64,000 nt of DNA from NCBI GenBank assembly GCA_037349105.1, contig JAYJMM010000121.1, positions 1,436,001 to 1,500,000 of the forward strand, given 5' to 3'. The stretch comes from Limnomonas spitsbergensis (lineage: Eukaryota > Chlorophyta > Chlorophyceae > Chlamydomonadales). The notes under the pieces were generated by a model. That model was not told the origin of the DNA and made no database searches. It saw nothing but the letters and a program-made list of their open reading frames with translations. A program made the translations under genes and the position numbers. This document shows, in pieces, positions 1 through 64,000 of this stretch (positions are counted from its first letter, which is position 1; each line of letters begins with the position of its first letter).

Positions 1-212
1 GGAGGGCAGGGAGCAGGGAGGTGCAATGGTGGCTATGATGCTGACTGTGAAGTGTGGCATGCAGGGAGCACGGTGCTAGACCAGTGGCTGTGTTCCTAAC
101 CTGTGGGTACAGGGGCAGGGAGTTTGCATAGGGGTGGTTGGGATCCGATTGAGCGCTGGTATGACCCAGAAAGGAGTATGTGCTATTCCTCACACGCTTT
201 GACCCCTTTCAG

Positions 213-436
213 GCACCGCTACGGCCGTCCAACTATCATTTTATCCAAACGCTCTGTTCCCCGTCAGGCTCCGCTTTCCAATTTATCAACATGCTCCGTC
301 CCCTGTCAGCCACCGCTGTAGCTGTCTATCGATCAATATATTTTCCATGTTATTCCAAATGCCTTGCCTCCTTTTAGGCACGGCTGCAGTCGCCCAATCA
401 AGTCTCCATATGCCTGTATGCTCCTTCCCCTCTCAG
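213..436 (+). repeat. Five-copy array of the acceptor of the next exon
   Basis: A pyrimidine tract, AG and the first 15-20 bases of the exon at 437 recur with exon-like starts at 213, 268, 310 and 378; the intact exon at 437 is the fifth copy. Each copy resembles TCAG followed by GCACYGCTGCGGCYGTCC. The upstream copies are degenerate, so they are read as decayed duplicates of the acceptor, though some could act as alternative acceptors. Confidence 0.65.
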
Positions 437-1062
437 GCACTGCTGCGGCTGTCCAAGGCGTCCAAGATGGCTCTATTGTGAAGGCTGCCTGCCTGGCCGG
501 TCAACCTAGCAAGCTAGGCATGGCGGCCAGGGGCATAGCGGCAGTCACAGATATGGAAAGGCAGCTGGCTGAGGCGCGAGCTGTGGCCCAAAGCGTGACT
601 AACACTCATGCGCTCTCCGGGGTCGCGGGCGTCTTGGGGTTAAGGTCTGATGCGGCTGTAGGAGTAGCTGGAGGGGGAGGCAATGGTGCTGCTGCTGGTT
701 TTGCGGATGCAGCAGCAGGAAGTGCAAGAGAAGGGGGGGCAGTAGCAGGTGATTCAGCAGTGGGACGTGCAGCAGCGGGCCGGAAGCGGGGTGCTTCGAC
801 TTTGCTTTTACCTGTCAAAGAGGAACAACAGCAGCAGCAGCAGCAATGGAAGGTAGACGGGCACGGGGAGGGAGTTGCGGACGCGTCGCAGTCCGTGACA
901 GCATCGACAAATGGGGCTTCTGATGCCAGCCAAGAGCGATTCGCGGCGGCGGAGGCAAGTGAGGGTGCGAGAGGCAGTGATCGCGATGCTGAGCCGCGGA
1001 CTGCTGATGGTGTTGAGGTGGCCAGTACTGCTAAGCGGATCAAAACTGAGTCGTTGGTGTAG
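437..1062 (+). CDS. Last exon of an unrecognised nuclear-type protein (5' part outside window)
   Basis: The frame is open from a good acceptor (pyrimidine tract, TCAG ending at 436) to TAG at 1060-1062. The exon starts with two bases that complete a codon, then reads TAAAVQGVQDGSIV. The product is rich in Ala and Gly with a short Gln run (about residues 135-142). Two psi-K-x-E patterns are visible, VKEE just before the Gln run and IKTE at the end, and the basic KRIK near the C-terminus looks like a nuclear-localisation patch. These suggest a nuclear regulator, but no folded domain is recognised. A TGTAA motif at 1501-1505, the usual chlorophyte polyadenylation signal, would give a 3' UTR of about 440 bases. 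The upstream gene body is not in the window. Confidence 0.6.
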
Positions 1063-4003
1063 GCAATGCTCAGGTGGCGTTGGCGAACTTGGTCCAGTAA
1101 ATGCTGGTTCTGTTTTCTGCTGGTTTATAGTGTTTGCATCATTTACATTCCGGATTTTTTCAGTATTATAGTTCGGTCTGGGACCCGTACTCGGTATCCC
1201 GAATTGATGAGTAATAGCCTCATAGGCGACAGAATTTAGGCAGGGGAGGGTCGGTAACGCTCTCCTACAGTATGAAGCGATATTAACTCGGCTTGTACAC
1301 CACCTAGATTGGACTGCTATGTTTTTGCGGGTTCAGGCCTCATGATCCTTGACTTCATGCGTATTTGACACCCAGTGCGTGGTATGGAACTTTCCTGTCC
1401 TAGGGGAAGGGTGGACGGGAGCTTAGTGGCCTCTCTGGTTCAGGAATATGTTCACAAACGATGGGCCATGCGCTCGAGCCTTTTCAGCAGGGCCCAGAGG
1501 TGTAACGTCATCGACTTCCGATAGGCTTGATGCACCATGGTCTCATACTGATTGCAGCCTTCCCTAGAGCGCTTTCTCACATACTTCAGAGACTATGCCA
1601 ATCTGGTAAACCATCCCCAAAGTAAATGTAGCTGATGATTTGCAAGGGTGGTGGGAAAAGCAGCTGAGGATTTGCAGGGGTGGTGGGGAACTCAGTTGAG
1701 GATTTAGGATATAATTTCATTCAAAACGCACACGCTCCTCCAAACCCTCATTACAAATAGACATATCTACCTGGATCCAACCCCACCAATCAGGCAGGCA
1801 CAATATCAAATTAATCATTTGGACTGGATGCTTGGATGTACCTCCCTGAATGTAATCCAGGCATGCCCATTCCTAGATTAAATTGTTCATTTACCCTGGA
1901 TCTAACCTCTGACATGGATACATCCCGTCGCCTGGATCCCATACCTGCACCCTGAATTTAATTAAGGCAGCTTCATAATTAAACGAAATATACCCTTTCC
2001 CTCGGCTACACAACCCAGCACGCCTGGCATCCTCAGCTACACACCCTAGCACTCCTGAGCATCCTCAGCTACATATTCCAGCACTCCCGAGCATCCTCAG
2101 CTGCACACCCCATCATGTTTGGCAGTATGGCACCAGCCAAGGAGTTAATAACGTTACACCTCTGGGCCCGCTCAAAGCTCGGCCGCGTGGGCGCCCAACT
2201 GTTCAGAAGGGAGTAAAGAAGGAACTAAAAGGAAGAGAGGGGGACAGGAAAAAAATGAGAGGCCGGGAAGGCAAAGAATTCATGCAGCCTGTGTTGTTGT
2301 ACTAGGTATTGAGTTGATGTTGATCTGCAGGTACCATGATTTGTGGTAACTCTCAACCCCTCACAAGCAACGCAGACAACATCGGAAAGGATTGAGGAAC
2401 CACCTATAAGAAAAATAGTGCAAGTGAGGAGTTGAGCCAAGCCAGTGAGCTCGTCATAGCGGCTGACCTGTTGGCATGTTTGGGTTCTTTCTCAACTAAG
2501 GCTATCGTGGCGGCTCAAGCTCCTGCCGCATCCAAGGCTTCTGCTGTTAAGATAACTATTCCAGATGTCAGCGTCATAAGGTTACATACCCGCTGAGCCC
2601 TGTTGAACGTTGGGCTGGTAGGGATTGACTAAGCTCGATTCCAGCTACCATGCACAGCCAGGCAATGATGCAGACACGTCATCCTCCTATGTGATGACCA
2701 GCCAAGGAGTGCATCTCTGGACATGCCCCCCCCCCTGGCCAGACGGAGGGGGGTAGGGGGGGGGGGGGGGGGGCAAGTGTATGAATTGTATGCATCGGTT
2801 GAAAAAGTGATCCCTTCACTGTTCTCTGCTCCCCTGATGTCCCCTCTTTTCAAGGGCCGGGATCCTCCCCCCTTCTGTCCTGCCTCCCTTGCAGTCACAC
2901 GAAGGGGCTGGCTGGCCTGCCATACCTTCATCATGATGTGGAGCCTCAGCAGCTTGGCACCAATATCTGCAGGCAAGATGTGGTTGTGATGTCTCGGGGG
3001 GTGGGGGCTCCAGACTGAACCGACGTGTTTCGTTCGTTATTTTGGACCTGTCTTCCTCAAATATCCCCCCGAAGCCAATTTCACACATTTAAGAAGTGGG
3101 AGTAGGAGCCCCAGTCAACATCTGCACTGCTCGCTGTACATGCATGATACATGTACATGCATGGTACCTGTACCTCAGGCCCACTGGGAAGTACAGTCCC
3201 CCTTCGAATTCTCTTAGCGCTCTAACTACTTTGCTGGGACCCTGATGGGTCCTTCACCTGCACATGAAATGCATGCCCTGCATCATCCCCTCCCCCCCTT
3301 CATGCTGGGTACATGTAAACATGCTAGGGACCCAAACCCTGCAAGGTTACAAGGTTATATTAGGTTACAAGGTTACAAGGTTATATTAGATTTACATCTC
3401 CTCCTCCAAATACCGCCGTGGCACACCCGTCCACACACACACTCAGATCCACGTATACTCAATACATGTCAGAACACAACTCTCTAGGTAAACACCTATC
3501 AACCGACCAACACGTGCACACGCAAACATTCACTCTCTGCTGCACGAATCCCTGTGAATACCGAAGTCTTCTCAGCTGCCATCCCGAAACACGAATGCAA
3601 CATACCGATAAACAGCTTTCTCACTGCATTGTTTCATGTGATTTAAAAAATAGCGTCATATATCGGATGTTCCTCATCCATGCCTAAACCCTGATTCACC
3701 AACAGCAAGCAATGCCATCCTCTCCGGAACAAGTTGTGCGACTTAGAATTGAGAGGGCACATCAAAAGCTTCACTTCTAAAAAACAGCGTTATATATTGT
3801 ATGATCCCTACCCATGCCTGCTTCACCAACAGCACGCAATACCACCCAGTCAATAACAAGCTGTGAGACTTGAAGTAGAGAGTGCACCTAATAGGATTCC
3901 CTGCTACTGACTTGACCCATCTATACCATCTCAAGAACAAGTCGTGAAACTTGAAATAGAGATTGCACCTGAACAGATTCACTGCTAATGACTTGACACC
4001 TCT
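1063..4003. other. Intergenic: 3' UTR, short tandem repeats, G-tract
   Basis: No gene could be supported here. It holds the probable 3' UTR of the preceding gene to about 1515, a doubled 40-base segment at 1630-1705, three to four 37-base units around 2010-2115, a G-tract of about 30 bases near 2745-2773, a short GGTTACAA repeat near 3340-3385, and three units of about 115 bases at 3690-4000. A GC-rich segment at 2165-2235 resembles 4228-4300, so it is probably a dispersed repeat. Confidence 0.5.
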
Positions 4004-4011
4004 ATCTAGGC

Positions 4012-4211
4012 TAGGGTTACCCGGTACAGAAATACAGTACGGTCAAACGGTACGGTACGGATACGGTACGGCCAAAATGTCCGGACAGGTAAGAAAATGG
4101 CCAACACGGTGTTTTAACAAGAATTTGTATGGTAAAACAGTGCGATACTAGCGATACGATACGGTAAGCGGTATGGGACTTGGACCCAAACGGCCGAACT
4201 GGGTAACCCGG
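4012..4211. mobile_element. Short non-autonomous hAT element (MITE) with 8-bp target duplication
   Basis: The element is 200 bp and is flanked by identical ATCTAGGC at 4004-4011 and 4212-4219, the 8-bp duplication typical of hAT transposons. The ends are inverted around GGGTTACCC (left TAGGGTTACCCGGTAC; right, reverse-complemented, CCGGGTTACCCAGTTC). Subterminal GGTACGG and GATACGG motifs recur inside. No coding capacity is seen. The same terminal and subterminal sequence occurs at 30491-31960 and 50433-50969. Confidence 0.8.
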
Positions 4212-4575
4212 ATCTAGGCCATGCTACAAAAGGCTCAGCTGCGTGGGCGGCGGGCGCCCAACTGACTTGTTGGGAGCAGGAAGCAAGGAAGACTAGAAAG
4301 AAAGACTTGGACAGCAGGAACACGTCAAAAATCATAAAGAGGTCACGAACCCCAGCCCTCTATCTAGCGCCTTCGCAACACCTCTCGCCCGCTGTAGTTT
4401 AATGGTTTGCTGGAGAGACCTACTGCTTCATCACGCGTGACTGGTGAGAAACAGGAGTACATGACAGACTACTCGGAACTATTTGAGATCACACTGTATG
4501 TCTCTGGGAGCGCGATCTGGGTGTTGAATACTTTATAAAACCAGACCCTTTTATTACAATACATACTATTTCTAC

Positions 4576-5487
4576 TTATTGTGGGGTCCCATCTGCCGCT
4601 CCTACAGCCGCCGCATAGACTTCGCTGTAAGAAAAACTGAAATCCTCCACCAAAGCCGCCTGGCCCGACTCCGACTTGGAACCCGTCGCAAGACCCAAGC
4701 GCAGCTCAAGGCTGCCTCTCATCCTCGATCGCGGTGAAATCAAGTCACCCGCGAAGCCCCCCGCCCCTGCCGTTTCCCACGGTACAATTTCCGCTGTCGT
4801 CTGCGTCGGCGATCCCGGCAACGGCGGGAAGGGCGGCGGGCCGTTCGGCCTGAGATTGTTTTGGCTGGGGGAAATGCTGGGAGATCGGCCGGCAGCGGTC
4901 GCACTGTCCTGACGCGATGGCGGCTTGGGAAGATAACGCACTTCGCGGTCCACCGGTTGCGCCCGCAGCTGCTGCTGCTGACCCGATGGGGACAGAAGCT
5001 CCGGCAGCAACAGCGCCGCCGGCCGCACCAGCGGCGGCGTCAAAACTGCGCTTCCCTCCATCTTCTGCCCAGCTCCTTTGCGGCTCAGACCTGCCGGGTG
5101 CGCCAGCAGCGACGTCAACGCCTTCCGCCCGCCGCTGTTGTGGGGCGCCCCCGCTGCCGCCAGCGTCAGCGCAGCCGCGCATAATGACATGGCCGCGGCA
5201 TCGGCGCAACAGCCGTTGGCCGCCCTACCAAGATCGCCTTGCGAGCCTCCGCCACCGCCCTTATTTACAGCCGTGGCTGTTAGGTACGGCAGGCTGAGCG
5301 GAGCCGATGGTGGGGTCGCGACCACACTGGTGGCTGTTGCTGGTGCCGTCTGCCCCATGCGTTGCCAGGGCGGGGCTTCCCCAATGCTGCGTCTCATGCG
5401 GGCAGTGGACATGGCCATGACGTGGGACGAGGAGGGCGTCTGAGGCGCTTGGGGTGTTTGTGGGATGCGATGTGAAGGAGACTCCGG
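4576..5487 (-). CDS. Exon 12 (terminal) of the 12-exon gene
   Basis: It encodes 303 residues plus a stop, from PESPSHRIPQTPQAPQTPSS to VYAAAVGAADGTPQ. The acceptor is CCACCGCAG. It is Pro-, Ser-, Ala- and Gly-rich with a QQQQ tract and several RSxS-type basic/Ser sites, with no folded domain recognised. A 32-base repeat just upstream in the intron (5505-5590) contains decayed pieces of this exon start. Confidence 0.8.
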   Translation of the reverse strand, partial: PESPSHRIPQTPQAPQTPSSSHVMAMSTARMRRSIGEAPPWQRMGQTAPATATSVVATPPSAPLSLPYLTATAVNKGGGGGSQGDLGRAANGCCADAAAMSLCAAALTLAAAGAPHNSGGRKALTSLLAHPAGLSRKGAGQKMEGSAVLTPPLVRPAALLLPELLSPSGQQQQLRAQPVDREVRYLPKPPSRQDSATAAGRSPSISPSQNNLRPNGPPPFPPLPGSPTQTTAEIVPWETAGAGGFAGDLISPRSRMRGSLELRLGLATGSKSESGQAALVEDFSFSYSEVYAAAVGAADGTPQ

Positions 5488-8400
5488 CTGCGGTGGCAAC
5501 ATAAGCAGGAAATGCGATGTGGGTGGGGGCATGGGTTAGGAGATGCGATATGGGTGGGGGCATGGGTTAGGGGATGTGATAGTTCCCCCCAGTTTCCCCT
5601 CACTCCCCCTCCCCCCAGTCCCCCCTCTCAAATTTTGTTGCTTGTATTGCCCTCTGCCCAGACACCTTACCTCCCGCGGCATCCCTTCCACCGGCATAAA
5701 AACATCGCAAGTCATCCTCGAGAACTTTGGGGGTGGACCCAGCGGTTGACGCAGCATCCCAACAGCCACAGAGCCACCTGCCGCTCCCGATGCTGTCGCT
5801 CCTCTGTCAGCTACCGCTGCTCCTGGCTGGGATATGACTCCAGCTGGTTGCGACATCATGCTGCCTGGTTGGGAGCGCCGGGGGGGCAGGTCGGTCAGGC
5901 ACGCCGATCGCAGGGGCCCTGGAGCCAGTGGAGACACCTGAGCCATCATCACCCCTCGCTGGGATATCATTCCTGCCGGTTGGGACATCATCACCCCTGG
6001 CTGAGAGTGTCCGTATTTCACAGTCAGCTGCTCCTGCATGCGGTGTTGGCTCTGGCTCGATTTCATTGGGGATGTCGGCCCAGCCTGCAACACCAGCAGG
6101 AATTTGTTGTTGAGAATCATTTGGAGTCAGCTGCTCCTCTACACCGTGTTGGCCCTGGCATGATTTTATGGGGGACGTCTGCCCAGCCTATATCATCAGG
6201 CAACACCTGGGCAATACTTTGTTAAGACCAAATCACATTCGAGTAAAACCAGCTGTTTTTGTAGGCGGTGTTGGCTCTGGCTCCATTTCATAGGAGACGA
6301 CGACGGCCCAGCCTGCAGCCATAGTATGAATTGTTTTTTATTTTCATATTACAATTGTTCCAACTGAAACCAGCTGTTTTTGTAGGCGATGTTGGCTCTG
6401 GCTCAATTCCATGGGGATTTCGGCCCGGCCTATATCAGCAGGCAACACCTGGGTCATAGTTTGATAAGAATGTCAGTGAAGTCAGCTGCTCCTGGAGGCG
6501 GTGTTGTGTCTGGCTGGATTTCATAGGAGACGACGGCCCAACCTGCAACACCAGGAACACCGGGGCAATGTTTTGTTAATAATGAATTGCATCGGAATTA
6601 AGTCAGCTGCTCGTGCAAGCATTATTGGTTCAAATTCGTTCCTCGGGTATGGCGGCCCGGCCTGCAAATCCAGCTTTTTTTTTGTTCGGATAAATGGTTC
6701 CAACGTAAGTCAGCTGATTTTGTAGGTGGTGTCGGGTCTGGCTCAATTTCATGGGGAGGTTGGCCCAGCCTGCAGCCACAGCAGAAAAAATGTTGTTCGT
6801 AATAAACTGGTCCCAAGTTCAGCCAGCTACTCCTGCGGGCGGTGATGGCTGTGGTTGGACAGGCCATATTGGAAATCCATTTCAAATTTCAAATCCAAAC
6901 CGCATTAACATTCACCTGTTGACCTGTATCTGAGCACCTGTCTCCGAGAGGAACACCTCCTCATCTGACTGTTTCAAACTACCATATCACGAGTTTGAAT
7001 TTCGAATTTAAATTACATAACCACCCACCTCAGCCATACCACTGGCCTCCGGTAGGGACACCTCGCTCCTCATCCGTCCGTTTCAAACTACCATATCGAA
7101 ATTTCACATTCCAAATTCAGATAAAATTACCCATCTACGCCATACCACTGGCCTCTGGTAGACACACCTCGCTCCTCATCTGTCTGTTTCAAACTATCAT
7201 AAACAAATTTCAAATTTCGAATTCAAATAGACCACCCACCCACCTGTGCCATACCACTGGCCTCTGGTAAGAACACCTCGCTCCTCATCTGACTGCGCAT
7301 CCCCATCGGCGCCAGGCTGCCGTGCTGCTGCCGCTGCCGATTCCGCACGCCCACCTCGCACTGGACCATGTCGCTCCGCATCTGCACACTGGCGCCGCCG
7401 GGGCGGTGCCGCAGCGCCTGGGCCAGCGCCAACGCACGGGCGCGGGCGCCCTCCGCCTGAACCCGGCCCCCCTCCGCCTGCAGCCCCTGCGCCTGCACAT
7501 GGGCGAAATCCGCCAGCGCCTGTGCGCGGGCGGCGCCCTCCCCCGCCTGGGCCTGGTAGGCGCCCAAGGCCTCCTCCGGAGACCCCACTCGCTGCTGCTG
7601 GTAGTTCTGATAATAGTTGTGGTCGCCGCCCCGGCTGCTGGCGCCTCCTCTTCCTCCTCCGCCATAGAGGGACATTCGCTCGTCTGTGCTGCCGGTCTTG
7701 GGGCAGTCCGAGTCAAAGTCGATCGCCCCCCTGCAGCTGCTGCCGCCAGCGCTGGGTTGCATCCAAGCTGGGACCCCTGGCAAGCCCTCGAAGCCAACAC
7801 CTGCACACATCAGTTTTAATCAGTTTGATCAGTTTCATCACTTGTGATTTCAGGTACTGCCTTGGGCACCGTTTTTTCTCATTCTGGCTGCATCCGAGCA
7901 GGAAGTACCGGCAGGCCCTCGGGGCCAACACCTGCAAAAGTCTATTCAGGCAGTTATATACCGGTACTTACATTTTCAGTTATTTATCAGTTACTGGGCA
8001 CAGGGTTTGACATTGTGACAGGTTATGAGCAGAAAGTCCCGGCAGGCCCTCGGAGCCAACACCTGCACATATCAGTTTATCAGTTTGATCAGTTGTGATT
8101 TTACTGGGCGCAGTTTTTACATTCTGGCTGTATCCAATCAGGAACCCTTACAGGCCCTTGGAGCCAACACCTGCGCAAATCAGTGTAATCAGTGATATAC
8201 ATTTCCAGGTATTTTTCAGTTACAGATCCACTTGTCAATTATCAGATGAAGACCCCAATCCCCCAATCCTGAACCCTAGCACCGCACCTACAAAATGAAC
8301 CCTAAGGTACTGGTCCTACCTGGACGGAAACGCTTGCCGGTCATAAGAGAAAAAAACCCAAACCCTTACAGACCTGGGCACTTAACCCTTGGCACTGAAC

Positions 8401-11400
8401 CCTAAGGTACTAGTCCTACCTGGACAGATACGTTTGACTGTCATCAGGGGTCCCTGCGTGTGGGAGCAAGGGTGTGTGTATGAGTGGCAAGTGTGACAAG
8501 AGGCCACACAAGTGTGGCTTGTGACGAAGTTAGTGTGGAAGTGTGTGCATGCTGAGTGACCAGTGAGGGGTGAGAGAGTTTGGGTATGTTTGTGTGTGAG
8601 GAAGGAGTGAGCACGGAAGACTCCGCTGACATCAGATGTTCCACACTTTCCCTGTTGATAGGGACCGTCTTCTTAGTCCACACATTTCAGTCCACCCTGT
8701 CGCAATTGACACACCTCGCTTGACACCCGCTCTACACAGCAGTCAGAGTCTAGGCTGCCCCGTTGTGACATGCCCTCTTGCGGCTTTGCCAACGACCGCA
8801 CACCTCAACAACTTCCAGATTCTCTATCACATACTTTGACATGGGTTCCACATAGCAGCATGAGTTTAGGGTGCCTTCTTGTGACATGCCCCTTAGCAGA
8901 TTCAAAAATAACCAAGTACACAAGCCTGTGCACAAGCTACTCTATCACGCGCACCTCGTTTGACATGGGCTCCACATAGCAGCGTGGGTCCAGGCTGCCT
9001 CGTTGTGACATCCCGCCTTGAGGTTTTACAAACGACCGCGCTCCCAAACAGCTTTGAGACGTCCCAGAGCGGATCGCAGTCATTGTCGTCTCTTCCAGAA
9101 ACCGCGATTTGCTTTCGACACACGGGTTAAACGTAACGGTCTTCTTCAATACGATGACGGTGGTCTGAGGGAGCAAGCAGGGGAGATCATATGACTGATC
9201 ATTAGGTCTGTAAGGGAGCAAGCAAGGGAGATGGCCAAACACATGAGTTTGTTCAAGGTGTAGGATTCAGGTTTCAGGGTAGGGTTTGTTACAACCTGTC
9301 CAGGGTTGATGTCTAGGGTTCAGGTTTAGGGTTCAGGGTTGGGTGAAGGTGAGGGTTTATCTACTTTCGTGAGTGAGTCCAGTTTCTTGTTTCATGTACA
9401 GGTTACGTTTCTCTCATTTTGTGTGCATGCTTTTAACTTGAAAAGGAATTTGGGGAAAGTCTGCCCGCCCGAAAGCAGACCCCATTTTAATTTCTCTTGT
9501 TTACTGTGCTGATCTCAGACACGCAAACGATTTGAAAGCTGCCTGCCCCACGGCCCAAGACCAGGCTTCATGTTACCATGCAAAGTGAATTATAAGTTTC
9601 AAGGGCACAAGCAGGGAGGCGTTGGAACAACTGCAGGGCAATCTCAAGTTCTAGAATCAAGCTCGAGCGGGTTAGCCCCCCCACCCCCATCCCCTATTCC
9701 TGCCACCCCTTCCTCTCTGCCACCCTAGGGCGGTATATCTGCCACTGACATCGCCCAAATAGTATCGTTCCTAGCAGGAGCAAGCCCTCTGCGACACGCC
9801 CCCGCAACCTAAAGTATATGTTCTTGGGGTGTCAGTGCCAAGGCGCCACGATGCCCCCCATCCCCCATTCCTCTTGCGTCTCTCACGTCTGGTTTATCCG
9901 GCGCCCCAGGCACCGCCTGTCCGCTGGCCGTGTTTCTTTTTTCGGCTACAAGCCCACCTTTGGCAGGCCGCCCAGGGGGCGCCAAAGGCCCGATTGGACC
10001 CTCAAACAGCCTACAACTAGTGGCCAAAGCAGGACGGCTGGCCATAAATAACAGGCCAGAGGCCGGAGTGTAGCTGACATGTAGTCGAGTCAGGAAAAAA
10101 CAATACCCCCGTAACTCACGTCTGGTTGATCAGTCGCCCTTGACACCGCCTGTCCGCTGGCCTGCTCCACGTCCAAGTTGCCGCCCGGGCTAGTGGCTCC
10201 GGCTAAACTGCCTCCATCCCCCATTCCTCTTGCGTAACTCACATCTGGTTGATCTAGCGCCCCAGGCACCGCCTGTCCGCTGGCCTGCTCCGCATCCCTG
10301 CCACGGACATCGCTCTACAAGTATCTTTGAGAGCGGGAGCGAGCCCTCTATGACACGCCACCGCGACCTGCAGTATATGTTATTGGGGTGCCAGTGCCAA
10401 GTCGCCACGCTGCCCCCACCCACCCTGTCCCCACTTCCGATCCCCCCACGACACTCACGTCTGGATGATCCGGCGCCCCAGGCACCGCCTGTCCGCTGGC
10501 TTGCTCCGCGTCCAAGTTGCCGCCCGGGCTGGTGGCTCCGGAGTCAGACCCAGTGCTGCCGTGCTGACTGCTGGTATGGTGAGACCTGGGCCACGTACTG
10601 CCCAGTTGAGGACCCAAAGATGTAGGGTCCGATTGGCCTTCTGGTGGAGATGGTGTAGGATCCATCTGGAAAAATAATGAAGGGGAGGGAGTTCAGGGGG
10701 CAGGGTTCGTATAGTGGGGGCGAGAGGGCAAGAGGTTAAGAGGGTGAGATGCACTGCCCGTTTGGGGACCCAAAGATGCAGGGTCGCATGGACACTCTGG
10801 TGCCGATGAACATTCGGGTGCGGATGGTGTGGGATCCACCTAGTGGAATGATGTGGGAGGAGGGATGGCTAGGGGTTATGGAGCAGAGTTGAGAGAGGTT
10901 GGGTGGGGAGGCAACGTACTGCCTGGTTAGGGACCCAGGGCCCTGGGTTTGGATGGGTATTCGAGTGCAGAGGGTGATGAATCCGTCTGGCAAGAACAGG
11001 GCAGGGGAGGAAGAGTGGGGGGCATGGAGCTGGGGTGAGAGGGTTGGTGGGGGGGCATGAGCTGCTATTTTGAGGATCTTTATGCATGGGGCTGGTTAAG
11101 CACTTGGGTGCAGATGGTGATGTAACTACCGGACAGGATGACAGAGGGGAAAGAAAGGGCAATGTCAGGGTTCAGGGTTCAGGGTTCAGGGTTCAGGGTT
11201 CAGGGTTCAGGGTTCAGGGTTCAGGGTTCAGGGTTCAGGGTTCAGGGTTCAGGGTTCAGGGTTCAGGGGCCGTGTGTTTAACTGACAGGGATCACAATCT
11301 GGGGACCCACCCATCCCACCCACCTGACCTATGCCTGCCTCATATCCAGTATTAGCGGCCGCCATTGCGTCAACATCCACACCTGTGTCGTCCAGCATAG

Positions 11401-14400
11401 ACATCCTCCGATGCGCCTGTGAATGGAAACAATACAGAGGGTCGTGTATTACGGGATGCTATTCACCACTGACAGGCATCATTGCGGTCCTCTTTAGTGT
11501 CGTCCATTGTCATAGACATCCTCCGATGGACCCGATGGATACAACAAAACAATTGTGGATGCAGCATGAGATATGGATGTAGATTACGTGTCAATGTCTA
11601 CCATTGGCAGCCGCCACCGCTTCAAAAACTTCCCCGAATTCGTCCAGAACAGAAATTTTCCGATGGACTTGTGGATGCAGCATGATAGGAGCCCTACCAG
11701 CCATCATTGGAGCTAGAAGCGTAAAACAGCTTTGTTACTTCCTGCTGATTTTTCAGTGCAGTGCTAAGGCAGAAAGGATGCCTCCTCAATCCTGGACCAG
11801 CGTGTATAATAAATTCATTTGTATTCCAAATATTCATTTATATCATCTGTATGCTAATACTATTATCATAAAATTAAATATCATAATAACGGGTATTAAC
11901 CATCATTACCAATACCGGTATGTTACTATTATTATCACCGGTTTAATAACCCAACAACCTATTCCTTTATTCCAGAGCTGATGTACCTCTTTCGCCTGTT
12001 CCACTTGGGCTTGAAGGTCCAGAAGGAGGGCATGCCCTGCAATCAAGTCGGCCTTGGCCCTGGCACGTTTCTTGAACGCAAGCCAGGCTGCCTAGGGGGC
12101 ATGAAGGAGGAGGGGGGCAGAGGTTGGGGGGCCTGCCGAGGTAGAATTTGTATGTATCTTTGGTTACAGCGCGGATGTGGCTACGGCAAATGGCTACGGC
12201 CCCAAGCTGCATTGTTTCCTCAATATCCATGCCCCGGTAGGTCAAAGCTTTTGTTCTTTCTTCCTCGAGGTGGGATAGGTACGGCACTTAAAAGGGCGGG
12301 GTGGGAGGAGGGGTCGGGGAAAAGACCTCTCTTAACGTTTGGGGTTTAGGGATTAAGGCGTGCGTTGGCGGTGCCTGTTTCGCAGTGAACGGGAAATACA
12401 GGTGAGTATCATGGTAGAGCAGCATCATTCTGCGAAGAATGGGGGTGTGGGTTCGAATCCCATTGGAGTCGCCTGAACGATTGGTAAAACCTCTCGACGT
12501 GAAATGCCGTAGCTGGTCGTAATGGAAATCGCAAAAGATTACTGAGGTTCCGTAGAGTGATTGATCCACAATCGCAATGACACGGGGAAGGATGCACGTA
12601 TCCTGAACGGGAAGGTCTGTCCCTCGGGATCGCCTACACCTAGGGATTCGTTAACACGCACGAAGGATTGGAAACCATACGTAGTTCTTACTTCTTACAG
12701 GTGAGTAGGGAAGGGGACAGCGTTAGACGCCAAACGCGTTGAAACGTTTCAGGGATGGAGGGGGGCCAGCCCTCAACCCCCAACAACGATAATTGAGCAG
12801 GGAAGGCAAAGCAAATGTACAGCATCCAATAATCTAAGAATGCAAGAGCCAGGAATTAAGGAAAACGAGATTCCGGAATAAAAAAAAAGGACCTGGAGAC
12901 TGGTACTGCCGACTTCTTGCAGTGACACATGGGTTGCACTTCGCTTCCTACCAAAATAGTGTTCCCAGCCCTCTTTCTCAATGCGTCGTTCCGCTCCTCC
13001 CGTGCCCTCTCTGCCTGCCCCTTGGCCGTGCCGCCAGCGTCCTCAACAAGCGCTTTTGTATTATTGCGCAAAGCCAGCGACTCCTTGAGCCAATTCCTGT
13101 TGTTCCCCGCCTTGCTCCTGACGGGTTCTGGCCAAGTGCCCTCCGCAATGACGGGAGGCTCGACTTCAACTGGAAAACAAACAAACGGGAGGTGAAGAAA
13201 TAATACAGAAATGAAGAAAGCTACGCCCCGTGAGAGGTCTTAATGTTGAGGGGAAAGCGCAGCAGCCTGGGCCAAAGCCAGCAACTCATTGAGCCAATTT
13301 CTGCCGTTGCCTGCTTTGCCCTAGACAGGTCCTTGTCAAGTGCTGTCCATACCGGCACTTACGGGGGGCTTGACGACAACTGGAAGATAAAGATGCAGGC
13401 ACAGAAGGAATAATTGTATCATTACTCCATCGCATGCTCCAAATGGTGATTTGATACAGTAGAGTGGCCAAAAAATGCGTACCCGTGCTGTTTGTGTTTG
13501 TGTTGTGGCTCAGGTTTTCAAGGGTTCGGCAGCCAATTCCTGTTGTTGCCCCCCTTGCCCTGGACGGGTACTTGCCAAGTGCTCTCCGCACCGCCGGCAC
13601 CGACGGGAGGCTCAATGACAACTGGAATATAAAGATGCAGGTCCAGAAGACAACAATGTATTATTACTCCATCAGCACGCGCATGCTCCAAACGGTGTTT
13701 CCATACAGTAAAGGGGCCAAAAAATGCGCACCCGAGCTGTTTTTTGGTTTGTTGTGGCTCAGGTTTCAAGGGTTCGGCGGCAAATTCCTGTTGTTGCCCG
13801 CCTTCTTCTGACGGGTACTTGCCAAGTGCTCTCCGCACCGGCGCTGACAAGAAGCCCAACTACAGCTGGGGAAATATCAAATTAGGCCCATTCAAACTAG
13901 GCCCATTTAAACTAGGCCCATTCAAACTAGACTCATTCAAACTAGGCCAACACAAACTAGATCAACTCAAACTAGACAAAAAATCAAACTAAGAATTCAA
14001 ACTGGGCTAATTCAAAGTAGGCGCATTCAAAGAAGGCGCATTCAAACTAGGCTCATTCAAACTAGACTCATTCAAACTAGACCCATTCAAACTAGGCCCA
14101 TTCAAACTAGGCCCATTCAAACTAGGCCCATTCAAACCAGGCTAACACAAACTAGGCCCACACAACCTAGGTCAACACAAACTAGAAAAAACAAACTATG
14201 GAATTATAGGAATTCAAACTGGGCCCATTCAAAGTAGGCCCTTTCAAACTATGCCACACCATGCCAGGTAAAGGGTATCCCTTACCTGCCTTCTTTGGCC
14301 GGTCATCTTCGTCCTTGAGCCTATCAAACTTCCCATTCCATCGTAACACATATACCAGACCCATTCAAAGTTGGCCCATTTAAATAGAACTATGCCCATT

Positions 14401-17400
14401 AAAATGAGGCTAATTCAAACAACGAAAATTCAAACTATGCCCATTCAAACTATGTCCATTCAAACTATGTCAATTCAAAATATGCCGATTCAAACTAGGC
14501 CAAACCATGTCAGTTGGTAGGGAGCCCTCACCTAGGTCCTTTGGCCGGTCATCTTCGTCCTTGAGCTTGTCAAACAAGGCGAGATTGCTCCAGTCGTTGC
14601 CAGCAGCAGAAGCAGTATCAGGATCACAGGCGCGTTGAGCGTCCAACTGATGAGGACGAGGGGGCAAAAGGGAGGGTGTCAGGTCAGGACAGGAGGGGAA
14701 CAAGGTGAGATTGCTCCAGTCGTTGCTGGCAGCAGCTGTGTCAGGATCACAGGCGTGTGAGCGTCCAACTGATGAGGAAGAGAGGGCAAAAGGGAGGGTG
14801 TCAGGTCAGGACGTGAGGGGGAACAAGGTGAGATCGATCCAGTCGTTGCTGGCAGCAGCTGTGTCAGGATCACATGCACGTTGAGCGTCCAACTGATGAG
14901 GACGAGGGGGCAAAAAGGACGGTGTCAGGTCAGGACGGGAGTGGGAACAAGGTGAGATTGATCCAGTCGTTGCTGGCAGCAGGAGCTGTGTCAGGATCAC
15001 AGTTGAGCGTCCAACTGATGGGGAAGAAGGGGTAAAAGGGAGGGTGTCAGGTCGGGCCGGGAGAGGAAACAAGGTGAGATTGGTCCAGTCGTTGCTGGCA
15101 GCAGCTGTGTCAGGGTCACACGCACGTTGAGCGTCCAACTGATGAGGAAGAGGGGGCAAAAGGGACGGTGTCAGGTAAGGACGGGAGAGGAACAAGGTGA
15201 GATTGATCCAGTCGTTGCTGGCAGCAGCTGTGTCAGGATCACATGCACGTTGAGCGTCCAACTGATGAGGAAGAGGGGGCAAAAGGGAGGGTATCAGGTC
15301 AGGACGGGAGGGGGAACAAGGTGAGATTGATCCAGTGGTTGCTGGCAGCAGCTGTGTCAGGATCACAGTTGAGCGTCCGACAGATGGGGAAGAAGGGGTA
15401 AAAGGGAGGGTGTCAGGTCGGGCCGGGAGAGTAAACAAGGTGAGATTGGTCCAGTCGTTGCTGGCAGCAGCTGTGTCAGGGTCACAAGCACGTTGAGCGT
15501 CCAACTGGTGAGGAAGAGGGGGCAAAAGGGAGGGTGTCAGGTCAGGACGGGAGGGGGAACAAGGTGAGATTGATCCAGTCGTTGCTGGCAGCAGCTGTGT
15601 CTAGATCACATGCACGTTGAGCGTCCAACTGATGAAGAAGAGAGGGCAAAAGGGACGGTGTCAGGTCAGGACGGGAGAGGAAACAAGGTGAGATTGATCC
15701 AGTCGTTGCTGGCAGCAGCTGTGTCAGGATCACACGCACGTTGAGTGTCCAGCTGTAAAGGAAGAGATGGCAAGAGGGAGGGTGCTAGGTCAGGACGGGA
15801 GGGGGGCATTTTAAAGTTGCTCCAGCTGTTGCCGGCAACACCAGGGTAAAGTTAATCTAACCGTTGCGCTTCCAAATGAGGAGGGGGAGGGGGGCGAATG
15901 GGTGGGGGCTAGGACTCTTGGCAGACATTCCTCAGAGCTAAATTAAATTACGTCCGCACCCAACACACACAATCTCACCAGCTCTTGGCGGACATTTCTC
16001 AGAGCTAAATTAAATGAAATTAAACTACATCCGCACCCAACATACAAAGTCTCACCAGTAAGGCTGACGGATGGCGTATATGGAAATATACGTATATACG
16101 TGTATATTTGAGTCCCATATACGCATACTGGTATATGTTAAAATGTTGCTCTGTAATGCTCTGTAATGCTCTGTAATGCTCTGTAATGCTCTGTAATGCT
16201 CTGTAATGCTCTGTAATGCACTGTAATGCTCTGTAATGCTCTGTAATGCTCTGTAATGCTCTGTAATGCTCTGTAATGCACTGTAATGCTCCGTAATGCT
16301 CTGTAATGCTCTGTAATGCTCTGTAATGCTCTGTAATGCTCTCTAATGCTCTGTAATGCTCTGTAATGCTCTGTAATGCTCTGTAATGCTCTGTAATGCA
16401 CTGTAATGCTCCGTAATGCTCTGTAATGCACTGTAATGCTCCGTAATGCTCTGTAATGCTCTGTAATGCACTGTAATGCTCTGTAATGCTCTGTAATGCT
16501 CTGTAATGCTCTGTAATGCTCTGTAATGCTCTGTAATGCTCTGTAATGCTCTGTAATGCACGCCGCATCTGCGTTCTCGTTTCTACTCTCTTCGGCAGAG
16601 CCCCCCAGGGCGGCCGAAGGTCGCTGGGGCCGAAACCCCCAGAGTCATCCCGTATCCATCCGTCCGTCCGTCCGTTCTTCTCCAAGCGCAATTCGATGCG
16701 CATCATTAATAACACGGACCTGGCCAGCTATAGGGTTGTGATTCGTTCTTTGAAATTCTGTAAAATGGCTAGGGGGGTCGCATGGGGTCCAAGTGACCCT
16801 GTCCACACCTGCACCTGCCCTCTGAAAAGTCACATACCCGCTCGCTGCTGGACAAAGGGCATGCATCAGCGCTGGCCACTGTGCGAGCAGACCTCAAGAC
16901 TGCACAGTGCTATGCCATCACCACAGACGGGTGGCCGCAAACCCGATACTTGATTTGTTGTTGTATTTGAGCTGAATTTAAGGCTGACATGAGTAAACTC
17001 AATTTTTACATTGATGAAGTGATAGGTGAAGTTCAAGGCATGAAATGCCCTAGGTTTCAAGGCTTTTAAGATTTTCAGACCCCCATATACGTATACGGTA
17101 AATACGCGTATACACGTATATACGTGTATATTTCAGCAGAATATACGGTATATACCAGCCCTACTCACCAGCTCTTGGCGGACATTTCTCAGAGCTAAAT
17201 GAAATTAAATTACGTCCGCACTCAACATATATGATCTCACCAGCTCTGGGCGGACATATCTTACAGCCTAGATGAAATCAAATGAAATTAAATTACGTCC
17301 ACACACGTCATCTAGCATCTCACCAGCTCTTGGCGGACATTTCTCAGAGCGTCAATGACATTCTTCTTCACATAGATGACTTCCTGCTCCTCGTACCTGA

Positions 17401-18797
17401 GAGCAGGAGGGCAAGGACTCGTCAAGCTAGGAAGTGGCAAAATGAAGCAAAGGTGGACAGGGTATTCCAGTTGACAGTGACCATTTTTTCTCATTGACCT
17501 CCTGATTTTCGTGAGGACAGGAGGGCCATACCTTAGTCATTCTTAGTGGCAGAATGCAGCAAAGGCTGGTCAGGGCCTGCCGCGCACTGAGCCCCCCCCC
17601 CCTTCGTACTTGGGCCTGCCTTGAACTGACCCCCCCACAGGCCCACATGTACTTGGGCCTGCCGCGCACTGAGTCCCCACCCTTCTGTGTGGGCCTGCTG
17701 TGCGCTGAGTCCTCCTCCCACATTTGAAGGATTTTCTAAAAAAAATGTACTGCTCCCTGACCCCCCGCAGACATTTGGGTCAGGAAATTACGCACCATAC
17801 GTCATTGATGGGATGCAAATCATAATTTAACAGCTGTCCTAAGCTGTCAGGCCCCTCCATAAACTCACTTCGTTTTTCGCTTTTTTTGACCATGCATAGG
17901 GGCATCAAATTGGTCCTCAACACTACGGTAACAGCGCAGATGTGGCTTCGGCCCAGGGTTTGAGCTTCTCTCCATTCTTTGGTCAGCCCCACCAGCCGTG
18001 GCATGACATCCGTCCGCAACATTCCTGGGCCTGCCATTGATGTGCCCATGTCTCTCCCCTAGTCCCATGCATGGACGCTGTATGGGGATGGATAACACAC
18101 TCACTTGGGTTTGAGCTTCCCTCCAATCATTGTTCATCTCCATTGGACGCGAAATGAAACTTGTCCACAGCACACCTGGGCCAGCCATGGCTGTGTCCAT
18201 GTCTCCCCTAGCCCCATGCTTGGACATTGCATGGGAATGGATCACAAATTCACTTGGGTTTAAAATTCTCTCCATTATGTATCCCCACCGGCCACGGCAT
18301 GAAGCCTGTCCTCAACACACTCGGGCCAGCCATGTCAACACACTCGGGCCAGCCATGGCTGTGCCCATGTCTCCCCTGTAGCCCCATGCATGGGCACTGC
18401 ATGGAAATAGGTTGCGCACTCACTTGGGTTTGGGCTTCTCTCCAGTGTTCATCCCCACCGGCCGTGGCATGAAATGTGACCTCAGTATACCTGGGCCAGC
18501 CATGGCTGCCCCGATCTTGCCCATGGATGCTGCATGGGTATGAACCTCGACATGAGTTCCGTAGGCACGGCTGCCGTAGCCGGGTGTATCGCCAGCCACC
18601 CCCACTGCTGCTGCAAATTTCGCCGCTGAGGCTGCTTCTTCTTCTTTCGCCTGCCATGCTGCTGTCGCTGATGCCTCCTTCGCAGCAGCTTCTGCCGCTG
18701 CGTCTGACGCTGCCAAGAGGGGGCGGGGGAGGCCGTCATGCAGGCTATGGCTGGGATCTCCTGCTGCTGCTGCTGCTGCTGCTACTGGCGGCATCAC
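4576..18797 (-). CDS. Twelve-exon gene, 1,092-aa protein of unknown function
   Basis: Exons in coding order are 18797-18424, 17396-17324, 14646-14532, 13169-12952, 12091-11987, 11416-11324, 10665-10459, 9164-8955, 8453-8420, 7800-7277, 6084-5671 and 5487-4576. Together they make 3,279 bases, exactly 1,093 codons with the stop. Non-zero phases match at each of the three junctions where they occur (exons 1/2, 3/4 and 9/10), which is hard to obtain by chance. The start is ATGATG at 18797, with TATATAAG on the same strand at 19026-19019. A TGTAA lies 18 bases after the stop. The N-terminal half is charged and probably helical (YVKKNVIDALRNVRQEL; LKDEDDRPKDL; AWLAFKKRARAKADL). The C-terminal half is disordered and rich in Pro, Gln, Ala and Ser. 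No signal peptide, membrane segment or catalytic motif is seen, and I do not recognise the family. A scaffold or coiled-coil protein is possible but is only inference. Most introns contain arrays copied from the gene's own junctions. Confidence 0.75.
5671..6084 (-). CDS. Exon 11 of the 12-exon gene
   Basis: It is 414 bases, phase 0 at both ends, from AGPTSPMKSSQSQHRMQEQL to FMPVEGMPRE. The acceptor is GTTGCAG and the donor GAG|GTAAGG. The middle has imperfect repeats of MSQPAG/ISQPG type, typical of a disordered linker. Confidence 0.8.
6088..6880 (-). repeat. Seven extra copies of the exon 11 acceptor and first 65 bases
   Basis: With the intact exon there are eight units, their CAGCTG ends at 6024, 6127, 6250, 6371, 6483, 6604, 6710 and 6823, with a period of 103-123 bases. 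Each has CAG or a decayed CAG, then GCTGGGCC, ATGAAAT, GAGCCAGAGCCAACACCG and CAGCTG. Some copies stay open (AGPSSSPMKWSQSQHRLQKQ), others carry frameshifts or stops. Some could be alternative exons. Confidence 0.85.
6940..7276 (-). repeat. Three copies of the exon 10 donor region
   Basis: Copies at about 7160, 7055 and 6945 carry GATGAGGAGCGAG followed by GTGTY and the downstream CAGAGGCCAGTGG segment. The spacers are AT-rich. Confidence 0.75.
7277..7800 (-). CDS. Exon 10 of the 12-exon gene
   Basis: It is 524 bases, entering with GT (completing Gly) and leaving in phase 0. It starts GFEGLPGVPAWMQPSAGGSS and contains YYQNYQQQ and a long Ala/Gln/Arg-rich helical stretch (ARARALALAQALRHRPGG). 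The acceptor is TGTGCAG and the donor GAG|GTGTTC. Confidence 0.75.
7801..8190 (-). repeat. Three copies of the exon 10 acceptor and 5' end
   Basis: Copies end at about 8180, 8075 and 7940. Each has GCAGGTGTTGGC-type starts and the GGGCYTGCC segment; spacing is about 105-135 bases. Confidence 0.75.
8420..8453 (-). CDS. Exon 9 of the 12-exon gene (34-bp microexon)
   Basis: It encodes GPLMTVKRICP plus one base. The acceptor is CCCACACGCAG and the donor CCAG|GTAGGA. Its one-base overhang is what makes the long exon 10 readable in the frame that stays open to its own donor, so the microexon is supported by phase. A decayed copy with the same GTAGGAC donor lies at about 8305-8345. Confidence 0.6.
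8690..8954 (-). repeat. Two copies of the exon 8 3' end plus donor
   Basis: Copies at about 8835-8910 and 8700-8800 retain GGCATGTCACAA...GCTGCTATGTGGAACCC-like sequence (peptide RGMSQEGTLNSCCYVEPMS in the first). Spacing is about 130 bases. Confidence 0.7.
8955..9164 (-). CDS. Exon 8 of the 12-exon gene
   Basis: It is 210 bases, phase 0 at both ends. It starts TTVIVLKKTVTFNPCVESKS and ends GSLDPRCYVEPMSNE. The acceptor is CTCCCTCAG and the donor GAG|GTGCGC. Confidence 0.7.
9870..10458 (-). repeat. Three copies of the exon 7 3' end plus donor
   Basis: Copies end near 10245, 10115 and 9880. They keep the segment encoding SGQAVPGAP, followed by a donor-like GTGAG or GTGAGA. Spacing is about 130-240 bases. 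A neighbouring segment containing ATGTTMTTGGGGTGYCAGTG is also duplicated (9818 and 10377). Confidence 0.7.
10459..10665 (-). CDS. Exon 7 of the 12-exon gene
   Basis: It is 207 bases, phase 0 at both ends. It starts MDPTPSPPEGQSDPTSLGPQ and ends ASGQAVPGAPDHPD. The acceptor is TTTTCCAG and the donor GAC|GTGAGT. It is disordered and rich in Pro, Ser and Gly. Confidence 0.7.
10735..11010 (-). repeat. Two copies of the exon 7 acceptor and 5' end
   Basis: Copies at about 10745-10835 and 10920-11000 keep an AG followed by a GGATCC- or GGATTC-like start and a GGGTCCC end. They are frame-broken. Confidence 0.6.
11167..11268 (+). repeat. Interstitial telomere-like heptamer array (TTCAGGG)n
   Basis: It holds about 14-15 near-perfect copies of TTCAGGG, one base away from the Arabidopsis-type telomere heptamer TTTAGGG used by many green algae. 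It lies in intron 6 of the 12-exon gene. Degenerate mixtures of TTCAGGG and TTTAGGG also occur at about 9265-9360. Confidence 0.9.
11324..11416 (-). CDS. Exon 6 of the 12-exon gene
   Basis: It is 93 bases, phase 0 at both ends: AHRRMSMLDDTGVDVDAMAA then ANTGYEAGIGQ. The acceptor is ATTCACAG and the donor CAG|GTGGGT. Two decayed copies of its 5' part lie upstream at about 11470-11535 and 11600-11670. Confidence 0.7.
11987..12091 (-). CDS. Exon 5 of the 12-exon gene
   Basis: It is 105 bases, phase 0 at both ends, and encodes AAWLAFKKRARAKADLIAGH followed by ALLLDLQAQVEQAKE, a probable amphipathic helix. The acceptor is CCCCTAG and the donor GAG|GTACAT. No start codon lies inside, so it is visible only by splice logic. 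Confidence 0.7.
12160..12700. repeat. Dispersed repeat with a tRNA-like box, second copy near 50.3-50.7 kb
   Basis: Two sub-blocks, 12165-12235 and 12598-12695, recur in the same order but on the opposite strand at 50705-50640 and 50415-50318, at roughly 85-90 per cent identity by eye. Between them, 12445-12470 contains GGGTTCGAATCCC, a B-box-like sequence with flanking bases able to pair as a T-arm, plus GGTAGAGC upstream as a possible D-arm. A full cloverleaf does not form. It may be a tRNA-derived SINE, which is inference. Confidence 0.45.
12952..13169 (-). CDS. Exon 4 of the 12-exon gene
   Basis: It is 218 bases. It starts with TT (completing Val with exon 3), then EVEPPVIAEGTWPEPVRSKA and NNRNWLKESLAL, and ends RKRAGNTIL. 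The acceptor is TTTTCCAG and the donor TTTTG|GTAGGA. The second half (KGQAERAREERNDALRKR) is strongly charged and probably helical. Confidence 0.75.
13280..13870 (-). repeat. Three decayed copies of the exon 4 acceptor and 5' end
   Basis: Copies at about 13285-13390, 13526-13625 and 13780-13865 repeat the start of exon 4, with peptides like GAESTWQVPVQGKGGNNRN against EGTWPEPVRSKAGNNRNWL in the intact exon. Spacing is about 240-250 bases. Confidence 0.75.
13876..14510. repeat. 15-bp minisatellite in intron 3
   Basis: The unit is CATTCAAACTAGGCC with many single-base variants, in two blocks separated by a decayed copy of the exon 3 end. It is moderately degenerate. Confidence 0.85.
14532..14646 (-). 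CDS. Exon 3 of the 12-exon gene
   Basis: It is 115 bases: 38 codons plus one base. The peptide starts LDAQRACDPDTASAAGNDWS and ends FDKLKDEDDRPKDL. The acceptor is CATCAG and the donor CCTAG|GTGAGG. The leftover G joins TT of exon 4 to make Val. A decayed copy of its 3' end with a GTAAGG donor lies at about 14.28-14.33 kb. Confidence 0.75.
14647..15830 (-). repeat. About ten tandem copies of the exon 3 acceptor and 5' half
   Basis: The unit is about 115-125 bases. It holds intron end, CAG, then the exon-like piece TTGGACGCTCAACGTGCATG through AACGACTGGATCAATCTCAC. All copies lie upstream of the intact exon, in intron 2. They leave a long open frame (about 240 codons at 14806-15525) that I do not regard as a gene. 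Copies show 5-12 per cent divergence by eye. Confidence 0.85.
16139..16559. repeat. 10-bp tandem repeat, about 42 copies
   Basis: The unit is ATGCTCTGTA, nearly perfect, with occasional CACTGTA or CTCCGTA variants that themselves recur in a pattern. It lies within the hAT element. The long minus-strand reading frame across it (period ITEHYRALQS) is a by-product of a repeat without stops. Confidence 0.95.
16842..16968 (+). pseudogene. hAT transposase fragment
   Basis: The frame reads SLLDKGHASALATVRADLKT, then a stretch containing AQCYAITTDGWPQTRYLI, before a stop. The TTDGW core is typical of the catalytic domain of hAT transposases. Only about 40 residues remain, with no BED finger or C-terminal dimerisation region nearby. 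It cannot encode an active enzyme. Confidence 0.6.
17324..17396 (-). CDS. Exon 2 of the 12-exon gene
   Basis: It is 73 bases. It starts with one base (G) that completes the AAG codon left open by exon 1, then encodes YEEQEVIYVKKNVIDALRNV and RQEL. The acceptor is CTCTCAG and the donor CTG|GTGAGA. The peptide is charged and probably helical. Confidence 0.75.
17940..18423 (-). repeat. Tandem copies of the exon 1 3' end plus donor
   Basis: Three decayed copies follow the real exon, each about 150-180 bases, with the AGPGVLRT-like segment and a GARGCYCAAACCC end. The copies at about 18.26 and 18.11 kb keep GTGA after the exon-like part. They sit directly inside intron 1. Confidence 0.75.
18424..18797 (-). 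CDS. Exon 1 of the 12-exon gene
   Basis: It encodes 124 codons plus two bases, from MMPPVAAAAAAAGDP to NTGEKPKP(K). The donor is CCCAA|GTGAGT. The N-terminus has an Ala run from a CAG/CTG-type trinucleotide tract, then an Ala/Glu/Lys-rich helix-like stretch, then a segment reading HAASMGKIGAAMAGPGILR. That last segment recurs in decayed form downstream in the intron and in a separate exon near 49.9 kb. Confidence 0.75.
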
Positions 18798-18899
18798 GGC
18801 CGTCGACGTTCAATTTAAGTGTTCACCACGAAATGCGTGTCGCTTCGGAACGGAGCAACGAATCGTGTAAAGTAAGCTGCTACAGCGTGCAATACCTCT

Positions 18900-20030
18900 G
18901 AAACGGGAGCATGGTGTAATATTTACTACGCCTCGTGAGCACAACCAGCACCTTCGACAGCTTCGCCGTGCTCGGTCATCAGAGGCACATGACGAATCGC
19001 AGCCTTGGGTGTACCGTACTTATATACGCGTCTCTGTTGTGTCTGCGAACATCGCCTTTTAATAGGATCCGCAGATCAGCGCTGTGCAGCTCACCCGTGA
19101 GATTGCACAATCGCATATACGGTAGGGTACATCACTTGCTACAGCAGCGTGCCAGTTGTGGCAGGAAATAAACGCCCCCAAGCTAACCAAGGAACCAGCG
19201 AGCACGAGAGGGTCACACTGATGCTGATGAGTACTGCTTCTGGCGGATAGCGTTCGTGGCGAAATGTAGTGTGACCTCTGGTGACGAAGGTGAGATGACG
19301 CAGTCAAGCTACTTGACAGCGTGGCTTTTCAGGAATTACGACACTGATGAGTCACCAGCCGTATATCAGTGGTTACGTTCCCAGGCAGCTTTTAGCTGTC
19401 ATCTGAACTTCTAATTGACTCCGGAAATTTTCCTAGGTGTTTCCGAGGTGAAAAACATGAGCGCGGAAGATCTCCGGTGCCTATAAACCCCGCACCGGGT
19501 ACACCGGGAATCGTACAGTGTTTTCGTCCCCCCCCCCCTCCCCGGAACTTCCATAGAGACCGGAGAGGTTTATTTTGTGCCTTCGAAGGCTTTGTTCATT
19601 CACCATAACCACCGCATTATTCTGACTACGGACTCCATGGTGGCGACCGACCCTGCAGAAAGATAGACGGAGAGGCCTTCTCATGCTACGGCCTTTGTCA
19701 CTTAGTGTTTTTTGTAATGAAACATCCACACATTCCCGAAGACTAGTGTACGTTTTTCCTCCGGGCGCCATTGCTCCAATCAAAAACTTGTTGTCTGTCT
19801 GATTCTTAATAAATCTTGGTGTCGTTGGTTGTCATATGAGACGCTAAGCACGTGCTCCTAGTTTCGGTCGCTAGTAGGTGATCCTATTTGGCTGCCTCGG
19901 GACGTGGGAATTTGAGATATTCGGTCACCATGGCATGCCAAAAGAGTCTAATTTACGCAAAAGTGTAATTTGTTGTGAGCACCACCACACTCATGTGTGT
20001 CCACAAATTGCACATGTCGAGTGACTTGCC
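18900..20030. other. Intergenic, upstream of the 12-exon gene
   Basis: Apart from the TATA candidate, no gene, RNA or clear repeat could be supported. Short reading frames here lack splice or codon support. Confidence 0.4.
19019..19026 (-). promoter_or_regulatory. TATA-box candidate of the 12-exon gene
   Basis: TATATAAG on the minus strand, about 220 bases upstream of the proposed ATG at 18797. A single motif only, with no other core element checked. Confidence 0.35.
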
Positions 20031-20034
20031 TACA

Positions 20035-20921
20035 TGTCGCACCATAAAGCAGTAACTGCAATACTATGGTAGATACCGTGAACTCCGGTCAGGGCGCCTT
20101 AGAGAGGCGTCCTCTACTCACAAATAAGGTACAGCACCGTACACACAGGCTCCTTGTACTACATACAAGAGATGTTAACAGGATAACTGTAAGGCACAAC
20201 CTTAGTAGGAGAGTCTTCTTGCCTAGGGCCTGTCTGGGTGTCCCTGTCTCGTGGGTACCGCCCCTACTACTTTACTCACTGAGAGCGGGGATGCTCGGGG
20301 TTGCGAAGGAACGGCGACGGAGGTGACTTTGTCCGTGGGTTTTGTCGCCGGGCGGAGTCAGCTGGAAGCTCGTACGCCGAGAGCTCCTGGTCGGCTTTGC
20401 GCCTCCTGGTCTATTTAGGTGAATATCTGCTTGGGACTGCTTGCTTGATTAGTCGTCTCCGATGGACGAGTAGTCAGGGATCGGCACCGTAGGTCGCGTG
20501 CTCTTCAGGGCGAGCGCCGTAGATCGCGTCGGCTGGGGATGACCAGTGATCTGGATGGGGCTCGCTTGTCACTTGCTTATGCTATCACCACTTTCCGTGG
20601 TGCTAGACTTGACTGAAGTGTAAGGTACTGACTTAGTGGCGAGCAAGGGCTAGTATACGTGAGAGCTAGGCCTATACTCTTTACACCAGAGGCCTGTCCT
20701 TCAAAAGGGACAAAAGTAAGTAGCAAGCTGGCACGCCGGGATTCAAAGGTCCCGGCATGCCCTAATTACTGAGTACGGTAGAATCTGCTACACTTCACAC
20801 TTAAGCGGGATTCTGGGTTCCAGATCAGATCAGGAGACTCCGCGGAGAAGCTGCGGAGGCTCCGCGGTCGCTAACAGCGGCCTAAACGGTTATGTCACGT
20901 ATACGGTAATATACTGTGACA
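20035..20921 (-). repeat. Joined A+B direct-repeat copy of the retroelement
   Basis: This is the contiguous A and B repeat. It starts TGTCGCACCATAAAG and ends GGTAATATACTGTGACA. A short internal inverted repeat, TCCGCGGAGAAGCTGCGGAGGC-like and therefore hairpin-forming, lies near 20839-20865. A two-base AC separates it from the next A copy. Confidence 0.85.
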
Positions 20922-20923
20922 AC

Positions 20924-21170
20924 TGTCGCACCATAAAGCAGTAACTGCAATACTATGGTAAATACCGTGAACTCCGGTCAGGGCGCCTTAGAGAGGCGTC
21001 CTCTACTCACAAATACGGTACAGCACCGTACACACACTCAGGCTCCTTGGACTACATAAAAGAGCTGTTAACAGGATAACTGTAAGGCACAGCCCTAGTA
21101 GGAGAGTCTTCTTGCCTAGGGCCTGTCTGGGTGTCCCTGTCTCGTGGGTACCGCCCCTACTCCTTTACTC
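20924..21170 (-). repeat. Second A repeat of the retroelement
   Basis: It matches 20035-20277 except for a few substitutions and a four-base insertion (ACTCAG against ACAG context). Homology stops sharply at TTTACTC (21170), where the internal body begins. Confidence 0.85.
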
Positions 21171-21953
21171 GCCCCCCGCTCCCCAGTGTTAAGCCCTCCA
21201 GGCATGCGCGGGGAGCTGGAAAAGGGGTAGTTCTGAAAGAATCTTCTAGAAATATGTACACTCAGAAGCCCAAATCGTCTCAGCAAATCCGCATGGTTCA
21301 GGCCGTCTCCAAAAGGAAATCCCACTGAGTCTCAGTTGCCTATGCGCCAATACTGCGCACGATCCCACAAATCTTAGCTGTTCACCCAAATCATGGCTAG
21401 CTAACAGAGTCATCTCAGAAGTCATCAGGCCGGGCTAGGAATAACCGCTGCTCTCGCCCCACTGCGCCATAGACACCTGGTCTTCAAGGCCACAAGAAAT
21501 GTGCGCCGTAGCAGCGGGATCCTGCCCCCCGCTGTGTTATCATCACACGAATTGACTAATTATCTTCATCCATCGCCTCCAGCGTATGTACTACCGCAGC
21601 CTTGCTGCTACGGTTCTTTAGAAACGAATTTTAACATGTTGCTGCCGTAGCATCCGTTCCAATCTTGCATTTCCAGCCATCGGCCCGCTGGCCGCCGGCC
21701 CACTGCCTGCCGGGTACTAGGACAAGCCGCGCTGCGCCTGAAGGTGTCTTCCGCTATGCAGGCGCCTGCCCGCTCCTTGCCGGTTACAGCGTGGGTGCCG
21801 TCAAGTGCTCAGCGGCCTTGCCGGTCTGGGCTTGGCTTAACCATAGCCCCGTCCTCCGTATGCCCCTCTAGGGGTGACTCGTCCTCTTTGTTGGAAGCCT
21901 AGCGCCACCTTGGCCCATCTATGGACCGCTCGCATGGTGACAATGGCCTCTCT

Positions 21954-24900
21954 TCATCCAAGGAATATCTTCCTCCAAAAAGTCTCTTCCTCCAAGAAGC
22001 CTCTCGCGCCTCTTCCTCCTCTTCCGTCCCTTCCTCCTCTTCTGCCGCAGGCCTGTGATGTGACCAACATGTCCCCCATTTCCAGGGCGAACTTCTCCCA
22101 CATCACCACATGCTGCGTCAGCACAGTGATCTGCTCCTCATCGGTCATGCACAAGTACCCTGGCACAGTGATCACGAACGTGCTCAGCTTGACCCTGGTG
22201 GCCACTGGCAGCCCCTCATAGAACATGTGCGAGACCGATTGCTTTCTGCCAAAGTAGTCCACTGCATCCCTGGAGATATGCAGCAACTCTGCTGTGGACA
22301 GGACTCTGTGCGCAAACGCCTCAGTCCACTGTCTCCTCTGGCTTGATCTCCGGATCCAAGGTGGTCTTGACTCCCAACTTGAGGTTGGTGATCGCGGATC
22401 TCTCATCCTAGGTCAGCTTCCCCACCTCCTCCTTTACCACCCTGATCCACAGGGTAAGCAGGGAAACCTCACAGCACTGCTCCTCTACTGGAGCGGCCCA
22501 CTGCCCCCTGATCCTTTCCACCTCCTTGGTGACCCTGTCCTTTGCGTGGGGCGCTGCCCTGATGGCCACCATCAACGGCCCCACACTGGCAGGCTTGTTG
22601 TTCCACAACCTGTCCAGGGATCGCACGAGCATGGCCATGGCCAAGGGTGACTGGCAGGATCTAACATTTTCCCCTGCCACCATGGCCAGCGCCGGCGGTT
22701 CATCGGACAACGCCAGCCGGTTGTGCGACCCCCAATAGCCGCATGCCTGGCAGTACTTCCTGACCGCGACAGCTCCGGGCTGGGCCATATCCAACACAGG
22801 CACCTTGCCTTGGATGGTCGGGATTTTGGTGAACCTGGTCACACCAGTCAGCTGCATGACCATCTGCTTCTGCAACTGCAGGCTCACCTCCGCATGCTCC
22901 ATATCCAACCTCTTTTTCTTTCGCTTCATTGACTCCCGCCTGGCCCCTGGCCCGCGCCTGTCAGATCCACCTGATCCGGACTCGTCTGAACTGGAGTCTG
23001 ATCCATATCCGCACATGTCGCCCCCTGGTGGGCTGCGACTGCGCTGGCTGTTTCTGCGGCCAGCCCCATCCTGGGCTTGTCCGCCCCCTGACGACTGTCT
23101 GCCGGCCCCGCCCGCGGAGCCTCTGCTCCTCTCGGGTGGCGGCTGATCAGCCGCATCTCTGCTTTTTCTCTCCTCTGAGCCAGACTCCCGAGGCTGTGTT
23201 CCTCTGCCGGATTCTGCCTGCCCCCTGGGCGGCTTCTGACTTGGCCCGCCTGGCTACGTGTCCTCCTGCCGTATTCGGCCTGCCCCCTGGGCGGCTCCTG
23301 GCTTTGCCAGTTTGGCTGTTCCCTGCCGTCTGCCTGCCCCCTGGGCGGCTCCTGGCTCTGCCATCGCGGCTCTTTTCCTCTGCCGTACTCATGTCCCCTG
23401 GGCGGCTCCTGGCTCTGCCAGCTTGGCTGTTCCCTGTCGTCTGCCTGCCCCCTGGACGGCTCTTGGCTCCGCCATCGCGGCTCTGTTTCTCTGCCGTACT
23501 CCTGCCCCCTGGGCGGCTCCTGGCTCGGCCTGCCTGGCTGTGTCCCGCCTGTGTAATTCCTGGCCCAGGAATCTGACAGCACCTCCTCTCTGGCCTCTCT
23601 GGACCTTGGGGTGGGCGCGGCCCTTGCCTGCTGCTGCCACCTTTGGACCTCCCTGAGCTCCTCTGGTTGCTGCACAGCTGTTTCAAAACCTTCCCACACT
23701 TGATCCTCCTCTTCTTCATCCTCGGATTCAGATCCAGGTTCCTCCTGATCTCCCTTCACCCCATTGCACCACTCATCTGCGAAGGCCTTGACGGCCAGGG
23801 CTGCCTCGCGTCCTGCTCCTCCCTTGGACGCCTGTCCAAGGGCGGCCAACAGCCCCCAGCATCGCCATGTCCTGCCCCGTGTGTGGAATCCCCATCATGG
23901 CCTTCGTTGCCCACTCCCTCAGATGATGGGCCCTGAATTCCTTAATGGCCTTCACCTGATCGCTGAAGTGGAAGAAATACATGGAGCAAACTTGCTTCCA
24001 CAGGCTCGCCGCCCACTGCAGAATCCCCCTCCAGCCGATCGGCTTCAGATCCTCCTCAATCAGCTCCTCTAGATCTGCCACCTTCACCGCCCTGGAGTGC
24101 TCTGACTCTCTGGGGCCTTCCTCCTATGCCCACGCTGGATTGTTGAAAAATCCACACATGCCGCCTCCTCGGCTGCTGCCTCTCTTCACTTGGCCGCTAA
24201 ATCCCTCCTTGAATCTCTGCACAGGCCTGCCCACACTGGGGGAAAACCTGTACAGGGGTGTTCCATACACCGTGGACCCTACCACCCTCCTGACTGGAGT
24301 GCGGCGGGGCCTCAGCTGCCTCCTCGGATGCAGCCCTGCCGTCAGCTGCGGCCCCTTTTGCACTTGCACCTCTGGAATGGGATCTGACAGCTCTTCTTCC
24401 GACATCAGGTCAGCCCACGGCTTTCCCACCGGCACAGCCGCCCTTTTGCTCTGGATCCGCGGTTCATCGCTCTCCTGCGAAACTTGCCCGGCCATCGCTG
24501 GTTTGGCTCCTGCCCCCTAACGCTTGACCTATGCAGGCCCGCGCCTGGCCACACTCACCTCTGCTTTCACCAGCGGCTCGCCTGCCCTGACCTTGTCACG
24601 GCCTGCAAGCCCCTCTGGGCCTGCGGCAACATCCGCCCTTTGGTCACTTTGGCTGGATTCCTCCTTGACCCAATCCGCATTGCTTCCTCTGCAATCACTG
24701 CATCACTGGCCTCAGCCGGGTCCTCACCCGGCTCCAGCCCCCTCTGGATGTTGGCATCCATGAGGTGCTCACATGCCCTGTTGCTGTGCTCGCACTCGAA
24801 CCCGCAGAACATATATACTCCTCCGGTGTTTCGCCTCATGGCCTGACGCATGGCATTGCGGATGTCCATCGGCTGCTGACGGGCACCTGTTGCGCGATCC

Positions 24901-26855
24901 TCCCAGAGCCTCGCCAGCTCCACATCTGCAGGCACCGCATCATGGATTGCTACCATGCACACATTCCTGCTGCTGCTGTCGTCCACGGGTGCTGGCACCG
25001 GAGACTTGCTGCTCCTAGCTGCTTCCACGTCATTGTCAGTTGCCCTGCCTGCCACTGCCTGGCTGGACCTGCTGCAGCCGTCTGGGCCGAGACTCAGGCT
25101 AGGGCTGGCTTGACCCACTGGCCCACACTGCTCTGCTGAGCGGAAGCCCTCCTGTCTGGGAAATCTGGGCGCGCACCCCTGCTGCAGCTGTGGCTGTGCT
25201 TCTTCTTTCACTCCGTGGCCGGCCAGCTCAGCCCTGTGCCCACTGGGTAGTGCCACGTGCCACGCAACCATGGCTGTGTGCTGCAGCTGCTGCTCTTCCT
25301 CCTCCTCGCCTTGTGGCAGCAGCGTCTGCAGTTTCTTTGCCAAGCGACGCTTCATCATCCTCAGCTTCCTGGTCATTCTCATCTGTCAGGCCATCCCTGG
25401 CTGCCTGGCCATCCACAGCTGCCTGGCCATTCCTTTGAGCTTCTGCCGGTACCAGTTCACATTTTCCCTCAGCATGGGTATGGAGATATCCAGCTCCATT
25501 GACCCCTCAGGGTTCTCTGCCGCAACAGGCTTGGGTGAATGTCCTCTGGGTTTCCCATGTGCACTGCCCTGGCTGGTTGGGCTTGTTTCCCTTGTGCCCG
25601 GGATCGCCTGCCTTGCCCCTTCAGTTGGACCATGCACGGCCAACCCCTCTGGCAGGTTGCCTGTCTGGCCCCCCTTCAGTCCTGAGGCCTCGACATGGGA
25701 CTGGCTAGGGCCGTCGGCAGCTGCAGGCACACCTGCCACACCCTTGGGCGCCCCCAGCCATATGATGGCCTGCTGGACCGCCCCTGGTTCAGGTCTTGGC
25801 ACCCGGCCCCCTCCTAGAGCTGCTGCCACCGGTGGTGTGACATGCCCATCCTCTTCTGGCTGGTGCATCTGCACCAATACCGGCGCCTGTCTGTGCACGT
25901 GGTCCTCAATCCCCCTCGATCCTGCCGGTTCCTCGGCCACCTGCTGGTTCAGCTTCTGCTCCCACGAATGCAGTTGGCCCGGCTCGCAGCCACCGGCCAC
26001 CACAGGTGTCACAGGAGCTGCCCCCCTCTGCAAGCACAGCTGTGGCGCCTGCACCTGCAGTTGGCCTGGCTCGTAGCCACCAGCCACCACAGGTGTCACA
26101 TGAGCTGCCTCCCTCTGCAAGCACAGCCGCGACGCCTGCACCTGCAGCTGGCCTGGCTCGCAGCCACCGGCCACCACAGGTGTCACATGGGCTGCCTCCC
26201 TCTGCAAGCACAGCCGCGACGCCTGCACCTGCAGTTGGTCTGGCTCGCAGCCACCGGCCACCACAATTTGATCCTCCTGATCTTGTTTATCCTGCTCTGG
26301 GGCGACCCCGAACCTCGCATAATCCTCAGCCTCGCTTGCCTTGCGCGGGCCAAGCCTGTGCCCAGCCCTTCCTGTCAGATCACAGCTGATCAGGTGCAGC
26401 TGCTCGCTAGCTACCGGGCTATCCCGCCTGGGTCGACATGCACTTCCTGCCGGGAGACAGCTGGTCAGGTGCAGCTGCTTGTTAGCTACCGGGCTATCCC
26501 GCCTGGGTGGACAGGCACTTCCTGCCTGAAAACAGCTGATCAGGTGCAGCTGCTCGCTAGCTACCGGGCTATCCCGCCTGGATGGACAGGTACTTCCTGT
26601 CTGCAAACAGCTGATCAGGTGCAGCTGCTCGCTAGCTACCGGGCTATCCCGCCTGGGTGGAAAGGCCCTCCCCCGGGCCTGCTGTTGGTCCCTGGGACTT
26701 GGCTCACTGTCACTGCTGAGGATATCAAACATGGACCAGCCGTTGGGGGACACCTGATTACCTGGCTGCTCCATACAACTGGTCAGTGCCTCCAAGGGTG
26801 CGCGCTGCTGGGGCACAGCCAGACTGCTTAACCCTGCCTGCTCTGCGTCACACAC
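21954..26855 (-). pseudogene. Broken gag-like polyprotein region of the retroelement
   Basis: A run of minus-strand frames covers most of the body. Frames 26855-25386 and 25382-24567 are one frame interrupted by a single TGA. Then frames 24495-24124 and 24087-23773 share a frame with one stop. Shifts are needed near 23.85 and 23.0 kb, and after a TAG at 22408 the region continues to about 21954. Visible parts are: four repeats of RRDSPVASEQLHLISC type; four of VVAGGCEPGQLQVQASRLC type; a Cys/His cluster FCGFECEHSNRACEH; a tryptophan-containing helical stretch (GWRGILQWAASLWKQV); repeats of SQEPPRGQ; and YCQACGYWGSHN, possibly a zinc knuckle. Position and composition fit a structural gag protein, but no family match was made. 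The frame breaks point to decay. Confidence 0.5.
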
Positions 26856-27734
26856 ACTTTTCTACACTCCAGTGGCCCACTGCCCGAGCCTGTTCCACCC
26901 TATTGCTGAGCCAGATCCTCCTTCCTTTTTCCTGGGGGCCATTCCGCAGTGGCGGCCGCTTTTGCTCCACCCACCGCCTGCAGATCTGCAGGTTTCCTGA
27001 TCACCTGACTTCCACCACGGGGCATCGTCCCGTTCTCCTTTTTAACGCACTGCGCAGCACTTGCCACTCTCAGCAGCCTCTTCTGCGTCGCGTATTCTGG
27101 CCCACTGCCTAGGTCTCTGGCTCCCCCGCACTCTGCTGCCCCCTCTGGGGCCTGCCCCTTGATCACCGTGATCGGGCTCGTTCTTGATTTGTCGCGCGGC
27201 CCCTGCCCCACTGGGCAAGTCCTGCTCTGCTGCGCCTTCTGGACCACTGTCCCGATCTGCGCCACTGGTCTGCGACACCTCAGCGGCCGGGTCCAATGTC
27301 AGCTCAGGGGTTCTTCCTCCCTGTCTCAACCACTGCGCATATTCCAGGCCTTGCCTTGGAATATCCAGGGTTGATTGGGGCACTGGTCCACCTCGGCCGA
27401 TCCCTTTGTGCAACACTTCAGCGCCCACAGTGCCATCAGCCTGCCCAACGTCCTTGGGCTAAGCTTGATCTGCACTGGGCACCTTGCACCCCAAAGCTGC
27501 GGGATCCTCGATCCCTGCTAGCCCGCGGGAAATACGCATCGCTTCTCCCTCAAGCGCCATCTGCCGCTCTGAGTCCAGGCCCTGCCTTTCTGAGGGCTTG
27601 CTAGACAGGTCTGGTTGACAGTAGCTTAAGGACAGGCAATCCGACTCTTTCTATTTGCTCAACATGATCTGGTGCTAGGCGGAATTCTCCTTCGCCCGTA
27701 CCAGCTTTCTTTCTCACAACTTTCTCCCAGCTTT

Positions 27735-27905
27735 CACTGCGATCCTTCACAGCGATCCTGGACAGCGATCCTTCACAACGATCCTGGACAGCGATCCTTC
27801 ACAGCGATCGGGTGCGGCTGCTGCCAGCTACCGGGCGATCCTGGACAGCGATCCTGGACAGTGACCTGCACAGCGATCCTTCACTGAATCCTTCACAGCG
27901 ATCCG
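27735..27905. repeat. Short 15-16-bp repeats in the retroelement body
   Basis: CAGCGATCCTKSACAGC-type units recur about ten times with gaps. They may be regulatory or packaging sequence, as they lie between the B repeat and the start of the gag-like frames; that role is speculation. Confidence 0.6.
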
Positions 27906-28353
27906 CTAAACTCCTGCGGATCTCCTCGGCGCACGTCACGCCGCTGCTCAGACTGTCTTGCCTGCACACAGTTCTGGGCCACTGAAATCTCGGCCTCAGC
28001 AATCCATTGATCACTGATCCGCCGATCCACTTCTGTTAACACTTTTGTTTTCACAATCAAGTGGTACGACCTTAACCACTGACCAAATGCACAGGGAATC
28101 AAGCTGGGTTTATAACTCCACAACTGGATCTTCGAGCTTCTCCCCAAGGCTCTTCACAGCCGGGGTCTGCAAGATCTAATTTGGCACGAAAAGCCCAAGC
28201 AGAATGCAGCGACAGAGGTGCCTTTCCAAGCGGTCCAAGGCAAACAATTCAAAAAAAACATTCCAGGTCAGACAAGCTTAGCTTCCCTCAGCGAGGAACT
28301 CGTTGGCAAGCAGCTGATCAGGCTGCAATACCAATTTTATCCCTTTTGAAGGA

Positions 28354-28993
28354 CACTGAGAGCGGGGATGCTCGGGGTTGCGAAGGAACGGCGACGGAGG
28401 TGACTTTGTCCGTGGGTTTTGTCGCCGGGCGGAGTCAGCTGGAAGCTCGTACGCCGAGAGCTCCTGGTCGGCTTTGCACCTCCTGGTCTAGGTGAATATC
28501 TGCTTGGGACTGCTTGCTTGATTAGTCGTCTCCAATGGACGAGTAGTCAGGGATCGGCACCGTAGGTCGCATGCTCTTCAGGGCGAGCGCCGTAGATCGC
28601 GTCGGCTGGGGATGACCAGTGATCTGGATGGGGCTCGCTTGTCACTTGCTTATGCTATCACCACTTTCCGTGGTGCTAGACTTGACTGAAGTGTAAGGTA
28701 CTGACTTAGTGGCGAGCAAGGGCTAGTATACGTAAGAGCTAGGCCTATACTCTTTACACCAGAGGCCTGTCCTTCAAAAGGGACAAAAGTAGTAGCAAGC
28801 TGACACGCCGGGATTCAACGGTCCCGGCATGCCCTAATTACTGAGTACGGTAGAATCTGCTACACTTCACACTTAAACGGGATTCTGGGTTCCAGATCAG
28901 ATCAGGAGACTCCGCAGGGAAGCTGCGGAGGCTCCGCAGTCGCTAACAGCGGCCTAAACGGTTCTGTCACGTATACGGTAATATACTGTGACA
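28354..28993 (-). repeat. Second B repeat of the retroelement
   Basis: It matches 20277-20921 from CACTGAGAGCGGGG to CTGTGACA with a few substitutions and small gaps. It is followed by TACA, as also found immediately before 20035. Confidence 0.85.
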
Positions 28994-28997
28994 TACA

Positions 28998-29962
28998 CAT
29001 TATATGGAACTGTATTCCCTCGGCCCAACCCACTAACCCAATCGTATGGCGTCGTACAAGATTGTTAACTGCGGGCGAGGCGCATACACTTCTGGGTGTT
29101 GTTGCCCCAGTATTTTTTTATATTTAACAAGTGCAACGGATCAAATCGAATGGTGGTATCAAACAAATATGCAGTCAATGAAAGGACATGGACAAACATC
29201 CAATGATAGGGACGAAAACGGGAAATAGGGAAAGCAATCTTGCAATTTCGAACAACAACAAAAAAATGCCTTAGGCTAAGGCTTAGGGGATGGCACATAT
29301 TACACATGCGACTACCGACGTTAAGGCGGGCAGATTAAAACGCGCTAGGTGCGCTAAAGGAGGGATCGGGCATTTGCATCCTCTGTTTGGTCTAGCCTTC
29401 GTCGTGCGTCAAACCCTTGTCACTCGCCCGACCTTTGACGTTCTGTGAACATTACTCCCTCATTCTTTGATCATGTACGTCTAAAAGCTGTACATTTTAG
29501 CTCGCTTCCACTGTACCGTATAAGCTTTTGCCGTACATTTTTCCTCTGCACTTTTAAGTAGCCGATCAACAACCAACCGCTAACGAGGTTAGCATAAAAA
29601 CAGCGAATGTACAAGTTTTGTTATCATGTTTGTATTATTTTTTGTCACTTGATGACCTACCCGGTTTACTGGTATGTCAAGATCAATACCATCGCACTCA
29701 TGAGATGTGACGTATGGTCACTAAGCGGTTAGGTAATCACATTGATTTTGAACGGGCACAATGATTTTTGGGGCACCGGTTTCGGGTTTCGGGGTTGAGT
29801 TTGAAGGATTTAGGGCTAAGGGTTAAAACCTAACTCCCAACATGGGTTCGTTTTCAAGGGATTACACATGGGCTGGCCGCTAAACAATAGGTGTGGATGG
29901 TGTAAATGTGAAACTGTTTTGTTTTTATTATATATACATGTATTTCCGCAAGGGATCACACT
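28998..29962. other. Intergenic stretch before tRNA-Phe
   Basis: It is AT-richer than the neighbours. A degenerate telomere-like stretch (GGGTTTCGGGGTTGAG...TTTAGGG) lies near 29778-29825. No gene is supported. Confidence 0.4.
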
Positions 29963-29968
29963 GGGGCT

Positions 29969-30010
<42 letters not shown>

Positions 30011-30035
30011 GTTGGTTCGATCCCGACTGGCCCTA
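29963..30035 (+). tRNA. tRNA-Phe (GAA)
   Basis: It is 73 bases and intronless. The acceptor pairs GGGGCTA with TGGCCCT (two G-T pairs), with discriminator A. The D-stem is GCTC/GAGC, the anticodon stem TCAGA/TCTGA with loop CTGAAGA (anticodon GAA, 29996-29998), and the T-stem GTTGG/CCGAC with loop TTCGATC. The A box (TAGCTCAGTTGGG) and B box (GGTTCGATCCC) are intact. The D and anticodon arms match plant nuclear tRNA-Phe, so this is a nuclear gene. The CCA is not encoded. Confidence 0.96.
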
Positions 30036-30037
30036 TA

Positions 30038-30042
30038 TTTTT
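30038..30042 (+). terminator. RNA polymerase III terminator of tRNA-Phe
   Basis: A TTTTT run starts two bases after the discriminator base, in the usual place for a Pol III stop signal. Confidence 0.85.
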
Positions 30043-30646
30043 CGAGGAAGCTAAACATCGAATTATCTCATTATCGAACTTTCAAATCCGTCGCACCGAG
30101 AGTGTAGTTTATTTGATGTTCTTCATTGCCACGCATGCACACTGGCATATAGTCTTACTAAACGTGCACTACATAGTGGTTGTTCATTCATGAGAAGAGT
30201 ACATGTCGGGTACTACCTTTATCTACTTTATCAACATGCATGGAAGGTTTGTGGCACAACTTCACCGCATCATGCACCACAAACATGTAACCAAGCTTGC
30301 CTATTGCCATGCTTGCGCCGTAATGCATGGCGCGCGCACGTTGAAACAAATCACGCCTATAGGGGTCCGCAACTTTATATTACGTAACAAAAACTGAACA
30401 TAACATAAATTGTAATCAAAAACTCCTCGTTGTAAACTAATTCAAAAAAAACGGGAATCAACATCAAAAACGCTAAATATGGCTTTCAATCAGGGTTACC
30501 CAGTACGGGCCGTATTGGCCCCAAATCCCGTGACGTATTCGTACCGCACTGTACCGTTTGCAACGCGGCCAAGTACGGCCGCCATTTCATGCACTGCATG
30601 AGAGCACACGTGCACATATCAGTCTGACATATCATACATCATCCGG

Positions 30647-30847
30647 ATGGAGGTAGAGGCAACGCTGAGAATAAGTCCTAGGAAGGCAACGTACACGGCT
30701 GATGCGCATTGGATTTTGCAACGGTCATCGAAGGCTGGCCATGCCAAGAGTGGGCAATGCAATTTTTGCGATAAGATTTTTGTCGGCACCGACTTCGCAA
30801 TCCACCAATCACCTCGCGGGCATAACAAGACAAGTCGTGGCGTGTGA
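30647..30847 (+). pseudogene. Probable BED-type zinc-finger fragment of a hAT transposase
   Basis: It is 66 codons from ATG to TGA. CxxC (GQCNFCDK) is followed by FVGT and a pair of His (IHQSPRGH), the spacing of a C2H2/BED DNA-binding finger. The catalytic part of a transposase is absent, so it is read as a fragment left inside a deletion derivative. Confidence 0.45.
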
Positions 30848-31507
30848 AAAGGTGAGACGTTAGGACGGGTGCATGATTAAGGCATACAACGGTGATGTCG
30901 TGTGATCCGATGCCTTATATCGATGTGCATATTTTACTCTATCAATAGCGTACGTATGTTGGAGGCTAGGAGGAGAAGGAGCCCTGGAGTCCAGGACTCC
31001 CAAGAGGGAGGCAAGACACGGGAGCTCCGTGTCTCCAAAACGGTTACGAAATGATTTCCATGCATGCCATACAATGATGCAACTCAGCAACAATGCCAGG
31101 TGATTCTGACGCCTCTTGTTTCTATTGCTCCTTTCTTGCATGTAAATTTTCATGTGCCATGCTTGTGGGTAGCGTTAATATGGACTGGGCTGAAATGCTA
31201 AAATGCTGAATGGCATGTTGGAAGATTGTAATAGCGATGTGTGACAGTGTGAGGAGTTTGGGATTGCATCAATGATCATATTTCTCCCTAGCATGTCAGC
31301 ATGGTAAATCTGCATGCATGCATGGAGATGGATATTTGCGGGCCATGCAAAATTGCATGGGGGCTGTCATGCAGCCATGCATTATGTCCGGATGTGCATG
31401 GGGTCAAACAGTCATGGGGGTGTTGCATTTAGGTGTTTATCTGTGTGGATCCTGTTGTTTTGAGCCTTGAAAATCGAAAAAAATCTCGGACTCTTTGTCC
31501 TCTTTGT

Positions 31508-31906
31508 CCGTACCGTATCCGTACCGTATATGTACCGTATTCGTACCGTATATATACGTACCGTATCCGTACCGTATCCGTACCGTATCCGTACCGTATC
31601 CGTACCGTATCCGTACCGTATCCGTACCGTATCCGTACCGTATCCGTACCGTATCCGTACCGTATCCGTACCGTATCCGTACCGTATCCGTACCGTATCC
31701 GTACCGTATCCGTACCGTATCCGTACCGTATCCGTACCGTATCCGTACCGTATCCGTACCGTATCCGTACCGTATCCGTACCGTATCCGTACCGTATCCG
31801 TACCGTATCCGTACCGTATCCGTACCGTATCCGTACCGTATCCGTACCGTATCCGTACCGTATCCGTACCGTATCCGTACCGTATCCGTACCGTATCCGT
31901 ATCCGT
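31508..31906. repeat. 11-bp tandem repeat, about 35 copies
   Basis: The unit is GTACCGTATCC. Since 11 is not divisible by 3 and the unit has no stop codon in any register, several frames on both strands are open across it. None of these is a gene. The unit matches the subterminal GGATACGGTAC motif of the short hAT element at 4012-4211. Confidence 0.95.
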
Positions 31907-31960
31907 ACCGTTCTAACCGTACCGCATTCCCGTACCGTATTTCCGTACCGGGTTACCCTG

Positions 31961-33313
31961 CCTTCAACTATTGCCACCTGCTTCATTCTAAGAGAAGCGC
32001 TTGCATTCTTGTCCAACGCTACCCAATAACTGTATGGAATTCCTCCTCAAAAATTACAAGCTCACTTCCTTGCCAGGAAGGCAAGCAACTACAACATGGT
32101 AGTGTGTGGACGCCCTCGGATTTGTTGGCGGAAGTGAACAGGGTACTGCGATCTCGGTACATCAACTTTTATGCGTGATGTGACGCTAAGAATCTCCGGG
32201 CCAGATTTTGACGCCGTGCAACCCAAGTGCTTATGTCAAGGCGCATTCAGGCAATTGCGAGCCTACAAACGACCCGTTAAAGCCCTAGAAAGTCTGCCAC
32301 AATTCCTGCAAGCCCATCTTCCCCGGCTGCTACCCCGATCAAGGGCAACAAGAGGCATACCAACATCACAAACTATAGGTTACATCGTTAGGGGGCCCAA
32401 CTCGCAAGGTTCGCGAAATGATGATGTATATGTTTAAAATGTAGGGATCGGCATATCATATAATATGCGAAATAATATGACATTATATACGCTTATATAA
32501 GCTACGGTATATACAATTATATACCTTATATGGGGTAGACTGAAGTCAGATTTGATAGATTTGAAGATGTCTATGGGTATGCCATTGAAAAGAATTCATA
32601 TTGTTCATGAGTCGTCAATAAAATTTCTCACGCCTACAACCACAAAAATGTTGGAAATGTCTGAATCATCACACAATCCCCTTACACAATCCTCAGTTTC
32701 TCGAGGCACTGTGTGCCCCATGAGCCTACTCACTAGTGGGCTAGGGCTATATAATAAAGATGTGCAATCCATCGCACGAGACACCATTTAAAATTTACAC
32801 AAATATGCCATGCAATGTAAGAAAATATCCGGAATGTGAGTTCTTCAGAACAAAGGGAACCCAACCCTGCCGGCAAGCCAGAAGGCCCTGCTAGCCCTGC
32901 GCATTAGGAGGGGCTTGCCATTCTCACTAAAAGCTAGCTCCAAGGACTATATATATCCTATGTGGTAACTTTGAAGTACAACATGCACGCATAGTCCATA
33001 AATTGCTCATGTAACTGTATTTATGTAGAGCCTATAATCGTTTTGAATATAATGCCACGTTGGATTGGCGTGTTAGGCAACCATGGATCACACCGAATGT
33101 GTTGCTGTATTGTCGCACTTCCGTACTGCCTGGCGAAAGCAATGACTGTTGGTTAATATCGCAATGAATATCAGTGTGTCTTCACATTATGTCTCCCCAA
33201 CACAGAAGTACCGAATGTGTTGCTGTATTGCCGCACTTCTATACTGCCTGGCGAAAATAATTAATGTTGACAAATATCGCAATGAATACTTGTCTTCACA
33301 TGATTCTCCTTAC
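31961..33313. other. Intergenic, no supported gene
   Basis: An AT-rich palindromic tract with repeated TATATA/ATAATATG lies at 32450-32530. Two units of about 120 bases are tandem at 33085-33195 and 33210-33300 (each with CCGAATGTGTTGCTGTATTG). A plus-strand frame at 32171-32437 is open for 88 codons but lacks supporting splice context. Confidence 0.4.
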
Positions 33314-33424
33314 CTCAGCAGTTAACGTGTCGGCGCATTTTGCACACACTCGACACACTCGACAGAGGTCCACCGGCTGAGGAGTTTGTGCCATATTTAG
33401 AAAGCTGTCACTCCGCAAAAGGAC
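33314..33424 (-). CDS. Candidate internal exon with a Cys cluster
   Basis: It is 111 bases, phase 0 at both ends, with acceptor GACGTCAG and donor GAG|GTAAGG. It encodes VLLRSDSFLNMAQTPQPVDL then CRVCRVCAKCADTLTAE, with four closely spaced Cys (CxxCxxCxxC). No partner exon was found nearby, so the gene is not assembled. It is supported only by splice sites and composition. Confidence 0.35.
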
Positions 33425-33539
33425 CTGACGTCCCAGGCGTCCCAGAGGCATCCCAGACCCACTTGGGATGATAACCATGGATAGATGCGTCCCAAGAATC
33501 GTCTCGAAGCGTATGTATCGGCGTATCCTATATTTCGTT

Positions 33540-33745
33540 TTATCCATGGACGCGCCCCAGAATCGTCCCAGAAAACGTCCATGGACACATCCCGGGATGC
33601 CTCCTGGGATGTGAGCGAGGATGCCAACTGGGATGAGAGCTAGGATGCCTACTGGGATGTGAGCCAGGATGCCTACTGGACGTGAGCCATGATGCTTTCT
33701 AGGATGTTAGATAGGACGCATTTTAGGATGCTTGATTCACAGCTT
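33540..33745. repeat. Degenerate 21-24-bp GGATG-rich repeat
   Basis: About eight units like GGATGTGAGCCAGGATGCCT occur in tandem with drift. No coding meaning is apparent. Confidence 0.7.
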
Positions 33746-34434
33746 GAGGCAGTAGCCATGGCACACTTTGCAGCCAATGACGTATTTATAATTTGGATCA
33801 CTAACCATGTTTAGCCTCATGATAATTCGAGTCTGAAAGGTACCATCTTGTTCAAAAAAAGATTAATGCAACAACATGCTAGTGCACACCATGACATGCA
33901 AAAGGCAAGACCTACAAGACCTGAAAAACACTGGTGATCAGAATATGACTCTGATTGAGATACCTTGGCAGCTAATGACTAAAGAGATCCCAATGGCGCC
34001 CGGGAACCACGGATACCGGCTACTGGTGAAGAGGTCCTAGTTGCCCTAGGGGGCAGGACTCTTATATCTAGGCAAGGACTCACTGGTGAGGAAGCGGAGA
34101 GTAGCGGAGAGGAGCGTAGAGGGAGTTCCGAGCGCGGTGCTGAGGGAAGTCGGAGGGTCGAAGGGTTGACTGAAGGGGGGGACTAGGTGCTCACGAAGGG
34201 AGACGACTGGGGACTAGAGATTTATAGTGGGACAGTCAGGTATTGAGCCTGATGGATTTATCTCGTCTGAGACTTCCCGAGACCTAGCAGAGCTCGCTTA
34301 TAAGGAGGTGCAGGGTTTAACCGGTTAGGGTTCTGGGCTGGGCTTGCCAGGCGGACCTGCAGCTGTTGTATCGGTGCGGAAGCGTCGATAACGTAAGCTA
34401 GGTCGCGTTAGCGCTAGTATTTCTGGGGTATTGA
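33746..34434. other. Intergenic, no supported gene
   Basis: No gene, RNA or strong repeat is seen. A purine-rich stretch (GCGGAGAGTAGCGGAGAGGAGCG) at about 34090-34125 is the only notable feature. Confidence 0.35.
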
Positions 34435-34723
34435 TTAGGTGACCATTACAACTGGTGAGACAATCTTCTTGGGGGCAGCTTTCTTCTTCTTGTACTCCTT
34501 GGCAGCACGCTCATTCTCGGCCACCTCTGCATTTAGGACAAGGTAAATTTTAGTGATTGCTTGAAGGCGCGAGGAAATATGATGTGGAAATTGCAATGGC
34601 TTTAGACTCAGTATACAAAAAAACACTGAGCACCAATGAGGTTAATCAACCTTGAACCATAACACCCCATAAACATGCGCGGACCTCGAGCCTCTTGGAT
34701 GGCTTGGAGTGTTTCAGGTCCAC
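34435..34723 (-). CDS. Two last exons of a Lys-rich protein
   Basis: The penultimate exon is 34723-34685 (VDLKHSKPSKRLE; acceptor TTTTTCAG, donor GAG|GTCCGC). The terminal exon is 34524-34435 (VAENERAAKEYKKKKAAPKK then IVSPVVMVT and TAA). Both are phase 0. The tail is a basic, probably nucleic-acid- or microtubule-binding extension, but that is inference. Upstream exons were not found. The terminal acceptor could instead be four bases earlier or later (CAGAG), which would change the frame. Confidence 0.45.
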
Positions 34724-35254
34724 CTGAAAAATAAATTTAACGTATCAATATTTGCATGAGGCTCAAAGGGTGTCAAATAACATGGGTAAATATATATATT
34801 CGTTTTACAGACATTCATTCACATGTATCCAGAGAAAGCAATGATACATCAATTATTTGCCTTCAAGCCTCATCAGGTAGGGAATTTTACTTACTAGAGG
34901 GGTCCGACCCATAGAACCGCTGTGTCCCTAGGCTACTTTCGACGTACTGTTGAAATCGACAGCGCGCTGTCAATTACTGACTTCCACTGTTGGAAATTGC
35001 GTGCGCTGTCGATAACTGTGTTGTACCTTCGAGCACTTTTCAACAGCGAAAAAACAACAGCCGAGTAGCCGAGTAGCGGAATGCACACTCTTTCCGTCAT
35101 CGCCCCTACATTTAACGCTTTCGCTGGCTTTGTCTGGATTCAAATAAGAACTTCGCGATGTATGCATATTTAAGTTTATTTAACAATGGCGGGTTTCATA
35201 TGCCCTCACCACAGTTGGATTACCGGAGCTGCTGGCTAAATTGCTTTCGCGTCG
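34724..35254. other. Intergenic with TGTCGA-type palindromes
   Basis: The segment 34945-35030 contains inverted ATCGACAGCGCGCTGTCAA-type sequence and further CTGTCGA motifs, like 38560-38800 and 48815-48905. No gene is supported. Confidence 0.4.
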
Positions 35255-35410
35255 GGTTGGACGTACGTGTTGCCAAGCTTTCGTGACCGCATGGACATGC
35301 TGCCCAACTCGCGCACCAGCCTGGTACTGCTGGCCAGCTTGCTTGCGCGCCAGCCTAGACATGTCGCCAAGCTATCGCGCCAGCATGGACTTGCATTTGA
35401 GGCTGTGAGG
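35255..35410. repeat. Isolated ancestral units of the 34-bp satellite family
   Basis: It holds GGTACTGCTGGCCAGCTTGC and CGCGCCAGC units resembling the old, degenerate left edge of the array at 39360-39900. It lies on the far side of the 20-bp satellite, so the two satellites interleave. Confidence 0.65.
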
Positions 35411-38115
35411 CATGAGGCTGTGAGGCATTCCTTAGGCTGTGCGGCTTTCCTCCCGGTTGTCAGCAAGTTTTTCAGGCTGAGCAGCATGTCTTCAGATTGT
35501 GCAGCATTTCTCCCACCTATGCAGCATTTGCTCAGGCTGTGCGGCATTCCTTCAAGTTGTGCGGCATTCCAACCTGCTGTGTGGCATTTTCTCAGGCTGT
35601 GAGGGATTCCTTCAAGTTGTGCAGCATTCCCTCCGGCTGTGAAGCATTTTCTCAGGCTGTAAGACATTCCTTCAGGTTGTGCGGCATTCCAACCTGCTGT
35701 ACGGCATTTTGTCAGGCTGTGAGGCATTCCTTCAAGTTGTGCGGCATACCTCCCGGCTGTGAAGCATTTTCTCAGGCTGTAAGACATTCCTTCAGGTTGT
35801 GCGGCATTCCTCCCGGCTGTGCGGCATTTTCTCAGGCTGTGCGGCATTCCTTCAGGTTGTGCGGCATTCCTCCCGGTTGTGCAGCACTTTCTCAGGCTGT
35901 GAGGTATTCTTTCAGGTTAAGCAACATTCCTCCCGGCTGTGCGGCATTTTCTCAGGCTGTGCAGCATTTCTTCAGGTTGTGCGGCATTCCTCCTGGCTGT
36001 GCAGCATTTTCACAGGCTGTGCGGCATTCCTTCAGGTTGTGCGGCATTCCTCCTGGCTGTGCAGCATTTTCACAAGCTGTGTGGCATTCCTTAAGGTTGT
36101 GCAGCTTTCCTCCCGGCTGTGCGGCTTTTTCTCAGGCCGTGCGGCATTCCTTCAGGTTCTGTGACATTCCTCCTGGCTGTGCAGGCGGCATTCCTTCCGC
36201 ATTTCATCAGGTTGTGCGGCATTCCTCCTGGCTGTGAGGCATTTTCTCAGGCTGTGAGGCATTCCTTCAAGTTGTGCGGCATTCCTCCCGGCAATGAGGC
36301 ATTTCCTCAGGCTGTGAGGCATTCCTTCAAGTTGTGCAGCATTCCTCCCGGCTGTCAGCAAGTTTCTCAGGCTGTCAGGCATTCCTGCAGGTTGAGCGGC
36401 ATTCCTCCCGGCTGTGCGGAATTTTCTCAGGTTGTGCAGAATTACTCCAGGTTGTGCGGCATTCCTCCCGGCTGTGCGGCATTTTCTCAGGCTGTGCAGC
36501 ATTTCTTCAGGTTCTGCGACTTTCCTCCTGGCTGTGAGGCATTCCTTAGGCTGTGCGGCATTCCTTCAGGTTTTGCGGCATTCCTCCCGGCTGTCAGCAA
36601 GTTTCTCAGGCTAAGCAGCATTTCTTCAGGTTGTGCAGCATTTCTCCCAGATGTGCAGCATTTTGTCTGGCTGTGAGGCATTCCATGAAGCTGCGGCTGT
36701 CGGCTGTCGGCTGTGCGACTGTCAGCAAGTTTCTCAGGCTGTGAAGCATTTTCTCAGGCTGAAAGACATTCCTTCAGGTTGTGAGGCATTCCTCCCTGTT
36801 GTGAGGCATTTTCTCAGGCTGTGCGGCATTCCTTCAGGTTGTGTGGCATACCTTCCGGCTGTGCGACATTTTCTCAGGCTGTGCAACATTCCCTCAGGTT
36901 GTGCAACATTCCAACCTGCTGTAAGGCATTTTCTCTGGCTGTGAGGCGTTCCTTCAAGTAGTGCGGCATTCCTCCCGGCTGTCAGAAAGTTTCTCAGGCT
37001 GTAAGGCATGCCCTCACGTTGTGCATCATTCCTCCCGGCTGTGCGGCATTTTCTCAGGCTGTGAGGCATTCCTTCAAGTTGTGCGGCATTCCTTCCGGCT
37101 GTGAAGCATTTTCTCAGGCTGTAAGACATTCCTTCAGGTTGTGCAACATTCCAACCAACTGTGACGCATTTTCTCAGGCTGTGCGGCACTCCTTCAGGTT
37201 GTGCGGCATTCCTCCCGGCTGTGCGACATTTTCTCAGGCTGAGCAACATTCCCTCAGGTTAGTTGTGCAACATTCCAACCTGCTGTGAGGCATTTTCTCT
37301 GGCTGTGCGGCATTCCTTCAGGTTGTGTGGCATTCCTCCCGGCTGTGCGACATTTTCTCAGGCTGTGCAACATTCCCTCAGGTTGTGCAACATTCCAACC
37401 TGCTGTGAGGCATTTTCTCTGGCTGTGAGGCGTTCCTTCAAGTTGTGCGGCATTCCTCCCGGCTGTTAGAAAGTTTCTCAGGCTGTGAGGCATTCCTTCA
37501 AGTTGTGCGGCAATCCTCCCGGCTGTCAGCAAGTTTGTCAGCTGTAAGGCATGCCCTCACGTTGTGCGTCATTCCTCCCGGCTGTGCGGCATTTCATCCC
37601 GTGCGGCATTTCATCCCGTGCGGCATTTCATCCTGTGCGGCATTTCCTCCCGGCTCTGCAGCATTTCCTCCCGGCTGTGCGTCATTCCTCCCGGCTGTGC
37701 GGCATATGCTCAGGCTGTGCAGCATTTCATCAGGTTGTGCAGATTCCTCCTGGCTGTAAGGCATTTTCTCAGGTTGTTAGGCATTCCTTCAAGCTGTGCG
37801 GCATTCCTCCCGGCGGTGCAGCATTTTCTTAGGCTGTGCGGCATTCCTTCAGGTTGTGCGGCATAACTCCCGGCTGTGCGGTATTTTCTCAGGATGTGAG
37901 GCATTCCTTCAAATTGTGCGGCATTCCCCCCGGCTGTGAGGCATTTTCTCAGGCTGTGACGCATGCCTTCAGGTTGTGCGGCTTTCCTTAGGCTGGGAGG
38001 CATTCCTTCAAGTTGTGTGGCATTCTTCCTGGCTGTGAGGCATTTCTTTTGGTTGTGCGGCATTCCTCCCAGCTGTGATGCATTTGCTCAGGCTGTGCGG
38101 TATTCCTTCAGGTTG
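35411..38115. repeat. 20-bp satellite with 60-bp higher-order unit, about 135 copies
   Basis: The basic unit is TGTGCGGCATTCCTYCCGGC. Three variants alternate (ends CCTCCCGGC, TTTTCTCAGGC and CCTTCAGGT), giving a 60-bp higher-order repeat. Because 60 is a multiple of 3, frames on both strands stay open for 100-250 codons; these are not genes. Local breaks of register occur near 36190, 36690 and 37600. Confidence 0.95.
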
Positions 38116-38137
38116 TGCCGGCAGAAGCAAACCTCAC

Positions 38138-38366
38138 ATCCAGGGCTTCCATGTAAGTGAGCTGGACACACTCAGCACTGGAGTCAAGGCAGGCGTCCAG
38201 CGTCTTCATCAATTCTTCGTTGACAGCACTGACGTTGTCGTCGTCACTTTTGGAAGCATCAATGCAAAAAACGTGCAACCAGTACTCCTTTGATTTACTT
38301 TGCAACAGACTGATCAAGGGTTCATACGTAATATCGTCGACGGAAAGCAATTCGGGCGTCCCTCTA
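38138..38366 (-). CDS. Candidate exon between satellite and hairpin
   Basis: A stop-free minus-strand stretch reads PELLSVDDITYEPLISLLQS, then KEYWLHVFCIDASKSDD and ECVQLTYMEALD, with a normal amino-acid mix unlike the repeats around it. A donor GAT|GTGAGG lies at 38138. The start is unclear because the upstream part merges into the hairpin arm. It may be a remnant of a gene broken by the satellites, or an internal exon. Confidence 0.35.
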
Positions 38367-38995
38367 GGCGAGGTCATACGAATGCAATGTATAAGAATTT
38401 TGTCGGCGGTGGGCTTCTTATCGCCGCAGTGAGTGTGGGAATCACACACGAAGTGGGGGAATCACACACGAAGTATGGGAATCACACACTGAGAATGGGA
38501 ATCACTCACTGAGTATGGGAATCACTCACTGAGTATGGAAATTACTCACTAAGTATGAAAAATCACTTCAGGGGTATGCGAACTGTCGATTCTCAACAGT
38601 GACGGTACTATTTCGACAGTGGCTGTGGCTTTACAACCGTGACTGTTTGTCATTAACATCGCCTGTCGATAATTCGGCAACTTCTACTGTGAAATAGCGA
38701 CAGTCGCTGTCGAAATAGTACCGCCACTGTTGAGATTCGAAATTATACGGATAAATCACCACAGTCACTGTCGAAATAGTACCGTCCCTGTTGAGAATCG
38801 ACAGTTCGCATACTCCTGAAGTGATTTCCCTACTCAGTGAGTGATTCCCATACTCAGTGAGTGATTCCCATACTCAGTGTGTGATTCCCCCACTTCGTGT
38901 GTGATTCCCACACTCACTGCGGCGATAAGAAGCCCACCGTCGACAAATGATCTATCATACATTGCAGTCGTATGACCTCGCCTTGAGCGGTGGAA
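38355..38995. repeat. Large inverted repeat (hairpin) of about 640 bp
   Basis: The left arm (38355 to about 38640) and the right arm (about 38750-38995) are inverted copies. They include GGCTTCTTATCGCCGCAGTG, a run of 20-bp units of GAATCACACAC/GAATCACTCACTGAG type, and GAACTGTCGATTCTCAACAG. The loop of about 110 bases contains further CTGTCGAAATAGTACCG inverted motifs. It may be a foldback element. Confidence 0.8.
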
Positions 38996-39359
38996 GAAAT
39001 CCGACCGCCGTCGAATGGAACTCTCGTCTACTAGCACGGCCCGCCATCCCCATCCACATTCCGCATTTAGTGCCCTATCCGCCTGTCAGCAAGTGCACTA
39101 CTTCATCCATCGATGGTTCCGCAGTAGCGCATGAAGTCCTCAACATCAAGCCCATATATACGCTTAGCGTCAGGTACTAGGCTTAGGGTTGGCAAAAAAA
39201 TGTACGGACGATGGGGCAGCAGACATTCCCTCAAGATCACATCGCACCTGTCAACGACACAATAATTATTCGTCAAGTCTTAATGATGTCTTCAAACATG
39301 AAAATGGTCCCCTGGCTACCCTCAACTATATACATTTGTCATGCTGCCCTGCTTACGCA

Positions 39360-42300
39360 CCATGCTACTACTGATAGCCAGCTTGCTTGCGCACCCGCCT
39401 AGACATGTCGTCAAGTTTCAGCGCCAACATGGACATGCTGCCCAACTTATGCACCAGCCTAGTTCTCCAGGCGAGCTTGCTGCTGGCGCACCAACCTCAT
39501 ACTGCTGGCCAGCTCGCTAGCACACCATTCTAAACCCATTGTCAATCTCAGTCCTACGCCCAGATGGACATGCTGCCCATCTTATGCACAACCCTAGTTC
39601 TGTTGCCCAACTTGTTTGCGCACCACTTAAGTACTAATGGCCAGCTTGTTTGCGCACCAGCCTGACACTGTTAGCCAGCTTGCTTGTGCGCCACGCTACA
39701 CATGTTGCCGTGCTTCCGCACCAACATGGACATCCTACCCTACTTGCGCACTAGCTTGGTAATACATGCCAGTTTGCTTGCACTCCAGCCTGAATATGCT
39801 ATCAAGCGTCCACGCCCACAAAGACCTGTTGCCCAGCTTACGGACCAGCCTGGCCAGCTTGGTTGCGCACCACCCTAGTACTGTTGGCCAGCTTGCTTGC
39901 GCATCACCCTAGTACTGTTGGCATGCTTGCTTGCGCATCACCCTAGTACTGTTGGCATGCTTGCTTGCGCATCACCTAGTACTGTTGGCCAGCTTGCTTG
40001 CGCATCACCCTAGTACTGTTGGCATGCTTGCTTGCGCACCACCCTAGTACTGTTGGCCAGCTTGCTTGCGCATCACCCTAGTACTGTTGGCATGCTTGCT
40101 TGCGCATCACCCTAGTACTGTTGGCCAGCTTGCTTGCGCATCACCCTAGTACTGTTGGCCAGCTTGCTTGCGCACCTCCCTAGTACTGATGGCTAGCTTG
40201 CTTGTGCACCAACCTAGTTCTCCTAGCCAGCATACTTACGCACCACCGTAATACTGTTGGCATGCTTGCTTGCGCACCAGCCTAGTACTGTTGGCCAGCT
40301 TGCTTGCGCACCACCCTAGTGCTTCTGACCAGCTTGCTTACGCACCAACCTATTACTGTAATTACTGTTGGTCTGCTTGCTTGCGCACCAGCCTAGTACT
40401 GTTGGCCAGGTTGCTTACACACCCTCCTAGGACTGTTGGCCTGGTTGCTTGCAAACCACCCTAATACTGCTGGCCAACTTGCTTGCACACCACGCACCCT
40501 GGTACTCATGGCTAGCAAACTTGAGCACCAACCTAGTACTCCTGGCCATGTTGCTTACACACCACCATAGTACTTTTGACCATCTTGCTTGTGCACCAGC
40601 TTAGTACTGCTGTCCAGCTTACTTGCGCACTACCCTAGTATTACTGTCCAGCTTGCATGCGCACCACCCTAGTATTGCTGGCCTGCTTGCTTGCACACCA
40701 CCCTAGTATTGCTGTCCAGCTTGCTTGCGCACTACCCTAGTATTGCTGTCCAGCTTGCTTGCGCACCACCCTAGTATTGCTGTCCAGCTTGCTTTCGCAC
40801 CACCCTAGTATTGCTGGTCAGCTTGCTTGCGCACTACCCTAGTATTACTGTCCAGCTTGCTTGCGCACCACCCTAGTATTGCTGTCCAGCTTGCTTGCGC
40901 ACTACCCTGGTATTGCTGACCAGCTTGCTTGCGCACCACCCTAGTATTGCTGACCAGCTTGCTTGCGCACCACCCTAGTATTGCTGTCCAGCTTGCTTTC
41001 GCACCACCCTAGTATTGCTGGTCAGCTTGCTTGCGCACCACCCTAGTATTGCTGTCCAGCTTGCTTTCGCACCACCCTCGTATTGCTGTCCAGCTTGCTT
41101 GCGCACTACCCTAGTATTGCTGTCCAGCTTGCTTGCGCACCACCCTAGTATTGCTGGCCACCTTGCTTGCGCACCACCCAAGTATTGCTGTCCAGCTTGC
41201 TTGCGCACTACCCTAGTATTGCTGACCAGCTTGCTTGCGCACTACCCTAGTATTGCTGACCAGCTTGCTTGCGCACTACCCTAGTATTGCTGTCCAGCTT
41301 GCTTGCGCACTACCGTAGTATTGCTGTCCAGCTTGCTTGCGCACTACCATAGTATTGCTGTCCAGCTTGCTTGCGCACTACCCTAGTATTGCTGGTCAGC
41401 TTGCTTGCGCACTACCCTAGTATTGCTGTCCAGCTTGCTTGCGCACCACCCTAGTATTGCTGGTCAGCTTGCTTGCGCACTACCCTAGTATTGCTGGTCA
41501 GCTTGCTTGCGCACTACCCTAGTATTGCTGTCCAGCTTGCTTGCGCACCACCCTAGTATTGCTGTCCAGCTTGCTTGCGCACTACCCTAGTATTGCTGGC
41601 CTGCTTGCTTGCGCACCACCCTGGTATTGCTGTCCAGCTTGCTCGCGCACTACCCTATCTAGTATTGCTGTCCAGCTTGCTTACGCACTACCCTAGTATT
41701 GCTGTCCAGCTTGCTTGCGCACTACCCTAGTATTGCTGACCAACTTGCTTGCGCACCACCCTAATATTGCTAGCCTGCTTGCTTGCGCACTACCCTAGTA
41801 TTGCTGTCCAGCTTGCTTGCGCACTACCCTAGTATTGCTGTCCAGCTTGCTTGCGCACCACCCTAGTATTGCTGTCCAGCTTGCTTGCGCACTACCCTAG
41901 TATTGCTGTCCAGCTTGCTTGCGCACTACCCTAGTATTGCTGTCCAGCTTGCTGGCGCACTACCCTAGTATCACTGTCCAGCTTGCATGCGCACCACCCT
42001 AGTATTGCTGTCCAGCTTGCTTGCACACCACCCTAGTATTGCTGTCCAGCTTGCTTGCGCACTCCCGTAGTATTGCAGTCAAGCTTGCTTACGCACTACC
42101 CTAGTATTGCTGTCCAGCTTGCTTGCGCACCACCCTAGTATTGCTGTCCAGCTTGCTTGTGCACCACCCTAGTATTGCTGTCCAGCTTGCTTGCGCACTA
42201 CCCTAGTATTGCTGTCCAGCTTGCTTGCGCACTACCCTAGTATTGCTGTCCAGCTTGCTTGCGCACTACCCTAGTATTGCTGTCCAGCTTGCTTGCGCAC

Positions 42301-45300
42301 TACCCTAGTATTGCTGTCCAGCTTGCTTGCGCATTACCCTAGTATTGCTGTCCAGCTTGCTTGCGCACTACCCTAGTATTGCTGGCCTGCTTGTTTGCGC
42401 ACCACCCTAATATTGCTGTCCAGCTTGCTTGCGCACTACCCTAGTATTGCTGTCCAGCTTGCTTGTGCACCACCCTAGTATTGCTGTCCAGCTTGCTTGC
42501 GCACTACCGTAGTACTGCTGTCCAGCTTGCTTGCGCACTACCCTAGTATTGCTGTCCAGCTTGCTTGCGCACTACCCTAGTATTGCTGTCCAGCTTGCTT
42601 GCGCACTACCCTAGTATTGCTGTCCAGCTTGCTTGCGCACCACCCTAGTATTGCTGTCCTGCTTGCTTGCGCACTACCGTAGTATTGCTGTCCAGCTTGC
42701 TTGCGCACTACCCTAGTATTGCTGTCCAGCTTGCTTGCGCACCACCCTAGTATTGCTGTCCAGCTTGCTTGCGCAGTACCGTAGTATTGCTGTCCAGCTT
42801 GCTTACGCATTACCCTAGTATTGCTGTCCAGCTTGCTTGCGCATTACCCTAGTATTGCTGTCCAGCTTGCTTGCGCACTACCCTAGTATTGCTGGCTTGC
42901 TTGCTTGCGCACTACCCTGGTATTGCTGTCCAGCTTGCTTGCGCACCACCCTAGTATTGCTGTCCTGCTTGCTTGCGCACTACCGTAGTATTGCTGTCCA
43001 GCTTGCTTGCGCACTACCCTAGTATTGCTGTCCAGCTTGCTTGCGCACCACCCTAGTATTGCTGTCCAGCTTGCTTGCGCTGTACCGTAGTATTGCTGTC
43101 CAGCTTGCTTGCGCACTACCCTAGTATTGATGTCCAGCTTGCTTGCGCACTACCCTAGTATTGCTGTCCAGCTTACTTGCGCACTACCCTAGGATTGCTG
43201 GCCTGCTTGCTTGCACACCACCCTGGTATTGCTGTCCAGCTTGCTTGCGCACTACCGTAGTATTGCTGTCCAGCTTGCTTTCGCACTACCCTAGTATTGC
43301 TGTCCAGCTTGCTTGCGCATTACCCAAGTATTGCTGTCCAGCTTGCTTGCGCACTACCCTAGTATTGCTGGCTTGCTTGCTTGCGCACTACCCTGGTATT
43401 GCTGTCCAGCTTGCTTGCGCACCACCCTAGTATTGCTGTCCAGCTTGCTTGCGCACTACCCTAGTATTGCTGTCCAGCTTGCTTGCGCACTACCCTAGTA
43501 TTGCTGTCCAGCTTGCTTGCGCACTACCCTAGTATTGCTGTCCAGCTTGCTTGCGCATTACCCTAGTATTGCTGTCCAGCTTGCTTGCGCACTACCCTAG
43601 TATTGCTGGCCTGCTTGTTTGCACACCACCCTAATATTGCTGTCCAGCTTGCTTGCGCACTACCCTAGTATTGCTGTCCAGCTTGCTTGCGCACCACCCT
43701 AGTATTGCTGTCCTGCTTGCTTGCGCACTACCGTAGTATTGCTGTCCAGCTTGCTTGCGCACTACCCTAGTATTGCTGTCCAGCTTGCTTGCGCACTACC
43801 GTAGTATTGCTGTCCAGCTTGCTTGCGCACTACCCTAGTATTGCTGTCCAGCTTGCTTGCGCACTACCGTAGTATTGCTGTCCAGCTTGCTTGCGCACTA
43901 CCGTAGTATTGCTGTCCAGCTTGCTTGCGCACTACCCTAGTATTGCTGGTCAGCTTGCTTGCGCACTACCCTAGTATTGCTGTCCAGCTTGCTTGCGCAC
44001 CACCCTAGTATTGCTGTCCAGCTTGCTTGCGCAGTACCGTAGTATTGCTGTCCAGCTTGCTTGCGCACTACCCTAGTATTGCTGTCCAGCTTGCTTGCGC
44101 ACCACCCTAGTATTGCTGTCCAGCTTACTTGCGCACTACCCTAGGATTGCTGGCCTGCTTGCTTGCACACCACCCTGGTATTGCTGTCCAGCTTGCTTGC
44201 GCACTACCGTAGTATTGCTGTCCAGCTTGCTTGCGCACTACCCTAGTATTGCTGGCCTGCTTGCTTGCGCACTACCCTGGTATTGCTGTCCAGCTTGCTT
44301 GCGCACCACCCTAGTATTGCTGTCCAGCTTGCTTGCACACCACCCTAGTATTGCTGTCCAGCTTGCTTGCGCACCACCCTAGTATTGCTGTCCAGCTTGC
44401 TTGCGCACCACCCTAGTATTGCTGTCCAGCTTGCTTGCGCACCACCCTAGTATTGCTGTCCAGCTTGCTTGCGCACTACCCTAGTATTGCTGTCCAGCTT
44501 GCTTGCGCACCACCCTAGTATTGCTGTCCAGCTTGCTTGCACACCACCCTAGTATTGCTGTCCAGCTTGCTTGCGCACTCTCGTAGTATTGCTGTCAAGC
44601 TTGCTTACGCACTACCCTAGTATTGCTGTCCAGCTTGCTTGCGCACCACCCTAGTATTGCTGTCCAGCTTGCTTGTGCACCACCCTAGTATTGTTGTCCA
44701 GCTTGCTTGCGCACTACCCTAGTATTGCTGTCCAGCTTGCTTGCGCACTACCCTAGTATTGCTGTCCAGCTTGCTTGCGCACTACCCTAGTATTGCTGTC
44801 CAGCTTGCTTACGCACTACCCTAGTATTGCTGTCCAGCTTGCTTGCGCACTACCCTAGTATTGCTGGCCTGCTTGTTTGCGCACCACCCTAATATTGCTG
44901 TCCAGCTTGCTTGCGCACTACCCTAGTATTGCTGTCCAGCTTGCTTGCGCACCACCCTAGTATTGCTGTCCTGCTTGCTTGCGCACTACCGTAGTATTGC
45001 TGTCCAGCTTGCTTGCGCACTACCCTAGTATTGCTGTCCAGCTTGCTTGCGCACTACCGTAGTATTGCTGTCCAGCTTGCTTGCGCACTACCCTAGTATT
45101 GCTGTCCAGCTTGCTTGCGCACTACCGTAGTATTGCTGTCCAGCTTGCTTGCGCACTACCGTAGTATTGCTGTCCAGCTTGCTTGCGCACTACCCTAGTA
45201 TTGCTGGTCAGCTTGCTTGCGCACTACCCTAGTATTGCTGTCCAGCTTGCTTGCGCACCACCCTAGTATTGCTGTCCAGCTTGCTTGCGCAGTACTGTAG

Positions 45301-48300
45301 TATTGCTGTCCAGCTTGCTTGCGCACTACCCTAGTATTGCTGTCCAGCTTGCTTGCGCACCACCCTAGTATTGCTGTCCAGCTTACTTGCGCACTACCCT
45401 AGGATTGCTGGCCTGCTTGCTTGCACACCACCCTGGTATTGCTGTCCAGCTTGCTTGCGCACTACCGTAGTATTGCTGTCCAGCTTGCTTGCGCACTACC
45501 CTAGTATTGCTGGCCTGCTTGCTTGCGCACTACCCTGGTATTGCTGTCCAGCTTGCTTGCGCACCACCCTAGTATTGCTGTCCAGCTTGCTTGCACACCA
45601 CCCTAGTATTGCTGTCCAGCTTGCTTGCGCACCACCCTAGTATTGCTGTCCAGCTTGCTTGCGCACCACCCTAGTATTGCTGTCCAGCTTGCTTGCGCAC
45701 TACCCTAGTATTGCTGTCCAGCTTGCTTGCGCACTACCGTAGTATTGCTGTCCAGCTTGCTTGCGCACTACCCTAGTATTGCTGGTCAGCTTGCTTGCGC
45801 ACTACCCTAGTATTGCTGTCCAGCTTGCTTGCGCACCACCCTAGTATTGCTGTCCAGCTTGCTTGCGCAGTACCGTAGTATTGCTGTCCAGCTTGCTTGC
45901 GCACTACCCTAGTATTGCTGTCCAGCTTGCTTGCGCACCACCCTAGTATTGCTGTCCAGCTTACTTGCGCACTACCCTAGGATTGCTGGCCTGCTTGCTT
46001 GCACACCACCCTGGTATTGCTGTCCAGCTTGCTTGCGCACTACCGTAGTATTGCTGTCCAGCTTGCTTGCGCACTACCCTAGTATTGCTGGCCTGCTTGC
46101 TTGCGCACTACCCTGGTATTGCTGTCCAGCTTGCTTGCGCACCACCCTAGTATTGCTGTCCAGCTTGCTTGCACACCACCCTAGTATTGCTGTCCAGCTT
46201 GCTTGCGCACCACCCTAGTATTGCTGTCCAGCTTGCTTGCGCACCACCCTAGTATTGCTGTCCAGCTTGCTTGCGCACCACCCTAGTATTGCTGTCCAGC
46301 TTGCTGGCGCACTACCCTAGTATCACTGTCCAGCTTGCATGCGCACCACCCTAGTATTGCTGTCCAGCTTGCTTGCACACCACCCTAGTATTGCTGTCCA
46401 GCTTGCTTGCGCACTCTCGTAGTATTGCTGTCAAGCTTGCTTACGCACTACCCTAGTATTGCTGTCCAGCTTGCTTGCGCACCACCCTAGTATTGCTGTC
46501 CAGCTTGCTTGTGCACCACCCTAGTATTGCTGTCCAGCTTGCTTGCGCACTACCCTAGTATTGCTGTCCAGCTTGCTTGCGCACTACCCTAGTATTGCTG
46601 TCCAGCTTGCTTGCGCACTACCCTAGTATTGCTGTCCAGCTTGCTTGCGCATTACCCTAGTATTGCTGTCCAGCTTGCTTGCGCACTACCCTAGTATTGC
46701 TGGCCTTCTTCTTTGCGCACCACCCTGGTATTGCTGTCCACCTTGCTTGCGCAGTACCGTAGTATTGCTGTCCAGCTTGCTTGCGCACTACCCTAGTATT
46801 GCTGTCCAGCTTGCTTGCGCACTACCGTAGTATTGCTGTCCAGCTTGCTTGCGCACTATCCTAGTATTGCTGTCCAGCTTGCTTGCGCACTACCCTAGTA
46901 TTGCTGTCCAGCTTGCTTGCGCACTACCCTAGTATTGCTGTCCAGCTTGCTTGCACACCACCCTCGTATTGCTGTCCAGCTTGCTTGCGCACTACCCTAG
47001 TATTGCTGTCCAGCTTGCTTGCGCACTACCCTAGTATTGCTGGCCTGCTTGCTTGCACACCACCCTAGTATTGCTGGCCTGCTTGCTTGCACACCACCCT
47101 CGTATTGCTGTCCAGCTTGCTTGCACACTACCCTAGTATTGCTGTCCAGCTTGCTTGCGCACTACCCTAGTATTGCTGTCCAGCTTGCTTGCGCAACACC
47201 CTAGTATTGCTGGCCTGCTTGCTTGCGCACTACCGTAGTATTGCTGTCCAGCTTGCTTGCGCACTACCCTAGTATTGCTGTCAAGCTTGCTTGCGCATTA
47301 CCCTAGTATTTCTGTCCAGCTTGCTTGTGCACTACCCTAGTATTGCTGGTCAGCTTGCTTGCACACCGCCCTAGTATTGCTGTCCAGCTTGCTTTCGCAC
47401 TACCCTAGTATTGCTGTCCAGCTTGCTTGCGCACCACCCTAGTATTGCTGGCCTGCTTGCTTGCGCACTACCCTGGTATTGCTGTCCAGCTTGCTTGCGC
47501 ACCACCCTAGTATTGCTGTCCAGCTTGCTTGCGCACTACCCTAGTATTGCTGGCCTGCTTGCTTGCGCACTACCCTGGTATTGCTGTCCAGCTTGCTTGC
47601 GCACCACCCTGGTATTGCTGTCCAGCTTGCTTGCGCACCACCCTAGTATTGCTGTCCAGCTTGCTTGCGCACCACCCTAGTATTGCTGTCCAGCTTGCTT
47701 GCGCACTACCCTAGTATTGCTGTCCAGCTTGCTTGCGCACTACCCTAGTATTGCTGTCCAGCTTGCTGGCGCACTACCCTAGTATCACTGTCCAGCTTGC
47801 ATGCGCACTACCCTAGTATTGCTGTCCTGCTTGCTTGCGCACCACCCTAGTATTGCTGTCCATCTTGCTTGTGCACTACCCTAGTATTGCTGTCCAGCTT
47901 GCTTGCGCACCACCCTAGTATTGCTGTCCAGGGTGCTTGCGCACTACCCTAGTATTGCTGTCCAGCTTGCTTGCACACTACCCTAGTATTGCTGTCCAGC
48001 TTGCATGCGCACTACCCTGGTATTGCTGTCCAGCTTGCTTGCGCACTACCCTAGTATTGCTGTCCTGCTTGCTTGCGCACCACCCTAGTATTGCTGTCCA
48101 GCTTGCTTGTGCACTACCCTAGTATTGCTGTCCAGCTTGCTTGCGCACTACCCTAGTATTGCTGTCCAGCTTGCTTGCGCACTACCCTAGTATTGCTGTC
48201 CAGCTTGCTTGCGCACCACCCTGGTATTGCTGTCCAGCTTGCTTGCGCACTACCCTAGTATTGCTGTCTAGCTTGCTTGCGCACCACCCTAGTATTGCTG

Positions 48301-48337
48301 TCCAGCTTGCTTGCGCACTACCCTAGTATTGCTGTCC
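39360..48337. repeat. 34-bp satellite, about 9 kb, roughly 240 units
   Basis: The consensus unit is CTAGTATTGCTGTCCAGCTT followed by GCTTGCGCACTACC (or ACC for ACT). The left edge (39360 to about 40600) is degenerate with larger or variant units. From about 40800 to the right end the units are nearly identical, and the array stops abruptly at 48337. Higher-order repeats are visible: the same eight-unit stretch starts at 44095, 45353 and 45931, spacings of 1,258 and 578 bases (37 and 17 units), and another recurs after 306 bases (9 units) at 42577 and 42883. All open frames inside are artefacts. Confidence 0.97.
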
Positions 48338-48938
48338 TGACAGGGAACATGGATTTTTTGTATGGCAGTTGATTGCAGTGATGAGCATAGGGTATTAATC
48401 CGCACTCCCATGCGTGCAATCTCTGAACCAGCATGGGATGGGATGGTAGTATTCACATGCCATGGTACGCTGGAGTTGAAGGCATTATTGTTACCTGGTT
48501 CTTTAAATCCATTTGTGCGCTGTAGATGATGCGCTCCTCTTATTCCATCTGCCGTCCAGTTCGTGACACGATAAGCGAGGGCTGGTTCACCAGTTGGGGT
48601 GTTGCGATTTCCGTCTTAGTCGAATCTACTACGGTAGTAAAAATCGTCCAATCTGAAGTGCGGGGAATGCAATAGCCTGTATGAGAAAAAGATACGTCGG
48701 ATTCCGAGGAACACCTATGCCGAGGAAAAGTGGGGAGATCCGACGTTCAGCTACAAGAAACGGCTGTTGAGAATGCTGTACAGCGACAGCGAGCTCCACA
48801 CTGTTCGCTGTTCGTTTTAGCACAAAATCGACAGCCGATCTGCTCATACTGTCGAAAGCGACAGCCTGTCGCTTCCTGCTGTCGAAAGCGACAGCACGCC
48901 GAAAGTAGCCTAGGGACACAGCGAAAACGACTTTCCCC
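48338..48938. other. Junction region after the satellite
   Basis: Unique sequence follows immediately after the last unit. The segment 48815-48905 carries three CTGTCGAAAGCGACAG-type palindromes, the same motif family as near 34950 and 38600. No gene is supported. Confidence 0.4.
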
Positions 48939-49134
48939 CTACCGTCGGACCCCTCTATTTTCTGGCCCCCTCTCAGCCTTCGCATCAGCAGTTATCTTCT
49001 TAGCATCAGCATTGTTCCTCGCCGACCTCTCCTCCACGAGCTGCAGCTGCTCAGTCGTAGGCCCCACCGAGGGAAGTTGCTCAGATGATGGCCCCACTGA
49101 AGGAACCTCAGCAGAATCAATCATCTCGGGCACG
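48939..49134 (-). CDS. Candidate terminal exon of an unassembled minus-strand gene
   Basis: The acceptor ACCATTGCAG is followed by one base and 64 codons to TAG. It reads VPEMIDSAEVPSVGPSSEQL then PSVGPTTEQLQLVEERSARN. An 11-residue repeat (SVGPSSEQLP/SVGPTTEQLQ) precedes a charged helical stretch with NADAKKITADAKAE. Upstream exons were not located. Product not recognised. Confidence 0.4.
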
Positions 49135-49826
49135 CTGCAATGGTGGAGGGAAATAATTACTTCATATGCAAGACAGTATCAGGCGAGGTCAGACTAGGAT
49201 TTCAGGCTAGGCAAGGGTTGGCGTCATCACATCATGGCAGGAGTACAAGCCAGGTCAGGCTACTTAGGATTGTCAGGTTAGGCCAAGTCAGGTTTGGCTT
49301 CAGGCCAGGTATAGCATGCTGTACGCAGCATTTCGAAGAAACCATCTCGTCGCATGTAATCGAATCAATGAATCAAACTGTGCGCCCTGCCAAGATCCGC
49401 CCCACCGTAGGCGTAATCGCAAACAGGTACGACATCATATCCCGGCGGTATAACACGTCACCACTTACACTGTGCGTCAACAGGTGTCATTTCCATGCAA
49501 ACAGCAAGATCCCACCACATAAACGCAACAGACCTGCACCGCCGACCTCATATCATCGCTCCTTCCTCAACCCGCCTTCTTCTCTCCTTCTTCAGCCCTT
49601 CCTTGCCCGCCCCGTGCCTGCGTCCTGTTTACCCGGTACAACCTCCCACCAGAGTTCCCGCCGAACTGGCGATATCCTTCCTTCTTATATCGCACGCACC
49701 ATCGCTTTACAAACTCGTACGTGAGCATTAAATGATTTCGAAGCACGGACGGACGTGTTGCCCCGAGCAGAATCAGACCCCGGAACCAATCAGCATGACG
49801 ACCTCTCTCCCGCCCTTTTTCGTCAG

Positions 49827-50067
49827 CAGCAGCAAAAGAGGCCGCAGGCATATGCACATGGCAGGCTGCAGCTGCAGCCGCAGCATCAGCATCAAGACCA
49901 GGCGTCACTTACAGTGGAAGCCGCACCATCCGCGCTGGAGTGGAAATCCTTACCCATGCACCTTCCATGGGGGAGATTGGCCATGACCTGGCTGGACCAG
50001 GAGTCCTGCGGACTGATTTCATGCTGCGATCAGGGGTGATGAACGGTGGAGGAAATCAAAAGCCTCA
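49827..50067 (+). CDS. Exon paralogous to exon 1 of the 12-exon gene
   Basis: The acceptor is a pyrimidine tract ending TTCGTCAG; the donor is CCTCA|GTGTGT. The frame reads AAAKEAAGICTWQAAAA then ILTHAPSMGEIGHDLAGPGV and LRTDFMLRSGVMN. It aligns with exon 1 at 18797-18424 (AAAKEASATAAWQAKEE, HAASMGKIGAAMAGPGILR, FMPRPVGMN) and leaves the same two-base overhang at the donor. A TGA in frame just upstream argues that the 5' end is an acceptor, not a start. It is probably a partial duplicate of the 12-exon gene; whether it is expressed is unknown. Confidence 0.5.
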
Positions 50068-50209
50068 GTGTGTGGGGATATCAGAGCTGAGTGGTGGTCT
50101 TAGGGAGGTGCCGAGAGGGGGCTGCCGGGCTGGGGCTGAGTAAGATAGGAGGGTGGGCTGTAGGGCGAGCTAGCTCTGGATACGCCTATCAGCACTGGGG
50201 GAGGGTGCT

Positions 50210-50320
50210 GAGACTTGGAGAGGCGTATCCATGCAGCCTCTATGGGCGAAAAGACTCAGCCTTGGTCATTCCTGAAGTGCTGATACCTGATTTCATGCTG
50301 AACCATGCGGCCATGAAAGA
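50210..50320 (+). repeat. Decayed second copy of the paralogous exon
   Basis: Peptide YPCSLYGRKDSALVIPEVL then IPDFMLNHAAMK follows the HAxSMGxI...AGPGVLRxDFM pattern with drift. It mirrors the intronic exon 1 copies at 17.9-18.4 kb, then runs into the dispersed repeat at 50318. Confidence 0.55.
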
Positions 50321-50705
50321 AGTAAGAACTACGTATGGTTTCCAATCCTTCGTGCTTATTAACGAATCCCTAGGTATAGGCGATCCCTAGGGCAGACCTT
50401 CCCGTACAGGATACGCGCATGCGGCCATGAATCAGGGTTACCCGTTACGACCGTTTGGGCCCCAATTCCGTACCGTTGATCGTACAGTCATCAACGGTTT
50501 CCCCATGTTTTTTTTATGCAAAAATTCATGCATGCATGGTGGCTCTTGTGGGGTACTTAGGATCATGCATGGGTATTGGCGGGCTGCATCCTTGTGCTAT
50601 GCAGGTTCTACATCAGAAAGAAATAAAGAAAGCTACGCCCTATTAGGGCGTGGAGGTAAAGGAAACAACGCAGCTTGGGGCGGTAGCTACATCCGCGCCG
50701 TTACC
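50318..50705 (-). repeat. Inverted second copy of the 12.16-12.70 kb dispersed repeat
   Basis: 50318-50415 matches 12695-12598 and 50640-50705 matches 12235-12165, both reversed and in the same relative order. The intervening sequence differs and contains the left end of a hAT-like element. Confidence 0.6.
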
Positions 50706-50969
50706 GTTCTGCCTCAATGAGCTGCCGTCGTATGTATGAGGTACAAGTGCATGTGTGGTGAATCTTCATGGTCACTGGGGCACCATACCCTGAGTGGGGT
50801 ACCATGTCCTACTGTCCCAATTGCCAGTACCATACATGTATGTACCAGTACCGTACCGCTTGGCCATACCGTACCGCACTGTTTGGTCGCACCGTACCAC
50901 TTGGCCGTACCGCGCCGTTTGTTCGTACCGTACGGTTTGGCCATACTATTTCCACATTGGGTTACCCTG
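50433..50969. mobile_element. Possible hAT-like element related to those at 4012 and 30491
   Basis: The left end is CAGGGTTACCCGTTACG and the right end TTGGGTTACCCTG. Near the right end are many CCGTACCGY units, as in the other two elements. The flanks match at only 5 of 8 bases, and part of a different dispersed repeat (50640-50705) lies inside, so the two ends may belong to different insertions. Confidence 0.4.
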
Positions 50970-51339
50970 CCACGCGTGGTGAAGAGCGACCAAGGTTCAT
51001 GTGAGCGTATGAAGGGTGTTAGGTCGCATGTGCCGCATTATGCAATATCACGCTACCTTGGAAGTACAATCTGACCACTAAACCTGTCCCATATTGTGCG
51101 GAGGTGGTACAATCCGTCTTGACCTCATGAGCTGTATGGTGCTGTTTTGTGCTACCTTGGTGACATCCAAACACATCATGATATTCCTGGTCCCGGTCTC
51201 TGGTCAAGTCCTGAACTGTCCTGGCCTGTGGTCAGTACCATGGCGCATTATTGTGCCGTGTTGTGCTACCTTGGTGGTGCAATCAGGCTGAAGCTGAGAC
51301 ACATTGTGCTGTATGGTGGTGACGTCCAAACACTGCATG

Positions 51340-51600
51340 CGTCGGAGCAATACCCGGAGCAGCCGCGGGATCGGCATCAGGATCAACAGATGGAGCGGCA
51401 TCGGACCCAGCACCCGGAGCCGGCGCCGGCGCCGGAGCAACAGGAGCAGCATGAGCAGCAATAATATGAGCAAGAGGAGTAGGAGGAGTAAGAGCAGCAT
51501 GAGCATTGAGCAATAGGAGGAGCATGAGCAGCGGGAGCAGCAGGTCAGCATGAGCAAAGGCAGCATGAGCATGAGCATGAGCATGAGCATGAGCATGAAC
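51340..51600. repeat. Low-complexity GAGCAG/ATGAGC tract
   Basis: Imperfect trinucleotide and hexanucleotide repeats, with perfect (ATGAGC)n at about 51565-51598. Long Leu/Ala/His-only frames across it are artefacts. Confidence 0.85.
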
Positions 51601-52254
51601 AGCGGGAGCGAGCAAGAGGATGATGCACTCCCCTCCCAAGGTGGACAACCATGGTTTCTGCCTATTCGCCCTTCCTTCATACCCTTTACCTTTAATTTTA
51701 TAAGATATTAACTATTGCTGAGCGACGAGACCTCCTGGCATTAACAGCATGCTGAGTTGATTTTCCATCAATAACACCAAGTTTTTGGTAAGGCCAAATG
51801 AATGTCGTGAAATGTGCACCCCCCCCAAACATACATAGCAGGGCACCCACGATGCTGAACCTTTTGAGCATGGGCCTGAGGTGTAACGTCTAACATGTTG
51901 CATGGCCATATGCATGGGAGTGCTGGTAATAAGGGTATGCCAGGGAGGCATGTTACATCAACTCGTTCGCAGTGTATTCTTCTTCGTCAGCATGAGGAAT
52001 TCAACATTATCGGAACATGCGCCTGGAAACGGCCCGTAGTCAGTCCGTGGTGAGAAACGTGCCACACAACATGTGCCACCCACGTGACTAGGCTACCTGC
52101 CGATCTGTGAAGTACATACCCATAGACCGGGGTTACATAATCAATCTCAATTGACGGGGTTCAGCCTTTACAAATGTATGGTACTGGATTAGAAATGAGT
52201 TCAAATCAATTAAACGCCTCACAACACGTCACAAGATTTATCCCAGTGTAGGAT

Positions 52255-52465
52255 ACAGTAATGTGAAGTTTTTGTGAATTTTTTTACAGTCCAACAGAGC
52301 ATCACACTTGATGCATGGGACATGTGCCCGTAAACCGGTACATGCACTTGATACACTAGGACATAAAGCAAAAACCAGTGACCCCCCTGGGCAAGCAACT
52401 GGCACACAACCACGACTGTGGCGTGGGAATGAACCCCATAGTGCAGAAGATAAGCCCCAGCCATA
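52255..52465. repeat. Dispersed sequence homologous to a whole intron at 61.0-61.36 kb
   Basis: It shares, in order and on the same strand, CAGTCCAACAGAGCATCACA, the GATGCATGRGACAKGTGCC region, CCCCCTGGGCAA, GTGGCGTGGGAATG and CCCCATAGTG with 61000-61358, which is an entire predicted intron. The copy here has no adjoining exon. Confidence 0.7.
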
Positions 52466-54179
52466 AAACATGACGTGGGTGCTAAAGAGTTCGATTGAGC
52501 ACCGCCTAGAGAGTTAGGGGGGAGACAGGAAATTTGGCAAAGTTTTGAGATGATTCTCTCTTTTCATCATACACTGAAAGATAAAACAACCAAATTTCTT
52601 CCAGAACACATATATACAGAATCCGCTGCATTTAGTTTGCCCCACACTCCATTTGCGTACCGTGTCATGGCCTCATCCTCGTCCTCTGTAATGCGCAAGT
52701 ACGCCACATTTCAGAAATCGTGGCACAGCAATCAAAGTCCTTGAGCTGCCAACATAGCTGAATTTGCCTGGGTTCAAAGGGTATACAGCTACATAACTCC
52801 GCCAAGGTGAGGGCCGTAGTCAGCACAACACTGATGGGACACCCTCTCCAAGAAACAATACAACCTTCATTTGCCCACACAGCAATGGGTATGCGCGGGT
52901 TCAAATACAACACACCTTGGACCAGGGCAGAGGCCAAGCCATAACCTAGCGGGAAACCAGTAGCTCAATTCCTATGGTCACCAATGGTCCCCAATTCAGC
53001 TAGTTTGCACTCGCCTTCACCTTGAAGCGACAGAGACCTCTTAAATTTCCAGCAGAGTAAAAAAATCTTGACCGGACGTCATGAGTCTTGTTCAACTTGG
53101 GTATAACACTCACGCACTTAAGGGCTTGTAACCTCCACCTTAATGGAACAATGAAGTTTCCACAAATGGCCAAAAACCCAACCTGATGTCATTAGTCACT
53201 GAACCTTATTTGACTTCCTACATCACCTGAAAACAGGGTTCTCCTTGAGCCGAATCGACCCCCTTCTTGCATATTAAACCCCCCCCCCCCTATCGGGAGC
53301 TATACACTATCTCACTACCTCCAACAACACCAACCCACCACCAGTGTGACCTATCCCAGAAATTGCCACAAACTTAAGTACTGTCAAACAATGCAGTGTG
53401 GTACAGTGTGGGAATTTAGTGTGGGTACGATACAGTCAAAAAGGAAGAGTACACCATCTCTGAGGACATGGGCTCTTCCCCACCGCAATACCGCATCAAG
53501 CCGTTCTAAATGAGGGACGGCCCAGCCCATCCGACAGGGCCTGTTAGCGGTTCGAGATTTAGGTCAAATCAAGGTAGCACAACATGGCGCAGGTTAAGCC
53601 GGATTGCACTGCCCAGGCACCAAGATATAAGCACATGCTTACTAGCCAGATTCTTCTAACATGGCCCAAACAGCAATTCCAGAAAAAACATACTCACTGC
53701 CACTGCAACGACCATCAGCGTCTCACCTTTCGGGCAACAGCTAATGAAAACTTTTCCTGCGACAAGTAATACAAAAGTCGCACGCTGTCTAGATATAACA
53801 TGCTATATATAATATCTGTCCCCTTTCGTTTGCACTTCATGCTGGCCCTTTCGAAAAAGGCCATCATAGGTATAAGCCTCCCCTACACCTCTTGATCAAA
53901 ATCATACCAGCAAGCGCAAAGACTCCTCCCCCCCCCCCTCTACCCCTGCACGCTTCTCTCCACCACCTCTAATTATTGACCCCCCAGTTTTGCCAACCTC
54001 ATTCCTGAACTCTCCCTCAACCCTTATCAAAACCGTGGTACAGCCCTGCACACGATTCCATCGCACCGCGTCCCGGATCCTCTCCACTGTTGGGCTATTC
54101 GGTTTCGAAGAATTCACAGGCCCCATCACCATCTGAGCAACCTCCCCCCCTGACTGCCTCTACAGCTGTGCCATCTGGT

Positions 54180-54540
54180 GCCAACGATACCACTGGACCC
54201 CAAAGCGGTGACCACACACCAAGACAGCCAAACACCGTCACCAGCACAGTATGAGCACCCTCACCCCTGGATCCCTCTAATCCTGGGCTGGCTGAGCCCT
54301 CTTACCCCTGAATCCCTCTACTGCTGGCCATCTGATTCTCTAGCAACCACTGGAGGTAGCAGTGACAACACCAGGATGGCCAACACCGTCACCAGCACCA
54401 GCACCTCCCTAGCATCCCACGACAATAGATCACTCAGCATAGTACCTACATTGCTGGGCTCCATCTGGTGCTGCCGAGACCACTGGAAGTAGCGGTGGCT
54501 GCACACTACGACACCCCCACCCCCATCTCCCACCCCATCT
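54180..54540 (-). repeat. Three copies of the exon 7 3' end and donor-like site
   Basis: Units around 54225, 54340-54440 and 54480 repeat the LLSWDAWE-coding end (LLSWDARE in the best copy) with GTGCTGGTGACGG-like sequence after it. Confidence 0.7.
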
Positions 54541-56260
54541 ATGCCGCCTCGCCCCCAACTCCCTGCTGGGCCATCTGGTTCTGGAGCGACCAATGGCAAT
54601 AGCGGTGGCCACACACCAGGACAGCCAGCACCGTCACGAGGACCGTCACCTCCCACGCGTCCCACGAAAGGAGATCACGCAGGCGGACCGACGTCAACGG
54701 AATTGCTTGCCTGCAGTGCGCCGCAGTGGAGCCGACATGCTGCGCCGTAGGCAGCGGCCGCATACCCGAAGCTGCCGCCGCTGCCCCAGCCAGCGGCTGG
54801 GAGGGGACCCCCGCTACCGTAATTTCCTCAAGGTAGCCCTCTTCCTCATCCTCTTCCTCCTCCCCTTCCTCCGCATCCCAATCAGGAGCGTCACCACCGC
54901 GTCCCCGCAACATCCACTGCTCGATGTTGTTGTCGGTGATGTTGCGGGTGTTGCTGATGTCAGCATCACCACAGGTGTTGAGGGTGTTGCTGATGTCAGC
55001 ATCACCACAGGTGCTGCTGCGCAATGATGGCGCGTGGAAATCCAACGCCGGTGGCCTGTAGGGCGCTGAAGCTCCCGCTCCTGCGCCCGCCCCTGCCGCA
55101 ACTGTTCCTGCCGCTGCTGCTCCTGCTGCAGACTGTAAGGCACAATCCTCTGAGCCGCCCCCACCGCCTTCACCTAGGGCACGCTCATCAGACAAGCTAG
55201 TAAAACACGTGTTTTCTGTAGCGCTGCCGCCACTTATGTTGCCGCCGCTGCTGCCGATGACTTCGTCAGCTCCAGGCCATGTGGTCTTGGCCAGCGGTTG
55301 AGAGTACGGCTTTGCCTTCTGCTGCTGCCTGGGAGAGTTCCCCATCATGTTAGGGGCTAGGGAGGACGAGAGGCTGTTGGCGCGCTGCTCCGGAAAATCC
55401 TCTCCCACTGCCGCCGCCGGCGCCGCTGATGATGCAGCAGCAACAGTGGAGCGCCTGCTAATGACCTGGAAAGAGCTGGAGCGCCGCACTGCCTGAGCCC
55501 TGGGCTGACGGATCCGAAAGGAGCCTCCAGGCGACCCGGCGCGCACGGGAGCCGTCACCGTCTTCGGCCGCAATGGGGAATGCAGCAGCGGAGCCCTACC
55601 GATCACATCTACTGCGCCGCCCGCCGCGGCGGCGGCAGCCGCCGGACGGCCGGCACGCCGCAAAGGCCGCAGCCCGTGCGCCGCTGCCAGTGGTATCTGC
55701 GGAGGGAGCATCGGAGATTCCCCTGCCCCTGTTGCTCCTCCCATTGCCACACTACCGCTAGTCAGCATCCATTTGTCATGCCACCCCTTGAGTTCACACG
55801 CCAGCCCATCCTGGCCTCCGTCCTCTGCCCCGCCATAGGACCACAGGTAGGACATGCTACCGAGCAGGTCACTCTCACACATGCTGCGCATCAGATCCAC
55901 CGGCCCGCCCTGTCGAGGCGAAATCAGTGCAACCCTGTTGTCCAGCCTGCGACCACCCAAGGCTGAAAGCTCCAGCCGAGGCAGCGGAGCCACCGCAGTA
56001 GCGGGTATAAAAGGGGCAGCAGCAGGTGCAGGTGCAGCAGCTGGAGCCGCCGCCGCCGCCGCAGCTGCGAGTAGGGACCGAGACGACAAAGAGGAGCATG
56101 TGCAGCGGTGAGGGGTGCGACGAGGAGCAGCAGGGCTGCAGCGATACTGCCCTCCTGATGAAGAGGCAGAGGCAGAGGCAGCAGAGGCAGCAGCAGCAGC
56201 AGTTTCGGCGGCTGCAGCGGCTGCACACCCAGCGCAGGTTTTCTGTCTCCCCTCAAGGAC
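54539..56260 (-). CDS. Exon 7 (probably terminal) of the 54.5-62.5 kb gene
   Basis: It runs from VLEGRQKTCAGCAAAAAAET to TAG at 54539. It is Ala/Ser/Pro-rich with an acidic run (EEGEEEEDEEEG), a duplicated 11-residue motif TCGDADISNT, and basic/Ser sites (RRSSS). If not spliced at 54650 (GAG|GTGACG), it ends in VTVLVTVLAVLVCGHRY, which resembles a short membrane anchor. Copies of this end at 54225-54440 point to 54650 being a true donor, leaving the C-terminus open. Confidence 0.6.
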   Translation of the reverse strand, partial: VLEGRQKTCAGCAAAAAAETAAAAASAASASASSSGGQYRCSPAAPRRTPHRCTCSSLSSRSLLAAAAAAAAPAAAPAPAAAPFIPATAVAPLPRLELSALGGRRLDNRVALISPRQGGPVDLMRSMCESDLLGSMSYLWSYGGAEDGGQDGLACELKGWHDKWMLTSGSVAMGGATGAGESPMLPPQIPLAAAHGLRPLRRAGRPAAAAAAAGGAVDVIGRAPLLHSPLRPKTVTAPVRAGSPGGSFRIRQPRAQAVRRSSSFQVISRRSTVAAASSAAPAAAVGEDFPEQRANSLSSSLAPNMMGNSPRQQQKAKPYSQPLAKTTWPGADEVIGSSGGNISGGSATENTCFTSLSDERALGEGGGGGSEDCALQSAAGAAAAGTVAAGAGAGAGASAPYRPPALDFHAPSLRSSTCGDADISNTLNTCGDADISNTRNITDNNIEQWMLRGRGGDAPDWDAEEGEEEEDEEEGYLEEITVAGVPSQPLAGAAAAASGMRPLPTAQHVGSTAAHCRQAIPLTSVRLRDLLSWDAWEVTVLVTVLAVLVCGHRYCHWSLQNQMAQQGVGGEAA

Positions 56261-56736
56261 CTGTGTAGATAAACAACAAGCATTAAGGATCAGGAGCAAC
56301 ATATGCCTCAGAGAAAAAATAGCAGCAGCAGCAGCAGTTCCCAGAGTGTCAGCAACGCCCTTAGCAGCAGCAGGAGCATCAGGTTCCTCAGTGGAGAAGC
56401 AGCGGTGCAGTTAGCAACAGGGAGATCAGGAGGAGCAACAACAGCAGCAGCACCCAGGTTTTGTGCTTCCCCTGAAGGACCAGTGTAGAGGGAAACAACA
56501 GCAGTATCCTTAGAGGCAGCAGGAGCAACAGATCCCCCCGCGGAGAAAAAGCAGCAGCATCGTCAGAGGCAGCAGGAGCAGCAGATCCCTGAGGGACATG
56601 GGCAGCACTAGGTACAACAGCTCCCGACAGCAGCTGCGACAACAATGATAACAACACCCACCTCAGCAGTAACAGCTCCACTATCATCAACAAAAGCACC
56701 AGGTGTAGCACCAATAACAAGCACCCTCAGCACCCT

Positions 56737-56778
<42 letters not shown>

Positions 56779-59700
56779 CAGCAGACCCTCAGCAGCAGTA
56801 GCAAACTCTCAGCGACAGAGACAACAACAGTACCTTCCTCCTCTTCTTCCCCCTCCTCCTCCTCATCAGCGACAGGAGCAGCCTTATGTTCAGCAGCCCC
56901 ACCTGGACGCTGCTATCTAAACCCTTAACCCCACCTAAACGCTGATATATAAACCCTAAACCCCACCTGGACGCTGATAGGTAAACCCTAAACCCCACCT
57001 GCACGCTGATACCTAAACCCTAAGCCCCACCTGCACGCTGATACCTAAACCATAAGCCCAATATGCACGCTGATACCTAAAGCCTAAGCCTCACCTGGGC
57101 GCTGATACCTAAACCCTAAGCCCCACCTGCACGCTGATACCTAAAGCCTAAGCCTCACCTGGGCGCTGATACCTAAACCCTAAGCCCCGTCTGCACGCTG
57201 ATACCTAAACCCTAAGCTCCACCTGGACGCTGATACCTAAACCCTAAGCCCCACCTGCACGCTGATACCTAAACCCTACGCCCCACCTGCACGCTGATAC
57301 CTAAACCCTAAGCCCCACCTGCACGCTGATACCTAAACCCCAAGCCCCATCTGGACGCTGATACCTAAACCCTAAGCCCCACCTGCACGCTGATACCTAA
57401 ACCCTAAGCCCCACCTGCACGCTGATATCTAAACCCTAAGCCCCACCTGCACGCTGATACCTAAACCCTAAGCCCCACCTGCATGCTGATACCTAAACCC
57501 TAAGCCCACCTGCATGCTGATACCTTAACCCTAAGCCCCACCTGCACGCTGATACATAAACCCCTAAGCCCCACCTGCACGCTGATATCTTCGTGACGGG
57601 CGCCATGCAGCGCTTGCTCCACATCTGTAGCCATCGGGGCGACGCGGAGGCCCTTGGCCATTAAGACCACGCCGAAGGCGGAGGAGTGGCGCAGCAGCTC
57701 CGCAAGCGTGGCCCAGCAGCTGTGATGCTCTAAGAACGCAACCAGGCCGGCCTGCAGGAGCAGGGTGCATGGGTTTTTGCTCAAATGAAATGCAGGAGGC
57801 ATTAACTAAATGAAATGCACAAATGTGGCCCAGCAGCTGTGGTGCTCCAAGAACGCCACCAGGCCGGCCAGCGCGTGGGGGGAGCGTGTGTAGGCAATTT
57901 TTTAACTTCCCTGAAATGCACAAGAATTGCCCAGCAGCTTCAATACCCCGACAACGCAAGAGGGCTTGACAAATATAGAAACAATATGGGTTTCTCGGAA
58001 CCAGCATGCGATACCTGAACCGGCAACAGTCAGCGACTCAACGGCACAAAAATGACGTACCGTAGTCACGGACGTATTTCGTTGTTTTGATCGTTCTTCA
58101 GGGAGCAACGAAATCGACAGTGAAAATGTTTTTGACTGAAATTTTTCACGTGAAGGGGCAACAAATCAAAAAAATTACCAAAACAGCGACTTATTAAGCA
58201 ACAACGAAATTCGAAAACAACGAAACACGTCCGTGACTACGGTACCAGTAAACGGCACCAAGCAAAAGAGGGACCTTCTTTTAAGAGAGTTCCATTACAC
58301 TTCCTGGTCTAGGGTTATATACAAGAGAAGGACATAGGGAGGACCCGGTTCAGTCACGCATAGTGATGTGCGCATTTCCCTGCTGCAAAAACGTACCATG
58401 GCCTTACAGTACAACTGGCCGTCCCCTACGTCCCACGGTACAGCGCCAGCATGCAGTTCAAATGAAATTGTATACTGGTAAGAATTCCCCTGCCAAAAAG
58501 CGTACCATGGCCTTGCAGTATGTCCGGTGGTCCCAGCGTCCCCGCGGTACGGCCCCCGGTACACACGTCAGCAGGTATGAAAGTTCACACATCAGCGGCT
58601 GGAAGTGATCCGCCCACGCAGCCAGGCAGGCCCGCCCCTCCGCAGGATCAAGAGCCTGCCACGGCGGGCCGTCCAGAGACAAGTGACGGCCGTGGCCACG
58701 GCTGCGGGACAGATCAAAGCTCTGGCCGCCGCCGCTGTCGGCGCTGCTGCTGCCGCAACCGCCGGTGGACGCCAGCGGCTGGTCAACGCTGCCACGTGAG
58801 CTGTTGTCACCAGCGTTTGCTGCAGCTGGAGCTTGCTGCTGGTTGGCACCGAGTGGGTCGACGGCGGCAGCGGTGCCTCGCCCCGGCAGCATCATGAAGC
58901 CATGAACGTGCATCATCTGATGTCAGGGTTAAGGGCAAATGGGTGAAGGAATCGACCCGGAAGTGCATCATCGGGTAGGAGGGCCAGGACACTGTCCCTC
59001 TCACACACAGTCTCATGCAGCTAAATAAATAAGCATTCCCTTCTCTCACACACATACACACTTACATTCAGATTGTCACACACACACAGAACATGTTCAC
59101 ACCAGCAGGTGGCAGGCCCAGGAGTCTCAATAGCCCCCCTCCCCTTCCCTCATCCATCAGCCCCCCCCCCCCCCCCTCAAACCTGCATGTGTGGCAGGCC
59201 AGGGAGCTCCTGTAGAACCCCCCCCCTTCCCTCCCCCATTAAGCCCCCCCCCCCCCCATCCCCATCACGCACCTGCATATGTGGCAGGCCCAGGAGTCTC
59301 AATAGTCCCCCTCCCCTCCCCTTCCCTTCCCATCAAGATCCCCTCCCCCCTCCCCTCTTTCTCGCACCTGCATGTGTGGCTGGCCCGGGTCTCTTTCCAG
59401 CTCCAGCATCTTTGACGCCATCTGCAGGAACAATGCATACCGGTAAGCACTTCATAATAATGAAATAATCAATACCGGGACAGTTGATTTGAATTGCCTT
59501 CCCTCACAAGTAAATAAGTAATGTTGTTTGAGGGGGGGAGGGATTGATTCAACATACTAATTCCTGATTGTGAAAGCAAGGTCCAGTCGAAAATCTGGAA
59601 GTTTTCTGTCCATATTCTGCCAGTGGAAATTATGCAGTAAACAAATTACGGTTGTGGCGCCCTTACGAGTTCAGAAACATGTGCAGCTAAGTGAAAGGAA

Positions 59701-62516
59701 ATGACACATGATACGCCTCAAGGCGGGAATTTAAAAGGGTGCCAATGTTTATTTTGCGGAACTCAGCAGGTGCCCTGAGGGCACTCAAGCAGAGTAATCA
59801 CAATGATTCTCTAAAGCGGGATCCGCCACGGACAATAAAGCAACACCATGTCAGCTACACTCCGACCTCTGTCCAGAGGCCCTGTATGTTGCCAGCCATG
59901 CTGCTCTGGCCACCAGCTGTCGCCGAAAAAAGAACTCTGGAAGCCAACTAGAGGCACAGTCACCCAATGACATATCCACACTTCCACACTTGTAAGAACA
60001 GCACATCCAACTCCTTGGCCGCCTGATGAGGCACACACACACAGTCTTCAACACACACCCTTGATCAGGCTCCCTCACACACACACACATTGCACCAGCA
60101 ATAAAAGAGCATCCAACACCCTGGCCACCTGATCAGGCACAAACATGATCACGACAACCTTCAAGTACAGCACATCGGCCAACATGGCCGCTCACACTGC
60201 CACACACACACACCTTCAAGTAAATCGCACGGAGCCCTTTGGCCAACATGGCCGCTCACACTGCCACACACACACACCTTCAAGTAAATCGCACCGAGCC
60301 CATTGGCCAACATGGCCGCTCACACTGCCACACACACACACCTTCAAGTAAATCGCACCTAGCCCTTTGGCCAACATGGCCGCTCACACTGCCACACACA
60401 CACACACCTTCAAGTAAATCGCACCGAGCCCATTGGCCAACATGGCCGCTCACACTGCCACACACACACACACCTTCAAGTAAATCGCACCGAGCCCTTT
60501 GGCCAACATGGCCGCTCACACTGCCACACACACACACCTTCAAGTAAATCGCACCGAGCCATTTGGCCAACATGGCCGCTCACACTGCCACACACACACA
60601 CCTTCAAGTAAATCGCACCGAGCCATTTGGCCAACATGGCTGCTCACACTGCCACACACACACACCTTCAAGTAAATCGCACCGAGCCCTTTGGCCACCT
60701 CCTTACACTGTTGCACACACAGTCACAGTCACACACACACACACACACAGTCATGCATACACACACACACAAACACACACCTGCAAGAATAGTGCGTCCA
60801 GCTCATCGGCCACCTCCTGAGGCGCGCACAGCACGCTGGCCGCCGCCCCACTGCCACTGTCGTCAGTGGCTGCAAATAACGTCAGCATGCGCATCTTGGA
60901 CGGCTGCTCCTGCGGCAACGGCCCCGAGCCTCCGCCTGCATCGCGGATGAGCCCGCAGGCCGGCAGCGTACACTTGGCGGAACCGTTGTAGACTGGAGCC
61001 TGTGAAGTTTTAACAGTCCAACAGAGCATCACATTCAGTGCTGTGCCGATCACGGTCCTTCCAATGGCTGAATTATTGAAGTGGATTTTAGTCACCGTAA
61101 CGTCAAGGCAAATTCAGCTACTTTTACCAATGGAAGATCATAATTACTTTCAGTTGTTTTTGAGTTACAGCGCAATTGCACAGGACTGATCCAATTTCGA
61201 TGCATGAGACAGGTGCCTGAACCGGTAGGAGCAGGAAATGAACTGCGACAGCGAGCAAGAAGCCATTTATCCCCCTGGGCAAAGAAAAAGCGCACAACCA
61301 CAAACCAGTGGCGTGGGAATGGACCCCATAGTGAGGACGATAAGTAGATAAGCCCCACCTGAACAGACAGGTCGGTCCCGGCTACCGTCGCGCTCAACAC
61401 CGGCTCAAACCCGCAGGCAGAAACGTAATCCGCGTCTCCCTTATCATTCACACCCTCGTCGTCCTCTCTTGCATAGGCGCTGTCATTGGCAAGCGACGGC
61501 CAGCCGCTGAAGCTCAGCCAGCGGCTGAGCAGCCCTGGCTGTTCCCGTCGACTTAAGCTGGTGCTGGTGGGGAGGCTGCTGCAGACGCTTGCGTATTTGT
61601 TGCTAGTCGGGTAGGGTGGGCCGCGACTGCGCCGCTGGGGGACGGCGGCAGAGGCGGATACCGCAGATGATCTTTTGGAGGAGGGTAAGCACGGGTCTGG
61701 GAAAGGCACACTGCAATGTACGTCCAGCGTGACGCGCTGCGTAGCGTCGCCCAGCGCGACACAGACAGGCCAGACCATCTTGATCTCGGGGGGCGGCGAC
61801 GCGGCAGCGGCCGCTGCGCTGCTGGCCAGCAGCGTCGCCTGCTCGTCGTGATTGCCTCGGGCTAAAGCTGTGGAAGCGAATTCTGCCGCCGCCGCAGCAG
61901 CAGTAGGTTCTGCGCCGGAGCCGCCACCTAAACCGCGGCCGGAACTGCTCAGCCGCCTCCAGGAAAACTCCTTACTGACGCGTCCGCTAACCCTTCCACT
62001 GGCTGTACAATCACCGTCATGCATCAGTGTGCTGGGGAGACCGCTGCTGTCCCCCTGCGCGTCTGCTGCGGCTGTGGCTGCGGCTGCAGTGTCGCCCGTG
62101 CAGCTATGCAGCTCGGGGGAATCACAGCTGGCAGCACCGCCCATAACCCATCTTGAGACCCTGGCCTGGTCCGCGGGCGACTGCATGCTGCCCAGCTGCT
62201 GTTGATGCATTGACTGCATGCTGCCTGGACGATGCTGATCTTTTAGCTGCAGCTGCTGCTGCAGCAGATCTCCGTGGCTGCTAGCTACGTCCTTACGTTG
62301 CCAGGATCGGAGCGCCCTCATGTCACCATGACCAGGGTGCGAGGATGAGGCTCCCCTTGCTCTCGCCGCTGCTGCTGCCACAGCATCTTGCGCCTTCTGG
62401 GAAAAGGGAAGACGTGCGCTGAGTGCACGTGGCTCCAGCTGCAGCTGTTGCTGTATCTCATAGATCTGCTGCTGCTGCTGTCGCTGCTGCTCCCCCAGAT
62501 GGTCCAGCGGAGCCAT
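54539..62516 (-). CDS. Seven-exon gene, about 1,270-aa protein of unknown function
   Basis: Proposed exons in coding order are 62516-61359, 60999-60781, 59947-59867, 59421-59368, 58916-58506, 57751-57575 and 56260-54539. All junctions are phase 0, so phase is a weaker test here than in the 12-exon gene. The start MAPLDHLGEQQ is the first ATG of a long open stretch. The protein mixes Gln/Ala/Ser-rich disordered parts (exons 1 and 7) with more compact middle exons (VADELDALFLQ; DHFQPLMCELSYLLTC; FLEHHSCWATLAELLRHSSA). No domain is recognised; the central part could be an alpha-helical sensor or scaffold region, which is inference. The last exon may instead be spliced at 54650 to a downstream exon. 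Junction-copy arrays fill most introns. Confidence 0.6.
56440..56500 (-). repeat. Copy of the exon 7 acceptor
   Basis: CTACACTGGTCCTTCAGGGG followed by AAGCACAAAACC repeats the start of exon 7 (CTACACAG then GTCCTTGAGGGGAGACAGAA) about 230 bases upstream. Confidence 0.7.
56905..57574 (-). repeat. About twenty copies of the exon 6 donor with telomere-like motif
   Basis: The unit is about 32-33 bases: ATCAGCGTGCAG, then GTGGGGCTTAGGGTTTAGGT. The first part is the end of exon 6 (coding ISVQ) and the second its intron start. Each unit contains TTAGGGTTTAGG, a run of plant-type telomere sequence. Units are highly similar. Confidence 0.9.
57575..57751 (-). CDS. Exon 6 of the 54.5-62.5 kb gene
   Basis: It is 177 bases, phase 0: AGLVAFLEHHSCWATLAELL ... 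QALHGARHEDISVQ. The acceptor is CTCCTGCAG and the donor CAG|GTGGGG. It looks helical and folded. Decayed copies of its 5' end lie upstream at about 57816-57876 and 57917-57950. Confidence 0.7.
58060..58242. mobile_element. Stowaway/mariner-like MITE, 183 bp
   Basis: Terminal inverted repeats of about 30 bases begin CCGTAGTCACGGACGT and continue RTTTCGTTGTTTT, with only one or two mismatches. TA lies on both sides (58058-58059 and 58243-58244), the usual target of mariner-type elements. It is non-coding, and lies in the intron between exons 5 and 6. Confidence 0.8.
58506..58916 (-). CDS. Exon 5 of the 54.5-62.5 kb gene
   Basis: Phase 0: MMHVHGFMMLPGRGTAAAVD ... WADHFQPLMCELSYLLTC ... HRTYCKAM. 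The acceptor is TGACATCAG. The donor ATG|GTACGC is chosen because the partial copy at 58376-58440 repeats it as ATG|GTACGT. A donor 30 bases further on (CCA|GTATAC) is also in phase. Confidence 0.6.
59095..59300 (-). repeat. Three copies of the exon 4 donor region
   Basis: CCTGGGCCTGCCACATATGCAG-type sequence followed by GTGCG, GTTTG or a decayed donor occurs at about 59275, 59190 and 59105. They are separated by C-rich tracts (G-rich on the coding strand). Confidence 0.75.
59368..59421 (-). CDS. Exon 4 of the 54.5-62.5 kb gene (54 bp)
   Basis: Phase 0 at both ends: MASKMLELERDPGQPHMQ. The acceptor is TTCCTGCAG and the donor CAG|GTGCGA. Three further copies of its 3' half plus donor follow. 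Confidence 0.65.
59867..59947 (-). CDS. Candidate exon 3 of the 54.5-62.5 kb gene
   Basis: It is 81 bases, phase 0: LASRVLFSATAGGQSSMAGN then IQGLWTE. The acceptor is GTGCCTCTAG and the donor GAG|GTCGGA. It is less certain than the others because the donor is weak and no junction copies mark it. Confidence 0.45.
59985..60720 (-). repeat. About ten copies of the exon 2 3' end plus donor
   Basis: Eight nearly identical units of about 62 bases (60180-60700) hold GGCCAAAGGGCTCGGTGCGA then TTTACTTGAAG followed by GTGTGTGTG. They are homologous to the real GAGCTGGACGCACTATTCTT GCAG|GTGTGTG end. Two older copies closer to the real sequence lie at about 59985-60045 and 60090-60130. The donor-adjacent CA/GT microsatellite is part of each unit. 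Confidence 0.85.
60781..60999 (-). CDS. Exon 2 of the 54.5-62.5 kb gene
   Basis: It is 219 bases, phase 0 at both ends: APVYNGSAKCTLPACGLIRD ... QEVADELDALFLQ. The acceptor is ACTTCACAG and the donor CAG|GTGTGT. The mix of hydrophobic and charged residues suggests a folded segment. Confidence 0.7.
61000..61358 (-). other. Intron 1, composed of a dispersed repeat (introner-like candidate)
   Basis: The intron (GTGGGGCTTATC...AACTTCACAG) corresponds over most of its length to the repeat at 52255-52465. A repeat whose ends coincide with both splice sites is what an introner-like element would look like. Confidence 0.5.
61359..62516 (-). CDS. Exon 1 of the 54.5-62.5 kb gene
   Basis: It encodes 386 codons from MAPLDHLGEQQRQQQQQIYE to ATVAGTDLSVQ, with donor CAG|GTGGGG. 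It is Gln-rich at the start, then Ala/Ser/Arg-rich. A more ordered stretch (IKMVWPVCVALGDATQRVTL then DVHCSVPFPDPC) lies around residues 245-280. Adjacent basic/Ser sites (RRLSS, RRSRG) may be kinase targets. Confidence 0.7.
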
Positions 62517-62877
62517 CTGGTATGTTGCCGCCCAACTTCGGCAGTCGGAGGCGAGATGACACCTCGGCTCAGCTATTGGAGAAATGTAAGCTGGGACTTC
62601 TGTGGGACCGGTGTGGTAGATTTATCAGAACACGTCGAGGGAGCGCCCGGAGGGGCGAGGCGATATCAGAGTTGGAAGCAGGGTGTGTGATTTAAAAATC
62701 CAGAGTTTCGAGGTCATCGGTGGATAATTGAGGAAGTGAGAGCGGAGGGCGCATGGAGGACCATCAGGTGCAGGTTCCGGCCGGATAGGTTTCGGGAAAG
62801 ATCTCCTATCACTGGGCCCCGTATCATAAATCAGCCCGTATGATCGGTTTGTGTTACATCGATCCCTCCGCCACGCC

Positions 62878-62884
62878 TATAAAA
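62878..62884 (+). promoter_or_regulatory. TATA-box candidate in the divergent intergenic region
   Basis: TATAAAA lies about 220 bases upstream of the plus-strand ATG at 63102. The 585-base gap between 62516 (minus ATG) and 63102 (plus ATG) would be a shared promoter region. No other element is recognised there. Confidence 0.35.
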
Positions 62885-63101
62885 TAAATCTCTACATATA
62901 TTTAACGCATAGACACATGTCGCGGACAGGTCGTGTACGTCCGCGGACAACCGAGGTGTCCATCACTGATGCCATTCACCTCACCCAAGCTGATCCTCAG
63001 TCCTCTTGCCCCACCCTGGCCACCTGAGCCTCAACGATTCGTACAAGGCAGTGGCTGCCGATTAACGACAGAACTTCCACTCTCTCCAGCCACCCCGTAC
63101 C

Positions 63102-64000
63102 ATGCTGGACCGGGCCGTGTCAACAGAGCAGCTATTGCAGGAGCTGCTGCACAAGGTCGAACAGCAGTACAGCCAGTCTGTCAGCGGTGGAGCAGCAAGT
63201 GAACAGCTGGGGATCTGCGCTAACTACCAAATCAGCCAAGGATCAGCCCTCACCTCCAGCATGAAGGAGCCCCGGCGGCTTGGCAGCCCTGACCTGGACC
63301 TGGGCAGCGAGGACACCGTGCTGCTTGGATGCCCCATGGGCAGTGGCAGCCAGGGATCAGCCCTCCCCTCCAACCGGATGAGAGCCTGGGTAGGCTGGGG
63401 GCCCGGCTGCTTGGCAGCCCTGTCCTGGACCTGAACAGTCCTTGGCGTGGGCAACAGTGTTCTGGGATCAGCCCTCCCTCCAACCGGATGAGCCACCGAC
63501 TGAGATCGTGCAGCAGACTTCAGGGTCTTGGCATGAGCCTTTGAGGCTTGGCAAGCAGGGTCAGCAGGCTTCATGGGCTGCGCAACCTCCTCCATGGCAG
63601 CAACCTCCGTGGCCCCCTGGGCCTGGGCAGCAGTACCCCCCTTGGCATGGGCAGCAGCACCCCCCTGGGCCTGGGCAGCAGTACCCCCCTGGGACTGGGC
63701 AGCAGCACCCCCATGGGCCTGGACAGCAGTACCCCCCTGGTCCTGGGCAGCAGTACCCCCCTTGGCATGGACAGCAGTACCCCCCTGGGCCTGGGCAGCA
63801 GTCCCCCCCTGGGCCTGGGCAGCAGTACCCCCCTTGGCATGGGCAGCAGTACCCCCCTGGGCATGGGCAGCAGTACCCCCCTGGGCATGGGCAGCAGTAC
63901 CCCCCATGGGCCTGGGCAGCAGTACCCCCCTGGGCCTGGGCAGCAGCACCCCCCTGGGCCTGGGCAGCAGTACCCCCCTGGGCCTGGGCAGCAGTACCCC
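63102..64000 (+). CDS. Start of a divergent gene with GQQYPP repeats (runs off window)
   Basis: The first exon probably begins MLDRAVSTEQLLQELLHKVE then QQYSQSVSGG, a short helix. A long open frame from about 63470 reads PSLQPDEPPTEIVQQTSGSW ... PPWQQPPWPPGPGQQYPP and continues with about a dozen 8-residue GQQYPPGP-type repeats. Such Pro/Gln/Tyr repeats are found in disordered linkers and some wall or membrane-associated proteins; no function is claimed. Decayed copies of a GATCAGCCCTCMCCTCC unit lie at 63240 and 63357. The exon structure is not settled, and a one-base shift near 63905 breaks the frame. Confidence 0.35.
63595..64000 (+). repeat. 24-bp coding minisatellite
   Basis: The unit is GGGCAGCAGTACCCCCCTGG plus GCCT, about 16 copies to the window end. 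As 24 is a multiple of 3, it extends an 8-residue repeat, GQQYPPGP (variants WH, GH, GT). Confidence 0.9.

Follow-up and report, generated by a model that had tools for sequence, protein, structure and literature searches.

Tandem arrays of splice junctions in the introns of the snow alga Limnomonas spitsbergensis and their probable origin by nearly random local duplication

Introduction

Introners are dispersed families that remodel algal introns on a large scale, a likeness that they share with the arrays of Limnomonas described here, and Zhuo et al. reportedly dealt in 2007 with introns that arise from tandem arrays.

Among the closest described systems, the volvocine algae Chlamydomonas reinhardtii and Volvox carteri carry tandem repeats that are densest in introns and commoner near intron-exon junctions (PMC3887541), while an intron of the potato RdRp gene was gained via one tandem duplication across an intron-exon boundary (PMC4974935). 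In human segmental duplications, internal tandem repeats at exon-intron boundaries alter intron structure (PMC2812944). The genome of the Chlamydomonadalean snow alga Limnomonas spitsbergensis is described as having 260,248,090 bp in 124 contigs and a GC content of 54.15%, and introns of its merged annotation average 788 bp (PMC11228838); for C. reinhardtii a median intron length of 229 bp is given (PMC8226300).

The arrays of Limnomonas resemble those of the volvocine algae in being intronic tandem repeats of a green alga that often lie at junctions, whereas the repeats of the volvocine study have units of 1–50 bp only, and the accessible part of that report describes no junction-containing units, exon sequence or decoy sites (PMC3887541). 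With potato RdRp they have in common a tandem duplication that crosses the boundary and splice signals that are inherited by copying; in potato, however, a single duplication made a new intron, whereas in Limnomonas many copies lengthen existing introns and no new intron is shown (PMC4974935). The human paralogues, as far as that source sets them out, have 27 intron modifications, often with alternative transcripts (PMC2812944), in contrast to Limnomonas, in which arrays occupy nearly half of the sampled introns (59 of 122) and the copies are apparently unconstrained. A search by titles and the starts of abstracts, outside which most subscription papers lie, found no description of multi-copy splice-junction arrays.

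Methods

The window is the whole stretch of 64,000 nucleotides that was analysed, and positions refer to it unless the contig is named. For each border, a junction probe was compared with its own intron using a threshold set at the second highest of 100 dinucleotide shuffles, and at least 18; a copy counts as crossing if it reaches 10 bases or more to either side of the junction.

The Pfam family AAA_6 served to find exons of dynein heavy chains, and the introns between consecutive exon matches were then worked out using splice consensus, phase and the query positions, CCT/Cpn60 and kinesin introns being inferred in the same way. Neighbouring matches were left out when their query positions could not be joined, with a gap beyond the range -15 to 12. 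For dynein, one pair gave no solution and two of 54 inferred introns were dropped (score under 0), so that 52 were used; for CCT, three pairs were without DNA and one of 31 inferred introns was dropped (score under 0), leaving 30; for kinesin, 17 of 61 pairs were without DNA and four had low scores, leaving 40. The resulting 122 homology-anchored introns derive from best-scoring matches, so the sample is one of conserved, well-scoring exons.

Under the null for placement, the chance that a unit placed at random so as to touch an intron crosses a border was calculated from its length, u, and the ancestral intron length, L0. In the accompanying simulation units were placed at random, and exons evolved at a quarter of the intron rate.

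Results

A 12-exon gene and the arrays at its borders

A preliminary description, made from the sequence of the window, had proposed a 12-exon gene, which holds as a single open, in-phase frame of 1102 aa on the minus strand with GT..AG introns (Table 1). The GC content is 0.63 in the exons versus 0.50 in the introns overall. Exons 1–4 of this predicted gene are well supported, a paralogue providing independent backing for these exons only, and exons 5–12 are predicted on the basis of frame, composition and splice consensus. Pfam scans of the first 325 residues and of the reading frames of exons 10 and 12 gave no match, and a protein search with residues 80–480 found no relatives.

Table 1. 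Predicted gene and associated repeats in the window
Feature	Position in window	Strand	Remarks
12-exon gene, family unassigned, 1102 aa	4579..18794	-	in-phase frame, GT..AG introns; exons 1–4 conserved in paralogue
Exons 1–6	18794-18424, 17396-17324, 14646-14532, 13169-12952, 12091-11987, 11416-11324	-	
Exons 7–12	10665-10459, 9164-8955, 8453-8420, 7800-7244, 6084-5671, 5487-4579	-	
Exon 1 donor array	17956..18504	-	unit ~170 bp; 2 crossing copies + 1 ending at junction
Exon 2 donor array	15915..17362	-	~80-bp units; 5 copies = 2 crossing + 3 partial; split by ~1 kb insertion
Insertion within exon 2 donor array	16123..17110	-	array copies resume on both sides; holds 10-bp satellite
Exon 3 acceptor array	14572..15913	-	10 decoys; unit ~124 bp; higher-order period 369 bp
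Exon 3 donor	14227..14575	-	1 decoy copy (14329-14227) + 15-bp satellite
Exon 4 acceptor array	13069..13881	-	3 decoys; unit ~245 bp
Exon 6 acceptor array	11342..11677	-	2 decoys; strict rule: 1 crossing + 1 partial
Exon 7 acceptor array	10597..11159	-	2 decoys + weak third
Exon 7 donor array	9840..10541	-	3 decoys
Exon 8 donor array	8712..9059	-	2 decoys; strict rule: 1 crossing + 1 partial
Exon 9 donor	8296..8447	-	1 decoy
Exon 10 acceptor array	7755..8223	-	3 decoys
Exon 10 donor array	6879..7295	-	3 decoys; unit ~109 bp
Exon 11 acceptor array	6022..6859	-	6 decoys + decayed seventh
31-bp repeat near exon 12 acceptor	5507..5581	-	no junction crossing; stops 29 bases short

Junction probes revealed crossing copies in the adjacent intron at 14 of the 22 borders and in nine of the 11 introns, and arrays cover 7,374 of the 10,910 intron bases, with a similarity between copies that is far above chance. 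The copies lie head to tail within the introns, as in minisatellite-like arrays, and intron 10 is nearly filled by the exon 10 donor and exon 11 acceptor arrays jointly. Units span one junction and part of an exon rather than a whole exon, by which tandem exon duplication of the mutually exclusive type was rejected for this gene. The copy counts previously given for each border agree closely with ours once partial copies are included, and one crossing copy at the exon 2 acceptor and one copy at the exon 3 donor, both overlooked, are to be added. The accompanying statement that almost every boundary is repeated was overstated, as the junction probes detected no crossing copy at eight of the 22 borders (exon 4 donor, exon 5 acceptor and donor, exon 6 donor, exon 8 acceptor, exon 9 acceptor, exon 11 donor and exon 12 acceptor); at the last of these, for which a partial array had been claimed, the repeat ends before the junction. 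A decay of the units with distance from the exon had also been reported but was not borne out, the nearest copy proving more alike than the farthest in only six of 11 arrays with at least three copies. In most arrays the copies differ by 5–40%.

The two ends of the insertion in the exon 2 donor array are related (17147-17110 versus 16123-16086, 84% alike), and its 10-bp satellite extends over 16147-16559 with about 41 copies. By eye, a short stretch of this insertion recalls a hAT-type transposase motif, but a Pfam scan of a single frame over 150 bases turned up nothing significant for the suspected transposase. A 15-bp AACTAGGCCCATTCA-type satellite (13873-14503) lies next to the exon 3 donor with its one decoy, and intron 6 holds a perfect 7-bp TCAGGGT array of about 15 copies (11165-11268) that resembles a variant of a telomere-like repeat.

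Growth of the exon 3 array and comparison with a paralogue

Most of the exon 3 acceptor decoys are about 0.9 identical. Amplification of multi-unit blocks, as in satellite-type dynamics, is evident in this array, the one looked at: a period of 369 bp is superimposed on the 124-bp units, two units three steps apart form a tight, near-identical pair (support 0.98), and divergence is far greater in the outermost unit than in any other. Taken together, these features amount to block amplification with an old edge and not to one-by-one copying from the exon.

A genome search (260,226,709 bases, 124 contigs) with part of the exon 3 array as query led to the paralogue of exons 1–4, which lies on the same contig about 400 kb away (C121:1038613-1044400, about 1.039–1.044 Mb). 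The exon 3 unit gave at least five matches, at least four of them in its own array and at least one in the paralogue; related sequence in many unrelated introns was not encountered with this one unit, and introners were rejected accordingly. Protein identity between the two genes is 67.5, 65.5, 76 and 34% for exons 1 to 4, respectively, and five splice points are common to both, namely the exon 1 donor and the acceptors and donors of exons 2 and 3. Exons 5–12 have no match in the stretch of the paralogue examined, and the comparison of introns is that of introns 1–3, each of which has a counterpart in the paralogue, with or without arrays. In the paralogue, the donors of exons 1 to 3 and the acceptor of exon 2 are free of copies. 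Copies are present in both genes in the exon 3 and exon 4 acceptor regions: the paralogue has two at the exon 3 acceptor, which together with the real junction form their own clade (support 0.97), and three spaced about 130 bp apart, versus about 245 bp in the window gene, that were counted where exon 4 begins, since its acceptor was not located in the paralogue. Given the four borders without copies, the separate exon 3 clade and the different exon 4 spacing, the arrays are labile and lineage-specific, or else homogenised within each gene.

Arrays in conserved gene families and intron length

Tandem arrays were found in 59 of the 122 introns of dynein, CCT/Cpn60 and kinesin genes, a few weak ones perhaps by chance since two of 25 shuffled introns reached the array score threshold, and 47 of the 244 borders are crossed. 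The pattern is thus not peculiar to the window gene and is general in the families sampled. In the 52 dynein introns, junction probes detected crossing copies at 13 donors and 13 acceptors, and one dynein intron of 2,217 bp holds five donor and 11 acceptor copies.

Across the conserved genes, introns have a median length of 307 bp when free of arrays and of 656 bp when they hold them; the latter value falls to 411 bp after removal of the extra copies, which total 21,288 of the 69,116 bases of intron sampled (31%). Array-bearing introns remain longer after this removal (411 versus 307 bp, p = 0.005), as would be anticipated if long introns offer more room for duplication or if some of the older copies escape notice.

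Placement of arrays relative to exon borders

The preliminary description held that units always straddle an exon-intron border, and had proposed comparing array edges with borders. By sensitive self-alignment this applies to 11 of 12 arrays in the window gene (5.9 +/- 1.5 expected), a gene chosen because it looked extreme, but only to 46 of 70 in the conserved genes pooled, where random placement predicts 34.5 +/- 3.9 and the other 24 arrays are wholly intron-internal. By family, 21 of 34 arrays cross in dynein (18.0 +/- 2.7 expected), 15 of 25 in kinesin (11.3 +/- 2.3) and 10 of 11 in CCT (5.2 +/- 1.6). Arrays called by TRF cross in 11 of 41 cases in the dynein introns (10.3 expected) and in five of 10 in the window gene (2.3 expected). 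Such high shares are to be anticipated in part, as units of straddling arrays (median 132 bp) are not small beside the ancestral introns (median 411 bp without the extra copies), and roughly half of all randomly placed units would therefore cross a border.

The excess differs with the best-pair identity of the arrays. In the conserved genes, 17 of 31 arrays cross at an identity of at least 78% (13.7 +/- 2.6 expected), 15 of 19 at 70–78% (10.3) and 14 of 20 under 70% (10.5), such that the diverged arrays together contribute 29 of 39 versus 20.8 expected. The straddling excess thus resides mainly in diverged arrays, where simulation shows a detection bias. At low divergence the formula is close to the detected straddling share, and at 18–23% divergence per copy the detected share lies above the formula in three of four settings (0.64/0.50, 0.59/0.51 and 0.56/0.42, the fourth being 0.43/0.44), since internal arrays are lost from detection more often at high divergence because the exon half stays alike. 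Uncorrected, the pooled excess amounts to about 3 standard deviations; by our own estimate, a bias-corrected expectation of approximately 39–40 of 70 reduces it to about 1.6. Detection bias explains part of the excess, perhaps not all of it, and a true border bias, if present, would be modest. Crossings are above the uncorrected null overall and near expectation in high-identity arrays.

Units overhang the exon by a variable 19 to 200 bp. The overhang is non-uniform (KS test, p = 0.007 for dynein, with a mean of 0.34 of the unit, and p = 0.02 for all 36 rows) and somewhat shorter than a uniform draw, as would result if long stretches of exon were weakly selected against or if the ends of the alignments had eroded. 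In the dynein introns, repeats cover 177 of 301 interior points versus 26 of 104 borders, a rough comparison in that the interior points come more from long introns.

Divergence and constraint of the copies

Identity between the real junction and its decoys is 0.83 on the exon side and 0.81 on the intron side, and between decoys 0.84 and 0.80, respectively, with the exon side higher in 11 of 17 arrays. This near equality suggests that the copies drift with little or no constraint. The splice dinucleotide is kept in 27 of 38 decoys for GT and in 45 of 50 for AG, which is little above the retention of neighbouring columns, and some decoys have indels or have lost the site. Of the 57 straddling arrays, 16 have a unit length that is a multiple of 3, close to the one third that chance would give, and in this respect decoys are unlike coding sequence. 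Column conservation, the identity of decoys on either side and unit length modulo 3 thus gave no clear support for functional decoys.

Discussion

Arrays in three gene families, near-random placement of those of high identity, similar divergence of exon and intron sides and a measurable contribution to intron length were all observed in this study, and local tandem duplication at nearly random places, combined with tolerance at borders, quite probably explains the arrays. Under such a process, the duplication of stretches of about 80–250 bp, placed almost at random, would lengthen introns. Duplications wholly within a coding exon would mostly be purged by selection, and those within an intron or over one exon-intron border would be tolerated. 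After a border-crossing event the exon-proximal copy would retain the original junction; if that site is the one spliced, the extra copies, including their piece of exon, would be removed together with the intron. As ancestral introns were presumably only a few times the unit length, about half of random units may be expected to cross a border. From two copies onwards, unequal exchange or slippage could add further copies, at times as multi-unit blocks, and the extra copies would then drift under little or no constraint. The link with borders would accordingly reflect mostly random duplication and tolerance, sharpened by the longer visibility of exon-anchored copies.

The preliminary description had offered two ideas, of which selection in favour of arrays that retain the exon-proximal site agrees with this reading, and a junction-specific copying process is mostly unneeded. 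As a sole cause, such copying is weakened by the variable overhang, the internal arrays and the near-random placement of high-identity arrays. Placement in the conserved genes is mostly as random duplication predicts. A milder form, in which a base-composition step, R-loops, splice-site sequence or splicing-coupled damage favours the start of duplication at borders, appears unlikely. The uncorrected excess of straddling arrays (46 versus 34.5 +/- 3.9), the figures for CCT (10 of 11 versus 5.2) and the window gene (11 of 12 versus 5.9), and the presence of copies at two corresponding acceptor regions of the paralogues, each gene with its own set of units, would all favour it. However, high-identity arrays have little excess (17 of 31 versus 13.7 +/- 2.6), detection bias lifts the expectation for diverged ones, the overhang varies, 24 of 70 arrays lie entirely within introns, base composition changes little at the borders of conserved genes (GC 0.59 in exon flanks versus 0.54 in introns), and the window gene was selected for looking extreme. 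In its most far-reaching version, equally doubtful in our view, borders would be hotspots at which tandem duplications arise, perhaps by way of DNA damage coupled to transcription or splicing, introns would lengthen chiefly by copying their own ends, and the spliceosome would tolerate at least ten near-identical decoys per intron via an unusually strong exon-proximal rule.

That the decoys are spare junctions retained for splicing, as alternative sites, recursive sites or a brake, strikes us as very improbable. The frequent retention of AG (45 of 50) and GT (27 of 38) and the slightly higher identity between decoys on the exon side are in its favour, but retention of these dinucleotides is little over that of neighbouring columns, frame is not kept (16 of 57 units divisible by 3), some decoys have indels or a lost site, and four arrayed borders of the window gene are without copies in the paralogue. 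We attach just as little weight to an artefact of wrong exons or of copies made by the assembly: exons 5–12 of the window gene are without a relative and the protein search was empty, yet exons 1–4 and five splice points are conserved in the paralogue, the same pattern stands beside homology-anchored exons of three families, and the copies of most arrays differ by 5–40%, unlike assembly duplicates. Nearly random duplication with tolerance at borders is thus preferred.

If exon-proximal sites are indeed used, the cell regularly selects a single junction where as many as eleven near-identical candidates are present, and the arrays constitute a natural experiment on splice-site choice and exon definition. 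They also offer a concrete route for intron lengthening, array-bearing introns having about twice the median length of array-free ones. More generally, no border-seeking process is required for satellites that seem to respect borders, provided that their units fall not far short of the intron in length, and exon-anchored arrays are recognisable for longer.

Neighbouring features of the window

Tandem repeats also occur inside long open frames of the window (22926-26861 and 54539-56410). All 11 TRF rows that lie wholly inside five other long open frames have a period divisible by 3, and such frame-keeping repeats in putative open frames fit duplication everywhere with selection deciding survival. 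The window further contains a satellite of 34-bp units that extends over 8.5 kb (39850-48337, about 249 copies with 91% matches), an array of some 136 copies of a 20-bp unit over 2.7 kb (35415-38123) and a tRNA gene on the plus strand (29963-30035, Rfam RF00005).
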